From positions 62,001-126,000 of the forward strand of contig NZ_CP018225.1 of assembly GCF_001890385.1 (NCBI RefSeq): DNA of 64,000 nucleotides, read 5' to 3'. Numbering within the stretch: the stretch's first letter is position 1; each line of letters starts with the position of its first letter. This document shows, piece after piece, positions 1 to 64,000 of the stretch. The position numbers and the translations under genes are program-made. Origin of the DNA: Tardibacter chloracetimidivorans. Its GTDB lineage: Bacteria > Pseudomonadota > Alphaproteobacteria > Sphingomonadales > Sphingomonadaceae. The notes under the pieces were generated by a model. It saw only the letters and a program-made list of their open reading frames with translations. It was not told the DNA's origin and did no database searches.

Positions 1-59
1 GCTCCGAGCACCACGAACAGGCGGTTGTTCGCCGACCAGTCGATGAGACGGCCGATCAT
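1..59 (-). CDS. cusA: CusA/CzcA-type RND efflux pump, N-terminus only
   Basis: Only the first 19 codons lie in the window, reading MIGRLIDWSANNRLFVVLG. This is the usual N-terminal sequence of heavy-metal RND inner-membrane pumps, which begin with a short cytoplasmic helix before the first membrane span. Its ATG overlaps the stop of the upstream adaptor gene in an ATGA arrangement, so the two are translationally coupled. It would pump Cu(I)/Ag(I), or another metal, from periplasm or cytosol through the adaptor and outer-membrane channel. Substrate cannot be judged from this fragment. The copper context and the CusF-like domain on the adaptor favour copper/silver. Confidence 0.8.
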   Translation of the reverse strand, partial: MIGRLIDWSANNRLFVVLG

Positions 60-1540
60 CGCGCAGCCTCGCGGCTCAGCGTGCGAACGACAGGGCCTTC
101 CGCCGCTTGGTCGAAGCCGAAGACGACGCGGTCGCCCTTTTTGAACCCCCGCGCGAGCGCCGGGCTCCCCAGCTTGAACGTCATCGTCATGGCGGGCCAT
201 TTGAGCGCGGGGACGGCCGCGTGGCTGAGGGTGATCCGATCGCCTGATATGCTCTCGATCCGCCCGTTCGTACGATAGGCGCCGGTCGAAGGTGCTTCTG
301 CTCGCGGCGTGGCGGCTGGCCCACTGATCGGGCGCGCTTCGATGCCGGAGAGGTTGGCCTCGGAATCGATCAGGAACTGGCCGGAAGCGACAATCTTCTC
401 CCCCTCGGCAAGGCCGGCAAGGATTTCGGTCTGGCCTCCTGCTTCTGCACCGGTCTGCACCTCGGCAGGGCGGTAGCGCCCTTGCGGCAGCGCCAGCATG
501 ACGAGCGCGCGCTTGCCGGTGCGGATGATGGCTTCCGAGGGCACGAGCAGCGCCGAGCGGGCAGCGCGGCCGAGATCGACCGAGGCGAACATGCCGGGGC
601 GCAGGCGCCCGGCTCGATTGGGAAGTTCGATCCGCACGGTGAGCGTCCGGCTTTCGGCGGCGACGCTTGGGAGAATCGCGGCAATCCGGCCCATGAAGCG
701 TTCGCCGGGATAGGCGGCGAGGGTCGCGGTCGCGCTCTGCCCCGGCCGGAGCCTCCCGGCCATCGCCTCCGGCACTGCGGCATTCAGCCACACCGTACCC
801 AGCCCGTTCACCTCTGCGAGTGTCTGGCCGCTCGCGACCGTCATCCCGGCCCGGACGCCGAGCGTCTTGATGGTGCCGCCGGTTGGCGCCGAGATCGTCA
901 CCACATTATGCGGTCGCCCGCTCCGCTCGACTGCTGCGACCGTACCCGCAGGCATGCCGAGCAGCAGGAGGCGCTGACGGGCCGCGTGAGCGAGGCCTGC
1001 ATCGCCGATCCTTCGCACGGCCAGATATTCCGCCTGCGCGCCCGCCCATTCCGGCACCAGGATATCGGCGAGCGGTGCGCCTGCCCCGATCACATCGCCG
1101 GGCGCGCGCGCGTAGACCCGTTGGACGAAGCCACCGGTTCGCGCCTGGACGATGGCGACGTCGCGCTCGTTGAACTCGATCGTACCGGTCGCCGTGAGGC
1201 TCGATCCCAGTGTCCCGGTCCGCGCTTCCGCGATGCGCAGGCCAAGCGATTGGGTGCGCGCCGGATCGATCGCCACGCCGGTCTCGCCACTCGCTGCCTC
1301 GTCGGCATATTTGGGTACAAGCTCCATATCCATGAACGGCGACTTGCCCGGCTTGTCGAAATGCTGGCTCGGGACCATCGGGTCGTACCAGTAGAGGATC
1401 TTGCGCCCGCCCTGCGCCGTTGCGGCCGGTGGATCTTCATGGCGCCAAGTCGCCAGGCCATAGCCGAGGGCTCCCGCCGCCAGTGCGAGCGCCGCGGCCG
1501 CCGTGCCAAGCTGCGCGCGCGAGGTCATGTCGAATTTCAT
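56..1540 (-). CDS. cusB: CusB-type RND periplasmic adaptor with fused CusF-like domain
   Basis: 494-residue membrane-fusion protein linking an RND pump to an outer-membrane channel. Residues 1-30 form a signal/anchor helix. Residues about 48-80 form a heavy-metal-binding domain with YWYDPM and SPFMDMELVP. The lipoyl/barrel-sandwich and beta-barrel regions follow to about residue 400. Residues about 420-490 resemble CusF, the small periplasmic copper chaperone, with a Trp-Pro-Ala-Met-Thr-Met stretch (WPAMTMTFKL) matching the Cu(I)-binding Trp/Met pattern. In enterobacteria CusF is a separate protein, so this is a fusion. The start overlaps the outer-membrane gene (ATGA) and the stop overlaps cusA. 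Family assignment is firm. Copper specificity is inferred from the CusF-like tail. Confidence 0.93.
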   Translation of the reverse strand: MKFDMTSRAQLGTAAAALALAAGALGYGLATWRHEDPPAATAQGGRKILYWYDPMVPSQHFDKPGKSPFMDMELVPKYADEAASGETGVAIDPARTQSLGLRIAEARTGTLGSSLTATGTIEFNERDVAIVQARTGGFVQRVYARAPGDVIGAGAPLADILVPEWAGAQAEYLAVRRIGDAGLAHAARQRLLLLGMPAGTVAAVERSGRPHNVVTISAPTGGTIKTLGVRAGMTVASGQTLAEVNGLGTVWLNAAVPEAMAGRLRPGQSATATLAAYPGERFMGRIAAILPSVAAESRTLTVRIELPNRAGRLRPGMFASVDLGRAARSALLVPSEAIIRTGKRALVMLALPQGRYRPAEVQTGAEAGGQTEILAGLAEGEKIVASGQFLIDSEANLSGIEARPISGPAATPRAEAPSTGAYRTNGRIESISGDRITLSHAAVPALKWPAMTMTFKLGSPALARGFKKGDRVVFGFDQAAEGPVVRTLSREAAR

Positions 1541-2766
1541 TGGCTGTTCCCCCCAAAGGTGAGGACGAGCCGCACGGCATCGCGCGCGAATTCGGCCTCC
1601 CTGTCGAGCAATTGCAGCTCGCTGTCGGCGAGCATGGTCTGGGCCTCGATCACGTCGAGCAGCCCGGCGCGTCCGGCGGCATAGCTCGCGGTCTCGAGGT
1701 TCGCGCGGCTACGCGCGAGCGGCAGCAGCGTGTCGCGGGCGCGCATCCACTGCTCATGGTGCATGGCATGGTCGGCAAGGCCGGCTTCGAGATCGGCGAG
1801 AAGGGACCGGCGCATGTCTTCCTGCTCGGCAAGCGCCGCAGCGGCGGTCGCCGCGCTGGCGGCGATCATCGGGTCCTGCCGCCGTTTGGCAAAAAGCGGC
1901 AGGCTGACAGTGACGCCGGCCGAAACCATGTCACCATAGCGATCCGCCCGGCGCTGATAGGCGACGTCGAAGCCCCAGTCGGGGCGCTTGTCGGCCCGGG
2001 CGATCCCGACGTCCGCCTCGGCCTGGGCGACCCGGGCACCGGCGGCGCCGAGATCGGGGTGGGTGGTTATGGCGGCGCGCAGGGCTGCGGCGTCGATAGT
2101 AAGCGCAGGGATATTACCGACCACCTCAGGCGCGGGCTCGCCGGTCCAGCGCGAGAGGATCGCGCGTTGGCGCGCCACTGCGGCGGCGAGCTCGCTCCGG
2201 CGGTCTTCCAGCACCGCGAGTGCTTGCCGCACCTGCAGCGTCTGTGCGGGGCGCGCGGTGCCGGAGGCGACGCCGCTCTTTGCCGCGGAGGGAAGGGGGG
2301 CGAGCTTGGAAAGTATGCCGTCGAGAGCGGCAAGACGCCGTTCCGCATAGGCGAGATCGATCCATGCCAGCGCGGTTGCGACCTCGACGCGGCGGCGTTC
2401 GGACAAAAGTGTCGCCTCGGCAGCTTCGACATCGGTTCGCGCCCGGCTCGTCCGAGCATGGCGCTTGGCGGCGTTGGGAACATCCTGAGAGATACCCACT
2501 CGCGCCATCGTCATGCTGTCTTCGACGAAGCTCCCAGCTGGCGGGCCCGATACGGGGAAATTGTCGATACCGAGCCCGAGCTTGGGATCGGGGAGCTGCC
2601 CTGCCGCCGGCAGTGCGGAGCGGCGCGCATCGACCTCCAACCCCTTGGCACGGAGCGACGGAGCTTGCGCCTCCGCTCGCGCAAGCGCCTCCTCGAAGCG
2701 GAGCGGCCCGGCGAGGGCTGGAGTCGGTAGCGCCAATAGCGGCACGGCGAGGAAAAGGGTGCGCAT
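1537..2766 (-). CDS. cusC: TolC-family outer-membrane channel (CusC-like)
   Basis: About 409 residues with a signal peptide ending near PALAG and long alternating helical stretches (LRFEEALARAEAQAPSL, LPDPKLGLG) typical of outer-membrane efflux proteins. It should form the trimeric channel that takes metal from the CusB/CusA pair across the outer membrane. The ATG at 2766 is preferred over the one at 2772 because a GGGAG ribosome site sits about six bases upstream. It is the first gene of a cusC-cusB-cusA operon whose genes overlap by four bases. The 130 bases upstream show no recognised operator. Confidence 0.9.
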   Translation of the reverse strand: MRTLFLAVPLLALPTPALAGPLRFEEALARAEAQAPSLRAKGLEVDARRSALPAAGQLPDPKLGLGIDNFPVSGPPAGSFVEDSMTMARVGISQDVPNAAKRHARTSRARTDVEAAEATLLSERRRVEVATALAWIDLAYAERRLAALDGILSKLAPLPSAAKSGVASGTARPAQTLQVRQALAVLEDRRSELAAAVARQRAILSRWTGEPAPEVVGNIPALTIDAAALRAAITTHPDLGAAGARVAQAEADVGIARADKRPDWGFDVAYQRRADRYGDMVSAGVTVSLPLFAKRRQDPMIAASAATAAAALAEQEDMRRSLLADLEAGLADHAMHHEQWMRARDTLLPLARSRANLETASYAAGRAGLLDVIEAQTMLADSELQLLDREAEFARDAVRLVLTFGGNSQ

Positions 2767-2900
2767 GAACATCTCCCGTTCGGGGGTTCCCGGCGCGGAT
2801 CACAAGGCTGCCAACACGGCGCCGACGCGGGGGCTTGATGTCCCGCGCCGGCGCCGCGCGCCTGGCCCTGCTTTTCTGATCTGACGGCCGGGACCCGAGC

Positions 2901-3173
2901 TTAGCCGGCTGTAGGCTTGTCGCGGCCGTGATGCATCATGCCCATGCATTCATCCGCGCTCATCTTCATCATGTCGCAGTCGCAGTTCGCCATCTGGGCA
3001 TGATCCGCGACCCAGACGCGCTGCCGGACCGGGCCGGTCGCACGCGGGCCGTATTGCGGCACCGATCGCCATTCATAATGGCCTTGGGTCGAGCTATGCG
3101 AGGCATCCGCCCAAGCAGGGGCGGCGACGCTCAGGGCGGCCGCCATAGCAGCCAGAATCATCTTCTTGTTCAT
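2901..3173 (-). CDS. Small exported Met/Cys/His-rich protein
   Basis: 90 residues with a signal peptide (KKMILAAMAAALSVAAPAWA). The C-terminal half is rich in possible soft-metal ligands: NCDCDMMKM, ECMGMMHH. The ATG at 3173 follows an AAGGAT ribosome site; a GTG one codon earlier is possible. It lies just upstream of cusCBA on the same strand. I do not recognise a named family. Composition and neighbours suggest a periplasmic copper binder or chaperone, which is inference only. Confidence 0.7.
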   Translation of the reverse strand: MNKKMILAAMAAALSVAAPAWADASHSSTQGHYEWRSVPQYGPRATGPVRQRVWVADHAQMANCDCDMMKMSADECMGMMHHGRDKPTAG

Positions 3174-3245
3174 CACGAATATCCTTGTCTGAATTGAAAG
3201 AGGTCACGGCGCCGCGCGGGAAAGCGCGCGTAAGCAATGGTTCAA

Positions 3246-3608
3246 TCAGCCAAGGTTCGTGGGAGGATCCGGATCAGGACCGAAGGACTTCCCGGCCAGG
3301 ACGGCGTTGGTCGGCCAGAAGCCGAGGGCGCCATGAATACGCGGCGTGGCAATATCGCCCGCAAGATCAGCGGCGGCCAATGGAACAACGCACCCCATGG
3401 CGGCAATGCAGTCGAGTGTAAGGCCCTTGCACGGCTTTTTCTCGGGCGCGGGCTGCTGCTTGGCCATCATGGCCATGCAGTCCGAATCCATCGCCATCGC
3501 CTTGGGCGCGCTCATCGCCATCGGAACGCTTCGCGCAGCCGCCATCTGGCCTCCGAAGAGACCCAACAGTGCTCCGACAAGGAGCAGCGAGGCGAAAAAG
3601 CGTTTCAC
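3246..3608 (-). CDS. Small exported protein with Met/Cys segments, unknown function
   Basis: About 120 residues. A hydrophobic N-terminal segment (FFASLLLVGALLGLFGG) is followed by AMAMDSDCMAMM, a lysine/proline linker, then CKGLTLDCIAAMGC. The Cys/Met pattern resembles small proteins found beside bacterial copper operons, but I cannot name the family. The start is uncertain: GTG at 3608 gives a clean KR-led signal peptide, and TTG at 3626 adds six residues with a purine-rich site upstream. It reads in the same direction as the cus genes. Confidence 0.6.
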   Translation of the reverse strand: MKRFFASLLLVGALLGLFGGQMAAARSVPMAMSAPKAMAMDSDCMAMMAKQQPAPEKKPCKGLTLDCIAAMGCVVPLAAADLAGDIATPRIHGALGFWPTNAVLAGKSFGPDPDPPTNLG

Positions 3609-3658
3609 GAAGATTGTTTCTAGCAAAAGCCCCTTAGGGAACCAAATGAAGATTAGCG

Positions 3659-4096
3659 TTAATGGCGAGCGAATACGCGTTGGCCCGAAGGTCCGAACGC
3701 AACCACGACATAAGGCTGCGCCCGCTGACCAGTCACTTCCATGCCGGGCGAGCCGATCGGCATCCCTGAAACCGCAAGGCCACTTACGCCGCGGGGACGC
3801 TGCGCCAGGAGCCGCTTCATGTCGGCGATCGGCACATGGCCCTCGAAGACCAGACCATCGATCACCGCGGTGTGGCAGGAGGACAGCTGTTGCGGGACGC
3901 CCCGCGCGCGCTGGAAGGCTGCGCGTGAGCGATCATCCACGATGGTTACAGGGCGCCGGAACTGCGCGCGGACCTGCTCAGTCCATTTCTGGCAGCATCC
4001 GCATCCGGGGTCACGGTGCACCAGAATGGGCGCCGCAGCGGTCGCTGCGTTCGCGATGAACATTGCAGTGAGCGCCGCGATCGATTGCTTTCTCAA
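3659..4096 (-). CDS. DUF411 metal-binding protein (copy 1)
   Basis: About 145 residues: signal peptide, then HRDPGCGCCQKW, the cysteine-rich start of the DUF411 domain, and conserved SCHTAVIDG, EGHVP and MPIGSPGME motifs. DUF411 proteins are small periplasmic proteins commonly encoded with copper resistance genes; their exact role is not established. No ATG fits. A TTG at 4096 lies eight bases after GGAGG and yields a proper signal peptide (MRKQSIAALTAMF). A close paralogue is at 24480-24917, and both have the same ECF-type promoter motif upstream. Confidence 0.9.
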   Translation of the reverse strand: MRKQSIAALTAMFIANAATAAAPILVHRDPGCGCCQKWTEQVRAQFRRPVTIVDDRSRAAFQRARGVPQQLSSCHTAVIDGLVFEGHVPIADMKRLLAQRPRGVSGLAVSGMPIGSPGMEVTGQRAQPYVVVAFGPSGQRVFARH

Positions 4097-4163
4097 GTCA
4101 CCGTCCTCCAAACCTCAGCCCGGTCCCTGCGCGTGATTGCCATGCTCGTACACATCTCCTGGG

Positions 4164-4190
4164 TATACGCACCAGGAAGACGGAGCCCTC
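4164..4190 (-). promoter_or_regulatory. ECF-type promoter motif upstream of DUF411 copy 1
   Basis: On the minus strand, GAGGGC, 13 bases, then TGCGTATA. The spacing and both elements match the motifs before the other DUF411 gene, the sigma operon, copAB and copCD. The -10-like element ends 67 bases before the TTG start. It was found by eye; no score was computed. Confidence 0.6.
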
Positions 4191-4404
4191 ACATCTGCTC
4201 CAAAATTTCGCCGGTCGCACATTGACGGCCTTTTTCTAATGTCAGGGCGACCGTTTGGTTTGCGCGGCCGACGTCGAGGACGTGTTTCTGGTATATGAGG
4301 TCGCGAACCCCTGACCTCATTGTGGAATTCGCCGAGCTCCGATTCAGGTGTAGAGAGATCCGCGCCGACGAGCCTAATGGCTGCGCACACTACGTATATC
4401 GAGC

Positions 4405-4436
4405 TTGGACCAAGGACCATAGTCCTGACGACGAAG
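4405..4436 (+). promoter_or_regulatory. Possible MerR-type operator upstream of a small copper-island gene
   Basis: TTGGAC at 4405 is followed by the dyad AGGACCATAGTCCT (4413-4426) and GAAGAC. It resembles the MerR-type site at 9599 (dyad TGGACCACGGTCCA), but spacing differs by about one base on each side. Weak evidence. Confidence 0.3.
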
Positions 4437-4496
4437 ACCAGATCTTCCCCTCGAGAATCGAGCGGCAATATTCAACATTCTTCCAAGGAGTCGAGT

Positions 4497-4781
4497 ATGA
4501 CGAAGTTTCTCTCGATTGTGGCCATGAGCTTGCTCTCAATCGGTTCGACCGCGAACGCGCAGGTTCGCACGAATACGAATCCGGTCGCCCAGGCACACGT
4601 TGCGGCCGAGACGGCCAAGCATGCCAAGCACGACAAGTCCGAACATTGCGATGCGATGGAGAAGTCCATGGGGACCAACCAACTGCACAGCCACGCGGAG
4701 GAAAAGGGCACGATTGCTCAGACTCCGATGAATCGTCAGCATGCCGACTGCCGGAAGATGATGAGGAAGAACAAGAAGTAG
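4497..4781 (+). CDS. Small exported protein with LHxHxExKG / PMNxxH motif
   Basis: 94 residues. ATG at 4497 gives a signal peptide (KFLSIVAMSLLSIGSTANA). The mature part is His/Lys-rich and ends with CDAMEKSMG, LHSHAEEKG, PMNRQHADC. The same C-terminal pattern occurs in the lipoprotein at 10118-10336 (CRAMEGQMG, LHDHNEMKG, PMNLSHERC), so the two belong to one uncharacterised family. The two cysteines and several His/Met residues could bind metal. No named domain is recognised; a periplasmic copper-related role is inferred from context. Confidence 0.7.
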   Translation: MTKFLSIVAMSLLSIGSTANAQVRTNTNPVAQAHVAAETAKHAKHDKSEHCDAMEKSMGTNQLHSHAEEKGTIAQTPMNRQHADCRKMMRKNKK

Positions 4782-4799
4782 GTCGATCGGCTGATGACC

Positions 4800-4992
4800 T
4801 CATCTGGTATCGGGCACCGAATGTGTGTCATGGATGTGCGAACGTCCGGCGCCCGAACCACTCTGTCGATCCACGCATCGATAGCCACCGATTTTCCCGC
4901 CGTCGCGAGGCCAGCGCAGAAACAGCAGCACAACGTCGGCGAAGGCGATCAACAATCCGCCAAAGGCGAAGGTGGCGAGCCAGGGCGTATTG
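4800..4992 (-). other. Flank of the Tn3 element; possible gene remnant
   Basis: Reading away from the transposon end, the minus strand encodes a hydrophobic stretch (LATFAFGGLLIAFADVVLLF) that could be one membrane helix. An adjacent frame reads AIDAWIDRVVRAPDVRTSM. This might be a frameshifted remnant of a membrane-protein gene cut by the transposon. No family is recognised and no matching fragment appears on the other side. Nothing else is seen here. Confidence 0.25.
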
Positions 4993-5030
4993 GGCCCAGT
5001 CGGCCCGAAGCTGCGATTTTGGTCATCTTG
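4993..5030 (+). repeat. Left 38-bp terminal inverted repeat of the Tn3 element
   Basis: Begins GGCCCAGTCGGCCCGAAGCT and matches the reverse complement of 9059-9096 except at repeat positions 31 and 35. A length of 38 is the standard Tn3-family size. Confidence 0.9.
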
Positions 5031-5114
5031 GAGAACACGTCGGGAACGGGCTGGTTGTTGTTGACGATCGCCCATGCGAGGAACGACGTTCCGCTCCGAT
5101 AAGGGAGCGGCGTT

Positions 5115-8024
5115 ATGAGCCTTGGCGTTTCGAGTGGGGATCTGATCGGCTCCTGGAGCCTGAGTTTTTCGGACATCGCGTTCGTGACCGGCAAAGCGGA
5201 GACGGCACGACTGGGATTGGCGGTTCAGCTTAGATTTTTCGCCGGGCATGGCTTCTTTGTGCCGGATCATGCGTCGATACCCTCCGACGGTGTCTTGTAT
5301 CTGGCGGAGCAACTTGGTCTCGATGCCAAATCCGTGAACCACTATGATTTTTCCGGGCGCACCGCCCGCCGGCATTGCGCGGAGATTTTGCGGCATCTCG
5401 GGTTCCGCCGTATGACGCAGACGGATCGCAGGGCGTTGTCGAGGTGGATTTCCGACGATCTTTGTGCGGGCGGGCAGCCGATCAATGCCATGCTCGAGCA
5501 TGTTTTCCTGTGGTGCCGCGACCGCCGTATCTATGGGCCGTCGCGCAAGGAGCTGGAACGCCTCGTCCGTTCGCAACGACACCTCTATCTGGAGGCCCTG
5601 TTGGCCCGAGTCCGCGATCGGCTTGCGCCGGATGCGGTCGCCTTGCTGGAAGCCTCGCTCGCCGATCCCGATGGCCCGACCGGCTTCAACACGATGAAGG
5701 GGGATGCAGGTCAGGCGACGCTCGAAAACATTCTTGGCGTGACCGCCAAACTCGCCTTTATCCAACGGCTTGCTCTTCCCCGAGATTTCCTATCGGTCAC
5801 GGGCAAGGCATGGGTCGATCAGATCGTTCGCCGGGTTGCCGGCGAGAAAGCCTCGGAGATGCGCCGGCATGTACCGGCGCGCCAGCTCGGGCTCTATGCC
5901 GTTTATCTGATGGCGCGGGAAGCTCAGCTTACGGATGCGATGGTCGACCTGCTGATCGAGACGGTCCATAAGATCGGATCGCGCTCGAAACGCAAGGTGG
6001 TGGGCGATATCGCGAAAGACATCGAGCGGGTCTATGGCAAGGAGCGACTCCTGGTCGAGATTGCCAGCGCTTCGATCGACGATCCATCCGGGCGCATCTG
6101 CGATGTCATTTTCCCAATCGCCGGCAAGGACAAACTGGCGGCGATCATCAAGGAAAGCCAGGCAAAGGGCGCCTTGGATCGGCGGATCTACAAGGTGATG
6201 CGGAGGTCATGGGCCAATCATTATCGCCGTATGCTGCCAAGCCTGCTTTCGGCACTGGAGTTCCGGTCGAACAACGCCGTGTGGCGTCCGGTGCTGGCGG
6301 CCCTGGACTGGATCAGAAGCAAAGTGGATGATGGATGCCGCTACGTGCCGCCGCACGCAGTGCCGGTCGACGAGGTCATTCCGGCGAGATGGCGCAGTTC
6401 CGTCATTGATGAAGAGGGGCGCGTAAACCGGATCAGTTATGAGCTTTGTGTCCTCGCGCAACTGCGCGATCGCATCCGTTCTAAGGAAATCTGGGTTGTC
6501 GGGGCGGACCGATACCGCAATCCCGATGACGATCTTCCCAAGGACTTCGATGCGCGGCGAGAAGCATATTACACAGGATTGAACCTGACGGCGGATGCGC
6601 GTGCATTTTCAAGCGCCATCCGGGAAGAGCTTGCTCAGGAACTGTTGCTCCTCAATGCCAATATTCCCCGGAACGACAAGGTTCGGCTGCTGTGGCGCGG
6701 CGAGAACCGTATATCTCTCACCCCGTTCAAACCCTTGCCCGAACCCAGGGGTCTCGCCTCGATCAAGACCGAGATCGGCCAACGCTGGCCGATGACCGGG
6801 CTGCTCGACGTACTGAAGGAGGCTGCCCTTGATACGGGACTTCTCGAAGCGTTCGAAACATCGGCCTCGCGTGTTGCACTGCCGAAAACCGCGCTGGATC
6901 AACGTCTCCTGCTATGCCTCTACGGCCTGGGAACGAATGCCGGGCTCAAGCGGATCGCCGGCGCCACCCCCGATGTCAGCTATGAAGAGCTGCTGCATGT
7001 CCATCGCCGCTTCGTTCATGCCGCGGCGCTCAAGGAGGCGTGTGCCAGGGTTGCGAATGCGACCCTGGCAATCCGCAATGCTGCAGTCTGGGGGGACGCC
7101 GGCACGGCCTGTGCGTCAGATTCCACAAAGTTCGGAGCCTGGGATCGCAACCTGATGACGGAATGGCATGCGCGTTATGGTGGACGGGGCGTCATGATCT
7201 ACTGGCATGTCGAACGACGCGCGACATGCGTCTATTCCCAGCTCAAGCGCTGCTCTTCCTCCGAGGTCGCCTCCATGATCGAGGGCGTGCTGCGCCATTG
7301 CACCGACATGGAAATCCAGCGACAATATGTTGATAGTCATGGCCAAAGCGCGGTTGGCTTTGCATTTTGCCGGCTTCTCGGATTTGAGCTTGCACCCCGC
7401 CTGAAAGCGATCGCTCGCCAGAAGCTGGCTCTTCCCGATGTCGGCATGCGAACGCGGCTTCCCCACTTGCAGCCGATCCTCTCCAGTCCGATCAACTGGG
7501 ATGAGATCGAGCAGCAATATGACGAGATGGTCAAATATGCAGCCGCGATGCAGACAAAAACCGCCGACCCGGAGGCGATCCTGCGCCGGTTTAGCCGCTC
7601 CGAGGTGATGCACCCGACCTACAAGGCGTTGAGTGAGCTGGGCCGCGCGGTCAAGACGATCTTCCTGTGCCGGTATCTGCGCGAGGAGTCCTTCCGCCGC
7701 GAAATTCATGAAGGCCTGAATGTCGTTGAAAACTGGAACAGTGCCAATGGGTTCGTTTTCTTCGGCAAGGGCGGCGAGATCGCCACTAACCGCATCGATG
7801 AGCAGCAGCTCTCGGTCCTGGCGCTACATTTGCTGCAAGCGTCGCTTGTCTATGTGAACACCCGAATGCTTCAGAGCGTGCTGGTGGAACCGAAATGGAC
7901 GGGCCGGATGACGCCGGATGATTATCGCGGCCTCACACCGCTGATTTACAGCCACGTCAATCCTTATGGCCGCTTCGACCTCGATCTGAATAGCCGGATC
8001 GATTTTGGGCGGCTTGCTGCCTGA
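5115..8024 (+). CDS. tnpA: Tn3-family transposase
   Basis: 969 residues, the normal size for Tn3-family transposases. An N-terminal DNA-binding region carries the DUF4158-like start with an SFSDIAFV motif. The C-terminal DDE domain shows the first Asp in ASDSTKFG (about residue 675), the second in YVDSHGQS, and the Glu in the GLNVVENWN region. AAGGGAG lies upstream of the ATG. The frame is intact and the catalytic acids are present, so it may be active. It binds the 38-bp ends and makes a cointegrate that the downstream resolvase would resolve. Confidence 0.97.
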
Positions 8025-8166
8025 CCGGGGCCTTTCCGCTCGCACCATTTGGGTGCACCCGAACGTGACGATCGGAAGTGACATATACGACATGTCACAA
8101 AAGGGTGGTTCCGTCACCAATGTTACTGTACGAGGGCAAAGCCACCCTAATGTGACGGATTTGCCC
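8025..8166 (+). promoter_or_regulatory. Candidate res site / promoter between tnpA and tnpR
   Basis: The 142-bp spacer holds dyads expected of a resolution site. The clearest is GTGACAT-N7-ATGTCAC (about 8080-8100). Further GTCAC/GTGAC half-sites lie on both sides, together with GGGTGG/CCACCC arms. Serine resolvases of Tn3 elements bind such clustered dyads next to their own gene. Confidence 0.55.
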
Positions 8167-9033
8167 ATGACCCGCGTCGGCTACGCCCGCGTCAGCACCA
8201 TCGACCAGGATCTCGACATCCAGGTTGCCCGGTTGAAGGCAGCGGGCTGTGAAATCCTCCGCTCCGAAACAGGCTCGGGCGCATCGCGCACTGGACGCAC
8301 GGAGCTTGAGACGATCATGCAGTTCCTGCGCGCCGATGACGAACTCGTCGTCCTGCGTCTCGATCGGCTCGGTCGCTCCACACGCGATGTTCTCAATCTG
8401 GTTCATGAACTCGACCAGAAGGGAGCCTCATTGCGGGTGCTTGAGCCGGAGGTGACGACGGCCGGAAGCATGGGGCGGATGGTGATCACCATTCTGGGCA
8501 TGGTCGCGGACATGGAACTGACGTTCATCAAGGACCGGCAGCGCGCCGGGATCGAGGCGGCGCGCGCCGAAGGCGTCTACAAAGGCCGGAAGAAAAACAT
8601 CGATGACGATGAAATCCGACGCCGGATCACCGCCGGCGCGAGCAAGGCCAGCGTCGCGCGCGACCTCAAGATCTCAAGAATGACCGTCTATCGGGCGCTT
8701 GACGTCATTCCTTCAAGGATCGGGCTGCCGGAAAAGCCGCCTTCTGTCACCATCGCCCTGCATCTGACCATCGAGAACTTCAACAAGCATGGTCGTGGCA
8801 GAAAGCCCGCTCGCGAGCGCATTGAGGCGATGCTGGAGCGGGATTACCAGATGCAAAAGACCGGGAACTGCGATTACACGCTGACCGTCGCCTATGATCA
8901 GGGTGCCGATGGCGTCAGCCTCGATGATGAGATCGCATCTCTCCAGACAGAGATGTTCAACATCGCAGAGAGCTACAGGTGCTCGATCGAGACCGATGTT
9001 TACGAGATTGGAGGACAAGAGCGAGCCTGGTAG
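8167..9033 (+). CDS. tnpR: Serine recombinase (resolvase) with C-terminal extension
   Basis: 288 residues from ATG 8167. The catalytic Ser is in GYARVSTIDQD, with the resolvase motifs RSETGSGASRTGR, VLRLDRLGRS and GRMVITILGMVADME. An HTH region (SKASVARDLKISRMTVYRAL) follows at about residues 160-185. About 95 extra residues after the HTH have no motif I recognise and are not part of classical 185-residue TnpR. It resolves cointegrates at the res region just upstream. A longer reading to 8005 would add a low-complexity stretch overlapping tnpA and is not favoured. Confidence 0.93.
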   Translation: MTRVGYARVSTIDQDLDIQVARLKAAGCEILRSETGSGASRTGRTELETIMQFLRADDELVVLRLDRLGRSTRDVLNLVHELDQKGASLRVLEPEVTTAGSMGRMVITILGMVADMELTFIKDRQRAGIEAARAEGVYKGRKKNIDDDEIRRRITAGASKASVARDLKISRMTVYRALDVIPSRIGLPEKPPSVTIALHLTIENFNKHGRGRKPARERIEAMLERDYQMQKTGNCDYTLTVAYDQGADGVSLDDEIASLQTEMFNIAESYRCSIETDVYEIGGQERAW

Positions 9034-9058
9034 ATCGCCATGTTCAATCTTTGTTCTT

Positions 9059-9096
9059 CAACATGGCCAAAATCGCAGCTTCGGGCCGACTGGGCC
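9059..9096 (-). repeat. Right 38-bp terminal inverted repeat of the Tn3 element
   Basis: The reverse complement begins GGCCCAGTCGGCCCGAAGCT. It pairs with 4993-5030, with mismatches at repeat positions 31 and 35. Confidence 0.9.
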
Positions 9097-9117
9097 AAGC
9101 TAAGACAGGAGTTCGAT

Positions 9118-9474
9118 ATGAAAGCAGTGATGCTTGCAGCAGCAGCGGGGTTGGCTCTGCTATCGGCAGTCCCGGCGGGCGCGCAAGGAATTGGCCACAC
9201 ATGGTTCATGCGCGGTTCGATCGTGGGTATTGATGAAGGTGGCCCGGTTGTATGCATCGGTAAAGCCGATGGTGCGGAAGTCGGTCAGGTTCTCGACGTG
9301 TATCGGAACGTCCCCGTACCGGGCGGCTCTTACAAGGGGACGGGACCCGCGTTCCGCCGGCAATTCGTGGGTCATGTGAGGGTCGATCATATCTACGACG
9401 ATCACTTTGCCCATGTCAGCGTGGCCGACGGCAAACCCGCGAAGCATGACATCGTTGAGCTTCGTAGGGACTAA
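9118..9474 (+). CDS. Small exported protein of an uncharacterised GIGH family (copy 1)
   Basis: 118 residues from ATG 9118: signal peptide (MLAAAAGLALLSAVPAGA), then QGIGHTWFMRG, a CIGKADGAEVGQVLDVY core, and a C-terminal GHVRVDHIYDDHFAHV region. A paralogue at 17297-17626 shares these blocks at roughly half of positions. It predicts as a small beta-rich periplasmic protein with a conserved Cys and several His. No named family or function is recognised. The start lies immediately beyond the Tn3 right end, so its native promoter may have been displaced. Confidence 0.75.
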   Translation: MKAVMLAAAAGLALLSAVPAGAQGIGHTWFMRGSIVGIDEGGPVVCIGKADGAEVGQVLDVYRNVPVPGGSYKGTGPAFRRQFVGHVRVDHIYDDHFAHVSVADGKPAKHDIVELRRD

Positions 9475-9598
9475 CGAGTCCTTGCCTTCTCGCACTGCGG
9501 CCTGTCCCTGGCAGGTGTTCCACCATCGGGGCAGGTACGTAGTCGCCGCGGAGCAGCGATTGCTCTGCAACCGGGAAGAAAAAGGGCCGCAATTCTTC

Positions 9599-9630
9599 TT
9601 GACCCTGGACCACGGTCCAACCTGCAAGAT
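9599..9630 (+). promoter_or_regulatory. MerR-type promoter/operator upstream of merR-like gene
   Basis: TTGACC (9599-9604) and CAAGAT (9625-9630) are separated by 20 bases, the long spacer typical of MerR-controlled promoters. The spacer contains the dyad TGGACCACGGTCCA (9606-9619). A strongly similar sequence lies at 16577-16608. Confidence 0.65.
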
Positions 9631-9642
9631 CGAGCGGATGTC

Positions 9643-10095
9643 ATGGGCACCTTTAAGATTGGCGAGCTCGCCGCGGCGGCGGGCGTGGGACGTGATACGA
9701 TCCGATATTATGAACGGAGCGGACTGCTCCCTGCGCCGGATCGGACTGCCGCTGGCTACCGCCTTTACGGGGATGCCGACCTGGATCGGCTCAACTTCAT
9801 CCGCTCTGCTCAGGAACTCGGCTTCACGCTGGAGCAGTCGCGGCAGCTCCTCACACTCCAGGCTTCGGATACCGCAACCGCGGCAGCCGTCCTTGAGATT
9901 ACGCTTGCCAAGATCAGCGAAGCGGAAAGCCGCGTCAGACGACTCTCGCATATTCGGGATATCCTTCGCGAGCTCGCTGAGGAGTGCCCTGGCGAAGTTC
10001 CGGCGTCCGACTGTCCCATTCTCGTCTATCTCGCGGCGAAACGTAGTTCGCGCCGCGACGAAGCAATCAAGGAAAAATCGCTGCGGGAGCAGTAA
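9643..10095 (+). CDS. MerR-family metal-responsive regulator
   Basis: 150 residues. An N-terminal winged HTH (KIGELAAAAGVGRDTIRYYERSG) is followed by a long coiled dimer helix. The C-terminal metal-loop region reads CPGEVPASDCPIL, with eight residues between the cysteines; CueR proteins have seven. There is no cysteine at the dimer-helix position used by Zn/Hg sensors, which fits a monovalent-ion sensor. It should twist its long-spacer promoter to activate in metal. It lies directly downstream of such a promoter and upstream of small copper-island genes. Metal identity (Cu/Ag versus other) is inferred. Confidence 0.88.
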   Translation: MGTFKIGELAAAAGVGRDTIRYYERSGLLPAPDRTAAGYRLYGDADLDRLNFIRSAQELGFTLEQSRQLLTLQASDTATAAAVLEITLAKISEAESRVRRLSHIRDILRELAEECPGEVPASDCPILVYLAAKRSSRRDEAIKEKSLREQ

Positions 10096-10117
10096 CCGTT
10101 ATCAGGAAGGGAGCACC

Positions 10118-10336
10118 ATGAAGACATGTATTTTCGTCGCAGCAGCGCCAATAATGTTCCTTGCGGCTTGCGTAACGACGCCGCCCACATCGGCGCAGAT
10201 TGAAAGCTGCAGGGCCATGGAAGGGCAGATGGGCCTGCAGACGCTTCACGACCACAACGAGATGAAAGGGCAGGGGCGTAATCCCATGAACTTGTCACAC
10301 GAGCGCTGCCAACAGATTCTGCACGACGCTCAATGA
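10118..10336 (+). CDS. Small lipoprotein with LHxHxExKG / PMNxxH motif
   Basis: 72 residues from ATG 10118, with an AGGAAGGGAG ribosome site. The lipobox LAAC ends a short signal peptide, so it is probably lipidated. The mature part reads SCRAMEGQMG, LHDHNEMKGQG, PMNLSHERCQ, matching the C-terminus of the protein at 4497-4781. Function is unknown. Co-location with metal genes in both places suggests a metal-related envelope role. Confidence 0.75.
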   Translation: MKTCIFVAAAPIMFLAACVTTPPTSAQIESCRAMEGQMGLQTLHDHNEMKGQGRNPMNLSHERCQQILHDAQ

Positions 10337-10390
10337 ATTCATCCGGGTGACACATAGCCACTACGTCTTTCCTTCAAGAGGAGAAGCACC

Positions 10391-10735
10391 ATGAACCTCA
10401 AAGACAATCTGCTGCCTCGCACGATCGGATGGAGCTTCGTGCTGACGGCCGCGCTCGCCTTGTCGGCGTGTGACCGCAAGAGCGAACAGACCTTGCCTGC
10501 AGCGAGCAACGCATCGACCGACTCCGCCGTACTCCCCGCCGTCGTGACCGATAATGGCAGCGACGCCCCGACCGACGCGAACAGCGACTATCCCCGGGAC
10601 GATCATGAAGCGATGGAACGCCATCATCGGCAGGCCATGGACCATGATGCAATGCGCGCCGGCGGCGCGAACCAGAGCGCTCCGGCGCCCGATCCGGCGC
10701 CGACGAATTCAGCGATGCCGATGAAGGACATGTAG
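10391..10735 (+). CDS. Small His/Met-containing lipoprotein
   Basis: 114 residues with an AAGAGGAGAA ribosome site. Signal peptide with lipobox LSAC, then a low-complexity Ala/Asp/Ser region, then DDHEAMERHHRQAMDHDAM and a C-terminal MPMKDM. The His/Met cluster could bind copper. No domain is recognised. It is followed after 27 bases by the reductase gene and likely leads or joins that operon. Confidence 0.7.
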   Translation: MNLKDNLLPRTIGWSFVLTAALALSACDRKSEQTLPAASNASTDSAVLPAVVTDNGSDAPTDANSDYPRDDHEAMERHHRQAMDHDAMRAGGANQSAPAPDPAPTNSAMPMKDM

Positions 10736-10762
10736 GGCGCAAGAAAAAAAAGGGAAGAGAGG

Positions 10763-12685
10763 ATGCGTAACCGGATGGGCCTTCGCCGCTGGAGCCTTTG
10801 GCTCGCGCTCGCCCTGAGCCTGTCCGCGAGCGCCCAGGCGCAGGAGGGCGAGGATCATGCCGCCCACCATGGCGGCGGAGGCGACGCCTCGATGTCGGCC
10901 GACGGGGCGATGTCCGCCCCCTCGGCGCCGGGTTCGTCCGACATGGCGAAGATGATGAACCCCATGATGGATCGCATGATCAACGGCGAGGGGGAAAATG
11001 AGCACGGCCACGACTCTCGCCGTGCGGCCTTCTTCTCCCAGCTGCTCGCCTTTCCGGTGCTCGATGAAGCCGCCCGGCAGCGTGTCGCGGCGCAGGCCCG
11101 CGACCGGGTGAGCACAGGCCTGGCATTGATCAATGCCGCATCCGCCGAAGGCGCGCGCGCAACGACGATCTCGGCCCGGCTGAATGCAGCTCAGCGTATG
11201 CGCGAGGGCACGGACCTGTTCCGCGCTGGCTCTGCCGCACAGGCCGCGATCGGGGGGCTCCAGCCGCCGCGCGAGGTCGCCCTCTCCTGGTTTCGCGATC
11301 AGCTTGACATCGACCAGGCCGCGCCCGGCCATGCCGATCACTGGTTCGGCATCTCGCCCTCGCACCTCCTTCTCATGCTGTTCCTGGGACTGGTCAGCGC
11401 GACGCTGATCGCGCTACAGATCTTCCGCCTTCGGCGTATCGCGGTGATCGCCGGTGCGGTCGCCAGCGGCAAGGCGTCGGCAAAGCCGGAGCCGACGGCT
11501 GCTCCCCCCACTGCGAAGCTCCCGCCCGCGCCTGCACCCATTGCCGACAGCGCAGGCCTCGCGCCGAGCAATGCCGCCGCGCCCGCCGGGGCTTCGCTGC
11601 GCAAGCCCAAAAGCTGGGCAGGGCAGCTGCGCGTGGTCCAGATCGTACGAGAGACGCCGACGGTCCTGACGTTCCGCCTTGCGGACCCGAGTGCCGACCG
11701 GCTGCCGTTCGACTTCCTGCCGGGCCAGTTCCTGCAGGTCGAGGTAGAGCCCGAAGCGGGCAAGACCGCGCGCCGTTCCTACACGATCGCCTCTTCGCCG
11801 ACTCAGCGGGCCTATGTAGAGCTGACGGTTAAGCGCGAGGAGCAGGGCGTGGTCTCGCGACACCTGCACGACAAGGTCGTCGCCGACGATCTGCTGAAGG
11901 TCAGCGGACCGTTCGGCGCCTTCACCTTCACGGGAACGGATGCCGAGAGCATCGTGCTGATCGCGGGCGGGGTCGGCATCACACCGATGATGTCGGTGCT
12001 GCGCTATCTCACCGACACCGCGTGGAAGGGCGATATCTTCTTCTTCTACGGCGCACGGTCGACCGAGGAATTCGTGTTCCGCGACGAACTCGAGCGGCTC
12101 GAACGCCGTTTTCCCAACCTCCATGTCGTCGCCGCGATGCAGCGCGCGCCCGGCACCGTCTGGATGGGCCCCGAAGGGCCGATCACCCGCGAGATGATCC
12201 TGGCCGCGGTGCCGGAGATCGCGAGCCGGCGGATCCATATGTGCGGCCCGCCGGCGATGATGGGCGCGATGCGCGGCGTGCTGGCGGAGCTCGGCGTCCC
12301 CGAAGCGCAGCTGCACACCGAGGCGTTCGGTCCGGCCTCGCTGCCGGCCGACCCCGAGGGTCTCGAGGTCAAGCCCGCGCCCGCGCCAGCGGATAAGGCG
12401 TCCCCGACTGTTGAGGTGGCGCCGAGCACGGTGACCTTCTCCGTGTCGGGCGTGTCGGCGGCCTTGCCCGCGGACGAGACCGTGCTCGAGGCGGCCGAGG
12501 GCGCGGGCGTCGAGATCCCCTATGCTTGCCGTGCGGGCACATGCGGCGCCTGCGTGGTCAAGCTGTTGCAGGGCGAGGTGACGATGGAGGTCGAGTCCGG
12601 CCTTGCGCCCGCCGACAAGGCGCAGGGCTATGTGCTGGCGTGCCAGGCGAAGGGGACGGGCACGCCGCTCGTGGTCGAAGCCTGA
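10763..12685 (+). CDS. Membrane-anchored FAD/NAD(P)H reductase fused to 2Fe-2S ferredoxin
   Basis: 640 residues in four parts. A signal-like segment (1-27) leads into a periplasmic Met/His-rich and helical region to about 195 (HAAHHGGGG, MAKMMNPMMDRM). One membrane span lies near 200-220 (LLLMLFLGLVSATLIALQIF). A cytosolic ferredoxin-NADP-reductase module spans about 290-520, with the FAD motif RRSYTIAS, nucleotide loop GGVGITPMM and MCGPPAMM. A C-terminal plant-type ferredoxin carries CRAGTCGAC and a later LACQA cysteine. It would take electrons from NAD(P)H through FAD to a 2Fe-2S cluster at the inner face of the membrane. It overlaps by one base with a b-type cytochrome gene, which is the likely acceptor. 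The Met/His periplasmic part is unusual and could contact metal. Confidence 0.88.
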   Translation: MRNRMGLRRWSLWLALALSLSASAQAQEGEDHAAHHGGGGDASMSADGAMSAPSAPGSSDMAKMMNPMMDRMINGEGENEHGHDSRRAAFFSQLLAFPVLDEAARQRVAAQARDRVSTGLALINAASAEGARATTISARLNAAQRMREGTDLFRAGSAAQAAIGGLQPPREVALSWFRDQLDIDQAAPGHADHWFGISPSHLLLMLFLGLVSATLIALQIFRLRRIAVIAGAVASGKASAKPEPTAAPPTAKLPPAPAPIADSAGLAPSNAAAPAGASLRKPKSWAGQLRVVQIVRETPTVLTFRLADPSADRLPFDFLPGQFLQVEVEPEAGKTARRSYTIASSPTQRAYVELTVKREEQGVVSRHLHDKVVADDLLKVSGPFGAFTFTGTDAESIVLIAGGVGITPMMSVLRYLTDTAWKGDIFFFYGARSTEEFVFRDELERLERRFPNLHVVAAMQRAPGTVWMGPEGPITREMILAAVPEIASRRIHMCGPPAMMGAMRGVLAELGVPEAQLHTEAFGPASLPADPEGLEVKPAPAPADKASPTVEVAPSTVTFSVSGVSAALPADETVLEAAEGAGVEIPYACRAGTCGACVVKLLQGEVTMEVESGLAPADKAQGYVLACQAKGTGTPLVVEA

Positions 12686-13413
12686 TGCGCGAACGCAGCG
12701 ACATCGCCGTCGGCCTGCTGGTCGCGTTCCTGCTGCTGTTCCCGTTCGGCTATCTCGTGCACGTGTCGCCCCGCTTTCCGGGTAGCCTCGCTGGCGGGAT
12801 CATCGGGATCGCAGCGCTCGTGCTGATGCTGCTGACGCTTCCCTATGTCGCGGCCAAGCACATCGCCTGGGTCGACAAAGTGCTCTCCCGGCTCGTCAGC
12901 AAGCCTACCCTGCTCGCCATCCACATCTATGCCGGCGTGCTGGCGCCGATCCTGGGTCTGGTCCACGCCGCGCACAAGCTCGAAAGCCCGGTCGGACTGC
13001 TTCTGACCGTCCTCCTGCTGATGACGGTCATCACCGGCTTCATCGGCCGCTACCTGCTTGCCCAGCTTGGTCGGGCGCTGCGCGGACGCAGGTCGGAACT
13101 GGCCTCGCTTCGCGCCGCCTTCCTCGAGGAGCCGGCGGCGCCGACGCAGGCCGATACCGCAGCCCCGCCGCTGTCGGGCTGGAAGCGCTATCTGTTCGTC
13201 GCCGGGGATGCGTCCGCGGGCCAGCGCCCCCAGGACAAGGCGGGGATCGCCGCAGCGCTGGCTGATACCGAATTCGCGATCCGCGCCGAAGAGGCGACCA
13301 ACACCCTGTTCGTGCGATGGCGGATCCTGCACATCCTGCTGGGCTGTCTCATCTTCGCGCTGCTCGCGCTCCATGTCGGCGCGGCGCTCTATTACGGGCT
13401 GCGCTGGCTATGA
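12685..13413 (+). CDS. Membrane cytochrome b-like protein (two H-X13-H pairs)
   Basis: 242 residues with about five membrane spans. Span 3 contains HIYAGVLAPILGLVH and the last span HILLGCLIFALLALH. Each has two His separated by 13 residues, as in di-heme ferric-reductase-type transmembrane domains. A soluble loop of about 75 residues sits between spans 4 and 5. The ATG overlaps the reductase stop (TGATG) and its stop overlaps the cytochrome c start (ATGA), so the three proteins are made together. Role inferred: carry electrons from the cytosolic ferredoxin domain across the membrane to the periplasmic heptaheme cytochrome. Heme binding is predicted from the His pattern only. Confidence 0.75.
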   Translation: MRERSDIAVGLLVAFLLLFPFGYLVHVSPRFPGSLAGGIIGIAALVLMLLTLPYVAAKHIAWVDKVLSRLVSKPTLLAIHIYAGVLAPILGLVHAAHKLESPVGLLLTVLLLMTVITGFIGRYLLAQLGRALRGRRSELASLRAAFLEEPAAPTQADTAAPPLSGWKRYLFVAGDASAGQRPQDKAGIAAALADTEFAIRAEEATNTLFVRWRILHILLGCLIFALLALHVGAALYYGLRWL

Positions 13414-14132
13414 GCTGGCAGCGTCTTTCCTACGCCGTCTTCATCGCAGCCCTGCTGGTGATGGTCGCCGCGGTCGCAATCCGGATGCGATCGGACGCGC
13501 CGAGGGATGCCGGCCTGGTGGCGCAGCTCGTCTCGCCCGGCCCGCTCTCGAGCGCGCACCAGTCCTTCGCCGGCCAATGCACGGCCTGCCACACGCCGGG
13601 CAAGGGCGTCGAAACCCGGACCTGTCTCACCTGCCATGCGGGCACGGATTTCGGGACGAAGCAGTCGACTCAGTTCCACGCGAAAGCGACGCAGTGCACC
13701 TCCTGCCACGTCGAACATGAGGGAGAGCGCGGCATCATCCGCATGGATCACGCCGCCTTGCTCGACATGGCAAAGTGGCGGCAGCCTTCGGCGGGCATGT
13801 CGACAAACACTAGAAGCCTGACTCCCGAGACCGCGCTCAATTGCGCGAGCTGCCATGCGTTCCGCGATCCGCACCAGGCCCTGTTCGGCACCGACTGCGC
13901 GAGCTGCCACAAGACCGACAGCTGGAAGATCGTCAATTATCGCCATCCATCGGTCAATTCGACGCAGTGCGCCGAGTGCCACAAGGCGCCACCCAGTCAC
14001 TTCATGGAGCATTTCAGCATGGTCTCGCAGCGCGCAGCCGGATCGAAAGCGCGCGTCGACCAATGCTATGCCTGTCACGCCACCGACAGCTTCAACAATA
14101 TCCGCAAGCGAGGCTGGTATGATCACCATTGA
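13410..14132 (+). CDS. Heptaheme c-type cytochrome, membrane-anchored
   Basis: 240 residues. An N-terminal hydrophobic helix (YAVFIAALLVMVAAVAI) acts as anchor or signal. Seven CXXCH heme motifs follow: CTACH, CLTCH, CTSCH, CASCH twice, CAECH and CYACH, with extra His that can serve as distal ligands. The arrangement resembles cytochrome c3/c7-like multiheme proteins in the periplasm. ATG 13410 overlaps the upstream stop and the gene overlaps the following DUF1622 gene by 14 bases. It probably receives electrons from the b-type protein. The terminal acceptor is unknown; Cu(II), a soluble oxidoreductase or quinone are possibilities. Confidence 0.85.
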   Translation: MSWQRLSYAVFIAALLVMVAAVAIRMRSDAPRDAGLVAQLVSPGPLSSAHQSFAGQCTACHTPGKGVETRTCLTCHAGTDFGTKQSTQFHAKATQCTSCHVEHEGERGIIRMDHAALLDMAKWRQPSAGMSTNTRSLTPETALNCASCHAFRDPHQALFGTDCASCHKTDSWKIVNYRHPSVNSTQCAECHKAPPSHFMEHFSMVSQRAAGSKARVDQCYACHATDSFNNIRKRGWYDHH

Positions 14133-14565
14133 GGCCGACTGGCTGAGCGCCTTCTTCCGGCTTGCGGTGATCGGCCTGGAACTGGCGGGCACGCTGACCA
14201 TCCTCGTCGGCGCGGGGCTCGCAACCTTTCTGTTTGCGCGGCGGGCGAGGGCGGGCGACCGGACCGAGGCCTATAGCGCGTTCCGCTCGGCGCTCGGCCG
14301 CAGCATCCTGCTCGGTTTGGAATTTCTGGTCGCCGGCGACATCGTCAAGTCGCTGGTGATCAACCCGACGCTCGACGATCTCATCGTGCTGGCCGGGCTT
14401 GTGCTGGTGCGGACCTTCCTGAGCATCTCGCTTGGGGTCGAGATCAACGGCCACTGGCCTTGGGAGGAAACCCGGATGGCGCGGGAGAAGGCGCGTGCTG
14501 CGGCGTTGGATGGGTCGCCTATGACGGCTGGGGCCGCCGGACGCGGCGCAGCGCTCAAGGGATAG
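14119..14565 (+). CDS. DUF1622 membrane protein
   Basis: 148 residues with three predicted spans (LAVIGLELAGTLTILVGAGL, ILLGLEFLVAGDIVKSLV, LIVLAGLVLVRTFLSISL). The EFLVAGDIVKS block followed by LVLVRTFLSISLGVEI is characteristic of DUF1622, an uncharacterised inner-membrane family. The start overlaps the heptaheme cytochrome gene by 14 bases, placing it in the electron-transfer operon. The C-terminal 30 residues are charged and cytosolic. Function unknown. Confidence 0.85.
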   Translation: MITIEADWLSAFFRLAVIGLELAGTLTILVGAGLATFLFARRARAGDRTEAYSAFRSALGRSILLGLEFLVAGDIVKSLVINPTLDDLIVLAGLVLVRTFLSISLGVEINGHWPWEETRMAREKARAAALDGSPMTAGAAGRGAALKG

Positions 14566-14579
14566 CAGATGGGAGGTGC

Positions 14580-15020
14580 ATGATGATCGAGAGACGCGAA
14601 TTGCTGATGGCCGGCGCCGGCCTTGCCGCCGCTGGAACGCTGGCTGGGCCGGCGGCGGCGCAGCAGCATCGAATGGAAGGGATGGCGATGTCGATGACGG
14701 ACTGCATCGACGATTGCGTGGCTTCGCACCGCATGTGCCTGGAGACCGCCGCCTGGCTGACGAAGCAAGGCGGCGCGTCAGCCACGGCGTCGCTGATCGC
14801 CATGCTGAACGACTGTGCGGAACTGTGCGAGGCGACCGCCAACTCGATGCTGCGCGAATCCTCCCTCCATACCATCCTGTGTCGCGCCTGCGCTGACGGC
14901 TGCGAACGATGTGCGCGGGAATGCCTGAGCCACGTCGTGGGCGAGCGGATCAAGCGTTGCTCGGCTACCTGCAAGGATTGCGCCGCCAGCTGTCGGATGA
15001 TGGCGGACATGGCCAGCTGA
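14580..15020 (+). CDS. csp1: Csp1-like four-helix-bundle copper storage protein
   Basis: 146 residues. An N-terminal twin-arginine-like signal (ERRELLMAGAGLAAAG) is followed by a mature helical protein with 14 cysteines, many as CxxxC along helices (CIDDC, CAELC, CRACADGCERCAREC, CSATCKDCAASC). This is the layout of Csp proteins, which bind many Cu(I) ions inside a four-helix bundle. Tat export would place it folded in the periplasm, as for Csp1. It closes the reductase/cytochrome operon after a 14-base gap with GGGAGGTG as ribosome site. Copper storage follows from family knowledge. Confidence 0.88.
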   Translation: MMIERRELLMAGAGLAAAGTLAGPAAAQQHRMEGMAMSMTDCIDDCVASHRMCLETAAWLTKQGGASATASLIAMLNDCAELCEATANSMLRESSLHTILCRACADGCERCARECLSHVVGERIKRCSATCKDCAASCRMMADMAS

Positions 15021-15166
15021 GTGTCCTAGAACGCGCCCAGGCGTAGTGGGGTCAAGCAGCTCCGGCACGATTGAAGCGATCCGTCGGCTCCACAATGTGG
15101 GACCGCTGCGAAGCTGGGTCGTACGGGCGCGAAAGCGGGACTGGTTAGGTATCGGCGGTAGCGCTT

Positions 15167-15670
15167 TTAGACTAGCCAGGCAGCGATCGCGCCAACCACC
15201 GACTTGGTTTCGGCAACGTCGCGGACTTGCACGGTATCCAGCCCGAGGTGCTTGGCCGGATAATCATTTCCGCCCGGGAAGATCGCGTCACCGAAGAAGA
15301 TCATCTTGTCGAGTGCGACGCCGGTCTGCTCGGAAAGGCGCTTGAGGCCATAGGCCTTGTCTATCCCTTCGCGCGTGATGTCGATCGATGTCGCCCCGCC
15401 GATATTGATGCCAAAGCCTGGCAGCAACGGCTGGAGCAGGGCCTGCAATCTCTTGCGCTTGGCGTGATCGGGATCCCACGTGTCCTTGGCCTCGAGCGGC
15501 GCTTGCTGACCGAGCGCGGAGAATGTGATCTGGCTGCCGCGATCCTCGATCTGCTCGCCCCAGATGTTCTCGTTTGCATAGCCCGCCTGCCCGACCGTCT
15601 TGATTAGTGCTTCGCGGATGCGCTGGCTTTCGTCGCCGGTGAACAGATCGGCATAGATACGCGTCCATAC
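15167..15670 (-). pseudogene. 5'-truncated HAD-IIB phosphatase / phosphomannomutase-like gene
   Basis: An open frame of 168 codons with no start: TAA immediately precedes VWTRIYADLF. It continues through WGEQIEDRGSQITFSALGQQ, WDPDHAKR, GGATSIDITREGIDKAYG and FFGDAIFPGGND. These are the cap and C-terminal motifs of HAD-IIB sugar phosphatases / eukaryotic-type phosphomannomutase. The N-terminal DxDGT nucleophile motif is missing, so it cannot be a working enzyme. A TTG inside could only make a still shorter piece. It is probably a relic cut by rearrangement. Confidence 0.75.
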
Positions 15671-16135
15671 TTAAACCCCGAGGCCTCCGACAAACCCGGG
15701 GCGGTTCAAGTTGATCAATAATCAGCCAGGCGAGCGTTCAATCACTGCGGCACCGATCCGAGTGAGCGTCTATTCCGACAATTTAGCCTGGGCCAGTCCG
15801 AGTGGCTGGTTCGGCGGTGGGCCTTGCCACGATCGCGCCGAAGCAAAAGCGGCGTGCGATTTACGTTTCGCTGTTCGCCAACTGCAGCAGGCGGCGTCGC
15901 TTTGCAGTGCTCGGGCTAGGCGGAGGCTTTGATGGCCGCCGTCTTCGGCCATCCGCGCCCAGCTTTTGCTAGTAGCCGAACTAAAGCGGACATTGCAGGC
16001 TGACCGCCAGCTTCGCAAATTACGTATACTGCCACCTCCAGGCCGATACCATCTCAACGGCAAGCTCCCTGGGGAGCGAGAATCGACCGGGCATGTGTCC
16101 GGTCGAACTGAAACTCAGACTTGAAGGAATCATAT
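15671..16135 (+). other. Intergenic region with shared leader motif and dyad
   Basis: No gene is seen in 465 bases. TTACGTATAC lies at 16020-16029, and 63 bases later TCGACCGGGCA begins. The same two elements at the same distance precede the gene at 16749. The second element opens a perfect dyad, TCGACCGG-N8-CCGGTCGA (16083-16106). Confidence 0.5.
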
Positions 16136-16426
16136 TTGCGCAAGAAAGCAGCGATTATCGCTTCGCTCGCAGCCTTTGGCGTCCTTGCCGTCGGCGCCGG
16201 GCCAGTTCTCGCCGATGGGATGCCGCCGGGCATGCCCGACCTTGAACAGACGCTCAAGGCGAAGCCGGCGCCGGCTCGGTCCGACACGGCCCAGATGCAA
16301 GGAATGCGACACCGCGAAGTACGGATGCACGGTGAGATGATGCAGGACCATCGGATCGCTATGCGGGAGATGGGAACCCAGGACGGAGCCTCCCGCATGT
16401 TGCATAGGTCGCGGGGCGGTTGCTGA
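16136..16426 (+). CDS. Small exported Met/His-containing protein
   Basis: 96 residues. TTG at 16136, six bases after AAGGAA, is the best start and gives a signal peptide ending AGPVLA. An in-frame TTG at 16121 is less likely. The mature part holds MPPGMPDLEQ, MQGMRHREVRMHGEMMQDHR and a terminal RGGC. The Met/His pattern suggests copper binding. The family is not recognised. It shares its leader architecture with 16749-17147 and ends before a strong terminator. Confidence 0.65.
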   Translation: MRKKAAIIASLAAFGVLAVGAGPVLADGMPPGMPDLEQTLKAKPAPARSDTAQMQGMRHREVRMHGEMMQDHRIAMREMGTQDGASRMLHRSRGGC

Positions 16427-16495
16427 CCCTGCATTAAGCCAGCTCCGACCACGAGGCTGGGCGGCCAACGACCGTGGCCTAGTTCAACCGCAGCT

Positions 16496-16534
16496 TTGGC
16501 CCGCCGTTCTCCCACGGCGGGCCAATTGGCTTTT
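16496..16534 (+). terminator. Rho-independent terminator
   Basis: Perfect 12-bp stem TTGGCCCGCCGT / ACGGCGGGCCAA with a six-base loop, followed by TTGGCTTTT. It lies 70 bases after the stop of the upstream small gene. Confidence 0.75.
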
Positions 16535-16576
16535 GCACTTCGCTGCCGGCCGCCATCAAGCGGGATCATGAATTCG

Positions 16577-16608
16577 CTTGAACTTGGGCCATGGTCCACC
16601 CCGCACGA
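16577..16608 (+). promoter_or_regulatory. MerR-type promoter/operator (second copy)
   Basis: TTGAAC, then the dyad-like GGGCCATGGTCC, then CACGAT at the same distances as in the site at 9599-9630. By hand alignment 26 of 33 positions are identical. It is probably controlled by the MerR-like protein at 9643, and reads toward the gene at 16749. Confidence 0.5.
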
Positions 16609-16748
16609 TCCCGCGCATGCTTGTCGCGATCCAAAGCGGATTCGTAAGTTACGTATACAGACTGCGTCTCGCTAGCAGCATTGAAGCTTCGGAATTGCCG
16701 GGATCGGAACGTCGACCGGGCAACAGGACGAACACTCGGAGACCCTCA

Positions 16749-17147
16749 ATGCGACAGACGACATTTCGCGCGGCGACCATCAGCCTCTTCGCGACGCTAA
16801 CCTTCGCCGCCGGCACCGCTCTCGCCCAGTCGACGCCCGCGCCCGCGCAGACTGCGCCGGCCCATGCCCACCAGCAGGGCATGGATCATGGCGGGCAGCA
16901 GATGCACGATCAGATGATGAAGGATCATCAGGCCGGCGCGCAGAAGCAGCAGCGGCAACCGGCCCAGCAGGATCAACAGGGCATGTCGGGGATGGCCGGC
17001 ATGTCCGGCGGGTCGCCTGCATCGAACGGCTCGGGCATGGCCGGTAAGGCGAAGAGTGGCTGCTGCAAGATGCCGATGAAGAAGGCCAAGCCGGCCGCGA
17101 AGAAGACCGCCAAGCCCATGGCCGACAAGCCGATGAGCGACATGTGA
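16749..17147 (+). CDS. Exported Met/His/Gln-rich protein with Lys-rich tail
   Basis: 132 residues with a signal peptide ending TALA. Low-complexity mature region: HAHQQGMDHGGQQMHDQMM, a Gln-rich run, MSGMAGMSGG, then SGCCKMPMKKAKPAAKK and a terminal MADKPMSDM. His/Met/Cys pairs suggest a copper sponge in the periplasm. No folded domain is recognised. A MerR-type site and the TACGTATA leader lie upstream, and a GC-rich terminator follows. Base composition fits the neighbours. Confidence 0.72.
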   Translation: MRQTTFRAATISLFATLTFAAGTALAQSTPAPAQTAPAHAHQQGMDHGGQQMHDQMMKDHQAGAQKQQRQPAQQDQQGMSGMAGMSGGSPASNGSGMAGKAKSGCCKMPMKKAKPAAKKTAKPMADKPMSDM

Positions 17148-17184
17148 AGTTTCCAGCCCCGATAAAACACCCCCCGGGGCTGAG

Positions 17185-17220
17185 GGCCCGCCGCCGCCCC
17201 CGCGGCGGGCCAGTTCTTTG
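17185..17220 (+). terminator. Probable terminator
   Basis: GGCCCGCCG / CGGCGGGCC stem at 17185-17211 with a C-rich loop, followed by AGTTCTTTG. It sits 38 bases after the stop of the Met/His-rich gene. Confidence 0.6.
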
Positions 17221-17296
17221 ACGATGCCCAGCGTCGCCCCGTGCTCCCAACTTTCAAAGCCGGGACCGAGCAACTGACGTGAGAGAGGAAACAGTG

Positions 17297-17626
17297 ATGC
17301 GAAAACATCTTGGCGTCGGTGCTGCTGTTGGCTTTCTGCTCTTTGGCAGCACGCCGCTCCTCGCACAGGGTATCGGCCATAGCTTGTTCATGCGCGGCAA
17401 GATCGTCCGTACGGATGCGGGCGGCACAGTGGCCTGCCTGGGCAAAGCCGATGGCGCGCACATCGGGCAGATACTCGAAGTCTATCACGCAACGCCGCGC
17501 CACCGCCGCCTTGTCGGTCATGTCGAAGTCGACCAGATTTTCGACGACCATTACGCTCATTTCCGCGTGAGGGACGGGACGCTTCAGAAAGGCGATTGGG
17601 TGAGCCTAAAGCGCGTCCGGGCGTAA
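17297..17626 (+). CDS. Small exported protein of an uncharacterised GIGH family (copy 2)
   Basis: 109 residues from ATG 17297, preceded by GAGAGGAAACAG. Signal peptide, then QGIGHSLFMRG, CLGKADGAHIGQILEVY, GHVEVDQIFDDHYAH and a basic C-terminus. It is paralogous to the protein at 9118-9474. The conserved cysteine and the DD(H)YAH/DDHFAH region are the best candidates for a functional site. No known family is recognised. Both copies sit within copper-gene clusters. Confidence 0.75.
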   Translation: MRKHLGVGAAVGFLLFGSTPLLAQGIGHSLFMRGKIVRTDAGGTVACLGKADGAHIGQILEVYHATPRHRRLVGHVEVDQIFDDHYAHFRVRDGTLQKGDWVSLKRVRA

Positions 17627-17878
17627 CGCCAGAATTGGAATGCCAAGCGCCGCCCTCGCCAAAAGAAGACTCGGCCGAGTAACGCCTGTCTCGGCATAAT
17701 TCCGATCAGGCGTGCGCGAATACGTTCAGGAGTCGATGAATAGTCATCGGCTCTGTTGGCGTGTCTGACCCTCAAGCCCGCGACCCCGATACCAGACTAC
17801 CTTCTGCGGAACTTACTTATAGGCCACCCGGGCAAAGAGATTACTCCGTCAGGCCATCGATAGAGATGGAGTCAGGTT

Positions 17879-19399
17879 ATGTTCGAGAAGGCGATCGGGA
17901 CCATTAACGCGGCGGCCTCCTTCCGACACCGCTATGATAATTTCATCGGAGGCCGCTGGAGCGCTCCTGCGGGCGGCGAGTATTTCGCCGACACGAGCCC
18001 GATCAATGGCGCCCAGATCGCAGAGTTCGCGCTGTCGACGCCGGAAGATGTCGAGCGCGCGCTCGATGCGGCGCACGCCGCCAAGGATCAATGGGCAAGG
18101 ATCGCGCCCGCCGAACGCGCCAGGATTCTCAATCGCGTCGCCGACCGGCTCGAAGACAATCTGGAGTTGCTGGCACTTGCCGAGACGATCGACAATGGCA
18201 AGCCGATCCGCGAGACCCGCGCTGCCGACGTGCCGCTTGCAATCGACCATTTCCGCTACTTCGCCGGCTGCATCCGGGCGGAGGAAGGCGGCATCTCGAC
18301 GATCGATGCCGACACCATCGCCTATCATTTCCGCGAGCCGCTCGGCGTCGTCGGCCAGATCATCCCGTGGAACTTCCCGCTGCTGATGGCGGCGTGGAAG
18401 ATCGCCCCGGCGCTGGCGGCGGGCAACTGCACCGTCATCAAGCCCGCATCCCAGACGCCGCTCACCTTGCTGATGTTCGCCGAGCTCACCGCCGACATCC
18501 TGCCGCCCGGCGTGCTCAATGTCGTTACCGGCCCGGGACGGACCGTTGGCCAGGCGATCGCCGCCAATCCGCGCATCGCCAAGGTCTCGTTCACCGGCGA
18601 GACCGTCACCGGCAAGCAGATCATGCACGCCGCGGCGGACCATCTGATCCCCCAGACGATGGAGCTTGGCGGCAAGTCGCCCAACATCTTCATGGCGGAC
18701 GTGCTCGACGAGGACGATGCCTTCTTCGACAAGGCGCTCGAAGGCTTTACTTTGTTCGCCTTCAACAAGGGCGAGGTCTGTACCTGCCCGTCGCGCGCCC
18801 TGATCCATGAGTCGATCTTCGACCGCTTCATCGAGCGCGCCGTGGCGCGCGTCGCCGCGATCCGCCAGGGCGATCCGCTCGACCCGTCGGTCCAGGTCGG
18901 CGCGCAGGCGTCGGAGGACCAGCTCCACAAGATCCTGGGCTATATCGATATCGGCAAGGCCGAGGGCGCGCAGTGTCTGGTCGGTGGCGCCAGGGCGCTG
19001 CCGGGCGGTGCGCTCGACCAGGGCTATTTCGTGCAGCCGACCGTGTTCGTGGGTCAGAACCACATGCGCATCTTCCAGGAGGAGATCTTCGGTCCCGTCC
19101 TGTCGGTCACCACGTTCAAGACGGTCGAGGAGGCGATCGCACTTGCCAATGACACCGCCTACGGTCTTGGCGCGGGCGTCTGGACCCGGAGCGGCAACAC
19201 CGCCTACCGGCTCGGCCGCGCGATCGAGGCCGGGCGGGTCTGGACCAACTGCTATCATCAGTACCCCGCCCATGCCGCCTTCGGCGGATACAAGGCATCG
19301 GGCTTCGGGCGTGAAAACCACCGGATGATGCTCGATCATTATCAGCAGACCAAGAATCTGCTCGTCTCCTATGACGAGCACGCGCTCGGCCTATTCTGA
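17879..19399 (+). CDS. NAD(P)-dependent aldehyde dehydrogenase
   Basis: 506 residues, full length for class 1/2-type ALDH and close in style to ExaC/AldA. Visible motifs are [20 protein letters not shown] and KPASQTP (cofactor), [10 protein letters not shown], the general-base Glu in MELGGKSP, and the nucleophile Cys in [11 protein letters not shown]. It oxidises aldehydes to acids in the cytosol. It is followed after 25 bases by an alcohol dehydrogenase gene, so the pair could convert an alcohol to an acid or detoxify aldehydes. It stands at the head of a run that continues into copA-copB, an unusual neighbour set. Confidence 0.95.
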
Positions 19400-19424
19400 C
19401 CCCTCGCTCAAAGGAGAAACGGAC

Positions 19425-20450
19425 ATGGCGAAAACCATGAAGGCGGCGGTCGTCCGCGAATTTGGCAAGCCCCTGGTCATCGAGGACGCGCCGATCCCGA
19501 CGGTCGGCCCCGGGCAGGTCCTGGTCAAGATTGCGGCAACCGGCGTGTGCCATACCGACCTGCACGCGGCAGAAGGGGACTGGCCGGTCAAGCCCAACCC
19601 GCCCTTCATTCCTGGCCATGAGGGCGTCGGGCATGTCGCCGCCGTTGGTGCCGGCGTCACCCATGTGAAGGAAGGCGACCGGGTCGGTGTGCCCTGGCTC
19701 TACACCGCCTGCGGGCACTGCGTGCATTGCCTGGGTGGCTGGGAGACGCTTTGCCACGAACAGCAGAACACCGGCTATTCGGTCAATGGCAGCTTTGCCG
19801 AATATGTCCTCGCCGATCCCAACTATGTTGGTCACCTTCCCGACAATGTCGACTTCCTCGACATTGCGCCGATCCTCTGCGCGGGCGTCACCGTCTACAA
19901 GGGATTGAAGGCCACCGAGGCCCGACCCGGCGAGTGGGTGGTCGTCTCCGGCATTGGCGGGCTCGGCCACATGGCGGTGCAATATGCCCGAGCCATGGGT
20001 CTCAATGTGGCCGCGGTCGACATCGACGATAGCAAGCTCGACCTCGCTACACGCCTTGGCGCCACACTGACGGTCAACGCGCGCAACGAGGACCCTTCGG
20101 CAGCGCTCAAGAAAGCCATTGGCGGCGCGCACGGGGCGCTGGTGACCGCCGTTTCGCCCAAGGCGTTCCAGCAGGCGCTCGGCATGGTCCGGCGCGGCGG
20201 CACGGTCGCGCTCAACGGCCTGCCGCCGGGCGACTTCCCGTTGTCGATCTTCGACACCGTGCTGAACGGCATTACCGTGCGCGGCTCGATCGTCGGCACG
20301 CGGCTCGATCTGCTCGAGGCACTGGCGTTCGCCGGCGAGGGCAAGGTCAAGGCCACGGTCCATGCAGACAAGCTGGAGAACATCAACGACGTCTTCTCCC
20401 GCATGCATCATGGCGACATCGAGGGCCGGATCGTCCTCGACCTCGCCTGA
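19425..20450 (+). CDS. adhP: Zinc-dependent alcohol dehydrogenase (AdhP-like)
   Basis: 341 residues with an AAGGAG ribosome site. Catalytic zinc ligands are in [15 protein letters not shown] and GHEGVGHV. Structural zinc cysteines are in [16 protein letters not shown]. The Rossmann motif is [13 protein letters not shown]. It interconverts primary alcohols and aldehydes with NAD(H) in the cytosol. Coupled to the aldehyde dehydrogenase upstream. Only 25 bases separate it from the multicopper oxidase, so read-through is likely. Confidence 0.95.
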
Positions 20451-20475
20451 AGCCGACTTCGCGAAAGTACAGTTC

Positions 20476-22182
20476 ATGTCTCCCTTACATATCCGGCCGA
20501 TCGCGCGGCGCCGTTTCGTCCAGGGGCTGGCGATCGGCGGCGCGGTTGCCGGCTTCGCCCCGGCGCTTCTCGCGCGATCCGCCCCAGTCTCGCCCGCCGA
20601 GCTTAGCGGGACCGAGTTCGACCTCGAGATCGCCGAGCTGCCAGTCAACTTCACCGGCAAACGCCGTATCGCGACCGCCGTGAACGGCAGCGTGCCCGCG
20701 CCGGTCCTGCGCCTGCGCGAAGGCGACACGGTCACGCTCCGTGTGCGCAACGGCCTCAAGGAGATGTCGAGCATCCATTGGCACGGCATCATCGTGCCGG
20801 CGGAGATGGACGGCGTGCCCGGCATCAGCTTTGCCGGCATCGCGCCGGGCGAGACCTTCACCTATCGCTTCGAGGTCCGCCAGAGCGGAACCTACTGGTA
20901 TCACGCTCACACGCTCGCCGAGCAGACGGGACTCTATGGAGCGATCATCGTGGAGCCGAAACAGGCGCCGGCGGCGCGGGCGCCCGATCGCGACTATTGC
21001 ATCGTGCTCAGCGACTGGTCGGACGAGCCGCCGCTGCAGATCTTCCTCAATCTCAAGAAGCAGAGCAGCTACTATAATTTTGCGCAGCCGACCGCCGGCG
21101 ATTTCCTCAAGGATGTCGGCACCATGGGCTTGGGCAAGGCGCTCGAGCGGCGGCGGATGTGGAACAGCTCGCGGATGAACCCGACCGACTACAGCGATGT
21201 CTCTGCCGCGACCTACACCTATCTGATGAACGGCGCGCCGCCCGCCGGCAACTGGACCGGTATCGCCGCGCCCGGCGAGCGCGTGCGCCTGCGCTTCGTC
21301 GGCGCGGGGACGGCGACGTTCTTCGACGTGCGGATCCCCGGGGTCGAGCTGACGGTCGTATCGACCGACGGGCAGCCGGTCGAGCCGGTCACGGTCGAGG
21401 AATTCCGGATCGGCCCGGGCGAGACCTACGACGTCGAGTTCACCATGCCCGAGGGCGGCGCCCGCACCATCTTCGCGCAGGCGATCGATCGGAGCGGCTA
21501 TGCGCGTGGCACGATCGCACCGGCCCCGGGCATGGCGGCAGCCGTGCCGCCGCTCGATGCCCGGACCTGGCTCGAGCCGGTCGACATGATGGGCGCGATG
21601 GCGACGATGGGCGCAATGGGAGGCGACGCGCATGCCGGGCACGGCATGACCGAGATGCCGGCCAGGGCACGGCACGCCCGCACCGAATATGGCGCCAATA
21701 CCGACATGCGCGTCGACTATCCGCGCACCAATCTCGACGATCCCGGCGCCGGGCTGCGCGGGCGCGGCTGGCGCGTGCTGACGCTGGCCGATCTGCGCAC
21801 GCCGGGCGGCGATCCCGACCCGCGCGAGCCCGAGCGCGACATCGAGCTGCATCTGACGGGCAATATGGAACGGTTCATCTGGTCGCTCGACGGCATCAAG
21901 CTCAACGATTCCAGGCCGCTTCATTTCAAGCCAAACGAGCGGCTGCGCGTCACCTTCGTCAACGACACGATGATGGCGCATCCGATGCATCTGCACGGCA
22001 TGTGGAGCGATGTCGAAGGCCCGGACGGCGCCTTCCAGGTCCGCAAGCATACGGTCGTGGTCCAGCCCGCCCAGCGGGTGAGCTTCCGCGTCACCGCCGA
22101 CGCCATGGGCCGATGGGCCTTCCACTGCCATCTGCTCTATCACATGGCGGCCGGCATGTTCCGGGAGGTGGTGGTCGCATGA
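20476..22182 (+). CDS. copA: CopA-type multicopper oxidase (copy 1)
   Basis: 568 residues with a twin-arginine signal (ARRRFVQGLAIGGAVAG). Copper ligands show in IHWHGI, YWYHAHT, HPMHLHGMW and HCHLLYHMAAGM, giving type 1 and trinuclear sites. A Met-rich insert near residues 370-400 (MMGAMATMGAMGG, MTEMPA) is typical of PcoA/CopA. It works in the periplasm, oxidising Cu(I) and probably binding copper. The upstream gap is short and the stop overlaps copB (ATGA). It differs clearly from the longer copy at 55432-57357. Confidence 0.95.
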   Translation: MSPLHIRPIARRRFVQGLAIGGAVAGFAPALLARSAPVSPAELSGTEFDLEIAELPVNFTGKRRIATAVNGSVPAPVLRLREGDTVTLRVRNGLKEMSSIHWHGIIVPAEMDGVPGISFAGIAPGETFTYRFEVRQSGTYWYHAHTLAEQTGLYGAIIVEPKQAPAARAPDRDYCIVLSDWSDEPPLQIFLNLKKQSSYYNFAQPTAGDFLKDVGTMGLGKALERRRMWNSSRMNPTDYSDVSAATYTYLMNGAPPAGNWTGIAAPGERVRLRFVGAGTATFFDVRIPGVELTVVSTDGQPVEPVTVEEFRIGPGETYDVEFTMPEGGARTIFAQAIDRSGYARGTIAPAPGMAAAVPPLDARTWLEPVDMMGAMATMGAMGGDAHAGHGMTEMPARARHARTEYGANTDMRVDYPRTNLDDPGAGLRGRGWRVLTLADLRTPGGDPDPREPERDIELHLTGNMERFIWSLDGIKLNDSRPLHFKPNERLRVTFVNDTMMAHPMHLHGMWSDVEGPDGAFQVRKHTVVVQPAQRVSFRVTADAMGRWAFHCHLLYHMAAGMFREVVVA

Positions 22183-23165
22183 TCCGGATTTTCCCCTCGC
22201 GCGGCATCGCTCTTGGCGCTGCCCTCTTCCTGGCGCCGGCGATCACGGCTCCCGCCCTCGCGCAGGATGCCTCGCCCCCGTCGCCCGCCGCCACCCCTGC
22301 CCAAACGGCCACTCCCGCTCAGCACACCCCTTCCGCGCAAGGCTCTCAGGACCATGCGGGCATGGACATGCCGGGCATGGATATGACCGACACGAAGGCG
22401 TCCGGTAACGGCGCCACGATGGACATGGGCTCGATGCAGGGTGGCAAGGCCCCGCCGGACGCGCGCAACTCGGACGATTATGCCGACGGCTATCGCAACT
22501 CGACGCTGCCGGGCTATGAGATGGCCGACAAGCTCTCGATCCCCAAGATACTTGTCGATGAGCTCGAATTCGCCAGCGGCAACGAGGGTCAGGGCGTGGG
22601 TTGGACCGTGCTCGTCACCAAGGGTCAGGACAATGACAAGCTCTGGCTGCGCAGCCAGGGCCTCAAGAACTCCCGCGACCAACGTCTCGATCCGGAGAGC
22701 AGCGTCGAGGCGCTGTGGTGGCACAGCAAGAACCCGTTCTGGGGCACGCTGCTCGGGGTCAGGCAGGATCTCGGCAAGGGCGCGACGACATGGCTGGCCG
22801 CCGGCGTCGAGGGACTGGCGCCTTATTGGTTCGACGTCCAGCTCACCGGCTATGTAGGGACCGATGGGCGTCTCGCGGCGCGCGCCAAGGCCTCCTATGA
22901 GGTCCTGTTCACCAATCGGTTGATCCTTACGCCGCAGGTGGAAACCAATATCTATTCGAAGCGGTCGAGCGATCGGCAGCTCGGCAGCGGCTTCAGCAAT
23001 GTCGAGCTGAGCGGACGGTTGCGCTACGAGGTGTCGCGCAAGTTCGCGCCCTATATCGGCTTCGTCTGGGAGCGCGCATTTGACGGCACGGCCGATTTCC
23101 GTCGCCTGCGCAGGGAAGGGCCTTCCGAACACAGGCTGGTGATCGGCTTGCGCGCCTGGTGGTGA
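22179..23165 (+). CDS. copB: CopB outer-membrane copper resistance protein (copy 1)
   Basis: 328 residues. Signal peptide, a Pro/Ala-rich linker, a Met/His segment (HAGMDMPGMDMTD, MDMGSMQGG), then a roughly 220-residue beta-barrel (LRSQGLKNSRDQRLDPESSVEALWWHS, ending GLRAWW). The C-terminal Trp fits an outer-membrane protein. CopB sequesters copper at the outer membrane. Translationally coupled to copA by ATGA, and overlaps the start of the MFS gene. Confidence 0.92.
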   Translation: MIRIFPSRGIALGAALFLAPAITAPALAQDASPPSPAATPAQTATPAQHTPSAQGSQDHAGMDMPGMDMTDTKASGNGATMDMGSMQGGKAPPDARNSDDYADGYRNSTLPGYEMADKLSIPKILVDELEFASGNEGQGVGWTVLVTKGQDNDKLWLRSQGLKNSRDQRLDPESSVEALWWHSKNPFWGTLLGVRQDLGKGATTWLAAGVEGLAPYWFDVQLTGYVGTDGRLAARAKASYEVLFTNRLILTPQVETNIYSKRSSDRQLGSGFSNVELSGRLRYEVSRKFAPYIGFVWERAFDGTADFRRLRREGPSEHRLVIGLRAWW

Positions 23166-24400
23166 TCCGCGGATGGCCACTCGAGGGATCGACCGCGAAC
23201 GCGCCGCGTGACAAGGCTGGATCGCAAGCCAACGGTCGCTGGCCGGCCTCCTTTTTCGTCTTGTTGCTCGCGGCGGCTGCGGCGTCGGCGGGACAGACGG
23301 CCATTCTCGCCTTCCTTCCGGCACTGGTCGACCCGGCTCGTGGCGCGCTATCGTCAAGCGCTCATGATTTTCACGTCGCGAGCCTGACCGCGGTCCATCC
23401 CCTGGCAGCCTTGCTGGCGGCGCCGCTCTGGGGCTGGATCGCGGACCGGGTCGACTATCGGGCGATGTTGCGCGCAGCGCTGGTCATCCTCGCGCTGGTG
23501 ACCGCGCCGATCGGCCTCGTCGGGTTGCCTGAGCTTTATGCATTGCGTCTGGTGGCGGGGATGGCGTCGGCCGCCATCATACCGTTGGGCTTGCTCTGCG
23601 CGAGCTTTGCCGCAAGCGGGCGCGCGGACCAGGCGCGCCGCTTCACCTGGCTGACCGCCTTCGTGTTTCTGGGCGATCTCGCCGGTCCGCTGGTGGCGGA
23701 GGTCTCGGCCGCGATCCTGCCCCGCGCTCCCCTCATGATCCTCGCTCTCGGCATCGGTGCCGTCGGGGCGGCGCTTTGCGCCGTGCGTCTGCCGCGCTGG
23801 TGTGCACCTTGCATCGATGGCGGAGACCTGCCCGCGCCTACGCTCGGCGCGACGTTGATCCTGCTTTTTATCACGATCGTCGCGGGCGGCGGGCTGGCGG
23901 CGATGCATGTCAATCTCCTGGTGACGCGGAGCGCCATTTCGCTGAGCCGCGAAGAGATCGCCTGGATGCTCAGTCTCTGCGGATTGGGCATGCTGGCGGC
24001 ACAGATCTTCCATGCAAAGCTGGATTGGCTGGTCACTGTGCCGAGGCGGCTTGCCGGATTGACGCTGGGCCTGCTGGCTGTGGCACTTTTCATGTTTCCT
24101 GTCGCCGCGAGTATGGCCGAGCTCAGTGGGATCATCGTTGCTGCCGGCTGGAGCTCGGCAACCCTTCGATTGGTCACCAGCTTCTGGATCAGCGGCGGCG
24201 GGGCCCCTTCAGGCGTGAAGCTCGGTTTCCAGCATTCCGCCGCCAGCATCGGGCAGGCGCTCGCGCCGCTGGCGATAGCCATCGTCGCTCCCGGGGCGCA
24301 GCCGCTCGTTCTGTGGGGGATTGGTGGTCTATCGCTAGCGCTGCTTGTGTCCCTGCCGCTAGCCTGGAGGCCGCCCGCCATCGTAAAATCATCTGCGTGA
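23159..24400 (+). CDS. MFS transporter
   Basis: About 413 residues with 12 hydrophobic segments and the MFS signature GWIADRVDYRAMLRA between spans 2 and 3. The start is GTG at 23159 or 23162, inside the end of copB, so it is co-transcribed. The substrate is unknown. Placement after copAB suggests a metal, siderophore or other stress-related export role, but no motif decides this. CAPC in the central loop could be a metal ligand. Confidence 0.85.
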   Translation: MVIRGWPLEGSTANAPRDKAGSQANGRWPASFFVLLLAAAAASAGQTAILAFLPALVDPARGALSSSAHDFHVASLTAVHPLAALLAAPLWGWIADRVDYRAMLRAALVILALVTAPIGLVGLPELYALRLVAGMASAAIIPLGLLCASFAASGRADQARRFTWLTAFVFLGDLAGPLVAEVSAAILPRAPLMILALGIGAVGAALCAVRLPRWCAPCIDGGDLPAPTLGATLILLFITIVAGGGLAAMHVNLLVTRSAISLSREEIAWMLSLCGLGMLAAQIFHAKLDWLVTVPRRLAGLTLGLLAVALFMFPVAASMAELSGIIVAAGWSSATLRLVTSFWISGGGAPSGVKLGFQHSAASIGQALAPLAIAIVAPGAQPLVLWGIGGLSLALLVSLPLAWRPPAIVKSSA

Positions 24401-24401
24401 T

Positions 24402-24428
24402 GAGGGGAGGGGCGCATTGATGCGTATA
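24402..24428 (+). promoter_or_regulatory. ECF-type promoter motif upstream of DUF411 copy 2
   Basis: GAGGGG, 13 bases, TGCGTATA. It begins just after the MFS stop and lies 51 bases before the ATG of the DUF411 gene. Same elements and spacing as four other sites in the window. Confidence 0.65.
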
Positions 24429-24479
24429 GAAAAGAAGGGGCCTCTGCCCCATGCTTATCGTTCTTCCGGGAGTCATTTC

Positions 24480-24917
24480 ATGAAGACCCGCCTATTCGTC
24501 GCCTTGCTGTTCCTCGCCATGCCCGGCGTAGCGCTTGCGGCCAGTGATATCGTCGTCCACCGGGATCCGGGATGTGGATGTTGCGAGAAGTGGGCGCAGG
24601 CCGTGCGCGCGAAGCTGGGACGCAAGGTCGTCATGCGTGACGATGCGTCGCGCAGCGAGCTTCAGCGCAAGGCCGGCATGCCCCGGACGCTGGCATCTTG
24701 CCACAGCGCGATCGTCGATGGCTATATGATCGAGGGCCATGTCCCGATATCCGACGTCAAGCGCTTGCTGGCGACCCGTCCTGCGGGCGTCAAAGGCATT
24801 GCGGTTGCGGGGATGCCGATCGGTTCGGAGGGCATGGAAGTGGCAGGCGCTGCCCGCCAACCCTATACGGTGGTGGCCTTCGGCAGCGCCGGTCAGCGAA
24901 TTTTCGCCCGCCATTGA
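24480..24917 (+). CDS. DUF411 metal-binding protein (copy 2)
   Basis: 145 residues. Signal peptide ending VALA, then HRDPGCGCCEKW, SCHSAIVDGYMIEGHVP, VAGMPIGSEGME and FGSAGQRIFARH. Very similar to the copy at 3659-4096, including the last residues. Periplasmic, probably copper binding through the CGCC cluster. It has its own ECF-type promoter motif, so it can be expressed apart from the upstream copAB-MFS genes. Confidence 0.93.
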   Translation: MKTRLFVALLFLAMPGVALAASDIVVHRDPGCGCCEKWAQAVRAKLGRKVVMRDDASRSELQRKAGMPRTLASCHSAIVDGYMIEGHVPISDVKRLLATRPAGVKGIAVAGMPIGSEGMEVAGAARQPYTVVAFGSAGQRIFARH

Positions 24918-25177
24918 TATCGCGCGGTTTGCAGCATCCTGCAGAATTGCCCGGTGGTAGAGGACCCCGCTGTCGAGTGTAGAACCTTGTGTCAAGCGAG
25001 CTGATGGCGTCCCTACCCCTACCTACACTGAAAAAGCAACGATTTGTCTTGTAAGTTGTTCGCGGTCGTCTCCCTGATTTGCCTGAATTTGGCCCAAAAT
25101 GTGGAACGATTGTGGGACCGTTTGCCCACCGAAAGTGTGAGAACGGCCCCAACATTCCCGATCAGGGCCCCGAACCG

Positions 25178-25249
25178 ATGGCACTCACAGCATTGAAGGT
25201 GAAAAACGCGAAGCCCGGTCGCCATGTCGATAGCCGGGGCTTTGCCTGA
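25178..25249 (+). pseudogene. 5' remnant of a tyrosine integrase gene (Arm-DNA-binding N-terminus)
   Basis: ATG followed by ALTALKVKNAKPGRHVDSRG, the typical opening of DUF4102-type phage/island integrases. It then breaks into FA-stop after 23 codons. The rest of the integrase is absent and a toxin-antitoxin module begins 51 bases later. It marks the scar of an integrated element. The 260 bases upstream (24918-25177) show no tRNA gene or coding sequence that I can support. Confidence 0.65.
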
Positions 25250-25300
25250 TTGCACTTTGCGTTCGCTTGCATTACATCGTCATGCAGAAAGGAAATCGAC

Positions 25301-25564
25301 ATGGCCGCAAACGCTCTTGTGCAGACCCGGATCGACGGAGCGGTGAAGGAGGAAGCCGCGACCGTGCTGGCTGCTATGGGGCTGACCGTCTCCGATGCCG
25401 TGCGCCTGATGCTGACCCGCGTTGCCCGCGACAAGGCCTTGCCGTTTGAACCGCTGGTGCCCAATGCCGAGACGATCGAGGCCATGAAGGAAGCGCGCGA
25501 GGGAAAGGGCAAGCGGTTCGCCACGGTGGTCGACCTGATGGCCGACCTCAATGCGGACGATTGA
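25301..25564 (+). CDS. relB: RelB/DinJ-family antitoxin
   Basis: 87 residues with an AAAGGAAA ribosome site. An N-terminal ribbon-helix-helix (ALVQTRIDGAVKEEAATVLAAMGLTVSDAVRLML) matches RelB/DinJ antitoxins. The C-terminal part should wrap the toxin. It binds its own promoter and neutralises the YafQ-like toxin whose gene overlaps its end by 14 bases. A GTG/ATG farther upstream would add an unlikely leader. Confidence 0.92.
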   Translation: MAANALVQTRIDGAVKEEAATVLAAMGLTVSDAVRLMLTRVARDKALPFEPLVPNAETIEAMKEAREGKGKRFATVVDLMADLNADD

Positions 25565-25832
25565 ACGCTTCGGGCGGTTCAAGCGCGACTACAAGCGGGA
25601 GAAGAAGGGGCAGCACGCCAAGACGCTGGACGCTGACCTGATCCCGATCATCGAGGCGCTGGCATCCGACGAGCCGCTTGAACCGCGCCACCGCGACCAT
25701 GCGCTGACCGGCGACTGGCGCGACCATCGCGATTGCCACATAAAGCCCGACCTCGTGCTGATTTACCGCAAGCCCGATGACGACACCTTGCAGCTTGTGC
25801 GCTTGGGATCGCACGCGGAATTGGGTTGGTGA
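25551..25832 (+). CDS. yafQ: YafQ-family mRNA interferase toxin
   Basis: 93 residues. Type II toxin of the RelE superfamily: FGRFKRDYKREKKG at the N-terminus, PRHRDHALTGDWRDHRDCHIKPDL with the YafQ His/Asp residues, and VRLGSHAELGW at the C-terminus. It cuts mRNA on ribosomes when free of antitoxin. The 14-base overlap with the antitoxin is typical. The module lies between an integrase remnant and an IS21 remnant. Confidence 0.92.
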   Translation: MRTIERFGRFKRDYKREKKGQHAKTLDADLIPIIEALASDEPLEPRHRDHALTGDWRDHRDCHIKPDLVLIYRKPDDDTLQLVRLGSHAELGW

Positions 25833-26190
25833 CGCCCGCGCATGGCGAGCTTATACGTTTGTCGGGTATGTCAGCCAGAGGCACGATTACGGGTTAGGTG
25901 TGATCAGCGAGCATCCGATGCCAACAAGCTTTTGCAGAAGACATCAATCGCAGAGATGCATTCGGCAGGCGCTGCTTGAAACAAAAATGAGGGCCATAAA
26001 TCACTTTCACCCTCAAATTCTGACAAATTTGCCGTTAGTTCACGACTGGTGAGCGAGAAATGAGCCGATCGCGTTGGGCTTGAAGAGCCGACCGCTCGCT
26101 CCACCGTCGTGACCCCTACGTTGATGACCGGCGGATGCTGGCCCGGTAGACGATGCTGCCGAGAGCGACGACGACGCCCATGATGGCAAA
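25833..26190. other. Non-coding junction between toxin-antitoxin module and IS21 remnant
   Basis: 358 bases with no supportable gene and several stops in all frames. An AT-richer patch occurs at 25970-26045. The left IS21 end (expected to begin TGTCAAA) is not seen, so the element probably lost its left terminus here. Confidence 0.4.
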
Positions 26191-26197
26191 AGATTCC

Positions 26198-26928
26198 ATG
26201 CTCGAATGGCTCAAAAGCCAGATCGTGAGAAGGAAGGCGGAGTGCCGGCGCTGGGCCGAGCACCACACCCATCCCGAGCGCGGCGATATCACCGTGGCCT
26301 AGGCGCTGGAGATGGAGCGGCCTGTCCTGCAGCCGATCCTGGCGCCCTTCGATGGCTTCCATGAGAGCGAGCATGCCGTCACCGGCACCTGCCTCATCAG
26401 CTTCGACCGCAACCGCTACTCGGTCATGTCCAGGGCGGCGCGGCGCACGGTGCAGGTGCGCGCCTATGCGGGCCGGATCGTCATCCGCTGCGGCGAAGAG
26501 ATCGTCGGGGAACATGAGCGTCACTTCGGGCGGAACCGCACCATTTACGATCCCTGGCATTATCTGCCGGTTCTGGCCCACAAGCCCGGTGCCCTGCGCA
26601 ACGGCGCGCCGTTCCAGGACTGGGAGTTGCCGCCATCCCTCCATCGCCTGCGACGCAGGCTGGGGCACGGGGATGAGGCGGATCGCAGGTTCGTGCGGGT
26701 GCTCTCGGCCGTGCTCACCGATGGCTGGAGCAGGTCGAGGCGGCGGTGCGCGAAGCGCTGGCGAGCGGAACGGTCAGCGACGACCTGATCCTCAACATCC
26801 TCTCCCGTCGCCGCGAGCCGGCGACGCCCCATAGCATCGTCACTTCGGAAGACCGGATGCTGAGTCACCCGCCGATCGCCGACTGTGCCAGCTATGACCG
26901 ACTGCGAGGCTATGATGCAGCGGCATGA
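26198..26928 (+). pseudogene. istA: istA transposase remnant (IS21)
   Basis: Homology to the C-terminal part of IstA: CRRWAEHHTHPERGDITVA, an in-frame TAG at 26300-26302, then FDGFHESEHAVTGTCLISFD and RNRYSVMSRAARRTVQVRAY. Near 26740 the reading frame shifts to EAAVREALASGTVSDDLILN. The integrase catalytic core is missing upstream. The frame ends at 26928, overlapping istB as in intact elements. Nonfunctional because of 5' loss, a nonsense codon and a frameshift. Confidence 0.8.
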
Positions 26929-27643
26929 GATGATCGACACAATGCGCGGCCTGGGCCTCAAGGGCATGGTGGCCGCGTTCGACGAGGCCGTCACCACCGG
27001 CCTCCAGCGCCAGCGCACCACCATGGAGATCCTGACCGATCTGCTCCGCGCGGAAGCCACCCATCGCGACGCCGCCTCGATCCGATATCGCATGACGGCC
27101 GCGCGGCTGCCGGTGGTGAAGGACCTGGAGCGGTTCAGCTTCGAAGGGACGCCGATCAACGAGGGACTGATCCGCTCCCTGCATGATGGCTCCTTCCTAC
27201 CGGCGCGTCGCAACATCGTGCTCGTCGGCGGCACGGGCACCGGCAAGACCCACCTCGCCATCGCGATTACCGCCAACGTCGTGCGCAAAGGGGCTCGGGC
27301 ACGATACTTCAACACCGTCGATCTGGTGACACGCCTCGAAGAGGAGGCCCGGATCGGCAAGGGCGGGACCCTGGCGGGACAGCTCTCACGGCTCGACCTG
27401 GTGGTGCTCGATGAGTTGGGATATCTGCCGTTCGCGCGCTCTGGTGGCCAGCTCCTGTTCCACCTGATCAGCAAGCTCTACGAACGCACCAGCGTCGTTA
27501 TCACGACCAACCTCGCCTTCGGCGAATGGCCTACCGTGTTCGGGGATCCCAAAATGACCACGGCTCTGCTCGACCGCGTCACTCATCACTGCGATATCGT
27601 CGAGACCGGCAACGACAGCTGGCGCTTCAAAAACCGCAGTTAG
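26894..27643 (+). CDS. istB: IstB ATPase of IS21
   Basis: About 249 residues: AAA+ helper protein for IS21 transposition. Walker [12 protein letters not shown], Walker [13 protein letters not shown], sensor TTNLAFGEW and a C-terminal RLTHHC-like segment ([18 protein letters not shown]). The gene overlaps istA's end. The frame is intact, but without IstA it cannot move this copy by itself. The start may be ATG 26894 or GTG 26885. Confidence 0.92.
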
Positions 27644-27814
27644 CCGCCACTCTCACCCCAGCTTCAAAACGAACTTGCGCTGTGTACGCCTCCGGCCGGG
27701 CTACGCCCGACCTCCGCCGCACACAGCGCAGGGCATCAACCCTCCGCTCAATCTCGAAAAGGGGGTCCCCCTTCAACGCCTATACGGGGTCCCGTTTGCG
27801 CGCCGTTTGACAAA

Positions 27815-28273
27815 GTGAATGGCAGACTGCCGATCACCCCGGCATTGCTGCTGACCGCGAATTATACCTACACCGATTCCGTCCGGAAGGGTGGCGGCGA
27901 GCCCGCTTTCGACGGCAGTTCGCTTGACGGAACGCCGCTCGACAAGACGCCCAGGCACATGGCCAACGTTCGCCTGGACTGGCAAGCGACCGAGCAGATC
28001 GCGGCCTATGTGCTCGGCTACTACTCGGGCAAGCAGACTTTCAGCGGGTTCCGCAACGGCGCGCTCAACACCCGCACCCGTGAAGGGAGCACGACCTTCG
28101 ATGTCGGCATCAATTTCACGATCAATGAGAATTTCGCGCTGAGGGCGGCGGTGCTCAACGTCACCGACAAGATCGTGCCGGTCGATGACCGCGGCCGGTT
28201 TGATGGTCTCGACGGCAGCTGGATGCTCGATGAAGGGCGCCGCTTTTGGGGCACGGCAACGATCAGCTTCTGA
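27815..28273 (+). pseudogene. C-terminal fragment of a TonB-dependent receptor
   Basis: 152 codons ending in a beta-barrel C-terminus: LLLTANYTYTDS, TPLDKTPRHMANVRLDW, FALRAAVLNVTDK and final ATISF, as in siderophore/metal TonB receptors. The plug and most of the barrel are missing. The fragment begins two bases after the IS21 right end, so the insertion cut the gene. Not expected to be functional. Confidence 0.85.
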
Positions 28274-28654
28274 TCGATCAGGCCGGCCTTCTGCCTTCGC
28301 GTTCGAATATTCGCTGAATGCAGAGAGTCGGCCCCTTTTCATCCATGGATCCCGATTCAAGAAACGTTTCTAAAGTCAGAATTCAGTGATCAGTGGATTC
28401 GATCTCCGTAAGGAGCGGGGTGGGAGCACATAACCCTGACCGGCGAAGAATATCGCTGGCCAAAATTCTTAGCGTAGGATTTGGTCCCCTCCTGGAAACG
28501 CACCATGATCGCCATGTGCGGCATCGAGCGCGTCAGTCGCATTTGCGCCCGATGCCAACTGTCATGGATCCGTCCAAGCTGGTGACGGGGCGCGAAACGG
28601 CGCGGCAGTTTTTGCCCTTGCGGGGACGCCGGAGGGCTTTGCGCTCAGAGGCTG
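28274..28654. other. Non-coding stretch
   Basis: 381 bases after the receptor fragment. Short frames on both strands lack family features or ribosome sites, and no repeat or terminator stands out. Confidence 0.4.
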
Positions 28655-28870
28655 TCATGCACACCTGTTCATACAGCCATTATCGGCAAAAGCTTGCCCA
28701 TCGACGCGCACGCGGCGCCGGTAACGGGATTGGTACCGAGACTTTTCCTCCGGCGATAGCGACTGGAATGAACAGTCCCGTGAGCCGGGCGGCATCTGAG
28801 CAATCGCGGGCGAGGATAGAGCAGCCATCGACCCGGCTGCCAGACCTGCGAACAGAAGTTTGGTGCGCAT
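28655..28870 (-). CDS. Small exported hypothetical protein
   Basis: 71 residues with a clear signal peptide (RTKLLFAGLAAGSMAALSSPAIA). The mature part is short and basic, with LSPEEKSRYQSRYRRRV and three cysteines (RDC, NGC, NRC). No family recognised. Start chosen at ATG 28870, where the signal peptide begins; a longer form from 28897 is possible. It is isolated between an element scar and the NO reductase gene. Confidence 0.5.
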   Translation of the reverse strand: MRTKLLFAGLAAGSMAALSSPAIAQMPPGSRDCSFQSLSPEEKSRYQSRYRRRVRVDGQAFADNGCMNRCA

Positions 28871-28982
28871 GGACAAAAGGTTCACCGAAACTCGCATCCA
28901 AGTGTGGCGTTTGTCGACAGAACGTGGCTAGCCCACGAGCAAGGGTTGGCTGGGACTGCGCGGCATCGGACTCCTCGATCGA

Positions 28983-31250
28983 TCACTGTGCAATTTGCGC
29001 CTCGCTGTCGTCAGACCGGGGTCTGAGCCAAAGACTGGCGACAAACCAGGCGAGCGCTACCGCCCCGGCAGAAAAGACGATATCTCCAGGAACCCTCAGC
29101 CACACCAGCAGATCGACCACCGGTTGCTGCATGAACTCGGCCGAGCGAGCGTACCAGTAGCCCTTGTCAATCGCGGCGGTCAGCTGAAGCGTACCAAGTG
29201 GCAGCAAGGTCAGGAGCGCCATCAACGCAAGGCCGATGTTGAAGCACCAAAAGCTCGTCTTCAGCACGCCTTCGTTCCAGATCAGGTTCGGCAACATGCC
29301 ACGCAGGCAGAACAGGACGAGCCCGACGCCCAACATGCCGTATACGCCGAACAATGCGGTGTGTCCGTGCAGCGGCGTCAGATTGAGACCCTGCATGTAA
29401 TAGAGCGACAGCGGCGGATTGATGAGGAAGCCGAACAGGCCTGCTCCGACGAGATTCCAGAAGGATACCGCCAGGAAGAACATGACGGGCCATTTATAAC
29501 GCTGCATCCAGGGTGTCGCGCTGCTCAGCTTCCAGTGTTCATAAGCTTCGAAGCCAATATAGGCGAGCGGCACGACCTCGAGCGCTGAGAAGCTCGCGCC
29601 AAGCGCCAGCACCGCGATCGAGGTTCCCGCGAAGTAGAGATGGTGCAACGTTCCCAGCACTCCGCCTGCCATGAAGATGATCGTGGCAAACAAGACGGCG
29701 ACCGTGGCGGTGGGTGTCGGAATGAGGCCGAGGCGCGTGAAGAGGAAGGCGATGACCGCGGTGGCGAACACCTCGAAAAAGCCTTCGACCCACAGATGGA
29801 CCACCCACCAACGCCAATATTCAATCATGGAGAGCGCTGTATGCTCATTCCAGAACAGCCCGGCACCGTAGAAGAGTCCGATGGCTACGGCGGATAGGAA
29901 AAACAGCATCGTGATGTGGCGGGATTCGGACTTCTCTTTGAGCGCAGGCCAGAGCGCCCGGCCGACGAGCACAAGCCAGAGCATCAGGCCGATGAAGAGA
30001 AACCACTGCCAGAAGCGCCCCATATCGACATATTCCCAGCCCTGGTGTCCGAACCAGAAGTTCCTCTCCAGTCCCAGTTTCTGCATCACCGCGAGCCATT
30101 GCCCGGCAAAGGAGCCCACGACGATAATCAGGAGGCAGGCCCAGAGGATGTTGGCACCCAGAGCCTGGAACCTCGGTTCATGGCCCGAGATCGCAGGAGC
30201 TATGTAGAGGCCCGTTCCCAGCCAGGCTGTCGCGATCCACAGCACGGCAAGCTGCGTGTGCCAGGTGCGGGTGATCGAATAGGGCAGGATCTCGGCCGCT
30301 TCATAGCCATAAACCAGCTGCCCCTCGACCTGATAGTGGGCCGTCATTGCACCCAGCATGATCTGCGCGAGAAACAGTGCGAGAACGACCCAGAAATATT
30401 TGGCTGTCGCCCGCATCGAAGGCGTCACCGCGATCTCGCGCAGCGGATCTTTCGCGGGGAGGTCGTGCTCCTTCTCCCTTCGTCCGTGCGTCACCGCATG
30501 GTGCCAACCCAACAGCGCGATGCCGGCAAGCAGGAAGGTGACGCTGAAGGCCGACCAGATGAATGTACTTGATGGTGGGCGATTCCCGACCAGCGGCTCG
30601 CTCGGCCAGTTGTTCGTATACGTTGTCGTCCGCCCTTGTCGTTCCGTTGTGGCCGCCCAGGCCGTCCACCAGAAGAAGGAGGTCATGGCGGCTCGGTGCC
30701 CTGCGTCGGGGACCGTATCGTTCTTCATGGCATAGTTTTCGCGCAGCTCGGCCGTGGCGGGGTCGTTGCCGAACAGATTGACGTAGTGCTTTGCCACCCG
30801 CTCGATTGCCACCGCGCGATCGTTGCTGATCGTGATGGTATCCGTGCTCGCTTCAAACGTGTTTCGGCGCATTTCCGTTTGCAGCCGCCGCTGGAGGAGC
30901 GCCTTGTGTTCCTCGTTTAAACTCTCAAAGGCGCCGCCCAGATCCCGCTGTGCCCAGAGATCGAGAAGTGCCAGTGATTCCCGGTGCAACCAGTCGGCTG
31001 ACCAATCGGGCGCTACGTAGCCGCCGTGTCCCCAGATCGAGCCCAGTTGCATGCCGCCCATAGATTGCCAGACCTGGCGGCCACGCTGCATCTCGGCACG
31101 GGTGAAGACGGTTTCGCCGTTTGCGGTCACGACCTTGGCGGGAAGCGGCGGCGCCTGAATGCTGATGTCGCGGCCAACCAGAAGCAGGACGGCAAAAGAG
31201 ACTGCCAGCAATGATAGAAGCCAAATCCAGAGCTGACGTGTTCGATCCAT
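28983..31250 (-). CDS. norB: Quinol-dependent nitric oxide reductase (qNOR)
   Basis: 755 residues, full length for qNOR (NorZ). An N-terminal extension (GRQVWQSMGGMQLGSIWGHGGYVAPDW) replaces the cytochrome c subunit and carries no CXXCH. About 13-14 membrane spans follow, with heme/FeB His ligands in WHTQLAVLWI, EHTALSMIEYWRWWVVHLW, GTLHHLYF and LHGHTALFG. It reduces NO to N2O using quinol at the inner membrane. Without denitrification genes nearby it most likely detoxifies NO. It is last in the set NsrR, zinc ribbon, cupin, norB on the minus strand. Confidence 0.97.
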   Translation of the reverse strand: MDRTRQLWIWLLSLLAVSFAVLLLVGRDISIQAPPLPAKVVTANGETVFTRAEMQRGRQVWQSMGGMQLGSIWGHGGYVAPDWSADWLHRESLALLDLWAQRDLGGAFESLNEEHKALLQRRLQTEMRRNTFEASTDTITISNDRAVAIERVAKHYVNLFGNDPATAELRENYAMKNDTVPDAGHRAAMTSFFWWTAWAATTERQGRTTTYTNNWPSEPLVGNRPPSSTFIWSAFSVTFLLAGIALLGWHHAVTHGRREKEHDLPAKDPLREIAVTPSMRATAKYFWVVLALFLAQIMLGAMTAHYQVEGQLVYGYEAAEILPYSITRTWHTQLAVLWIATAWLGTGLYIAPAISGHEPRFQALGANILWACLLIIVVGSFAGQWLAVMQKLGLERNFWFGHQGWEYVDMGRFWQWFLFIGLMLWLVLVGRALWPALKEKSESRHITMLFFLSAVAIGLFYGAGLFWNEHTALSMIEYWRWWVVHLWVEGFFEVFATAVIAFLFTRLGLIPTPTATVAVLFATIIFMAGGVLGTLHHLYFAGTSIAVLALGASFSALEVVPLAYIGFEAYEHWKLSSATPWMQRYKWPVMFFLAVSFWNLVGAGLFGFLINPPLSLYYMQGLNLTPLHGHTALFGVYGMLGVGLVLFCLRGMLPNLIWNEGVLKTSFWCFNIGLALMALLTLLPLGTLQLTAAIDKGYWYARSAEFMQQPVVDLLVWLRVPGDIVFSAGAVALAWFVASLWLRPRSDDSEAQIAQ

Positions 31251-31328
31251 GGTTCTCCCCTATGGGCTACGAGGCGGTACAGCAAAGCGACTAGCGCGCT
31301 GCGCGCCGTGCCATCATGCCGCCCGTGA

Positions 31329-31793
31329 TCAATTCTTCCTGGGGGCAGGCTGATCCGATTGAACGACCGGACCGCCTTCCGCTTCCCACCGGTCGACACA
31401 GTCGCAATCGTCATAGGCATCGACCGCCAAGGTCTCGGCGCCGGCTTTTGCCTGTGATCCTTCTACAGGCGGAAAGAGGATCGTCAGAAGCAGCACAGAG
31501 TTTTCCGCGCCCTTGACCGAGTGCGGCGCGCCTCCTTCGAGATAGACCCACTGGTTACGCCGCAGTTCGATCGAGCTTGCGCTGAGCTCGACTTTCACAT
31601 GGCCCTCGAGGCAATGCAGCATGATGCTGCCCGGCACCTGATGCTGGCGCATTTCGGTGCCGCTCGGGATCACCAGCCGGATGGTTTCGAAATGGTCCGC
31701 CTTCACGATCGCTGTGGAATGTTCTTCATGTGTCGTCACGTTCTCGGGCAAGAGATCGACGACTTCTCCGGGCGCTGCGTGGTGAAGGGCCAT
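31329..31793 (-). CDS. Cupin-domain protein
   Basis: About 154 residues with a single cupin fold: HFETIRLVIPSGTEM, HQVPGSIMLHCLEGHVKVEL, WVYLEGGAPHSVKGAENS. It ends with a DDCDCVDRWEAEGG tail containing two cysteines. The ATG at 31793 fits an AAAGGAA ribosome site better than the upstream TTG. It lies between the zinc-ribbon gene and norB. Cupins next to NO genes are common, but their reaction is not known. A metal-binding sensor or accessory role is inference. Confidence 0.85.
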   Translation of the reverse strand: MALHHAAPGEVVDLLPENVTTHEEHSTAIVKADHFETIRLVIPSGTEMRQHQVPGSIMLHCLEGHVKVELSASSIELRRNQWVYLEGGAPHSVKGAENSVLLLTILFPPVEGSQAKAGAETLAVDAYDDCDCVDRWEAEGGPVVQSDQPAPRKN

Positions 31794-31798
31794 ATCGT

Positions 31799-32008
31799 TC
31801 AATTCCTTTCCGTGTTCGTGGTTTTATGATTGGAGCAAGACGGGCAAGCGGACTGCCGCGTGCGGTCCGGCTTGGAGCGTCCAGCGCGCAATACCTTTAC
31901 CCATCGCGCGCCGATTTGGAGTCCTGCGGCGATCCATGACCGCGACGCGCGGCGACGACCGTCAAAGGGAGCGGGATCGACCGGTTCACCACATTCTGGA
32001 CAGAACAT
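31799..32008 (-). CDS. Small zinc-ribbon protein
   Basis: 69 residues from ATG 32008, preceded by AAGGAGGAA. CPEC at residues 3-6 and CPSC near the C-terminus form a likely four-cysteine zinc ribbon separated by a basic segment. No named family. It sits between nsrR (43 bases) and the cupin gene (five bases), so it is part of the NO-response operon. Confidence 0.65.
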   Translation of the reverse strand: MFCPECGEPVDPAPFDGRRRASRSWIAAGLQIGARWVKVLRAGRSKPDRTRQSACPSCSNHKTTNTERN

Positions 32009-32050
32009 GTCACGTTCCTCCTTTTCGGCTTCGATGCGCCAAGACGTCAA

Positions 32051-32509
32051 TCATCCATCTGGCGCCGCAGGGGTTTCGAACCGATCGGCCGCGTTACGCT
32101 CGAAGAGCGACGCGAGATCTCGCCGCTTCGTCAGCAGGTCGGCAAGCGTATAGCGGTCAAGTACCGCCAGGAACGCGCCGAGCGCCTCCTTCAGCACGCC
32201 CGTCAGCCCACATGCAGGCGCGACCACGCATCCGCCGCAGTCAACGAGATCGAAGCCGTCCTCGGTCTGGCGTATGAGTGCGCCGATGTTGATCTCTTCG
32301 GGCGGCCGCCCCAGGCGGATGCCGCCCGACCGTCCACGCACACTCTCCACATCACCACTGCGTGCGAGTTGGTTCACCACCTTCATCAAGTGATTCTGCG
32401 AGATTCCGTAGGCCTGCGCGACCTCACCGATCGAGCACAGGCGGTCAGGCCGCGCGCCCAGATAGAGCAGCACGCGCATCGAATAGTCGGTGAACAGGGT
32501 CAGTTTCAT
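32051..32509 (-). CDS. nsrR: NsrR-type Rrf2 family NO-sensing repressor
   Basis: 152 residues. N-terminal winged HTH (LTLFTDYSMRVLLYLGARPD, ISQNHLMKVVNQLARSG), then the iron-sulfur ligand cysteines in DCGGCVVAPACGL. This three-cysteine spacing matches NsrR, which holds an Fe-S cluster that NO destroys, lifting repression. It is divergent from the truncated hemoglobin/Hmp cluster and leads the norB operon. An AAGATG-N4-CATCTT dyad lies 37 bases upstream of its start. Confidence 0.93.
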   Translation of the reverse strand: MKLTLFTDYSMRVLLYLGARPDRLCSIGEVAQAYGISQNHLMKVVNQLARSGDVESVRGRSGGIRLGRPPEEINIGALIRQTEDGFDLVDCGGCVVAPACGLTGVLKEALGAFLAVLDRYTLADLLTKRRDLASLFERNAADRFETPAAPDG

Positions 32510-32545
32510 GGGGCGTTCCCACTCTCTTCCTCAGCTCGTCGCATT

Positions 32546-32561
32546 AAGATGTATTCATCTT
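32546..32561. promoter_or_regulatory. NsrR-like operator in the divergent promoter region
   Basis: AAGATGTATTCATCTT: 6-bp arms AAGATG/CATCTT, with the AAGATGTATT half close to the known NsrR half-site AAGATGYATTT. A second degenerate AGATGCATT occurs at 32585-32593. Positioned to control both nsrR-norB and the hemoglobin-hmp set. Confidence 0.6.
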
Positions 32562-32618
32562 GCATGTTTTCAGGGAAAAGTATAGATGCATTCGGGATAC
32601 ATGATTGGAGTCGGGCGA

Positions 32619-33056
32619 ATGACCGAGCTGGAACTGAAGGATGAGGCGCTCAAGCAGCTTGTCGACGCCTTCTACGCGCGCGTTCGCGCAGATGCCGACC
32701 TGGGGCCGATTTTCAACGACGCGATCGATGACTGGCCGGAACATCTCGAAAAGCTGGCGGCGTTCTGGTCATCCGTCATGCTCGCCAGTGGCCGATACAA
32801 GGGCCAGCCCGTGCCAGCGCACCTGAAGCACAGGTCGAGGATAACGCCAGCGCTTTTCGACCGCTGGCTCGCGCTGTGGGACTGTACGACAAACGAGATG
32901 ATGGCGCCCGACGCAGCTGCGGCTCTGCAGGCGAAAGCGAAGCGGATTGCCGAGAGCCTGCAGCTTGCCATGTTTTTTCGGCTCGATCGGCCAAGCGTCG
33001 CTGACGGCGAGGCCGGGTCCATTCATTGCGAACGGCGAGTACCCACCCATGCCTGA
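32619..33056 (+). CDS. Group III truncated hemoglobin
   Basis: About 145 residues from ATG 32619 (GGAG site). Globin features: LVDAFYARVRADADLGPIFND, WPEHLEKLAAFWSSVMLASGRYKGQPVPAHLKH with the proximal His, and FDRWLALWDCTTNEM. Alternative ATGs lie at 32586 and 32601. Group III globins bind O2/NO and occur with NO-stress genes. Its stop overlaps the DUF1971 gene. Probably NsrR-controlled from the upstream dyad. Confidence 0.88.
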   Translation: MTELELKDEALKQLVDAFYARVRADADLGPIFNDAIDDWPEHLEKLAAFWSSVMLASGRYKGQPVPAHLKHRSRITPALFDRWLALWDCTTNEMMAPDAAAALQAKAKRIAESLQLAMFFRLDRPSVADGEAGSIHCERRVPTHA

Positions 33057-33324
33057 CATTCTACCCTATCGTTCGACGCCGGTGTTCGATCAGGACACGC
33101 TCCCGGCCGCCCTGCGGGCACGCCATGATACCAAGGCGGGTGTCTGGGGTTTGATCCGCGTTCTGGAGGGTGAGCTTCGGCTGACCTATCTCGATCCACC
33201 GTCGGAGGTTGTCCTGACGCCCGAACGGCCCGGATTGATCTTGCCGCAGCAGCCGCACTTCGTGACGCCCATCGGCGCCATGAAAATGCGGGTCGATTTC
33301 TATGATCAGCCGCCCGGCGCCTGA
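33049..33324 (+). CDS. DUF1971 (TehB-like) small protein
   Basis: 91 residues: LPYRSTPVFDQDTLPAALRARHDTKAGVWG at the N-terminus, then LRLTYLDPP, LILPQQPHFV and MRVDFY. This is the DUF1971 beta-sandwich seen alone or fused to the tellurite protein TehB. It commonly accompanies globins and Hmp in NO-response clusters. Overlaps the hemoglobin gene by eight bases. Function not established. Confidence 0.85.
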   Translation: MPDILPYRSTPVFDQDTLPAALRARHDTKAGVWGLIRVLEGELRLTYLDPPSEVVLTPERPGLILPQQPHFVTPIGAMKMRVDFYDQPPGA

Positions 33325-33364
33325 TCGCCGGGAAACTCGAATCCCTTCCAACAAGGAGAAGTTT

Positions 33365-34576
33365 ATGTCGCAGCCCCTCAGCGATCAGACCATCGCGCTC
33401 GTCAAGGCGACGGTCCCCGCGCTCGAAGCGCATGGTCTGGATATCGTGCATGAAATGTATTCCAGGATGTTCCAGAACCCGGACATTCGCGATCTTTTCA
33501 ACCAGTCGCATCATGGTGACGCCGGTTCGCAGCCGCGCGCGCTCACCGGCGCCATTCTCGCCTATGCCAGCAATATCGACAATCTCGGCGCGCTGGCTCC
33601 CGCGGTCGAGCGCATCGCGCAAAAGCATGTCGGTCTCCAGATACTGCCGGAGCACTATCCGCACGTCGCCGAAGCACTGCTCGGTGCGATCAAGGCGGTG
33701 CTGGGCGATGCGGCGACCGACGAAATCCTCGGGGCCTGGGGGGAAGCTTACTGGTTTCTCGCCAATATCCTGATCGCGCGGGAACAGCGCGTCTACACCG
33801 AACAGAAGGACGCGGCCGGCGGCTGGAACGGCTGGCGCGATTTCCGCGTCGAAGACGTTGTGCGCGAAAGCAGCGTCATCAATTCCTTTGTCCTTCGCCC
33901 CGTCGACGGCGGCCCCGTCATGCGCCACAAGCCGGGCCAGTATCTTACCTTCTGGCTCGAAATTCCCGGACATCCGCCGGTCAAGCGCAACTACTCGATT
34001 TCGGCCGCCGCCAATGGCGAAACCTATCGCATTTCGGTCAAGCGCGAGCCGCAAGGGCTCGCGTCGGGCTGGTTGCACGACGAGGCGAAACCCGGGACGA
34101 TCCTGAAGGTGGCCGCGCCTGCTGGCGAATTCTTCCTCGCCGATCATGTCGAACGGCCGGTCGTACTGCTGTCGGGCGGCGTGGGCCTGACGCCGATGGT
34201 GGCGATGCTCGAAGCCCTCGTTCAGAACGGCGCCGAAGTGCCGGTTCATTACATCCACGGCACGCATGACCGCGACACCCATGCGATGCGCGACCATGTC
34301 CGCGCTGTGGCGAGCCATGGCCAATCGATCGCGATCACCGATTTTCACCAGACCCCGCTCGAGGATGAAACAGAGGGCAGCGACTACGATGTGGCCGGCA
34401 TAATTACCGATGAATGGTTGGTCGCCAGCACACCGGTCGCACAAGCGGACTATTACATCTGCGGGCCGCGTCCGTTCCTGCGTCATGCGGTCTCGACCCT
34501 GTCGCTGGCGGGTGTGCCGTCGGACAGGATCCACTATGAGTTCTTCGGCCCGGCCGACGAACTGCTCGCGGCCTGA
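33365..34576 (+). CDS. hmp: Flavohemoglobin / nitric oxide dioxygenase
   Basis: 403 residues with AACAAGGAGAAG upstream. Globin domain (1-140) with proximal His in IAQKHVGLQ and conserved EAYWFLA. FAD domain with KPGQYLTFWL and RNYSISAA. NAD domain with LLSGGVGLTPM and YICGPRPF. It converts NO plus O2 to nitrate using NAD(P)H in the cytosol. Downstream of the group III globin and DUF1971 genes and likely part of the NsrR regulon. Confidence 0.97.
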   Translation: MSQPLSDQTIALVKATVPALEAHGLDIVHEMYSRMFQNPDIRDLFNQSHHGDAGSQPRALTGAILAYASNIDNLGALAPAVERIAQKHVGLQILPEHYPHVAEALLGAIKAVLGDAATDEILGAWGEAYWFLANILIAREQRVYTEQKDAAGGWNGWRDFRVEDVVRESSVINSFVLRPVDGGPVMRHKPGQYLTFWLEIPGHPPVKRNYSISAAANGETYRISVKREPQGLASGWLHDEAKPGTILKVAAPAGEFFLADHVERPVVLLSGGVGLTPMVAMLEALVQNGAEVPVHYIHGTHDRDTHAMRDHVRAVASHGQSIAITDFHQTPLEDETEGSDYDVAGIITDEWLVASTPVAQADYYICGPRPFLRHAVSTLSLAGVPSDRIHYEFFGPADELLAA

Positions 34577-34588
34577 GGGAGCGGAGGC

Positions 34589-35050
34589 ATGGACGACATC
34601 ATCCTGGCCCGGGCCGTTCATGTCCTGGCGGTCCTTGTCTGGATCGGCGGCGTGGCGTTCGTGACGCTTGTGGTGATGCCGTCCGTGCGCGCCGCCAATC
34701 CGCCGGCGGAGCGGCTGGCGGCCTTTCATCGACTGGAGGGGCGCTTTGCGGCGCAGGCGCGCATCTGGGTGCTATTGGCAGGACTGAGCGGCTTCTGGAT
34801 GATCTATCGCGCGCAGATGTGGGACCGCTTTTTCGATCTTCGCTTCTGGTGGATGCATGCGATGGTAGGGCTGTGGGCCGTGTTCGCCGCGATGCTTTTC
34901 GTGATCGAGCCGCTGTTTCTCCACCGCCGAATGATGACATCGGTCAAGCCCGCCGCAGATTTTGCCCGAATGGAGACACTTCACCGAATATTGCTGGGTA
35001 TCGCGGCTGTCACGGTTCTCGGCGCAGTGGCGGGAAGCCACGGGTTCTAG
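34589..35050 (+). CDS. Four-span membrane protein (CopD-like/DUF2269-like)
   Basis: 153 residues with four hydrophobic segments. The first, RAVHVLAVLVWIGGVAFVTLVVMP, is the pattern that opens CopD-like and related domains, with His residues that can bind heme or metal. AFHRLEGRFAAQARIWVLLAGLSGFWM and a late METLHRILLGIAAVTVLG complete the fold. It follows hmp by 12 bases and is probably co-transcribed. The function is unknown; possibly a b-type heme protein linked to NO defence. Confidence 0.65.
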   Translation: MDDIILARAVHVLAVLVWIGGVAFVTLVVMPSVRAANPPAERLAAFHRLEGRFAAQARIWVLLAGLSGFWMIYRAQMWDRFFDLRFWWMHAMVGLWAVFAAMLFVIEPLFLHRRMMTSVKPAADFARMETLHRILLGIAAVTVLGAVAGSHGF

Positions 35051-35299
35051 ACTGCGCTTTTCGTGTGGTTCCAAAATTCAGTGGCTGTCTCCCAAGAGGG
35101 GATCAGATATCCGCCGGGGCCGCCCGCGCCAATCCAGCCCAATCTTCCGCCCGCCATCGGACGTTCGTGGTTCGGAACCATCCTATGCGAAGTCGATTCC
35201 CACAGGACTGCCGCTCGAAGCCCTCCCATTATTGCCGATGCCATGGGTTCCGCCTGACCTGCTCTCTTCCGCTCCAATCGCACAGCAAAGTGAAACGCC

Positions 35300-36088
35300 A
35301 TGTTCAACAAGCCATTCACAGCCGTACTGGCGATGACCATGCTCGCGCTCGGCGGCTGCGCGACAGGCGCGCGATACGTCGATCCCCAAGCCCCCATTGC
35401 GGAGCTGAGAGACAAGGTCGTAACCGGCAACGCATCCTATCGACAGCGCATCGCTCTGCCCGCCCGCGCGAAATTCAACGTGAGACTGCTGGACGTTTCG
35501 CGCGCCGATGCGAGATCGGTGATCATTGCCAAGGAAACGCGCGAGACAGCAGGGCAGCAGGTTCCTTTGCCATTTTCGATTAGGGTGAAGGAACAGGACT
35601 TGAAGACCAACATGCGTTACGCAGTCCGTGCGACGATTACCGATCCCGAGGGCAACCCGATATGGACCACGGATACGGTTCATTCGGTCGATCCCACGCG
35701 GTTCGAGCAGGATCTGGGGACGCTCAATATGGTTCGCGTTGGTGACCGCCCGGCGGCTTCAGGCTTGATCGGCCCGCAATTCAAGGTGGAGGACATCAAT
35801 CAGACCGGTCTGATCGACAAATCCAATGTGACGGTGCAGTTTTCGCAAGACGGCCGAGTGAGCGGATCGGCCGGCTGCAACAGGTTCACCGGCGACTATT
35901 CGATCGAGGAACAGTCGCTTCGGATCGGACCGCTCGCCGTGACGCGCCGGGCTTGCGTGCCGGCGCTCGGGAACCAGGAAACCAGGTTCCTGGCCATTCT
36001 GCAGGATGTGACCTCATGGTCCGTCAACAGCAATGGGTCAGTGCTCTTCCGTGCCGACGACGGACGATACCTGGCGGCGATACGCTGA
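35300..36088 (+). CDS. Lipoprotein with YbaY-like and META/HslJ domains
   Basis: 262 residues. Lipobox LGGC. Residues about 40-140 resemble the YbaY/YscW-type domain (GNASYRQRIALPARAKFNVRLLDVS, PLPFSIRVKEQDL, YAVRATITD). Residues about 160-262 are a META domain with GSAGCNRFTGDYSI and TRRACVPALGNQETRFLAIL, as in HslJ. Likely an outer-membrane lipoprotein of the envelope stress type. No operon partner; 249 bases upstream show no gene. Confidence 0.85.
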   Translation: MFNKPFTAVLAMTMLALGGCATGARYVDPQAPIAELRDKVVTGNASYRQRIALPARAKFNVRLLDVSRADARSVIIAKETRETAGQQVPLPFSIRVKEQDLKTNMRYAVRATITDPEGNPIWTTDTVHSVDPTRFEQDLGTLNMVRVGDRPAASGLIGPQFKVEDINQTGLIDKSNVTVQFSQDGRVSGSAGCNRFTGDYSIEEQSLRIGPLAVTRRACVPALGNQETRFLAILQDVTSWSVNSNGSVLFRADDGRYLAAIR

Positions 36089-36433
36089 TTCGACCGCAGT
36101 ATGCTGAAGAGCGGCTGCCGCTCAGTCCTGACCGATCGGAGACGGAGGTCGAGCCAGTCTTGGACACAGGCTTAACGGTCCAAGAGCTTGATCGGCAAAA
36201 GTCCATTGCGCCGTCGCCAAACACAGGTTCAAATTCGGCCGCGATGCGTGGCGAGCGACGCTGACCACTGATTTTTTGGTGTTTACCGCGGGAGACGGCA
36301 GGGCAATAGTTGGGAACTTCCGTCCGACCCGCGTGTTGCTGGTTCGGCGCGAGCTGTGTTCCCATCGGGAGCGAACCTGCTGCTGCGCTGTCAGCCCGTG
36401 GCGATGACCGATGAGGGGGGAAATAGATCGGCC
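36089..36433. other. Upstream region of cco operon
   Basis: 345 bases without a supportable gene. I looked for an FNR/FixK box (TTGAT-N4-ATCAA) and saw only half-sites. A purine-rich GAGGGGGGAAATAG precedes the ccoN start. Confidence 0.4.
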
Positions 36434-38077
36434 ATGATACTGACCTTGACCGAGACCGAACGCCAGATCGCGCTCGCCATTTCCGTTGCCGTCGGTCTGT
36501 GCGGCCTCGTTCTCGCAGCGGCAGGCAATCAGGACACAATGGAAATCCACGGCTGGCTGATCCTGGCCATTGCCGCCATTTGCGCCATCATCGTAATCCG
36601 CGGCATCTGGGGACCGGAACCGCCAAAATCCCGTTTGCAAAGCTACTATGACGAGCCCATCAAGGCCGGCATCATCGCCAGCATGGCTTGGGCGGTGGTG
36701 GCGATGTTCGTGGGGGTCTGGGTCGCCGCGCTGCTGGCATTCCCTGACCTGACGTTTGACAGTGCCTGGGCGAGCTTCGGCCGCTTGCGACCGGTGCACA
36801 CCAGCGGCGTGATCTTCGGCTTTGGCGGCAACGCGCTCATCGCCACCTCGCTGCATGTCGTGCAGCGGACCTCGCGGGCGCGTCTTCCCGATCAGCTTTC
36901 GGCCTGGTTCGTGCTGGTGGGCTACAACCTGTTCTGCATCCTCGCGGCCAGCGGTTATCTGCTCGGGGTTACCCAATCGAAGGAATATGCCGAGGCCGAA
37001 TGGTATGCCGACATCTGGCTGGTGATCGTCTGGGTGACCTACTTCATCCTCTACATCCGGACGCTCGCACGCCGCAAGGAACCACACATTTATGTGGCCA
37101 ACTGGTACTTCATGGCCTTCATTCTCGTCGTCGCGATACTCCATATCATCAACAATCTCGCGATTCCGGTCTCGCTGGGCCATGCGAAGAGCTACACCAT
37201 CTGGTCGGGCGTCCAGGATGCTATGGTGCAGTGGTGGTATGGTCATAACGCCGTCGCCTTCTTCCTGACGGCGGGCTTCCTGGGCATGCTCTATTACTAC
37301 CTGCCCATCCGGGCCCAGCGGCCGATCTTCTCCTACCGTCTCTCGATCCTGAGCTTTTGGGGCATTACCTTCTTCTACATGTGGGCGGGTTCCCACCACC
37401 TTCATTATACCGCCCTACCGCACTGGGTTCAGACGCTGGGCATGACCTTCTCGGTGATGCTCCTCGTGCCGTCATGGGCTTCGGCTGGCAACGCCTTGCT
37501 AACATTGAACGGCGCCTGGCACCGCGTGCGCGATGATGCGACGCTCCGCTTCATGATGGTCGCGGCGGTGTTTTATGGCATCTCGACCTTTGAAGGTTCG
37601 TTCCTCGCCATCCGGCCCGTCAATTCGCTTTCGCATTACACCGACTGGACGGTTGGCCATGTTCACGCCGGCGCGCTCGGCTGGGTGGCGCTCATCACCT
37701 TCGGCTCGCTCTACACGCTGGTGCCGTCCTTGTGGAAGCGCGAGGCGATGTATTCGCCCGCCTTGGTCGAGTGGCACTTCTGGCTCTCGCTTGCCGGCAC
37801 TCTTGTCTACATTTTTGCCATGTGGAACTCGGGCATCATCCAGGGCCTGATGTGGCGGACCTATACGGAGGAAGGCACGCTAGCCTACTCCTTCCTGGAT
37901 TCGCTCAGAGCCATGTATCCCTATTACATCGCGCGTACGCTCGGCGGCCTTCTGTTCCTGATCGGTGCTGTGATCGGCGCCTACAATATGTGGAGGACCA
38001 TTCGCGCCGCCTCGGCCCAGGCACCGTTCGAAGGCGACGTCCCGCTACAGGCCGCGACGGCGGCGGGGAGGGCCTGA
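36434..38077 (+). CDS. ccoN: cbb3-type cytochrome c oxidase subunit I
   Basis: 547 residues, about 12-14 spans. Heme and CuB ligands appear in RPVHTSGVIFGFGGNALIATSLHVVQ, WYGHNAVAFFLTAGFLGMLYYYLP, GSHHLHYTALPHWVQTLGM and HVHAGALGWVALITF. It reduces O2 to water with high affinity at the inner membrane. First gene of ccoNOQP, four bases before ccoO. An ATG at 36404 is possible, but 36434 follows the ribosome site. Confidence 0.96.
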   Translation: MILTLTETERQIALAISVAVGLCGLVLAAAGNQDTMEIHGWLILAIAAICAIIVIRGIWGPEPPKSRLQSYYDEPIKAGIIASMAWAVVAMFVGVWVAALLAFPDLTFDSAWASFGRLRPVHTSGVIFGFGGNALIATSLHVVQRTSRARLPDQLSAWFVLVGYNLFCILAASGYLLGVTQSKEYAEAEWYADIWLVIVWVTYFILYIRTLARRKEPHIYVANWYFMAFILVVAILHIINNLAIPVSLGHAKSYTIWSGVQDAMVQWWYGHNAVAFFLTAGFLGMLYYYLPIRAQRPIFSYRLSILSFWGITFFYMWAGSHHLHYTALPHWVQTLGMTFSVMLLVPSWASAGNALLTLNGAWHRVRDDATLRFMMVAAVFYGISTFEGSFLAIRPVNSLSHYTDWTVGHVHAGALGWVALITFGSLYTLVPSLWKREAMYSPALVEWHFWLSLAGTLVYIFAMWNSGIIQGLMWRTYTEEGTLAYSFLDSLRAMYPYYIARTLGGLLFLIGAVIGAYNMWRTIRAASAQAPFEGDVPLQAATAAGRA

Positions 38078-38080
38078 GCC

Positions 38081-38833
38081 GTGGCGGAACTGTTTCATCG
38101 CAAGCTCGAACGTTCGGCGATCGGCTTCGTGCTCGCCATCATCGCGGCTGCCAGTGTCGGCGGCCTCGTCGAGATCGCTCCGCTTTTCACGATCGACGAG
38201 ACGGTCGAGGAGGCGCCAGACATGCGGCTCTACACGCCGCTCGAACTGGCGGGGCGAAACATCTATGTGCGCGAAGGATGCTATGCCTGTCACAGCCAGA
38301 TGATCCGGACGCTGCAGGACGAAGTTGAGCGCTATGGTCCCTATTCGCTCGCGGTCGAATCCAAATATGACCATCCGATGCTCTGGGGTTCGAAGCGCAC
38401 CGGACCCGACCTCGCCCGCGTTGGCGGCAAATATTCCGATTTCTGGCACGTCGCCCATCTGACCAATCCGCGCGATGTGGTGCCCGATTCCAATATGCCG
38501 GCCTATCCCTGGCTGGCGCGGACGCCCTTGCGCCTCGCTGATCTGCCCTTGCACCTCAAGGCGCTGCGGGCCGCGGGGGTGCCCTACACCGATGCCATGA
38601 TCGAGAATGCGAGCGTCGATGCCTTCGACCAGGCGACACCGGAAAGCTCGACCTCGTCCGGTATCACCGAGCGGTATGGCGAAGAAACGCAGGTTCGCGT
38701 GTTCGACGATGTGGCGACCGAGGTCACCGAGATGGACGCGCTCGTCGCCTATCTTCAGGTTCTCGGCCGGCTGACCGACGTGCCGTACAAGAATACGGCC
38801 GCGCCGCAGAAGCCGCCAGAGCCGGTGAAATGA
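38081..38833 (+). CDS. ccoO: cbb3-type cytochrome c oxidase subunit II (mono-heme c)
   Basis: 250 residues from GTG. One N-terminal span, then YVREGCYACHSQMIRTL with the single CXXCH heme site, GSKRTGPDLARVGGKYSD, and a distal Met in SNMPAYPWL. It passes electrons from CcoP to CcoN at the periplasmic face. The C-terminal segment is acidic then proline-rich. Confidence 0.96.
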   Translation: MAELFHRKLERSAIGFVLAIIAAASVGGLVEIAPLFTIDETVEEAPDMRLYTPLELAGRNIYVREGCYACHSQMIRTLQDEVERYGPYSLAVESKYDHPMLWGSKRTGPDLARVGGKYSDFWHVAHLTNPRDVVPDSNMPAYPWLARTPLRLADLPLHLKALRAAGVPYTDAMIENASVDAFDQATPESSTSSGITERYGEETQVRVFDDVATEVTEMDALVAYLQVLGRLTDVPYKNTAAPQKPPEPVK

Positions 38834-38848
38834 CATGAGGAGGCAGGC

Positions 38849-39019
38849 ATGGACATAAGCCACGAGGCTCTTGTTGCATTCTCGAAAAGCTGGGGGCTGT
38901 TCTACCTCATCGGTCTGATGATCGGTGTCCTCATTTATACGTTCCGGCCGTCCAATCGTGGCAAGTTCAACCGAGCCAAACAAAGCGTTCTCGATCAGGA
39001 CGACAAGCCATGGACGTAG
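38849..39019 (+). CDS. ccoQ: cbb3 oxidase subunit CcoQ
   Basis: 56 residues with an AGGAGGCAG ribosome site. One membrane span (WGLFYLIGLMIGVLIYTFRP) and a charged cytosolic tail ending DDKPWT. Position between ccoO and ccoP and an FRPSNR motif after the span identify CcoQ, which stabilises the complex. It overlaps ccoP by ten bases. Confidence 0.88.
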   Translation: MDISHEALVAFSKSWGLFYLIGLMIGVLIYTFRPSNRGKFNRAKQSVLDQDDKPWT

Positions 39020-39888
39020 AGCGCGATCCCGTCAGCGGTCATGAAACGACCGGCCATGTCTGGAATGGCATCAAGGAGCTCGATACGCCGGTCCCCAAGG
39101 GTGTGCTGATTTTTCTGATCGTCACCCATCTCTTCGCTTTCGCCTGGTGGATTCTCATGCCGACTTGGCCCTTGGGCGACACCTACACCAAGGGAATTCT
39201 CAACATCGACCAGCGCACCTCGGTCGAAAAGCACCTGGTCGATTCGCAGGCGGGACGGGCCGACTGGATAAAGCGGATCGAAAGCGAGAACCTCGAGCAG
39301 ATCGCGGCCGACCCCCGGCTCATGACCATCGTGCGTAGCACCGGCCACCGGTTGTTCGGCGACAACTGCGCCGCCTGCCACGGCATTAATGCCAAGGGGG
39401 GTTATGGTTATCCCGATCTGACCGATGACGACTGGATCTGGGGCGGCGACCTTGAGACGATCGCGCAGACCATGCGCGTTGGGGTCAATGTGGAGCATCC
39501 GCAGGGGCGCGTCTCGCAGATGCCCTCGTTCGGACGCGACGGGATACTCGATGCCGATCAGGTCAGTCTGGCGGCCAACTATGTCTACGCCTTGTCGCAT
39601 CCCAAGTTCGTGACGAATGCCAATCGGACGTCGATTGTATCGGGGCGCGAGGTCTTCATGGCCAATTGCGCGATTTGCCATGGCGAGGATGCGCGCGGGA
39701 AGCGCGATGTCGGCGCTCCCAATCTGACGGACGCGCGTTGGATCTATGGAGGAGACATCGATCAGATCGTGGAGACCGTCCATGGCGGACGCCAGGGGCA
39801 TATGCCGACATGGGACGAGCGGCTTACGGACTCGGATATCAAGATATTGGCGCTCTATGTTCATTCGCTGAGCGCGCCTCAGCGATGA
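39010..39888 (+). CDS. ccoP: cbb3-type cytochrome c oxidase subunit III (di-heme c)
   Basis: 292 residues. One N-terminal span with the usual HVWNGIKELDTPVP before it, then two heme c sites: CAACH (about residue 120) and CAICH (about 220). Each is followed by an NLTD/DLTDD-W-GG motif and distal Met residues. It accepts electrons from soluble cytochrome c and hands them to CcoO. Overlaps the small membrane gene downstream by four bases. Confidence 0.96.
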   Translation: MDVERDPVSGHETTGHVWNGIKELDTPVPKGVLIFLIVTHLFAFAWWILMPTWPLGDTYTKGILNIDQRTSVEKHLVDSQAGRADWIKRIESENLEQIAADPRLMTIVRSTGHRLFGDNCAACHGINAKGGYGYPDLTDDDWIWGGDLETIAQTMRVGVNVEHPQGRVSQMPSFGRDGILDADQVSLAANYVYALSHPKFVTNANRTSIVSGREVFMANCAICHGEDARGKRDVGAPNLTDARWIYGGDIDQIVETVHGGRQGHMPTWDERLTDSDIKILALYVHSLSAPQR

Positions 39889-40073
39889 CGGCCATGCGAT
39901 CCCGATCCCGGTGGCTGGTCTGGACGCTGGTGGCAGCAGGCCTTTTGCTGTTCGTTCTTGCGAACGCGCATTTTTTCTACGTCGCCTTTCGCTCGCAGCC
40001 CGAATGCGTGGGACATTTGAAGGAACGCGCGAACGGGAGCGGGCAGTATCGCGCGGCGAAATCGGCATGCTGA
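39885..40073 (+). CDS. Small single-span membrane protein in cco operon
   Basis: 62 residues, ATG overlapping the ccoP stop. A basic N-terminus, one span (WLVWTLVAAGLLLFVLANAHFFYVAF), then a short outside part with PECVGHLKE and a C-terminal cysteine. No family is recognised. Its position suggests an assembly or accessory role for the oxidase, possibly copper-related through His/Cys. Inference only. Confidence 0.65.
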   Translation: MTAMRSRSRWLVWTLVAAGLLLFVLANAHFFYVAFRSQPECVGHLKERANGSGQYRAAKSAC

Positions 40074-40086
40074 AAGGTAGCGGGAC

Positions 40087-40905
40087 ATGAGCGATAAAAG
40101 CCCCTCTTATGGCTTGCTGAGCCAGACCTCGGGCATCGAGGAGACGAAGAGCGCGCGGTTTCAGCGCCATCTTCCCGCTTCCATCGGCTTCCAATGGCTC
40201 AAGGCCGGATGGCAGGATCTTTTCCATCGGCCGATGCCGAGCCTGGCCTACGGTCTGGGCATTTTCCTTCTGTCTCTCGCTGCTGTCGCGATGCTCGCGC
40301 TGTATGGCCGCGACTATATTCTTTTTCCCGCGCTCGCCGGCTTCATGATCATTGCCCCGCTGCTGGCCATCGGACTCTATGAGAAAAGCCGCAACCGAGA
40401 AGCGGGACGCGATACGTCGCTGCGCGAAATGCTCCTGGTGAAACCGGCGGCGGGCCCGCAGGTGCTTTTCACCGGGGTCCTGCTCAGCCTGCTGATGCTA
40501 CTGTGGATGCGATCCGCGGTGCTCATCTATGCGTTGTTCTTCGGCGTGCGCCCCTTTCCCGGCCTGCCTCACATAACCGCCTTCCTGCTGACCGAGCCGG
40601 TGGGATGGATTATTCTCGGCGTCGGCACGGCGGTGGGCGGCCTGTTCGCCTCATTCGCTTTTGCGATCAGTGTTTTTGCCATTCCGATGCTCCTCGATCG
40701 CAAGGTCGATGCGCTCACGGCGATGGGAACAAGCACGGCGCTCGTCTGGAACAACCTTGCGCCGATGATCGTCTGGGGCGCCATCGTCCTTGCGCTTTTC
40801 ATACTCTGCGCGGCGACGGGCTTGATCGGCCTCATCGTCATCTTCCCGTGGCTTGGACATGCCACATGGCATGCCTATCGCGCGGTCTCAGACACGCAGG
40901 CCTAG
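40087..40905 (+). CDS. DUF2189 integral membrane protein
   Basis: 272 residues with about six spans. GFQWLKAGWQDLFHRPMPSLAYGL is the characteristic DUF2189 opening, and FPALAGFMIIAPLLAIGLYEKSR the next block. Its function is not known; the family often sits beside cytochrome oxidase genes, as here between ccoP and ccoI. Two bases separate it from the P-type ATPase gene. Confidence 0.9.
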   Translation: MSDKSPSYGLLSQTSGIEETKSARFQRHLPASIGFQWLKAGWQDLFHRPMPSLAYGLGIFLLSLAAVAMLALYGRDYILFPALAGFMIIAPLLAIGLYEKSRNREAGRDTSLREMLLVKPAAGPQVLFTGVLLSLLMLLWMRSAVLIYALFFGVRPFPGLPHITAFLLTEPVGWIILGVGTAVGGLFASFAFAISVFAIPMLLDRKVDALTAMGTSTALVWNNLAPMIVWGAIVLALFILCAATGLIGLIVIFPWLGHATWHAYRAVSDTQA

Positions 40906-40907
40906 AC

Positions 40908-43169
40908 ATGGCCAGCCATGCCATGCCTGCCGTCCAGGCGCCGACATCATTGACCGGGCAATCGGTCGATGAACTCATCTTCGCCAGCCAATCGCTGGAT
41001 GACGGAACGATGAGGACGCAACTGTCGGTCCCGACCGCGCATTGCGGCGGATGCATGGCGAAGATCGAGCGCATCCTTGGTAACCTCGAGGGCGTCGTAG
41101 CGGCTCGGGTCAATCTATCGACGCGGCGTGTGACCGTCACATGGCGGCAAGCGCAAACCGCGAGTGCACCGCCTTTGCTGGCAACGCTGAACGAGGCGGG
41201 CTTCGAGGCAAATCTTCTCAGCCAACCGGACGAACGCGCCGATCCCGAAAAGCGCCGGCTGATCGTCGCGACAGCGGTCGCCGGCTTCGCGGCGATGAAC
41301 ATCATGCTGCTTTCGGTGTCGGTCTGGTCAGGCGCCGACCCCGCTACGCGGCAGCTGTTCCATCTCATCTCGGCGCTGCTCGCGCTTCCCGCGGTATTCT
41401 TTTCGGGGCGCATCTTCTTCTTGTCGGCATGGTCGGCATTGCGCGCGGGACGCACCAATATGGATGTGCCCATCTCGATCGGCATCGTCCTGACACTGGG
41501 TCTCAGCATCTACGACACGCTGCATTTCGGACGCCATGCCTATTTCGACGCGGTCGTGACGCTGATCTTTTTCCTGCTTGTCGGACGAACGCTCGACCAT
41601 GCCATGCGTGACAAGGCCCGTTCGGCCGTGCTCGGGCTGACGCGAATGACGCCTGCGGGCGCGAATGTAATCGGCACGGATGGATCGCGCGCTTTTAGAC
41701 CGCTCGAGGATGTCTCGGTGGGTGATGTCATCCTCGTCGCGCCAGGCGAGCGTGTTCCGCTGGATGGTCTTGTCCTTGCGGGCGAGGGCGATCTCGACAC
41801 TGCCGCGGTCACGGGCGAGGCGATGCCGGTGCCGGTACGACCGGGAAGCACGCTCGTTTCGGGCATGCTGAATCTCAATGGTTCGCTCAAGGTGCGTGTG
41901 ACCAACAGCCACGCGCGGTCCTTTCTATCCGAAATGGTGCGAATGATGGAAGCGGCCGAGCAGGGCAGAGCACGCTATCGCCGTCTCGCCGACCGTGTTG
42001 CGGCCTATTACTCGCCGATCATCCATTCGCTGGCCTTGGCCGTGTTTGCCGGGTGGTTCCTTGACACAGGCGATTGGCATCGGGCGCTGACCATTGCCAT
42101 TTCGGTGCTCATTGTGACCTGTCCCTGCGCGCTTGGTCTCGCCATACCCATGGTTCAGGTCGCCGCGGCGAAGCGCTTGTTCGAGCACGGCATCGCGCTC
42201 AAGGATGGAAGCGCGCTCGAGCGGCTTGCACAGGTCGATACCGTGATTTTTGACAAGACCGGCACGCTCACTCATGGCGATTTGCGAGTGAGCAAGATCG
42301 CCATCGATGAACCCTATCGCGCAATCGTGATGGCGCTGGCGTCGCGTTCCAACCATCCCGTCGCACGCGCGATTGCCGCCAACGGCGGCGCCTTGTCCGG
42401 CCTCGATCTGGACAGTTTTTCCGAGCTGCCGGGCCGGGGTTTGGAGGGCCAGCGGAACGGCCATCTGTTTCGCCTGGGGCGTGCCGATTGGGCTTTGAAT
42501 CCAGGCACGGGCGAGAGTGGCGGTTTCCAGACCGTGTTCTCGGTCGATGGTGAGCTTGCCGGCCATTTTGCCTTCTTGGACGTTGAAAAGACGAGTGCGC
42601 GGGAAGCGGTGGCCAAGCTTGACGCGCTTGGGCTGCCTATCGAACTGCTTTCGGGCGATCACATTGCTTCTGTGTCGGGGTTCGCGAACGCGATCGGTAT
42701 CGCCCACTGGCGTGCCGGATTGCTGCCGCAGCATAAGGTGGAGCGGCTTCAGGCGCTGGCGGACAGTCAGCGCCTGACCTTGATGGTGGGTGATGGGCTG
42801 AACGATGGACCGGCACTGGCGGCGGCGCACGTTTCGATGGCTCCTTCCAATGCCGCCGACATCGGTCGGGCGGCCGCGGATATTGTTTATCTCGGCCAGG
42901 ATCTCGATGCGGTTCCGCGCGCTGTGCAGATCGCGCGCGCGGCCCGGCAACGTGTCCGCCAGAACCTGGCGCTTTCCGTCGGTTATAACCTTTTGGTGAT
43001 TCCTGTGGCCATGGCGGGCTATGTCACCCCACTGCTTGCTGCCGTCGCCATGTCGCTTTCGTCGATTTCGGTCGTTGCGAACTCTCTGCGAATTCCCGCA
43101 GCACGCGGATCACGGCTTAGCAGGCGAGCGCCGGCACCGACCCTCGTTCCCCTGGCCGCTACCCGGTGA
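40908..43169 (+). CDS. ccoI: Copper P-type ATPase for cbb3 oxidase assembly (CcoI/FixI)
   Basis: 753 residues. N-terminal HMA domain with AHCGGCMAKIERIL, eight spans, the membrane CPC in [14 protein letters not shown], phosphorylation site FDKTGTLTHGD, SNHPVARAI and hinge GDGLNDGPALAAAHVS. It exports copper used to build the CuB centre of CcoN. GEAMPV is present in the actuator domain. It overlaps ccoS by four bases. Placement in the cco operon separates it from the detoxifying ATPase at 60970. Confidence 0.95.
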   Translation: MASHAMPAVQAPTSLTGQSVDELIFASQSLDDGTMRTQLSVPTAHCGGCMAKIERILGNLEGVVAARVNLSTRRVTVTWRQAQTASAPPLLATLNEAGFEANLLSQPDERADPEKRRLIVATAVAGFAAMNIMLLSVSVWSGADPATRQLFHLISALLALPAVFFSGRIFFLSAWSALRAGRTNMDVPISIGIVLTLGLSIYDTLHFGRHAYFDAVVTLIFFLLVGRTLDHAMRDKARSAVLGLTRMTPAGANVIGTDGSRAFRPLEDVSVGDVILVAPGERVPLDGLVLAGEGDLDTAAVTGEAMPVPVRPGSTLVSGMLNLNGSLKVRVTNSHARSFLSEMVRMMEAAEQGRARYRRLADRVAAYYSPIIHSLALAVFAGWFLDTGDWHRALTIAISVLIVTCPCALGLAIPMVQVAAAKRLFEHGIALKDGSALERLAQVDTVIFDKTGTLTHGDLRVSKIAIDEPYRAIVMALASRSNHPVARAIAANGGALSGLDLDSFSELPGRGLEGQRNGHLFRLGRADWALNPGTGESGGFQTVFSVDGELAGHFAFLDVEKTSAREAVAKLDALGLPIELLSGDHIASVSGFANAIGIAHWRAGLLPQHKVERLQALADSQRLTLMVGDGLNDGPALAAAHVSMAPSNAADIGRAAADIVYLGQDLDAVPRAVQIARAARQRVRQNLALSVGYNLLVIPVAMAGYVTPLLAAVAMSLSSISVVANSLRIPAARGSRLSRRAPAPTLVPLAATR

Positions 43170-43375
43170 GCGGGATCCTGTGGCTGGTGCCGGTCGCGCT
43201 GCTGATGGGCCTTGCTGGGCTGGGCGCCTTTCTTTGGTCGATGCGCACCGGGCAGTATGATGATCTGGATGGAGCGGCCGAGCGAGTCGTGACCGACGCC
43301 AAGTCAGACCAGCCTCTTGTCGAACCTGATGATTGGCGACCCGAAACCGAGGGCGAGGCAAATCGTTTGCGATAA
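43166..43375 (+). CDS. ccoS: cbb3 oxidase maturation protein CcoS
   Basis: 69 residues from GTG. One span (ILWLVPVALLMGLAGLGAFLW) followed by SMRTGQYDDLDGAAERV, the CcoS signature. The acidic cytosolic tail is longer than average. Required for heme and copper insertion in the family. Its start overlaps the ccoI stop. Confidence 0.9.
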   Translation: MSGILWLVPVALLMGLAGLGAFLWSMRTGQYDDLDGAAERVVTDAKSDQPLVEPDDWRPETEGEANRLR

Positions 43376-43414
43376 GGATGGTGGTGTGGACACCATTGGG
43401 CAAAGGACGAAGTG

Positions 43415-43540
43415 ATGATGCAGGCACCGAGTTGGAATTGGGTGGGCGTCCTTGCCTTCATCTGCGGGGCGGCGGTCATCATTCCCAGCCTTGTCGCGCT
43501 TGCACTCAGTCTTGCCGCTGTTGCCCGAAACCTCCTGTGA
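43415..43540 (+). CDS. 41-residue single-span membrane peptide
   Basis: Starts ATGATG at 43415 after AAAGGACG. Contains one span (VGVLAFICGAAVIIPSLVAL) and ends AAVARNLL. It is 39 bases after ccoS in the same direction. No known family. The ribosome site, spacing and hydrophobic pattern support a real small gene, probably the tail of the cco operon; the IS3 element begins 44 bases later. Confidence 0.5.
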   Translation: MMQAPSWNWVGVLAFICGAAVIIPSLVALALSLAAVARNLL

Positions 43541-43637
43541 GGCTGGCATCGGTCTGACGGAGGGATAGTGGTCTACCTTGGAAAAACTGGTCCAATTCTG
43601 AAGAGAGCCCATTTGGGCATGAGAATTGGAGAAATGT

Positions 43638-43916
43638 ATGGGACGTCAGAGGTTTACGCCGGAGCAGATCATAGCGAAGCTGCGTGAAGTAGAGGTGATT
43701 GTGGGGCGAGGCGGCACAGCGGTGGAGGCTTGCCGCCAGATCGGGATCGCGGAGCAGACGCTATATCGGTGGCGCAAGGAATATGGCGGGCTGAAGGTCG
43801 ACCAGGCGCGGCGAATGAAGGATCTGGAGCGCCAGAATGCGCGGCTGAAGAAGCTGGTGGCCGACCTCGCGCTCGACAAGGCGATCCTGCAAGAGGCGTC
43901 GAAGCTGACTTTTTGA
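43638..43916 (+). CDS. IS3-family OrfA
   Basis: 92 residues with an HTH (MGRQRFTPEQIIAKLREVEV, ACRQIGIAEQTLYRWRKEYG) and a leucine-zipper region (RQNARLKKLVADLALDKAIL). It is the DNA-binding first frame. The usual programmed frameshift to OrfB would occur at the T-run near 43910. Intact, but its partner is destroyed. Confidence 0.92.
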   Translation: MGRQRFTPEQIIAKLREVEVIVGRGGTAVEACRQIGIAEQTLYRWRKEYGGLKVDQARRMKDLERQNARLKKLVADLALDKAILQEASKLTF

Positions 43917-44682
43917 GTCCCTCCCGTCGCCGTGAGGCGATCGAGCAGATCCGTCGCGCGTTGCCGGTATCGGAGCGACGGACCTGCCGTGTTCTGGGCC
44001 AGCATCGTTCGACACAGCGCCATCCACCGAAGGATGATGCCGACGAGCGGCGGCTAACAGCCGACATCATCGCGCTGGCCAAGGACTATGGCCGGTATGG
44101 CTATCGCCGCATCCATGTCTTGCTGGGCCAGGCGGGCTGGCAGGTCAGCCTGTCAGTGGTTGAGCGTATCTGGCGGCGGGAGGGTCTTAAAGTGCCGAAG
44201 CGGCAACCGAAACGGCGGCGGCTCTGGCTCGGCGACGGATCGTGCATCCGGCTGCGCCCGGAGCATCGCGGCATGTGTGGTCCTACGACTTCGTCGAGGA
44301 TCAGACGCACAACGGTCGCAAGTTCCGAATGCTCAACATTATCGACGAGTTCAGCCGGGAATGCCTGGCGATGGTGCCGCTGCGGCGCTTCCGGTCGAAC
44401 GACGTGATTGACGTGCTGACCGATCTGTTCATCGAGCATGGGCCGCCCGAGCATATCAGATCCGATAACGTCCTAGGTCGGGAAGCAGCGGCGGAAAACG
44501 GCCAGCAGGTCTCGTTGCGCCGATCATGATCAGCGCTGATGTCGTTCTGATCCAGATGGCTTCCATCGTCAAGGAATGCGCTCTCGGCCATAGCAAACAC
44601 AGGATCCAGCGGCCGCATCGGTCGTGGTCCTCACCGTCCTTAAAATGAGATGCGGATGCCAGATGGAAGGCCCGAACATTAT

Positions 44683-45975
44683 CTACAGGGTCGCCGCAGC
44701 GCCCTCACGGCACGACAGAGAGGGGTCCTTCCATCTGGTGTCCGCCCGTTCGACGAACGGACGGTACTCGGCTCCCGTCTTGATGACGGCATGCGCGACG
44801 CGCGCCATCTTGGCGGTGAGTGCGGTCATCGCCTTGCGGCGGCGATCAGGGTCGTTGCCGTGTCCGGCCACATAGCGACCAAGCTTGTCGCGGAAACTGT
44901 TGTCGCGTTGGCGGATGGCAACCTGGGTAGCCATCCAGAAGGTGCGCCGTAGCCGGGCATTACCGTACTTCGAGAGCTTGGTACGCCCACGAAAGGTGCC
45001 TGACTGGCAGGTCGCAAGATCAAGCCCGCAGAACTTGAGGAACTGGCGATGGTGGGCAAACCGGCGAAGGTCGCCGGCCTCGGCGAGGATGGTCAGCGCG
45101 TTGATCGGCCCGATCCCGGGGATCATGCGCAGGAGCTGGTAATCGCGGTTGTCGCTGAGCAAAGCATGGGCAGTTCGCTCGATCTCGTCGCGTTGCCGGA
45201 TCAGGCTGCGGGCCTGAGCGATGACCATACGGAACATGGCGATCGCGATGGAATCCTCATCGACCGGGAGCGCCACCGAGGCGCAGGCCGTCTCGTAAAT
45301 ATCGTTGAGCAGCCGGGCCTTGGACACCTTGCGGCCGACCAGGCCCCATGCCTCGCGCGTGAAGGCCTCCTTGCCGAGCGTGATCATGCTGGCCGGGGTC
45401 GGGAACCGCTCGAGCAGGGCCAGGAACCAGTCGGACCGGCTGTTGCCGGCGAAACGTTCGATCTCCGGAAAGTACAGCGGCAGGTAGTGCGTCAGGAGGC
45501 GATGCCACGTCTGGGTCTTGGCCTTGGAGATCGCCTCGTGCGTCTTTGACATCTCCTGCAGATCGTTGATGCCGGCGGCGAGTGGATCGACGTAGCGTTG
45601 GGTGGCACCGATCCGCAGCATGTGCAGGATTACCTGCGCATCCTTGGAATCGTTCTTGTCCCAGCCATTGTGCAGCGCCTCGCGGGTGCGGGCCAGGGCA
45701 ACCGACGAAATCAGCCGCAGCTCGAAACCCGCCGAGAGCAAGCGATGCGCTAGGGTGCGGTGGTAGTTGCCGGTGGCCTCGAAGCCGACGATCACGGGAC
45801 GAGCGACATCCCCGAGCTCCGAGGCGAGACGATCATAGTCCGCCTTGGTCGCCATCACCGTCATCCGCCGCCGGCGCCCACCTTCGGGGCGCTCGATCAG
45901 CACCTCCTGGCGGTGCTTGGACATATCGATGGCTACCAGCACGGCGTCGGCGGGAGTAGAGGTACGCTTGGTCAT
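44683..45975 (-). CDS. IS110-family transposase (DEDD recombinase)
   Basis: 430 residues from ATG 45975; an upstream in-frame start at 46014 would add 13. RuvC-like DEDD residues: VLVAIDMSKH, VIVGFEATGNYHRTL, DKNDSKDAQVILHML. C-terminal transposase_20 region with IPGIGPINALTILAE, FLKFCGLDLATCQSGTFRG and the catalytic Ser in that stretch, then KYGNARLRRTFW. IS110 enzymes use a bridge RNA made from a non-coding end to choose target and donor. The gene is intact. Confidence 0.95.
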   Translation of the reverse strand: MTKRTSTPADAVLVAIDMSKHRQEVLIERPEGGRRRRMTVMATKADYDRLASELGDVARPVIVGFEATGNYHRTLAHRLLSAGFELRLISSVALARTREALHNGWDKNDSKDAQVILHMLRIGATQRYVDPLAAGINDLQEMSKTHEAISKAKTQTWHRLLTHYLPLYFPEIERFAGNSRSDWFLALLERFPTPASMITLGKEAFTREAWGLVGRKVSKARLLNDIYETACASVALPVDEDSIAIAMFRMVIAQARSLIRQRDEIERTAHALLSDNRDYQLLRMIPGIGPINALTILAEAGDLRRFAHHRQFLKFCGLDLATCQSGTFRGRTKLSKYGNARLRRTFWMATQVAIRQRDNSFRDKLGRYVAGHGNDPDRRRKAMTALTAKMARVAHAVIKTGAEYRPFVERADTRWKDPSLSCREGAAATL

Positions 45976-46042
45976 GGTCGGTCCGTCTCCAAAGTGTTGA
46001 GTCGACAACTTCACTTTTAGAGACCTGCTGGCCGGTCATGAC

Positions 46043-46109
46043 CGCCTTGATGAAGGCGGCGGGCGCTACGCACCCTTGCCTTCATCAAGGCGAAGCGGCC
46101 CTTCGAGGG
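46043..46109 (-). ncRNA. Candidate structured RNA segment at the IS110 end
   Basis: Upstream of the transposase, CGCCTTGATGAAGGC (46043-46057) and GCCTTCATCAAGGCG (46078-46092) form a perfect 15-bp stem with a 20-base loop. It is followed by a GGCCCT-TCG-AGGGCC hairpin (46098-46112 region). This could be part of a bridge RNA or a terminator-like structure. The 212-base downstream non-coding end is the alternative location. Confidence 0.35.
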
Positions 46110-46488
46110 CCCGCTTCCCAATGTGCTACGGCCCCGAGTTCGTCGCTAATGCGGTGCGCGAGTGACTCGGCAGGCTTGGCGTCATTACCCTCTATATCGA
46201 GCCCGGCAGCCCATGGGAGAACGGCTATATCGAAAGCTTCAATGCCCGTCTGCGAGATGAACTGCTCAACGGCGAAATCTTCTACAGCCTTGAGGAGGTG
46301 CGGATCGTCACCGGCTGGTGGCGCGATCATTACAACCGAGCACGGCCCCACAGCAGTCTCGGATATCGACCACCGGCCCCGGAGACGATCAAGATGCCAG
46401 CCTGGCCGCTCGGCTCCGCTACGCTCCGCCTCCCGCCCAGGCTGGTATCAGAGGCGCAGATCAACTAACTACACAACCGGACCAGTCA

Positions 46489-46783
46489 TTGCGGGCAGTC
46501 CATGTCCTGAGCTCGGCCCATCGCGATGTTGCGACATGGCTCTGCCGTTGCCTGGCGCCGAGGGAAAGCGCCCTCCGCCTGACTGATCCCCTAAGCCCGG
46601 ACGGTTGCCGTGGGGCAACCCCCGCGGTGCCGGACCGGGTTGTCGCTCGCGCGCCTGCCCGCACCACTCCGGCCCTTGTGGGTCGGGTCGCCGCTTGCGC
46701 GTCGATGCCCTCGTCTCCCGCCGGTCTTGGCCGGGTCTCGTCGGAGGGACGGTCCCTCGGACGGAAGCAACGGAGATTTGATC
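46489..46783. other. Region upstream of ssb
   Basis: 295 bases between the IS3 end and ssb, with no supportable gene. GGGACGGTCCCTCGGACGG repeats short GGACGG arms just before the ssb ribosome site (CGGAG). Confidence 0.35.
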
Positions 46784-47191
46784 ATGCAGAACATCGTCAT
46801 TCTTGCCGGCAATATCGGCATGGATCCGGAGAGCCGCACCACCCAGGGCGGGACCCGCATCACCCACTTCACCCTGGCGACCTCGCGTCCCCGCTATTCG
46901 GAAGGCAAGGTCGTTCGCGATGAGAAAGGCTACCGCGTCCAGGACACCGAATGGCATCGGATCACCGCGTTCAATGGCCTCGGCAAGACCGTGCAGGAGC
47001 ATTGCACCAAGGGCATGAAGCTGCTGGTGCGCGGCCGCATCCATTACAGCGAATGGACCGATGGCGACGGCGTCGAGCGCTACGGCACCGAGATCATCGC
47101 CGAGACGATCGACTTCCTCAGCCGGGCGAAATCGAAGTCCGACGAGGCCGGCGACCCTGATCCTGAGCTCGACGACGACGTGCCCTTCTGA
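46784..47191 (+). CDS. ssb: Single-stranded DNA-binding protein
   Basis: 135 residues. OB-fold opening NIVILAGNIGMDPESR, THFTLATSRP, TEWHRITAFNGLGKTVQEH, LLVRGRIHYSEW. Short acidic linker and the conserved C-terminal tip DDDVPF that recruits repair proteins. Shorter than chromosomal SSB of about 170-180 residues and isolated next to mobile DNA, so probably an accessory SSB from an integrated element or plasmid. Followed by a GC-rich hairpin. Confidence 0.93.
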   Translation: MQNIVILAGNIGMDPESRTTQGGTRITHFTLATSRPRYSEGKVVRDEKGYRVQDTEWHRITAFNGLGKTVQEHCTKGMKLLVRGRIHYSEWTDGDGVERYGTEIIAETIDFLSRAKSKSDEAGDPDPELDDDVPF

Positions 47192-47200
47192 CCCCCGGAT

Positions 47201-47225
47201 CCCCGCGCGCTTGTGGCGCGCGGGG
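47201..47225 (+). terminator. Hairpin after ssb
   Basis: Perfect CCCCGCGCGC-TTGTG-GCGCGCGGGG starting nine bases after the ssb stop. There is no T-run, so termination is likely but not certain. Confidence 0.5.
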
Positions 47226-47268
47226 GCATCCAGCGGCGAGCCGGATTTGCCATAGCTCGCGAGGGATT

Positions 47269-47853
47269 TTGCAGGCGGGGGCGTCTGCACTATCCGCTTT
47301 CCGTCGCATGGGATCGAAGATCGCATGCCACACCGACCTCAACGAGGCCACGCTCAAAAATACGCCGCGCGGTCCGATATGGGTCCTCAAGGCGCGGGGC
47401 GGAAGCGAAAGCTGGTGGAACGCCTACACTGGCGAAAATGTCGATGAGATCAGTCTGGCAGACGCTCGGCGCTATGCTCTGATGTCCTACAAAGGATCCG
47501 GCAGGCTGCAGGCGGTCGACTATCAGGAAACGGCGCCCGAGGAAGCGCAGGTCGGCGGGCCGCTGTGGCGCGCCAGCTTCGCCGACAAGGAGCATAGTCG
47601 CCTCTATCTGGATCCGTTCACCGGAGAGGTGCTCAGTCGCCGTTCGGACCTGTGGGACTTCTATGATTTCTTTTACAAAATCCATATCATGAACCTTGGC
47701 GCCTCGCGCAGTTACAACCATCCACTGATCGTTGTCGCTGCATCGGCGACGTTGCTCATCGTGGTCACCGGGATCGTCATTCTGTTTTATCGCCTTGCGA
47801 AGGATCTCAAACGACTGCTGACGAAACGTCGCGCATCAAGGCCTGCGACCTGA
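47269..47853 (+). pseudogene. N-terminally truncated PepSY-domain membrane protein
   Basis: A readable frame of about 194 codons whose recognisable part starts near IACHTDLNEATLK. It continues with GPIWVLKARGG, WWNAYTGENVDEISLADARR, RLYLDPFTGEVLSRRSDLWDFYDFFYKIH and one span (LIVVAASATLLIVVTGIVIL). PepSY-TM proteins normally have an additional N-terminal span, which is missing. No good start or ribosome site is seen. Likely truncated when the mobile block inserted. The shortened form could still be expressed from TTG or an internal ATG. Confidence 0.6.
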
Positions 47854-48060
47854 GGTCATCGCGCTGCGACGGGCTCACTTGCCGATCCACTCCGGTTCGG
47901 CTGTGGCCGCGCAATTCTGATCGTCGCTCGGCCCGCCGTGCCCACGGGCAGCGCGAGCAGATGAGCCGCCGTATCTTCGCGGTCGGGTAATGTCGCGGGG
48001 TGCGATGGAGCTTGCTGTGTCCTGATCGGCGCGCGGGCAGGCAACGCGCGCCTCGCACGA

Positions 48061-48627
48061 TCACACGCGCAGCAGTCGCCCCACCGCCCGCATGATCGTC
48101 GCCCTGCGCGCCGCATGCTCGGTAGCGTCGCGTGCGGCTCCGGTCATGCACCAGAGCTGGGTGAGGGCGGCGACAAGCCGGACGACGTCCATGGGCGTGA
48201 AGTCGGCGACGATCCGCCCCTCGGCCTGCGCCGCTGCGATCCCGTCCAGCTTCTCCCCGAGAAGGACCTCGCCGGCCGGGAGCATCAGAACATCCTGGCC
48301 ACGCTCCAAATGATGCCAGGTCAGCAGCCTCCACAAGCGCGGGCGCTCGACCAGCAAGTCATAGGTGCGCCCCGCATAACCCTCAAGATCATCGGGATCG
48401 AAGCGATCGGCCTGCGCCGCGTCCATCACTTCCTGCGTCAGCGCGGCATCGAAGAGCGCCTCCTTGTCCCCGAAATAGGTGTAGAGCATCGGCTTGCTGA
48501 TACCCGCCGCCTGCGCAATGCGATCGATCCGCGCGCCCGCCAGCCCATGGGACGCGAACTCCTCGGTCGCTGCAGCCAGGAGCGTCTCGCGGCTCTGTGC
48601 GGCATTCCGCCTGGTTCGTTCCTTCAT
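48061..48627 (-). CDS. TetR-family regulator
   Basis: 188 residues from ATG 48627 after GGGAGGTG. HTH region SRETLLAAATEEFASHGLAGARIDRIAQAAGISKPMLYTYFGDKEALF, then an all-helical ligand domain. Divergent from the SDR gene, with the dyad TTACC-N8-GGTAA in the 69-base gap, so it very likely represses that gene and itself. Ligand unknown. Confidence 0.93.
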   Translation of the reverse strand: MKERTRRNAAQSRETLLAAATEEFASHGLAGARIDRIAQAAGISKPMLYTYFGDKEALFDAALTQEVMDAAQADRFDPDDLEGYAGRTYDLLVERPRLWRLLTWHHLERGQDVLMLPAGEVLLGEKLDGIAAAQAEGRIVADFTPMDVVRLVAALTQLWCMTGAARDATEHAARRATIMRAVGRLLRV

Positions 48628-48663
48628 CACACCTCCCGGCATTGACGCATTCCACATATGAAG

Positions 48664-48681
48664 TTACCTACCAGTTGGTAA
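48664..48681. promoter_or_regulatory. Probable TetR operator
   Basis: TTACCTACCAGTTGGTAA, with arms TTACC/GGTAA and inner ACC/GGT symmetry, lies between the TetR and SDR starts. Confidence 0.6.
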
Positions 48682-48696
48682 TATATGGAGCAGCAT

Positions 48697-49527
48697 ATGT
48701 CCAATCACTGGTTTCTCACGGGCGCGTCCAGCGGCATTGGCCGCCATCTGGCCGAACTGATCCTGGCCGCGGGCGACGACCTTACCGCGACGGCTCGCAG
48801 GCCCGAAAGCCTCGACGACCTTGCGGCGAAATATCCGAGCCAGCTGCGCGTCGAAGCGCTCGACGTCACGGTCAAGGACGATATTGCTGCGGTCGTGGCC
48901 CGGGCGCAGGCGCGTCGACCCGTCGATATTCTGGTCAACAACGCCGGCGGCGGCGTGATCGGCGCCACCGAAGAGATGTCGGACGCCGAGGTCGAAGGCC
49001 AGATCGCGCTCAATCTCATGGCGCCCATCCACATCACCCGCGCCTTTGTCCCCGCGATGCGCCTGCGCGGGAGCGGCCGGATCATCCAGATCTCCAGCGC
49101 CAGCGGTCAGGGCTCGCTTCCGACGAGCAGTCTCTATCATGCGGCCAAATGGGGCCTGGAGGGCTTCAGCGAATGCCTCCGCCAGGAGCTTGAACCCTTC
49201 AACCTGTTCGTGACGCTGATCGAGCCGGGTGGCGCGCGCACCAGCTTCAGCCACAACCTGCAATTCGCCAGCGAGATCGCCGCCTATCGCGATACGCCCG
49301 CCGGCGATATCCGCAAGATGTTCGAGACCGCCGGAAACGAGCTCTACACGCTCGACCCGCAAAAGATCGCGCAAGCGATCGTCGATGTCGCAACCAGCGA
49401 CCATCCGCCGCTGCGCGTGACTCTGGGGGGTGACGCTTTCGGCGTTGTCCAGGCGGCGCTGCAATCGCGGCTCGCCTTTCTGCAGTCCCAGGAAGCGCTC
49501 GCGCGCTCGGTCGCTTTCGACAGTTGA
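48697..49527 (+). CDS. Short-chain dehydrogenase/reductase
   Basis: 276 residues from ATG 48697 (GGAG site); an ATG at 48685 overlaps that site. Cofactor loop TGASSGIGRH, NNAGGG, catalytic Ser and YxxxK in SASGQGSLPTSSLYHAAKWG. The C-terminal part carries RTSFSHNLQFA. Uses NAD(P)(H) on an unknown carbonyl or alcohol substrate. Repressed, by inference, by the divergent TetR protein. Confidence 0.93.
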   Translation: MSNHWFLTGASSGIGRHLAELILAAGDDLTATARRPESLDDLAAKYPSQLRVEALDVTVKDDIAAVVARAQARRPVDILVNNAGGGVIGATEEMSDAEVEGQIALNLMAPIHITRAFVPAMRLRGSGRIIQISSASGQGSLPTSSLYHAAKWGLEGFSECLRQELEPFNLFVTLIEPGGARTSFSHNLQFASEIAAYRDTPAGDIRKMFETAGNELYTLDPQKIAQAIVDVATSDHPPLRVTLGGDAFGVVQAALQSRLAFLQSQEALARSVAFDS

Positions 49528-49607
49528 GCTTTCCCGTCTTCCAGCTTTCGTCTCCGCGCGGTGCGATGCGCCTCACCGGGGCCCGGCAACCCCTGTCGTC
49601 AGCGCCG

Positions 49608-49979
49608 CTATCCGATACTTAGGTATAGCCATCCGACACGATTGCCGAAGCGCCAAACGGGCAATCGCTTGGTACCATCGCAAGAGAGGACGAAGCCCTC
49701 GCGGTCGCCAATCAAGGGTGCGCGGACCTTCGCAGTCTGCGTGCCCTTGATTTGGCAGCGCGCCGCCCAGCCACGCGCGTCATGAACGGGAGCGGCCTTC
49801 TGCGAAACCCAACGCTCCGCCGCTTTTTCTACAAGCTCTCGCTCGAATTGCTGCGCGCCGCTTTCTTCTTCCTGCGACTGGGCTTGAAGAATGAGGCGCG
49901 TCTGCTCGTGCGCGCGTCTCAATGGGCCAGGCACACGGCTTCCGGTCGCCGCCGCAGTGGCGGCACCGGAAAGTGCCAT
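49608..49979 (-). CDS. Hypothetical protein divergent from corA
   Basis: Up to 123 residues. The C-terminal 75 residues look like a real small fold (ERWVSQKAAPVHDARGWAARC, IKGTQTAKVRAPLIGDREGF, KRLPVWRFGNRVGWLYL), preceded by a charged helix. The ATG at 49979 overlaps the start of corA on the other strand, so the true start may lie downstream. No family recognised. Confidence 0.45.
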   Translation of the reverse strand: MALSGAATAAATGSRVPGPLRRAHEQTRLILQAQSQEEESGAQQFERELVEKAAERWVSQKAAPVHDARGWAARCQIKGTQTAKVRAPLIGDREGFVLSCDGTKRLPVWRFGNRVGWLYLSIG

Positions 49980-50946
49980 GAGCGTCGTCGCCGCCTTTCT
50001 TTATCACGAGGGCAAACGGCTACGGCCGGTGACCCTGATCGATCCGGCGTGCGAGCATATCGCCAAGGATGACTTTGTGTGGATCGGCCTCTCCCAGCCC
50101 ACCGAGACAGAACTTGCCGACATCGCCGGAAATTACGGCCTTCACCCGCTTGCCGTGGAAGATGCCGGCAACGGCCACCAGATTTCCAAGCTCGACGTCT
50201 ACGGTGACCAGTTGTGCATCGTCGCCAGGACGGCACATCTTGAAGGCGATCATATCGCCTACGGCTCCACCGCGATTTTCCTGGGCAAGAGTTTCCTGAT
50301 CACCGTTCGGCAGGGTTCGGCACGTTCGCACAGCGAGCTTCGCGCGCATCTCGAAATCACGCCCGAGCTGCTGCGCGAGGGCCCGGACTATGTGCTCCAT
50401 GCCATTCTGGACTTCATCGTCGATGGCTATTTCCCGATCGTCGAGGCGATCGAGGAGGACGTCCTCAAGATGGAGCAGCGCATGCTTGCAGCCTTTCTCA
50501 CCCGCGAGGAGGTGACCCGGATTTTCACGCTGCGGCGTGAGCTCGTCCGCTTCCAACGCGTGCTCGGACCCATGCTCGAGGTCGGTCGCAAGCTGGTGAA
50601 CCTGCAGCTTCCGCGGCTTGATGAGGCCTCCAAACCCTATTTCCGTGATTTGCTCGATCACATGCTCAGGGTTGAGAGCGCCATCACCGGCATCCGCGAC
50701 ATCCTGATCTCGGTGTTCGAGGCGAGTCACCTGCTCGAACAGCAGCGCCAGGGTGCGATCACGCGTCAGCTTGCCGCCTGGGCCGCGATCCTCGCGGTGC
50801 CTACCGCGATTGCCGGAATCTACGGCATGAATTTCGAGAATATGCCCGAACTGAAGACGCAATGGGGATATTTCGTCATCCTCGGCGTCATCGCTGCGGT
50901 CTGCATCGGACTCTACATCCGGTTCAAACGCAGCCACTGGCTTTGA
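49978..50946 (+). CDS. corA: CorA-family magnesium/metal ion transporter
   Basis: 322 residues. Large cytosolic N-terminal domain, long helix (RILHILRRELVRFQRVL-like region near 190), two C-terminal spans with the signature YGMNFENMPEL between them. Carries Mg2+, sometimes Co2+/Ni2+/Zn2+, across the inner membrane. Stands alone. Start chosen where homology begins (SVVAAFLYHEGKRLRPV). Confidence 0.95.
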   Translation: MSVVAAFLYHEGKRLRPVTLIDPACEHIAKDDFVWIGLSQPTETELADIAGNYGLHPLAVEDAGNGHQISKLDVYGDQLCIVARTAHLEGDHIAYGSTAIFLGKSFLITVRQGSARSHSELRAHLEITPELLREGPDYVLHAILDFIVDGYFPIVEAIEEDVLKMEQRMLAAFLTREEVTRIFTLRRELVRFQRVLGPMLEVGRKLVNLQLPRLDEASKPYFRDLLDHMLRVESAITGIRDILISVFEASHLLEQQRQGAITRQLAAWAAILAVPTAIAGIYGMNFENMPELKTQWGYFVILGVIAAVCIGLYIRFKRSHWL

Positions 50947-51005
50947 CGTCGCTGACCGCTTTCCACATCGCGCGGGCTGAGGCCGCTGGGGCAGGCCGCC
51001 ATAAC

Positions 51006-51458
51006 TCAATGCTTTCGAAGCGTCTCGGCGCGGTGCCGGTCCAACGCATCGAGCAAAGCCCTGCCGATCAAAGGCTTTGCGAGAACGTGATCGAAGCCCG
51101 CCTCGGCGGCCCGCGAGGCCAGCAGCGTGTCGTGAAAGCCTGAGATCATGATGGCGCGTCCCGACCATCCGATCTCGCGAAGGTGACGCAGCATCGCGAA
51201 TCCGTCGATGTCGGGCATGCGATAGTCGAGGATGACGCAGTCTGCTTCCTTCGCGCGCGGGTCGGCCAACAGCGCGTGGCCGGTGGTATATCCCCACACA
51301 GCATAGCCGCGCGATCTCAGCAGCAGCTGGAGGCCACGCCGCACGCCGGGATCGTCGTCGGAAACGAGGATGGTGTATCTGCCATCATGCTGGGTGGAAC
51401 GGACCGATGGCATTGCGAGAAGCGGACACCCGTGTGACGATTGCACCATCGATCGCAT
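51006..51458 (-). CDS. Stand-alone response-regulator receiver protein
   Basis: Up to 150 residues, with a CheY-like receiver only: acidic pocket SDDDPGVRRG, phospho-acceptor Asp in CVILDYRMPDIDG, conserved Ser/Thr region MISGF, and Lys in VLAKPLIG. No output domain. It is downstream of fixLJ on the same strand, 36 bases after fixJ. The first 15-25 residues are poorly conserved, so the start could be ATG 51413. It may act like FixT-type or other single-domain modulators of the FixL phosphorelay; this is inference. Confidence 0.85.
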   Translation of the reverse strand: MRSMVQSSHGCPLLAMPSVRSTQHDGRYTILVSDDDPGVRRGLQLLLRSRGYAVWGYTTGHALLADPRAKEADCVILDYRMPDIDGFAMLRHLREIGWSGRAIMISGFHDTLLASRAAEAGFDHVLAKPLIGRALLDALDRHRAETLRKH

Positions 51459-51494
51459 ATCGCGCCCCGTCCCGTCGCTACGTAGAGGTCGCAG

Positions 51495-52118
51495 TCACTT
51501 CGGCTTGCGGCCCATGCCCGCGGCAAAGGCGATCCGCAGGGCTTCGGACAAATTGCGGACCTCGAGCTTGGCCATCAGGCTCGCGCGATGGACCTCGACC
51601 GTTCGCGATGAACAGCCCAGGTCATAGGCGATCGTCTTGTTGGGCAGGCCGTTCGCCAGCCTTTCGAGCACTTCCCGCTCCCGGGGCGTCAGTGCAGCGA
51701 CCCGCACCCCTGCTTCGGACGTTTCCAGGGTACGAAGGTCGACATCGTCGAGACGTGCGAACGCGCGGCTGACGGCGCCGAGCAGGGCCGCTTTCTCGAA
51801 GGGCTTCTCGAGAAAGTCGACCGCGCCGCCTTTCATGGCCTGCACCGCAACCGACACGTCGCCATGGCCGGTCAGGACGATGACCGGCATGTTGACCCCG
51901 CGTGCTGCCATGGCGGCCTGAACCTCGAGACCGTCCATCTCGGGCATGCGCACGTCAAGGATGACGCAGCCGACGGCCGCCGACTTCGCCTCCTTGAGAA
52001 ACTCCACGCCCGAGGCATAGGTCACGACGTCGTAGCCCGCGGTCTTGAGCGCAAAGCTCGCCGCCTTGCGGATGCTCTCCTCGTCGTCGACCAGATGGAT
52101 GACGCGTCTATCCCCCAT
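51495..52118 (-). CDS. fixJ: FixJ-family response regulator
   Basis: 207 residues from ATG 52118 (GAGGAGGAAC). Receiver domain with VIHLVDDEESIRKA, CVILDVRMPEMDG and FLEKPFEK, then a LuxR-type HTH LTPREREVLERLANGLPNKTIAYDLGCSSRTVEVHRASL. It activates transcription when phosphorylated by FixL at low oxygen. Overlaps the kinase gene by 11 bases. Likely targets (cbb3 operon, fixK) are inferred; no box was found before ccoN. Confidence 0.95.
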   Translation of the reverse strand: MGDRRVIHLVDDEESIRKAASFALKTAGYDVVTYASGVEFLKEAKSAAVGCVILDVRMPEMDGLEVQAAMAARGVNMPVIVLTGHGDVSVAVQAMKGGAVDFLEKPFEKAALLGAVSRAFARLDDVDLRTLETSEAGVRVAALTPREREVLERLANGLPNKTIAYDLGCSSRTVEVHRASLMAKLEVRNLSEALRIAFAAGMGRKPK

Positions 52119-53643
52119 GTTCCTCCTCCGCCCGCGCATGGATCAAGGTAAAATGAAAGCGGGTGCCGCCGCGGTCGGGGCGCTCCATCCAGATACGGCC
52201 GCCATGCGCTTCGATGATGGTCCGGCAGATCGAGAGGCCGAGGCCCATGCCGTCGGCCTTTGTCGAGTTGAACGCCGTGAAGAGCTGCTCGCGGATTCCG
52301 TCCGCGATGCCGGGACCGGTATCCTCCACGGTCACCTCGATCAGCCCGTCAGGGCGCAACCTGGTCGCCACCTTGAGGTCGCGAACCGGACACTCCGCCA
52401 TCGCCTCGATGGCATTGCGCATCAGGTTGACCAGCACCTGCTGGATCTGCACCCTGTCGACGAGGACCGGCGTCGCGGCGGGATCGACCGCAAAGAAGCT
52501 GCGGATGCCGCGCTCGCGTGCACCGACCAGCGCGAGCTGGCTCGCCTCGGCGATGACCTGCGGCAGCTCGTGGAGGCTCTTGTCGACCTCGCCGCGGGCG
52601 ACGAAATCGCGCAGGCGCCGGACGATATGGCCGGCCCGCAGCGTTTCCTGTGCCGCATCATCCATCACCGACCGTAGCGACACGAAGGGTTCGTCGTCCC
52701 GCTCGTCGAGCATGTCGCGGATCGTCTCGAGATAGAGCGCGACCGCGGCAAGCGGCTGGTTGAGCTCATGCGCGAGCGTCGAGGCCATCGTGCCCATCGC
52801 GCTCAGCCGAGAGACATGGACCAGCTCTGCCTGCAGTTCCTTGAGCCTGAGCTCATCCTGCTCCTTGGCGGTGAGATCCCGGATAAAGCCGGTGAACAAC
52901 CGCTGCCCGTCTTCACCGGCCTCGCCGACCGACAGCTGCATCGGGAAGGTTGAGCCGTCGCGGCGCTGGCCGACCACGACGCGACCGAGGCCGATGATCC
53001 GGCGCTCGCCGGTCTGCAGATAATGCGCGAGATATTCGTCGTGACGGTCGCGATCGGGCTGGGGCATAAGGCAGGAGACGTTGCGGCCGACGAGCTCGGC
53101 TTCGCTGTAGCCGAACAGGCGTTGTGCCGCTGCGCTGAACGACGTGATGGCGCCGGTCTCGTCGATGATGATCATCGCATCCGGCACCGTCGCCAGAATC
53201 GATTGCAGATGCTGCTCGCGGGTCTCGATCGATGCGCGGACCGCCGCCTCGTCGGTGACATCGCGGCTGATGCAGGCGAAGCCGCGATGTGTGTCGCCTT
53301 CGAACAGTGCGGAGATCGTCAGGCGCGCCAGATATTCCGCGCCGTTCTCGCAGACCCGCCACGCTTCGCGCTCCAGCGTGCCCTCGTGAAGGGCGGCCGC
53401 CAGGTCTGCGCCTGGACGCCCCGCCGCAATCTCGTCGGGCGGGTAGAACAGGTCGTGGGGCTGTCCCAGGACGCGATCGAGCGGCCAGCATTCGGCACGC
53501 TCGCCTTCTTCATTATAGCTCAGCACGATCCCGGAAGGATCGAGCAGCGTCAGGACGTGGCCGCCAGCCTGTCGCAGGAACAGCGGCGCAAGCCGCGCTA
53601 CGTCGCTTGCAATCTCGTCCGCCCCGCGCCTCGTGTCGACCAT
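52108..53643 (-). CDS. fixL: FixL-like heme-PAS oxygen-sensing histidine kinase
   Basis: About 511 residues. First PAS domain (about 25-130). Second PAS (about 145-260) carries the FixL heme-site features: MPQPDRDRHDEYL with the proximal His and GLGRVVVGQRRDGSTFPMQLSVGE with the distal Arg. H-box LAHELNQPLAAV, N-box LVNLMRNAIEAM, G-box VEDTGPGIADG. No membrane span, so cytosolic. Oxygen bound to the heme would switch off the kinase. GTG 53655 is an alternative start. Coupled to fixJ. Confidence 0.94.
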   Translation of the reverse strand: MVDTRRGADEIASDVARLAPLFLRQAGGHVLTLLDPSGIVLSYNEEGERAECWPLDRVLGQPHDLFYPPDEIAAGRPGADLAAALHEGTLEREAWRVCENGAEYLARLTISALFEGDTHRGFACISRDVTDEAAVRASIETREQHLQSILATVPDAMIIIDETGAITSFSAAAQRLFGYSEAELVGRNVSCLMPQPDRDRHDEYLAHYLQTGERRIIGLGRVVVGQRRDGSTFPMQLSVGEAGEDGQRLFTGFIRDLTAKEQDELRLKELQAELVHVSRLSAMGTMASTLAHELNQPLAAVALYLETIRDMLDERDDEPFVSLRSVMDDAAQETLRAGHIVRRLRDFVARGEVDKSLHELPQVIAEASQLALVGARERGIRSFFAVDPAATPVLVDRVQIQQVLVNLMRNAIEAMAECPVRDLKVATRLRPDGLIEVTVEDTGPGIADGIREQLFTAFNSTKADGMGLGLSICRTIIEAHGGRIWMERPDRGGTRFHFTLIHARAEEEHGG

Positions 53644-53701
53644 CGGCCGGCTCACATGCCTGGCCGGGCGCGCGTATCCGGGCGTAGCCCGACCGAGCCG
53701 C

Positions 53702-54175
53702 TCAGCGCCGCGCGAGAATGGCCTTCATCTCGTCGATTTCCTGCCGCTGCGAGCGCTTGATCGATTCGCAGAGCCGGATGACTTCCGGATCGCTGAGCTT
53801 TGCTTCCTGGCACATCAGGATCGCCCCGGAATGGTGCGGGATCATCGAGCGCAGAAAGGCCGTGTCGCCGATCGTGGTCTGGGTGCGGATAAGCGCGAAG
53901 CTGCCGAAGAAGGCGACCAGCGAGGCGGCGATCAGCGCGATGTTGGCGGCCTTCGACGCAAACATGTGCCGCATGGCGAGGATCATCAGCACTACCATCG
54001 GTGCGACCATCATCAGCGTCATGTAGAGCATGTTGAGGTTGTTGTAGAAGCTGTCGAGCCCGTCGATCATGACGAACATCACCAGATACATGATGACGCC
54101 GCTGATGACGGTCTGAACGGCAAGGCTCCAATAGGCGCCCATCTTCCGGGTGTTCATGTGGGACGAATGGTCCAT
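53702..54175 (-). CDS. DUF305 membrane protein
   Basis: 157 residues. HSSHMNTRKMG start, about three spans, then the DUF305 hallmark FLRSMIPHHSGAILMCQEAKLSDPEV and RLCESIKRSQRQEIDEM. The HHxxAIxM pair resembles metal-binding four-helix proteins. DUF305 proteins are common in copper/silver clusters; function unproven. It reads in the same direction as copB/copA but is separated by 90 bases. Confidence 0.92.
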   Translation of the reverse strand: MDHSSHMNTRKMGAYWSLAVQTVISGVIMYLVMFVMIDGLDSFYNNLNMLYMTLMMVAPMVVLMILAMRHMFASKAANIALIAASLVAFFGSFALIRTQTTIGDTAFLRSMIPHHSGAILMCQEAKLSDPEVIRLCESIKRSQRQEIDEMKAILARR

Positions 54176-54265
54176 GGCGTATCTCCTTCGCTCGGCGCCG
54201 GCCGACCTTGGTATGAGTGTAACGCCCCGCTCTCCTGTTCGCCCCCGCCATCAGCCGTCCTGATG

Positions 54266-55432
54266 CTAAAACCAGAAGCGAACGCCGGCGACGAAGCTGG
54301 TCGCATGGACGTCCTCGCCGGCAAGCCTCGACAGCCGCGCCGTGTCGCCGGCTTTGCGCAGATAGGAGACGCCGATATAGGGTGCGAACTGGCGGCTGAA
54401 CTCATAGCGCAGGCGCGCGCCGAGCTCTATGTTGACCAGCCCCGAACCGATGTCGTTCTCCGGAATATCCTGCGCGGCGAAATTGACCTCGGCGCGCGGC
54501 TGCAAGATCAGGCGCTGGGTAATGCGCTGGTCGTAATAGCCCTCGACCCGGCCCAGAACATCGCCCTTGGTCGAGAGGAACAGCGCGCCTTCGACCTCGA
54601 ACATGCCAGGAGCCAGGCCCTCGACGCCGACCGTCGCGTAAGTGCGGTCGGGCCCGCGGCCGAAGTCCTGGCGGATACCGCCCTGAAGATTGAAATAGGG
54701 GTCGATGGCCCGGCTGTAGAGCACCTGCACCTCCGCGCTGTCGATGCCGCGGCCGAACTCGCCTTCGCCCTCGCTCTTGAGCCAAAGCCGGTTGATATCG
54801 CCGCCGTAAAAGCCTTCGCCATCCCAGCGATAGCCATCGCGACCGCTATGCGCTTGATACTCGAACAGGTTGAGCAGCATCTGCCCGAAATTGTTGCCGC
54901 CGCTGTCCTTCATCATGATGTCGCGTGAGCGCGCCATCTCGGCGCCGGGAAAATCATGATCGGCGAAGTGGTCGCTGGGGGGAGGCGGCGGGGGCGCATT
55001 GCCGGCCGGAAGCGCCGTGCCGGTCATTTGCATGCCGGGCATGGCGGAGGTTCCGGGCGTGGCGGTCTGGCCATGCTGCGAATGGTCCATCCCGGGCATG
55101 TCCGGCATCGCGCCGTCCTGATGCTGGGAGTGGTCCATGCCCGGCATGTCCGGCATCGCGGGAGACGCGGGTTGCGGCTGACCGGCCGCATCTCCCTGCG
55201 GCGCAGGACTGGCCTGGTGCTGCGAATGGTCCATCGCCGAGGTGGCGTCTGGCGCTGGTGTCTGAGCGCGCGGCCTGGCGGTGGCCTTGTCCTTCTTCTT
55301 CTCCTGCGCCGGCGGCACCTCGCCCGGCGGCGCCATGCCGGGCATGCCGTGCATTGAATGATCCTGGGCAAAGGCGGGCGCGGCAGCGAAAAGGGCGATC
55401 GCGCTCACCAGCGGCGTGAGGATGCGGATCAT
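54266..55432 (-). CDS. copB: CopB outer-membrane copper resistance protein (copy 2)
   Basis: 388 residues. Signal peptide, then about 150 residues of Met/His/Asp/Pro-rich sequence including MPDMPGMDHSQH twice, then the CopB beta-barrel (NNFGQMLLNLFEYQAHSGRDG, LWLKSEGEGEFGRGIDSAEV, final GVRFWF). Outer-membrane copper sequestration. Its ATG overlaps the copA TAA (TAATG). The longer metal-binding region distinguishes it from the copy at 22179. Confidence 0.94.
   Translation of the reverse strand: MIRILTPLVSAIALFAAAPAFAQDHSMHGMPGMAPPGEVPPAQEKKKDKATARPRAQTPAPDATSAMDHSQHQASPAPQGDAAGQPQPASPAMPDMPGMDHSQHQDGAMPDMPGMDHSQHGQTATPGTSAMPGMQMTGTALPAGNAPPPPPPSDHFADHDFPGAEMARSRDIMMKDSGGNNFGQMLLNLFEYQAHSGRDGYRWDGEGFYGGDINRLWLKSEGEGEFGRGIDSAEVQVLYSRAIDPYFNLQGGIRQDFGRGPDRTYATVGVEGLAPGMFEVEGALFLSTKGDVLGRVEGYYDQRITQRLILQPRAEVNFAAQDIPENDIGSGLVNIELGARLRYEFSRQFAPYIGVSYLRKAGDTARLSRLAGEDVHATSFVAGVRFWF
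55077..55159 (-). repeat. Tandem in-frame repeat encoding MPDMPGMDHSQH
   Basis: Two units of about 36 bases (55077-55112 and 55124-55159), differing at a few positions, with a 11-base spacer. They encode the repeated Met/His copper-binding block of CopB. Confidence 0.7.
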
Positions 55433-57357
55433 TACGCGTCTCCCTTCGGACGGACGCTCACGACCCGCATCATCCCGGCATGCATGTGGTAGAGGAGATG
55501 ACAGTGGAAGGCCCAGTCGCCGACCGCGTCGGCGGTGAAGTCCCAGGTCACCTTGCCGCCGGGCTGGACGATTACCGTATGCTTGCGTGGCGCATGATCG
55601 CCATGCCCAGTCACCAGCTCGAAAAAATGCCCGTGAATATGGATCGGATGCCCCATCATCGTGTCGTTGATGAGATTGACGCGCACCCGCTCGCCTTCGA
55701 TGAAGGGGATCGGCTCGTGATGGTCCGACATTTTTTCGCCGTCGAACGACCACATGAACCGCTCCATGTTGCCGGTGAGGTGAATGTCGATGCTGCGGCT
55801 CGGCGCGCGCACGTCCGGATTGCGATCGAGCGCCATCAGGTCCCTGTAGACAAGCACCTTGTGGCCGACGTCGGCGAGGCCCTGGCCGGGCTCGCCGGTG
55901 CGGTCGACGGGCATCGGCGAGATGGTCTGGACGCTCGGGTCGCGCTTCACCTGCGGCGCGTTCGAGAAGTCTCGCATCTTCATCGAGTCCATCGCGTGCC
56001 CGCCATGGTCCATGCCCGCCATCTGGCCATCGGCGCCCATCGCGCCGTGGTCCATCCCGCTCATCGCGGAATGATCCATCCCCGAATGATCCATGCCTGC
56101 CATGGCGCTATTGTCCATGGTCGCCATCGCTGCCGCCGCGCCGGTCGCGAGGCGCGCGGACGCGTTCTTCTCGGCCGTCGGATCGACGCCCCGCATAGCG
56201 CCGCCCGACATGTCCATGCCTTCCATGCCCGGCATCGAGGACATGTCCATGCCCATGTCCTTCATGTCGGCAAGCGGCCGCTTGCGCAGCGGCGGCACCT
56301 CGCCGGCCATACCGGCGCGCGGCGCGAGCGTAGCACGCGCCATGCCCGAGCGGTCGATCGCCTCGCCGACAAGGGTGTAGGCCTTGTCCTCAGCGGGCGT
56401 CACGATGACGTCGTAGGTCTCGGCGACACCGATTTGGAACTCGTCGACGGTGACCGGCATCACATTCTGCCCGTCGGCCTGGACGATGCTGAGCGGCAGG
56501 CCGGGTATGCGGACGTTGAAGGTGGTCATCGCCGACGCATTGATGACGCGCAGCCGCACACGCTCGCCCGGTGTGAAGAGCGCGGTCCAGTTGTCCATCG
56601 GACCATGGCCGTTGACGAGATAGGTGTAGGTCGATCCGGTGACGTCGGAGATGTCGGCCGGGTCCATCCGCATCTGGCCCCAGTCGAGCCGGTCCTTGAG
56701 CGGCTGATCCTTGCCCGACAGGAGCCCGGCCAGGGTCTGGCGCTGGAAATTGAAATGGCCGGGGTTGACCTTGAGGCGCCGGAAGATCGCCTGCGGCGAG
56801 AGCGCGCTGTGATCGGCGAGCACGATGACATGCTCGCGGTCATAGGCGACCGGATCGGCACCGGCGGGATCGATGATGATCGGGCCGTAATGGCCTTCCT
56901 GTTCCTGCAGGCCCGAATGGCTGTGATACCAGTAGGTGCCGCTTTGCACGACGGAGAACTGGTAGAGGTAGTTCGAGCCCGGCTTGATGCCCGGAAAAGA
57001 CACGCCCGGCACACCGTCCATATTGGCCGGCAGGATCAGCCCGTGCCAGTGGATCGAGCTGTCCTCCTCCAGCTGATTGATGACGTTGAGCCGCACGCGC
57101 TGGCCCTCGCGCAGCCGGATCAGCGGGGCAGGGACCGTGCCGTTGAGGCCGATTGCCCGGAACTTGCGCCCGTCGATGGTCATCGACTGCCGGGCGATGG
57201 TGAGCGTAATGTCTTCGCCCGACACGGTCGGCAGCGTCGGTCGCATCCCCGGCGAGATCGTCTGCGCCCAGGCCGGCAGCCAGGCTGACAATGCTGCGCC
57301 GCCGCCGGCGAGGGCCGCGCCGCGGAGGAACTGGCGGCGGTCGAGAGCAGAAATCAT
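55432..57357 (-). CDS. copA: CopA-type multicopper oxidase (copy 2)
   Basis: 641 residues. Twin-arginine signal LDRRQFLRGAALAGGGAAL. Copper ligands in SIHWHGLILPANM, TYWYHSHSG, HPIHIHGHFFEL and HCHLLYHMHAGMM. A long Met/His insert (about 365-470) has repeated GMDHS/GMDH units. It oxidises Cu(I) in the periplasm. First gene of copA-copB, with an ECF-type promoter motif 42 bases upstream that overlaps the end of the sigma gene. Confidence 0.96.
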   Translation of the reverse strand: MISALDRRQFLRGAALAGGGAALSAWLPAWAQTISPGMRPTLPTVSGEDITLTIARQSMTIDGRKFRAIGLNGTVPAPLIRLREGQRVRLNVINQLEEDSSIHWHGLILPANMDGVPGVSFPGIKPGSNYLYQFSVVQSGTYWYHSHSGLQEQEGHYGPIIIDPAGADPVAYDREHVIVLADHSALSPQAIFRRLKVNPGHFNFQRQTLAGLLSGKDQPLKDRLDWGQMRMDPADISDVTGSTYTYLVNGHGPMDNWTALFTPGERVRLRVINASAMTTFNVRIPGLPLSIVQADGQNVMPVTVDEFQIGVAETYDVIVTPAEDKAYTLVGEAIDRSGMARATLAPRAGMAGEVPPLRKRPLADMKDMGMDMSSMPGMEGMDMSGGAMRGVDPTAEKNASARLATGAAAAMATMDNSAMAGMDHSGMDHSAMSGMDHGAMGADGQMAGMDHGGHAMDSMKMRDFSNAPQVKRDPSVQTISPMPVDRTGEPGQGLADVGHKVLVYRDLMALDRNPDVRAPSRSIDIHLTGNMERFMWSFDGEKMSDHHEPIPFIEGERVRVNLINDTMMGHPIHIHGHFFELVTGHGDHAPRKHTVIVQPGGKVTWDFTADAVGDWAFHCHLLYHMHAGMMRVVSVRPKGDA

Positions 57358-57398
57358 TCGGTTGTCTCAGCTTTAAGAAAGAGGGCGGACCTATTGGA

Positions 57399-57425
57399 AA
57401 TACGCAGCGTGGCCTCATCCCCCTC
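57399..57425 (-). promoter_or_regulatory. ECF-type promoter motif before copAB
   Basis: Minus strand GAGGGG (57420-57425), 13 bases, TGCGTATT (57399-57406). Spacing and sequence match the sites before copCD, the sigma operon and both DUF411 genes. Confidence 0.65.
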
Positions 57426-57990
57426 AAACTTTCTTCAACATTTCTGCGAGGCGTGCGCGGGCGCGGTAGAGGCGAGTCTCGACTGCCTTCTGGCTGATGC
57501 CGAGAATCTCGGCGGTTTCGGCTTCCGATTTCTCGTCGATCGTCCGCAGGATGAGCGTGTCCTTGAGAGAGGCGGGCAGGGCGGCGATCGCCTTCATCGC
57601 CTCTGCCAGCTGCTGCTCGGCGCCGATTGCCTGGTCGGGTAGCGGCGCCTCATCGGCGACGTCATCCGCCTCGCCCAGCGGCAGGGCCATGGAGAAGAAG
57701 TTTCGGACCGCGCGCCGGCGCCGCCAGTCATGGCATTTGTTGATGACGATCCGGGACATCCAGACCTGGAAGGGTCGGGTTACGTCATAGCGGTTGAGTG
57801 CGGCAAAGGCCGCGACGAAGCTCGCCTGGGTGACATCTAAGGCCTCATCCATAGATCCGACATGGCTGCGCACGAGCCGGTGAACCCAACCTTGATGCCG
57901 CCGGACCAGTTCGCCATAAGCCGCTTGCCGCCCGCCAAGCGCCAAAGCCGCAAGCTCCCCGTCCGAGCAGTCGGGGAGGCTCGCGGTCAT
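57424..57990 (-). CDS. ECF RNA polymerase sigma factor (CnrH-like)
   Basis: 188 residues. Region 2 with ELVRRHQGWVHRLVRSHVGS, DALDVTQ-like ALDVTQASFVAAFAAL and RPFQVWMSRIVINKCHDWRRRR. Region 4 with LPASLKDTLILRTIDEKSEAETAEILGISQKAVETRLYRAR. Third gene of a Y-X-H set whose genes overlap by four bases, the arrangement of the cobalt/nickel Cnr and Ncc systems. Here copper genes follow on both sides. It probably reads the GAGGG-N14-TGCGTAT motif, including the one before its own operon. Confidence 0.93.
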   Translation of the reverse strand: MTASLPDCSDGELAALALGGRQAAYGELVRRHQGWVHRLVRSHVGSMDEALDVTQASFVAAFAALNRYDVTRPFQVWMSRIVINKCHDWRRRRAVRNFFSMALPLGEADDVADEAPLPDQAIGAEQQLAEAMKAIAALPASLKDTLILRTIDEKSEAETAEILGISQKAVETRLYRARARLAEMLKKV

Positions 57991-58430
57991 TTGGACTTGG
58001 CCGTCAGCGCTTTCACGACGGCGTCGTCGAACTTCTCGGTCTGATCGGGACGCAGCACGGCCCGCATTGCGAAGATGTGCTCGAGCGTTTCCTTCTGCAG
58101 GGCGCCCATGGCCTGGTGCGAGCGATCCACCGCCGCTGCGACTTGCGGGCCATAGCCATGCTCCGCTTCGATCGCCTCCGCGAGGCGCGCATTGTCGGCG
58201 CGCAGTTCGGCCTCCAGCGCTTGACGCCGTATGGCGTAGTTCTTCTCGATTGTCTCGAGCCGGCTGTGTTGCGCGGAATCCAGCTTCAGATCGCGATGGA
58301 GCAGCTCGTGCAGCTCATTTTCGACCGGGCGCACTGGAACCACATAGACGCGGCCGATGACAACGCCAGCGATCGCCGCGGCGAAGGTCAACAGGACGAG
58401 GAGCAGGAGCCGGCGGCGGTCGCGCATCAT
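57987..58430 (-). CDS. Periplasmic heavy-metal sensor (CnrX-like)
   Basis: 147 residues. One N-terminal span (LLLLVLLTFAAAIAGVVIG) and a helical periplasmic hairpin: LHELLHRDLKLDSAQHSRLETIEKNYAIRR, IEAEHGYGPQVAAAVDRSHQAMGALQKET, MRAVLRPDQTEKF. This fits the CnrX/NccX/ZraP-like sensor family. His and Met residues are possible metal ligands. It would relay periplasmic metal to the membrane anti-sigma factor. Overlaps both neighbours by four bases. Confidence 0.88.
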   Translation of the reverse strand: MMRDRRRLLLLVLLTFAAAIAGVVIGRVYVVPVRPVENELHELLHRDLKLDSAQHSRLETIEKNYAIRRQALEAELRADNARLAEAIEAEHGYGPQVAAAVDRSHQAMGALQKETLEHIFAMRAVLRPDQTEKFDDAVVKALTAKSK

Positions 58431-58699
58431 TGCGAGCTCAGTAGCGTCGAGGGCGCAAGCGCGAGCCGGGCATCGAAGGGCGATATCGGGTTCGGATCGG
58501 CAGACTGCGTCGGAACCGCCGAGCCGGCAATTCCGATGAACAGCGCGGTTGCGGCCGCGATGCCGAATGTCGTTGCGCCAAGGCGCGGTATGGCCTGGAT
58601 GCGCGCTATTTCCGCCATGACCCGGCTTTCCAGACCGCCGAGCCTGGGATCGAGAGGCGCATCGCGCAACCGCGAGAGCAGGTGGTCAAGTTCATCCAT
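58427..58699 (-). CDS. Anti-sigma factor (CnrY/NccY-like)
   Basis: 90 residues. A short cytosolic N-terminus (DELDHLLSRLRDAPLDPRLGGLESRVMAEI) that would grip the sigma factor, one span (LGATTFGIAAATALFIGIAG) and a short periplasmic tail. Size, layout and operon position match CnrY/NccY rather than zinc-containing anti-sigmas. Leads the Y-X-H operon, with the ECF-type motif 24 bases upstream. Confidence 0.82.
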   Translation of the reverse strand: MDELDHLLSRLRDAPLDPRLGGLESRVMAEIARIQAIPRLGATTFGIAAATALFIGIAGSAVPTQSADPNPISPFDARLALAPSTLLSSQ

Positions 58700-58723
58700 G
58701 ATGCTTCTCCGTCTTCATTCTTC

Positions 58724-58750
58724 AATACGCATCCTGGTCCAGGAACCCTT
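58724..58750 (-). promoter_or_regulatory. ECF-type promoter motif before the anti-sigma/sensor/sigma operon
   Basis: Minus strand AAGGGT (58745-58750), 13 bases, TGCGTATT (58724-58731). It is back to back with the copC motif and suggests autoregulation. Confidence 0.65.
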
Positions 58751-58774
58751 GCTGTAGATAAAAAATGTAATTGC

Positions 58775-58801
58775 GAGGGGTGGGGGCTCGGGCTGCGTAT
58801 T
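58775..58801 (+). promoter_or_regulatory. ECF-type promoter motif before copCD
   Basis: GAGGGG (58775-58780), 13 bases, TGCGTATT (58794-58801), 30 bases before the copC start. Confidence 0.65.
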
Positions 58802-58831
58802 GTCTCATGGGATCCACAGGAGAATGTTCCA

Positions 58832-59212
58832 ATGCGTTTCTTTTCGCCTCTCGCAGCTATCGCCATCGTAGGCCTGAGTGTTTCGGCTCCGGCCTATGCC
58901 CATCCCAAGCTTGTATCCTCGGCTCCGGCCGCCAATGCCAGCGTCTCGGCGCCCTCGCGCATTACGCTTACGTTCAGCGAAGGTCTGATGCCCAGGCTGT
59001 CGGGTGCCGAGATCGTGATGACCGGTATGCCCGGCATGCCCAACCATCGCATGGCGGTGACCGGCTTCAAGACCTCTGTCGAGGGCGACAACAAGACGCT
59101 CGTGCTGACCTTGGCGCGCCCGCTGTCGGCCGGCACCTATCAGGTTGCCTGGCACGTCGTGTCGACCGACACGCATCGGATCCAGGGCAACCTTGCCTTC
59201 ACAGTGAAGTAA
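58832..59212 (+). CDS. copC: CopC periplasmic copper-binding protein
   Basis: 126 residues with an AGGAGAA ribosome site. The signal peptide ends AYA, giving a mature His1 (HPKLVSSAPAANASV) as in Cu(II)-binding CopC. Beta-sandwich motifs ITLTFSEGLM and AWHVVSTDTHRIQGNLAF contain the other His/Asp ligands. A MTGMPGMPNHRM loop may bind Cu(I). It delivers copper to CopD, encoded four bases downstream. Confidence 0.95.
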   Translation: MRFFSPLAAIAIVGLSVSAPAYAHPKLVSSAPAANASVSAPSRITLTFSEGLMPRLSGAEIVMTGMPGMPNHRMAVTGFKTSVEGDNKTLVLTLARPLSAGTYQVAWHVVSTDTHRIQGNLAFTVK

Positions 59213-59216
59213 GGCG

Positions 59217-60146
59217 ATGAGCGAGATCGGGGTCATCGCGATCCGCTGGGCGCTTTACGTTGATCTCGGCCTGCTGTTCGGGCTGCCGCTGTTCGCGCTC
59301 TATGCGCTCGGCGGCGGCCGGACGGTCCGGTCGTATCTGCCTTTGGGGCCGATGATCGTCCTTCTCGTACTGCTGGGACTGTTGCTGTCGGTGCTGGGAT
59401 TTCTTGTCCAGGCCTCGGCTATGACCGGCCTTCCGCTAACCCGGCCGGATCTTCAGTTGGTGAGTGATCTGCTCAACGACACCGCGCTGGGCACCGCGCT
59501 CAAGGTGCGTCTGGCGGCGCTGGTCATCCTATTGCCGTGCGCGGCGCTCTATGGCCGAAAGCCGCGCGTCTGCGTCATGACCTCGACACTCGCAGGCGCT
59601 ATCGCGCTCGGGACACTGGCCTGGTCGGGCCATGGCGCGGCCGGAGAGGGCAGTGCCGGCTGGCAGCAGCTGGCGTCCGATCTCGTACACCTTCTTGCGG
59701 CCGGCGCGTGGGTCGGCGCGATCGCCGCTTTCCTTGCGCTCGTCATTCCCAACGTTGACACTGATGGCTTGGCGCGGGTGTTGCTGACCGAGCAAGCGCT
59801 TCGCGGCTTTTCGATGGTTGGGACGGTGATTGTCGGATTGCTTGTCGTCACCGGGACCGTCAACACTCTCTTTCTGGTGGGTTCCGAGCATATCGCGGGG
59901 CTGTGGCAATCGAGCTGGGGGCTGCTGCTCACCGCCAAACTTGTGCTGTTCGCCGGCATGTTGGGCTTGGCCGCACTCAACCGCTATCGCCTGACCCCCT
60001 CGCTTAGTCTCGCCATCGAGCAGGAGGACGCACCACGGGCGATGACGCTATTGCGCGGCAGCCTTGTGGTGGAAGGCGGTCTTGCGATCATCATTCTCGC
60101 GCTTGTCGCCTGGCTGGGTACCTTGTCCCCGCCCATGTCCATGTAG
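59217..60146 (+). CDS. copD: CopD copper resistance/import membrane protein
   Basis: 309 residues with eight predicted spans, normal for CopD. Conserved AIRWALYVDLGLLFGLPLF start, LAWSGHGAAGEGS, QLASDLVHLLAAGAWVGAIAAF with His ligands, and AKLVLFAGMLGLAALNRYRLTP. Moves or senses copper across the inner membrane with CopC. Translationally close to copC. Confidence 0.94.
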   Translation: MSEIGVIAIRWALYVDLGLLFGLPLFALYALGGGRTVRSYLPLGPMIVLLVLLGLLLSVLGFLVQASAMTGLPLTRPDLQLVSDLLNDTALGTALKVRLAALVILLPCAALYGRKPRVCVMTSTLAGAIALGTLAWSGHGAAGEGSAGWQQLASDLVHLLAAGAWVGAIAAFLALVIPNVDTDGLARVLLTEQALRGFSMVGTVIVGLLVVTGTVNTLFLVGSEHIAGLWQSSWGLLLTAKLVLFAGMLGLAALNRYRLTPSLSLAIEQEDAPRAMTLLRGSLVVEGGLAIIILALVAWLGTLSPPMSM

Positions 60147-60184
60147 TCGCGCTTGAGGGGCGGAAGGAGGTCGGAGCCACTGCC

Positions 60185-60859
60185 ATGCAGCCGTACACAC
60201 CGCCGCTCGGAAACGGGTCCACTCAGGATTATGACCGCGCGATCCGGCTTTGGACGCGGGAACGGCGGTGGCGCGAGGCGATGCTCGCCGCGCTCGCGCC
60301 GAGAGGCGGCGAGACGATCGTTGATATAGGCTGTGGTACGGGCAGCTTCGCCTTGCTGCTCAAGCGCGACGAACCCAGCGCGCGCGTGATTGGTCTCGAT
60401 CCCGATGCGGAGGCGCTCGACATCGCCCGACGCAAGGCCGCAGCGATGGTTGCCGATGTCGACTGGCGCCAAGGCTTCGCGACGGATCTGCCCGAACAGA
60501 GTGCAGATGCCGTCGTATCGAGCCTTGTACTTCATCAGATGCCGCTGGACATGAAGGCGGCCACCCTTCGCGCCATGTACGCGATCCTTCGCCCCGGTGG
60601 TCGCCTAGTCATTGCCGATTATGGTCGCCAGCGCGGATTCATGCGCTTGGCCTTTCGGCTAACCGTTCAGCGTCTCGACGGCGTCAGCGATACCCAACCC
60701 AACGCCGAAGGCGTTCTCCCGAGATTGATCGCGCTGGCAGGTTTCGAGCATATTGCCGAACCGTTCAAGATCTCGACGATCACCGGGGCGATCCAACTGT
60801 TCACCGCGAGCCGTCCGGCATCGATTCTGAGCCGAGCCGTCGCAAACGATCTCGGCTGA
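60185..60859 (+). CDS. Class I SAM-dependent methyltransferase
   Basis: 224 residues. SAM site VDIGCGTGSFALLL, acidic residue in VIGLDPDAEAL, motif LRPGGRLVIADYGRQRG. N-terminal YDRAIRLWTRERRWREAML. The substrate is unknown. Such UbiE-like methyltransferases are frequent in metal clusters. It lies between copD and the copper ATPase, with AAGGAGG upstream, and may be co-transcribed with copCD. Confidence 0.88.
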   Translation: MQPYTPPLGNGSTQDYDRAIRLWTRERRWREAMLAALAPRGGETIVDIGCGTGSFALLLKRDEPSARVIGLDPDAEALDIARRKAAAMVADVDWRQGFATDLPEQSADAVVSSLVLHQMPLDMKAATLRAMYAILRPGGRLVIADYGRQRGFMRLAFRLTVQRLDGVSDTQPNAEGVLPRLIALAGFEHIAEPFKISTITGAIQLFTASRPASILSRAVANDLG

Positions 60860-60913
60860 TTTCCCAGGGCCAGGAGATTTTGACGCTTTGGGCAATCCTT
60901 AGGTGATTACGTA

Positions 60914-60944
60914 TTGACCCTGACATGGTGTCAGACCTTAGATT
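60914..60944 (+). promoter_or_regulatory. CueR-type promoter/operator
   Basis: TTGACC (60914-60919) and TAGATT (60939-60944) separated by 19 bases. The perfect dyad CTGACATGGTGTCAG (60920-60934) fills the spacer. Drives the copper ATPase and the cueR gene behind it. Confidence 0.8.
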
Positions 60945-60969
60945 GTCAGGCGTCGAAAGGAGCAAGGCG

Positions 60970-63327
60970 ATGAACGAGACACATGGAGCGGCGCATGGCG
61001 GCGGTTGCTGCGGCAGCCACGGCGCTGCGAAACCAGCGGCTGGCGTCAAGGACCCGGTCTGCGGCATGACCGTCGATCCTGCGATCACTGCGCACCATGC
61101 CGAGCATGGCGGTGAAAGCTATCATTTCTGCAGCGCGGGCTGCCGGACCAAATTCATCGCCGATCCCGAGCGCTATCTCGGCCCGCCGACGCCGCCGGTC
61201 GCGGCGCCCGAAGGCACGATCTGGACCTGCCCGATGCATCCCGAGATCCGCCAGGACCATCCCGGGTCCTGTCCGATCTGCGGCATGGCGCTCGAACCCG
61301 CGACCGTGACCGCCGACAGCGGCCCCAGCCACGAGCTAGTCGATTTCACGCGGCGCTTCTGGGTCGGCCTCGTGCTGGCTCTCCCGGTGCTGATCCTCGA
61401 GATGGGCGCGCATGTCTTTCCCGCGATCCATCGCCTCGTGCCGATGTCTATCTCGGTATGGATCCAGTTCGTGCTGGCGACACCCGTCGTGCTGTGGGCG
61501 GGCTGGCCGTTCTTCGAGCGTGGCTGGGCCTCGCTCAAGACCCGCAACTTCAACATGTTCACCCTGATCGCGATGGGGACCGGGGTCGCCTGGATCTACA
61601 GCGTCATCGCGACGCTCGCGCCTCAGCTGTTCCCGCCGGCCTTCCGCGGCGAGGACGGCATGGTTGCCGTCTATTTCGAGGCGGCCGCGGTGATCACCGT
61701 CCTCGTGCTGCTCGGCCAGATGCTCGAACTGCGCGCGCGGGAACGCACCTCGGGCGCGATCAAGGCGCTGCTCAACCTTGCACCAAAGACCGCGCGCCGG
61801 ATCGGTTCTGATGGGAACGAAGAGGAAATCAGCCTTGATCTGGTTGCGGTGGGCGACCGCCTGCGGGTGCGGCCGGGCGAGAAGGTGCCGGTCGACGGCG
61901 TAGTCGAGGACGGCCGCTCCTCGCTCGACGAGTCGATGGTCACCGGCGAATCCATGCCCGTCACCAAGGCAAAGGCCGACACAGTGATCGGCGGCACGCT
62001 CAACCAGACCGGTGCGCTGGTGATCGTCGCCGACAAGGTCGGCCGCGATACCATGCTCGCACGCATCGTCCAGATGGTCGCTGAGGCGCAGCGCTCGCGC
62101 GCGCCGATCCAGCGCATGGCCGATCAGGTGTCGGGCTGGTTTGTGCCCGTGGTCATCGCGGTCGCGGCCGTCGCGTTCATCGCCTGGGGCATCTGGGGTC
62201 CCGAGCCGCGCTTCGCCTATGGGCTGGTGGCGGCGGTCGCCGTGCTGATCATCGCCTGTCCCTGCGCACTGGGGCTGGCAACGCCGATGTCGATCATGGT
62301 CGGGGTCGGCCGCGGCGCCGGGCTCGGTGTCCTCATCAAAAATGCCGAAGCACTCGAGCATATGGAGAAGGTCGACACTCTCGTCGTCGACAAGACAGGC
62401 ACGCTGACCGAAGGCCGGCCTGCCGTCACCCAGGTCGTGCCGGCGCCCGGCTTCGACGAAGCCGAGCTGCTGCGTCTTGCCGCCTCGGTCGAGCGGGCGT
62501 CCGAGCATCCGCTCGCGCTGGCGATCGTCGAGGCCGCCAAGGATCGCGGCATCGCCACGAGCGACGTCACCGACTTCGACTCGCCGACCGGGCGCGGCGC
62601 GCTCGGCACTGTCGATGGCTGCAGGATCGTTCTCGGCAACGCGCGGTTCCTCGGTGACGAGGGCGTCGCCACCGAGGCGCTCGCCGACCAGGCCGACGCG
62701 CTGCGCCGGGATGGCGCCACCGCGATCTTCATCGGGGTCGACGGCACAGTCGGCGGCGCCTTCGCGATCGCCGATCCGGTGAAGGCCACGACACCAGAAG
62801 CGCTCGCCACGCTCAAGGCGGAGGGCATTCGCGTGGTCATGCTGACAGGCGACAACCGCACGACGGCGGAAGCGGTCGCCCGGCGTCTGGGCATCGACGA
62901 GGTGGAGGCCGAGGTGCTGCCCGATCAGAAGAGCGCCGTGGTCGCGAAGTTCAAGCGCGAGGGGCGGGTGGTCGCCATGGCCGGCGACGGTGTCAACGAC
63001 GCCCCCGCGTTGGCCGCCGCCGACGTCGGCATCGCCATGGGTTCCGGCACCGACGTCGCGATCGAGAGCGCTGGCGTCACGCTGCTCAAGGGCGACCTGA
63101 CTGGCATCGTCCGGGCGCGGCGGCTCAGCCAAGCGACCATGTCGAACATCCGCCAGAATCTCGTCTTCGCCTTCATCTACAATGTCGCGGGCGTGCCCGT
63201 AGCGGCGGGTGCGCTCTATCCGCTGTTCGGTATTCTGCTCTCGCCCATTATCGCGGCGGCGGCGATGGCGCTCTCTTCGGTGAGCGTGGTCACCAACGCG
63301 CTGCGCCTCAACCGGAAAGCACTGTGA
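60970..63327 (+). CDS. copA: Copper-exporting P1B-type ATPase
   Basis: 785 residues. N-terminus lacks an HMA domain. Instead it has GGGCCGSHG, a YHS domain ([22 protein letters not shown]) and a heavy-metal-binding domain ([18 protein letters not shown]). Then eight spans, actuator [13 protein letters not shown] in [37 protein letters not shown] and [16 protein letters not shown]. Exports Cu(I) from the cytosol to the periplasm. Preceded by a CueR-type promoter and overlapping cueR by four bases. Confidence 0.97.
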
Positions 63328-63722
63328 ACATCGGCGAGACGTCACGGCAGAGCGGCGTCTCTGAGCGGATGATCCGCCATTATGAAAAGATCGGCCTCAT
63401 CCCGGCGCCGGCGCGTCGGGGTGCTGGCTATCGTGACTATGGCGAGCGCGACCTCCATCGCCTCCGGTTTATCGCCAATGCCCGCGATCTCGGCTTCCCG
63501 ATCGAGGAGATCCGCACGTTGCTCAGCCTTTGGGCCGATACCGGCCGTGCCAGCGCGGAGGTGAAGCGGCTTGCCCTTGCCCGCGCCGATGAGTTTCAGC
63601 GCAAAGCCGAGGCGTTGACGGCGCTGCGCGACACGCTAATCGACCTGGCCGAGCGCTGCCAAGGCGACGAGCGGCCGGATTGTCCGATCATCGCCGAACT
63701 GGCCGCGGCCCGATCCGCATAG
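63324..63722 (+). CDS. cueR: CueR-like MerR family copper regulator
   Basis: 132 residues from [29 protein letters not shown], dimer helix, Ser in ASAEVKR at the CueR Ser77 position, and metal loop [12 protein letters not shown] with seven residues between cysteines, as in CueR. Senses cytosolic Cu(I)/Ag(I) and activates the ATPase promoter. Autoregulated because it is in the same transcript. Confidence 0.94.
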
Positions 63723-63748
63723 CATCCGGCATCGCACGGCCGAGAATT

Positions 63749-64000
63749 TTAGGGGTGCCCGTTTTCGGTCGATTCGTGCAGGTCGACGGCGAAAGCGATC
63801 CGCAACAGGTCGGGCAGGCTTTGCGCGTTGAGTTTGATCATCAGACTGGCCCGATGCAGCTCGACCGTGCGCGACGTGACGCCGAGTTCATCTGCGATAA
63901 GGCTATTTGGATAGCCTCGCGAAATTCCTCTCAGAACGGCCCGTTCGCGCTGCGTCAGTCTCGCGGCTTTCGAAAGAGCGTCGGCCTGTTCGGAGGCACG
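63749..64000 (-). CDS. FixJ/LuxR-type response regulator, C-terminal part
   Basis: 84 codons are visible before the window edge; the N-terminus is outside. HTH LTQRERAVLRGISRGYPNSLIADELGVTSRTVELHRASLMIKL matches FixJ-type output domains. The receiver domain is expected beyond the edge. The C-terminus is IAFAVDLHESTENGHP. Similar in output domain to FixJ at 51495. Confidence 0.85.
   Translation of the reverse strand, partial: RASEQADALSKAARLTQRERAVLRGISRGYPNSLIADELGVTSRTVELHRASLMIKLNAQSLPDLLRIAFAVDLHESTENGHP

Follow-up and report, generated by a model that had tools for sequence, protein, structure and literature searches.

A two-block motif stands ahead of a DUF411 gene in a 64,000-nucleotide stretch of Tardibacter chloracetimidivorans DNA (here the window, part of contig C5, 182,640 bases), and the locus raises the question of whether this gene answers to a sigma factor encoded more than 50 kb away, together with the other copper genes around it. 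On the explanation that we favor, and consider very likely as a whole, the two blocks are the -35 and -10 elements read by a CnrH-type sigma factor, which serves five promoters, including those of two DUF411 genes. The motif would very probably be the on-switch common to the copper-defence genes on this sphingomonad plasmid. Recognition of the motif by the sigma factor, induction by metal and the length of the transcripts are what we infer from the sequence. The features on which the argument relies, apart from the genes behind the first DUF411 gene, are the following.

3659 to 4063, minus strand: DUF411 #1, CopG-like with CxCC (PF04214, E 2.4e-24; best solved relative 6wis, E 1.7e-25)
4164 to 4190, minus strand: predicted ECF promoter of DUF411 #1, with -35 (T)GAGGG (T at 4191) and -10 TGCGTATA, based on pattern and spacing
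24402 to 24428, plus strand: predicted ECF promoter of DUF411 #2
24480 to 24917, plus strand: DUF411 #2, CopG-like (PF04214, E 3.3e-24)
54266 to 55435, minus strand: copB (PF05275)
55432 to 57357, minus strand: copA-type multicopper oxidase (TIGR01480, E 3e-244)
57399 to 57425, minus strand: predicted ECF promoter of copA, with the T of its -35 at 57426
57424 to 57990, minus strand: CnrH-like ECF sigma factor (CnrH 4cxf, E 4.3e-30)
57987 to 58430, minus strand: CnrX-like periplasmic metal sensor (PF13801, E 5.1e-25)
58430 to 58699, minus strand: small anti-sigma candidate of 90 aa in the CnrY position
58724 to 58750, minus strand: predicted autoregulated promoter of the anti-sigma/sensor/sigma operon, an AAGGGT variant
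58775 to 58801, plus strand: predicted ECF promoter of copCD
58832 to 59212, plus strand: copC (NF033814, over cut-off)
59217 to 60146, plus strand: copD (NF033808, over cut-off)

The initial annotation had read GAGGGC-N13-TGCGTATA on the minus strand at 4164-4190, and the motif is indeed there, as GAGGGCTCCGTCTTCCTGGTGCGTATA. The distance to the sigma operon (53-54 kb) and the second copy before another DUF411 gene, 20.2 kb away at 24402-24428 on the plus strand, are likewise as described. Shuffling the window 100 times never produced a match to both blocks with a gap of 11-15. Across the whole genome (3.79 Mb, five contigs), RAGGG-N14-TGCGTATW occurs at exactly five sites, all of them inside the window, four preceding copper genes and one preceding the regulator operon, while the reversed pattern used as the whole-genome control has no match. 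One-mismatch forms of this pattern are weaker evidence (seven in the genome vs two for the reversed control), and no chromosomal regulon is claimed from them. The single chromosomal exact match to the extended pattern YRAGGG-N14-YGCGTAW, C1:2556260, lies inside an ORF whose product we take to resemble a Tn3-type transposase; this site is attributed to chance. At the copA promoter (57399-57426), the TGA stop codon of the sigma gene doubles as the start of the TGAGGG -35 element, and in several relatives the copA motif likewise starts at about the end of the sigma gene.

The spacing between the two blocks is fixed. In 30 loci that carry the best relatives of the sensor (103 kb, the window's own locus among them), YRAGGG-Nx-YGCGTAW gave 72 exact sites in 28 of the 30 loci at x = 14, none at the twelve other spacings (x = 8-13 and 15-20) and none when reversed. 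These 72 sites represent 61 distinct 27-mers; six of the loci, the window included, have sensors 97% or more identical to that of the window and supply 18 of the sites. The base ahead of RAGGG is a pyrimidine in every one of the 63 distinct training sequences, which had been gathered without that requirement, hence the working consensus TGAGGG-N14-TGCGTAT. A weight-matrix null was discarded, since the loci on which it was built themselves contain true sites; the spacing and reversed controls took its place.

The proteins encoded beside the copA promoter point to the Cnr family. The sigma factor matches CnrH well ahead of its next best solved structure (SigW, E 1.2e-16) and carries PF04542 and PF08281, that is, regions 2 and 4 only. 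Its 188 residues stop directly after region 4 (match to residue 181), without a cysteine-rich C-terminal domain; a copper ECF factor of the CorE type was considered and ruled out on the lack of that metal domain. CnrH-like factors carry the group label ECF20 and CorE-type copper factors ECF44. The best solved relatives of the sensor are NccX and CnrX (the latter deposited as CnrR), at E of about 1e-19, and in an alignment judged by eye it has identical residues at all five positions that we take to be the metal ligands of CnrX (H42, H46, E63, H119 and M123). When forced into alignment with CnrY, the anti-sigma candidate shows weak similarity; it has no Pfam match.

In the proposed mechanism, metal in the periplasm would bind the CnrX-like sensor and, by analogy with Cnr, the small membrane anti-sigma protein would release the sigma factor. 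The holoenzyme would then start transcription about seven bases past the -10 element at five promoters, those of its own operon, copAB, copCD and the two separately placed DUF411 genes. The promoter of DUF411 #1 would probably also drive the co-oriented cusCBAF genes, as CnrH drives cnrCBA, and DUF411 (CopG) would handle periplasmic Cu(I) alongside CopA and Cus.

Motif and sensor occur together across genomes. Among 298 genomes of the family, divided into those with a close sensor, those with a distant sensor (the split at E 1e-35 was chosen in this analysis) and those with none, exact RAGGG-N14-TGCGTATW was found in 44 of 76 close-sensor genomes (101 sites vs 8 reversed), in 10 of 50 distant-sensor genomes (13 sites vs 5 reversed) and in 12 of 172 sensor-free genomes (13 sites, vs 16 reversed sites in 15 of the 172), counts that take no account of relatedness. 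The motif in sensor-free genomes is thus at the level of the reversed control. Thirty-two of the 76 close-sensor genomes have no exact copy, and some of them have forms with one or two mismatches; at one locus (L093), the 3.4 kb scanned held no motif within two mismatches. In a sample of 240 genomes from the class, the sensor was found in 5, three of these five in other families. A looser search of those three loci (RAGGG, 12-18 bases, CGTAW) returned three, three and one sites, all with a distance of 16 bases from RAGGG to CGTA.

For the DUF411 genes themselves, we examined 112 genes in 93 genomes, drawn from at least 117 DUF411-bearing genomes of the 298, with distance counted from the start of the tblastn alignment and three partial hits (L125, L127 and L128) dropped. 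The initial annotation had named absence of the motif upstream of DUF411 in relatives carrying the CnrYXH-like operon as the outcome that would speak against it; in sensor-bearing genomes, a near-exact motif is present within 1.3 kb of 37 of 84 genes, vs none of 28 in sensor-free genomes (Fisher 3e-6, a value that ignores relatedness). Allowing one mismatch at most, copies lie within 350 bp of 18/58 close-sensor, 3/26 distant-sensor and 0/28 sensor-free genes, and within 1.3 kb of 26/58, 11/26 and 0/28, respectively. The 18 nearest copies span 16 genomes and 10 genera, five of the rows sharing one identical 27-mer. The reversed pattern was absent upstream of all 112 genes, in every group. For the other 47 of the 84 genes from genomes with a sensor, the upstream 1.3 kb (less for a few genes) contains no near-exact copy.

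A second collection comprised the loci of the best 80 of at least 577 DUF411 relatives; it shares species with the 112-gene set and is not independent of it, 27-mers being identical between L190 and L139 and between L191 and L108. Exact copies of the motif number 135 over 0.90 Mb and are spread over 65 of these 80 loci, with none for the reversed pattern; an ORF follows downstream of 130 of the 135 sites, vs 92 of 135 in the opposite direction, a weak test in G+C-rich DNA. Within 500 bp of DUF411, the exact motif was found in 5 of these best 80. A copA gene lies upstream on the same strand in 54 of the 80, and in 35 of those 54 an exact motif stands just before copA. A sigma or sensor gene is present in 58 of the best 80 loci, and sigma/sensor genes lie upstream on the other strand in 7 of them; L055, L061 and L181-L187 are examples of sigma/sensor genes upstream of DUF411 on the opposite strand. 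The proposal of one motif shared by the two DUF411 genes and the sigma operon is supported, but a motif placed directly in front of DUF411 is not the usual case (5/80, best of at least 577), an upstream copA being the commoner arrangement. The two DUF411 genes of the window sit away from the copA operon, and each has its own motif. The closest DUF411 to #1 among these best 80 relatives (L188, 83% identical) has no motif. Thirteen loci lack all six of the cop and sigma genes within the stretch covered; 12 were checked for weaker sites, and only L208 had one, with one mismatch.

Both DUF411 proteins of the window contain CGCC (CxCC) and GMPIGSxGME in alignment, with PF04214 over cut-off. Gene #1 begins either at ATG 4063, the start chosen in the annotation of a near-identical Sphingobium sp. 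YBL2 plasmid, or at TTG 4096 behind GGAGG; no sigma-70-type promoter was found before either gene. They had been described as paralogues that keep the same promoter. Both do carry the motif, but they are 64% identical, occupy different neighborhoods and have promoters that are unlike outside the two elements (one alignment, judged by eye), and they are better read as two separately placed genes, each with its own motif.

The surroundings of the two genes show several further arrangements. A second copper-oxidase set with an MFS gene (20362-24400) lies directly ahead of DUF411 #2; no exact motif precedes that set, and only its terminal DUF411 #2 has one. A copper P1B-type ATPase followed by a MerR regulator (60925-63722; annotated cueR on pTA15-1) has no exact sigma motif, and the cytoplasmic and periplasmic copper arms appear to be under separate regulators. 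A PAS-domain protein with two response regulators (51006-53655; names from pTA15-1) adjoins DUF305/copB and is a possible second copper regulator. At 5115-9033, a large ORF resembles a Tn3-family transposase and is accompanied by a resolvase-like ORF, both judged from their translations. These ORFs separate the part with DUF411 #1 and cus from the other copper genes, and the copper island looks as if it was assembled by transposition.

DUF411 #1 heads a co-oriented DUF411-cusCBAF run, of which the following genes lie within the window.

3246 to 3626, minus strand: methionine-rich hypothetical protein, an ORF with no Pfam family, in the same run as DUF411 #1
2901 to 3176, minus strand: small hypothetical protein, an ORF with no Pfam family, in the same run
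1537 to 2772, minus strand: TolC/CusC-type outer-membrane protein (PF02321), in the same run
56 to 1540, minus strand: CusB with a C-terminal CusF domain (PF16576 and PF11604)

Beyond the window, on the same strand, follow the RND pump gene cusA (PF00873) and a cusF-like gene (PF11604), as seen in L268. No terminator-like site was found on the minus strand between 1400 and 4600. On plasmid pUPO218 of Rhizorhabdus wittichii, DUF411 is followed, as in the window, by two small genes, tolC and a gene for a periplasmic adaptor; an exact motif starts 72 bp ahead of the DUF411 start codon, in promoter DNA unalignable with the window's. It appears to be an independent copy of the motif before a diverged DUF411-tolC-adaptor run. 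In another genome (G204), an exact motif about 550 bp before DUF411 is followed by cusC and cusB, whose proteins are 59% and 62% identical to the window's. Because these two loci and the window's run all keep the motif ahead of the DUF411-cus order, the sigma factor probably also controls copper RND efflux, as CnrH does with cnrCBA, and the extension of the regulon to Cus efflux is plausible.

Diverged copies of the DUF411 #2 promoter reveal which bases are kept. Five such promoters (the window, a Sphingobium cloacae plasmid, L270, L271 and L272, the aligned part of L270 being that of S. cloacae, so that there are four variants) retain TGATGAGGGG and TGCGTAT, while spacer and flanks vary. This supports the earlier proposal of selection on co-regulation, since both elements persist in the #2 lineage as the bases around them change. 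Plasmid p1 of Caulobacter sp. FWC26 has the same copA-copB-MFS-DUF411 order as the window, with a DUF411 gene that is 71% identical to #2 in DNA over the aligned part and has no motif ahead. A nearly identical copy of the DUF411 #1-cus run in G113 (contig C2, L269:389-415; DUF411 #1 99% identical) is missing two bases of the -35 element and represents a natural promoter variant.

Could the pattern have arisen without selection on a promoter? TGCGTAT alone is no more frequent in the window than chance predicts (5 found vs 4.27 expected), and the extended pattern YRAGGG-N14-YGCGTAW, counted genome-wide as one-mismatch forms together with 6 exact ones, is at control level (53 sites vs 49 reversed), both of which would suit a chance match. 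The significance rests on the two-block pattern with its fixed spacing: all five exact sites of the genome lie at copper genes or the regulator operon, with no reversed match, and exact matches in the spacing test occur at N14 only. These results refute chance, whose probability we put at practically nil. Inheritance by transfer of the copper island, with conservation reflecting recent common ancestry instead of selection, has more in its favor, as positions 24300-24920 of the window are 100% identical over their full length on 14 plasmids among the matches listed, and positions 1500-4600 are at least 99% identical on four plasmids. It is nevertheless already largely refuted by the diverged copies, in which the elements are intact within different spacers and flanks (L270, which is identical to L315 over that part, L271, L272 and L317), and the elements are also intact around sensor relatives down to about 41-50% identity; as the full account it is highly improbable.

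Two further alternatives accept the sites and shift the regulation. DUF411 might be mainly under another copper regulator, either a two-component system such as that at 51006-53655 or CueR, with the motif minor or decaying. This would suit FWC26 p1, where a PAS-domain/response-regulator set like that at 51006-53655 adjoins the motif-less DUF411, as well as the loss of part of the -35 in one copy of DUF411 #1 and the lack of a motif directly upstream in most of the best 80 of at least 577 relatives. A decaying motif, however, fits poorly with the diverged DUF411 #2 promoters, where both elements are intact and the neighboring bases have changed, or with the absence of the motif from all 28 DUF411 genes in sensor-free genomes, and we consider this reading improbable. 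Rather less remote, though still unlikely, is that the sites do serve this sigma factor while its inducer is mainly nickel or another divalent ion, copper being secondary. The ligands of the sensor match those of the nickel sensor CnrX, and the genes for CopA, CopB and CopC are up in nickel-adapted Sphingobium sp. ba1, according to the consulted part of PMC5557971. Against it, the named targets are copper genes, and these together with the regulator operon take up all five exact sites of the genome, which leaves none for an operon of nickel or cobalt efflux.

The preferred reading, a CnrH-type sigma factor acting on five promoters, allows a broader and more tentative proposal, which we hold at somewhat less than even probability: that in sphingomonads and related Alphaproteobacteria a CnrYXH module was turned from nickel/cobalt efflux to periplasmic copper defence, placing unlinked DUF411/CopG and cusCBAF on one motif over more than 50 kb of plasmid, with the cytoplasmic Cu(I) pump under a CueR-like regulator. 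If this is true, a sensor that has retained the ligands of the nickel sensor would make the copper genes responsive to nickel as well, and the published nickel induction of copABC in Sphingobium would be explained; a CnrX-type sensor over the cop genes would account for the nickel response of strain ba1.

The tie between DUF411 and periplasmic copper stress that had been put forward is supported, but it is not new, as CopG is already described as a periplasmic copper-resistance protein (PMC7558416, consulted in part). The same partial source presents CopG-like proteins as widespread in the periplasm and associated with copA and cusCBA; a cluster of four copper ions is bound in their thioredoxin-like domain via CxCC and methionines. 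In the accessible portion of PMC6444534, a Pseudomonas aeruginosa homologue of DUF411 is named as responding to copper. The literature consulted yielded no account of this motif, nor of DUF411/CopG under an ECF factor; it leaves subscription journals mostly uncovered and is weak evidence of absence. What appears to be new is the predicted control of DUF411 by a CnrH-type sigma factor and its motif, a mode of control that is itself of known kind. Our verdict is that the motif is a predicted promoter, well supported, within a CnrH-type copper regulon; the case is ordinary in kind, with unusually clean evidence. It offers TGAGGG-N14-TGCGTAT as a concrete motif for alphaproteobacterial sigma factors with a CnrX-type sensor, predicts their regulon, and would bring CopG/DUF411, CopABCD and probably CusCBAF together in a single periplasmic response to copper. 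The recognition rule is directly testable with the natural -35 variant, the independent plasmid copy and a spacer one base below that of Cupriavidus.

Among known systems, DUF411 #1 agrees with CopG (PDB 6wis and 6wje), both in its match (E 1.7e-25) and in CxCC. For the regulator, the closest counterpart is cnrYXH-CBAT on pMOL28 of Cupriavidus metallidurans. Both have the order anti-sigma, sensor, sigma, one promoter ahead of the operon and another behind the sigma gene, the elements RAGGG and CGTATA, and RND efflux genes among the likely targets. On pMOL28, AAGGG-N15-GCCGTATA lies upstream of cnrY and GAGGG-N15-TCCGTATA upstream of cnrC. In the consulted part of PMC9045368, the CnrH-dependent starts precede the two genes by 24 and 25 nt; with the gene starts of the record, they fall 7 nt after CCGTATA at both promoters. 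Because of the shared elements and these mapped starts seven bases after the -10, the sphingomonad motif resembles a CnrH-type promoter whose spacer is one base shorter, and by analogy the predicted transcription starts are near 4157 for DUF411 #1 and near 24435 for #2. The systems differ in the distance from RAGGG to CGTA (17 on pMOL28, 16 here), in CCGTAT there vs mostly GCGTAT in the sphingomonad motif, in their targets (cnrCBA there; copABCD, DUF411 and probably cus here) and in the reach of the regulon, targets here being up to 54 kb distant. Other ECF factors also act in copper responses, namely CorE of Myxococcus xanthus, SigF of Caulobacter and SigAb of Acinetobacter; in the portions of the sources consulted, none is mentioned with a CnrX-type sensor. 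According to those portions, CorE senses metal through its own cysteine-rich C-terminus, SigF has NrsF as its partner and SigAb recognizes GTCAAC/CGTT, each unlike the arrangement predicted here.
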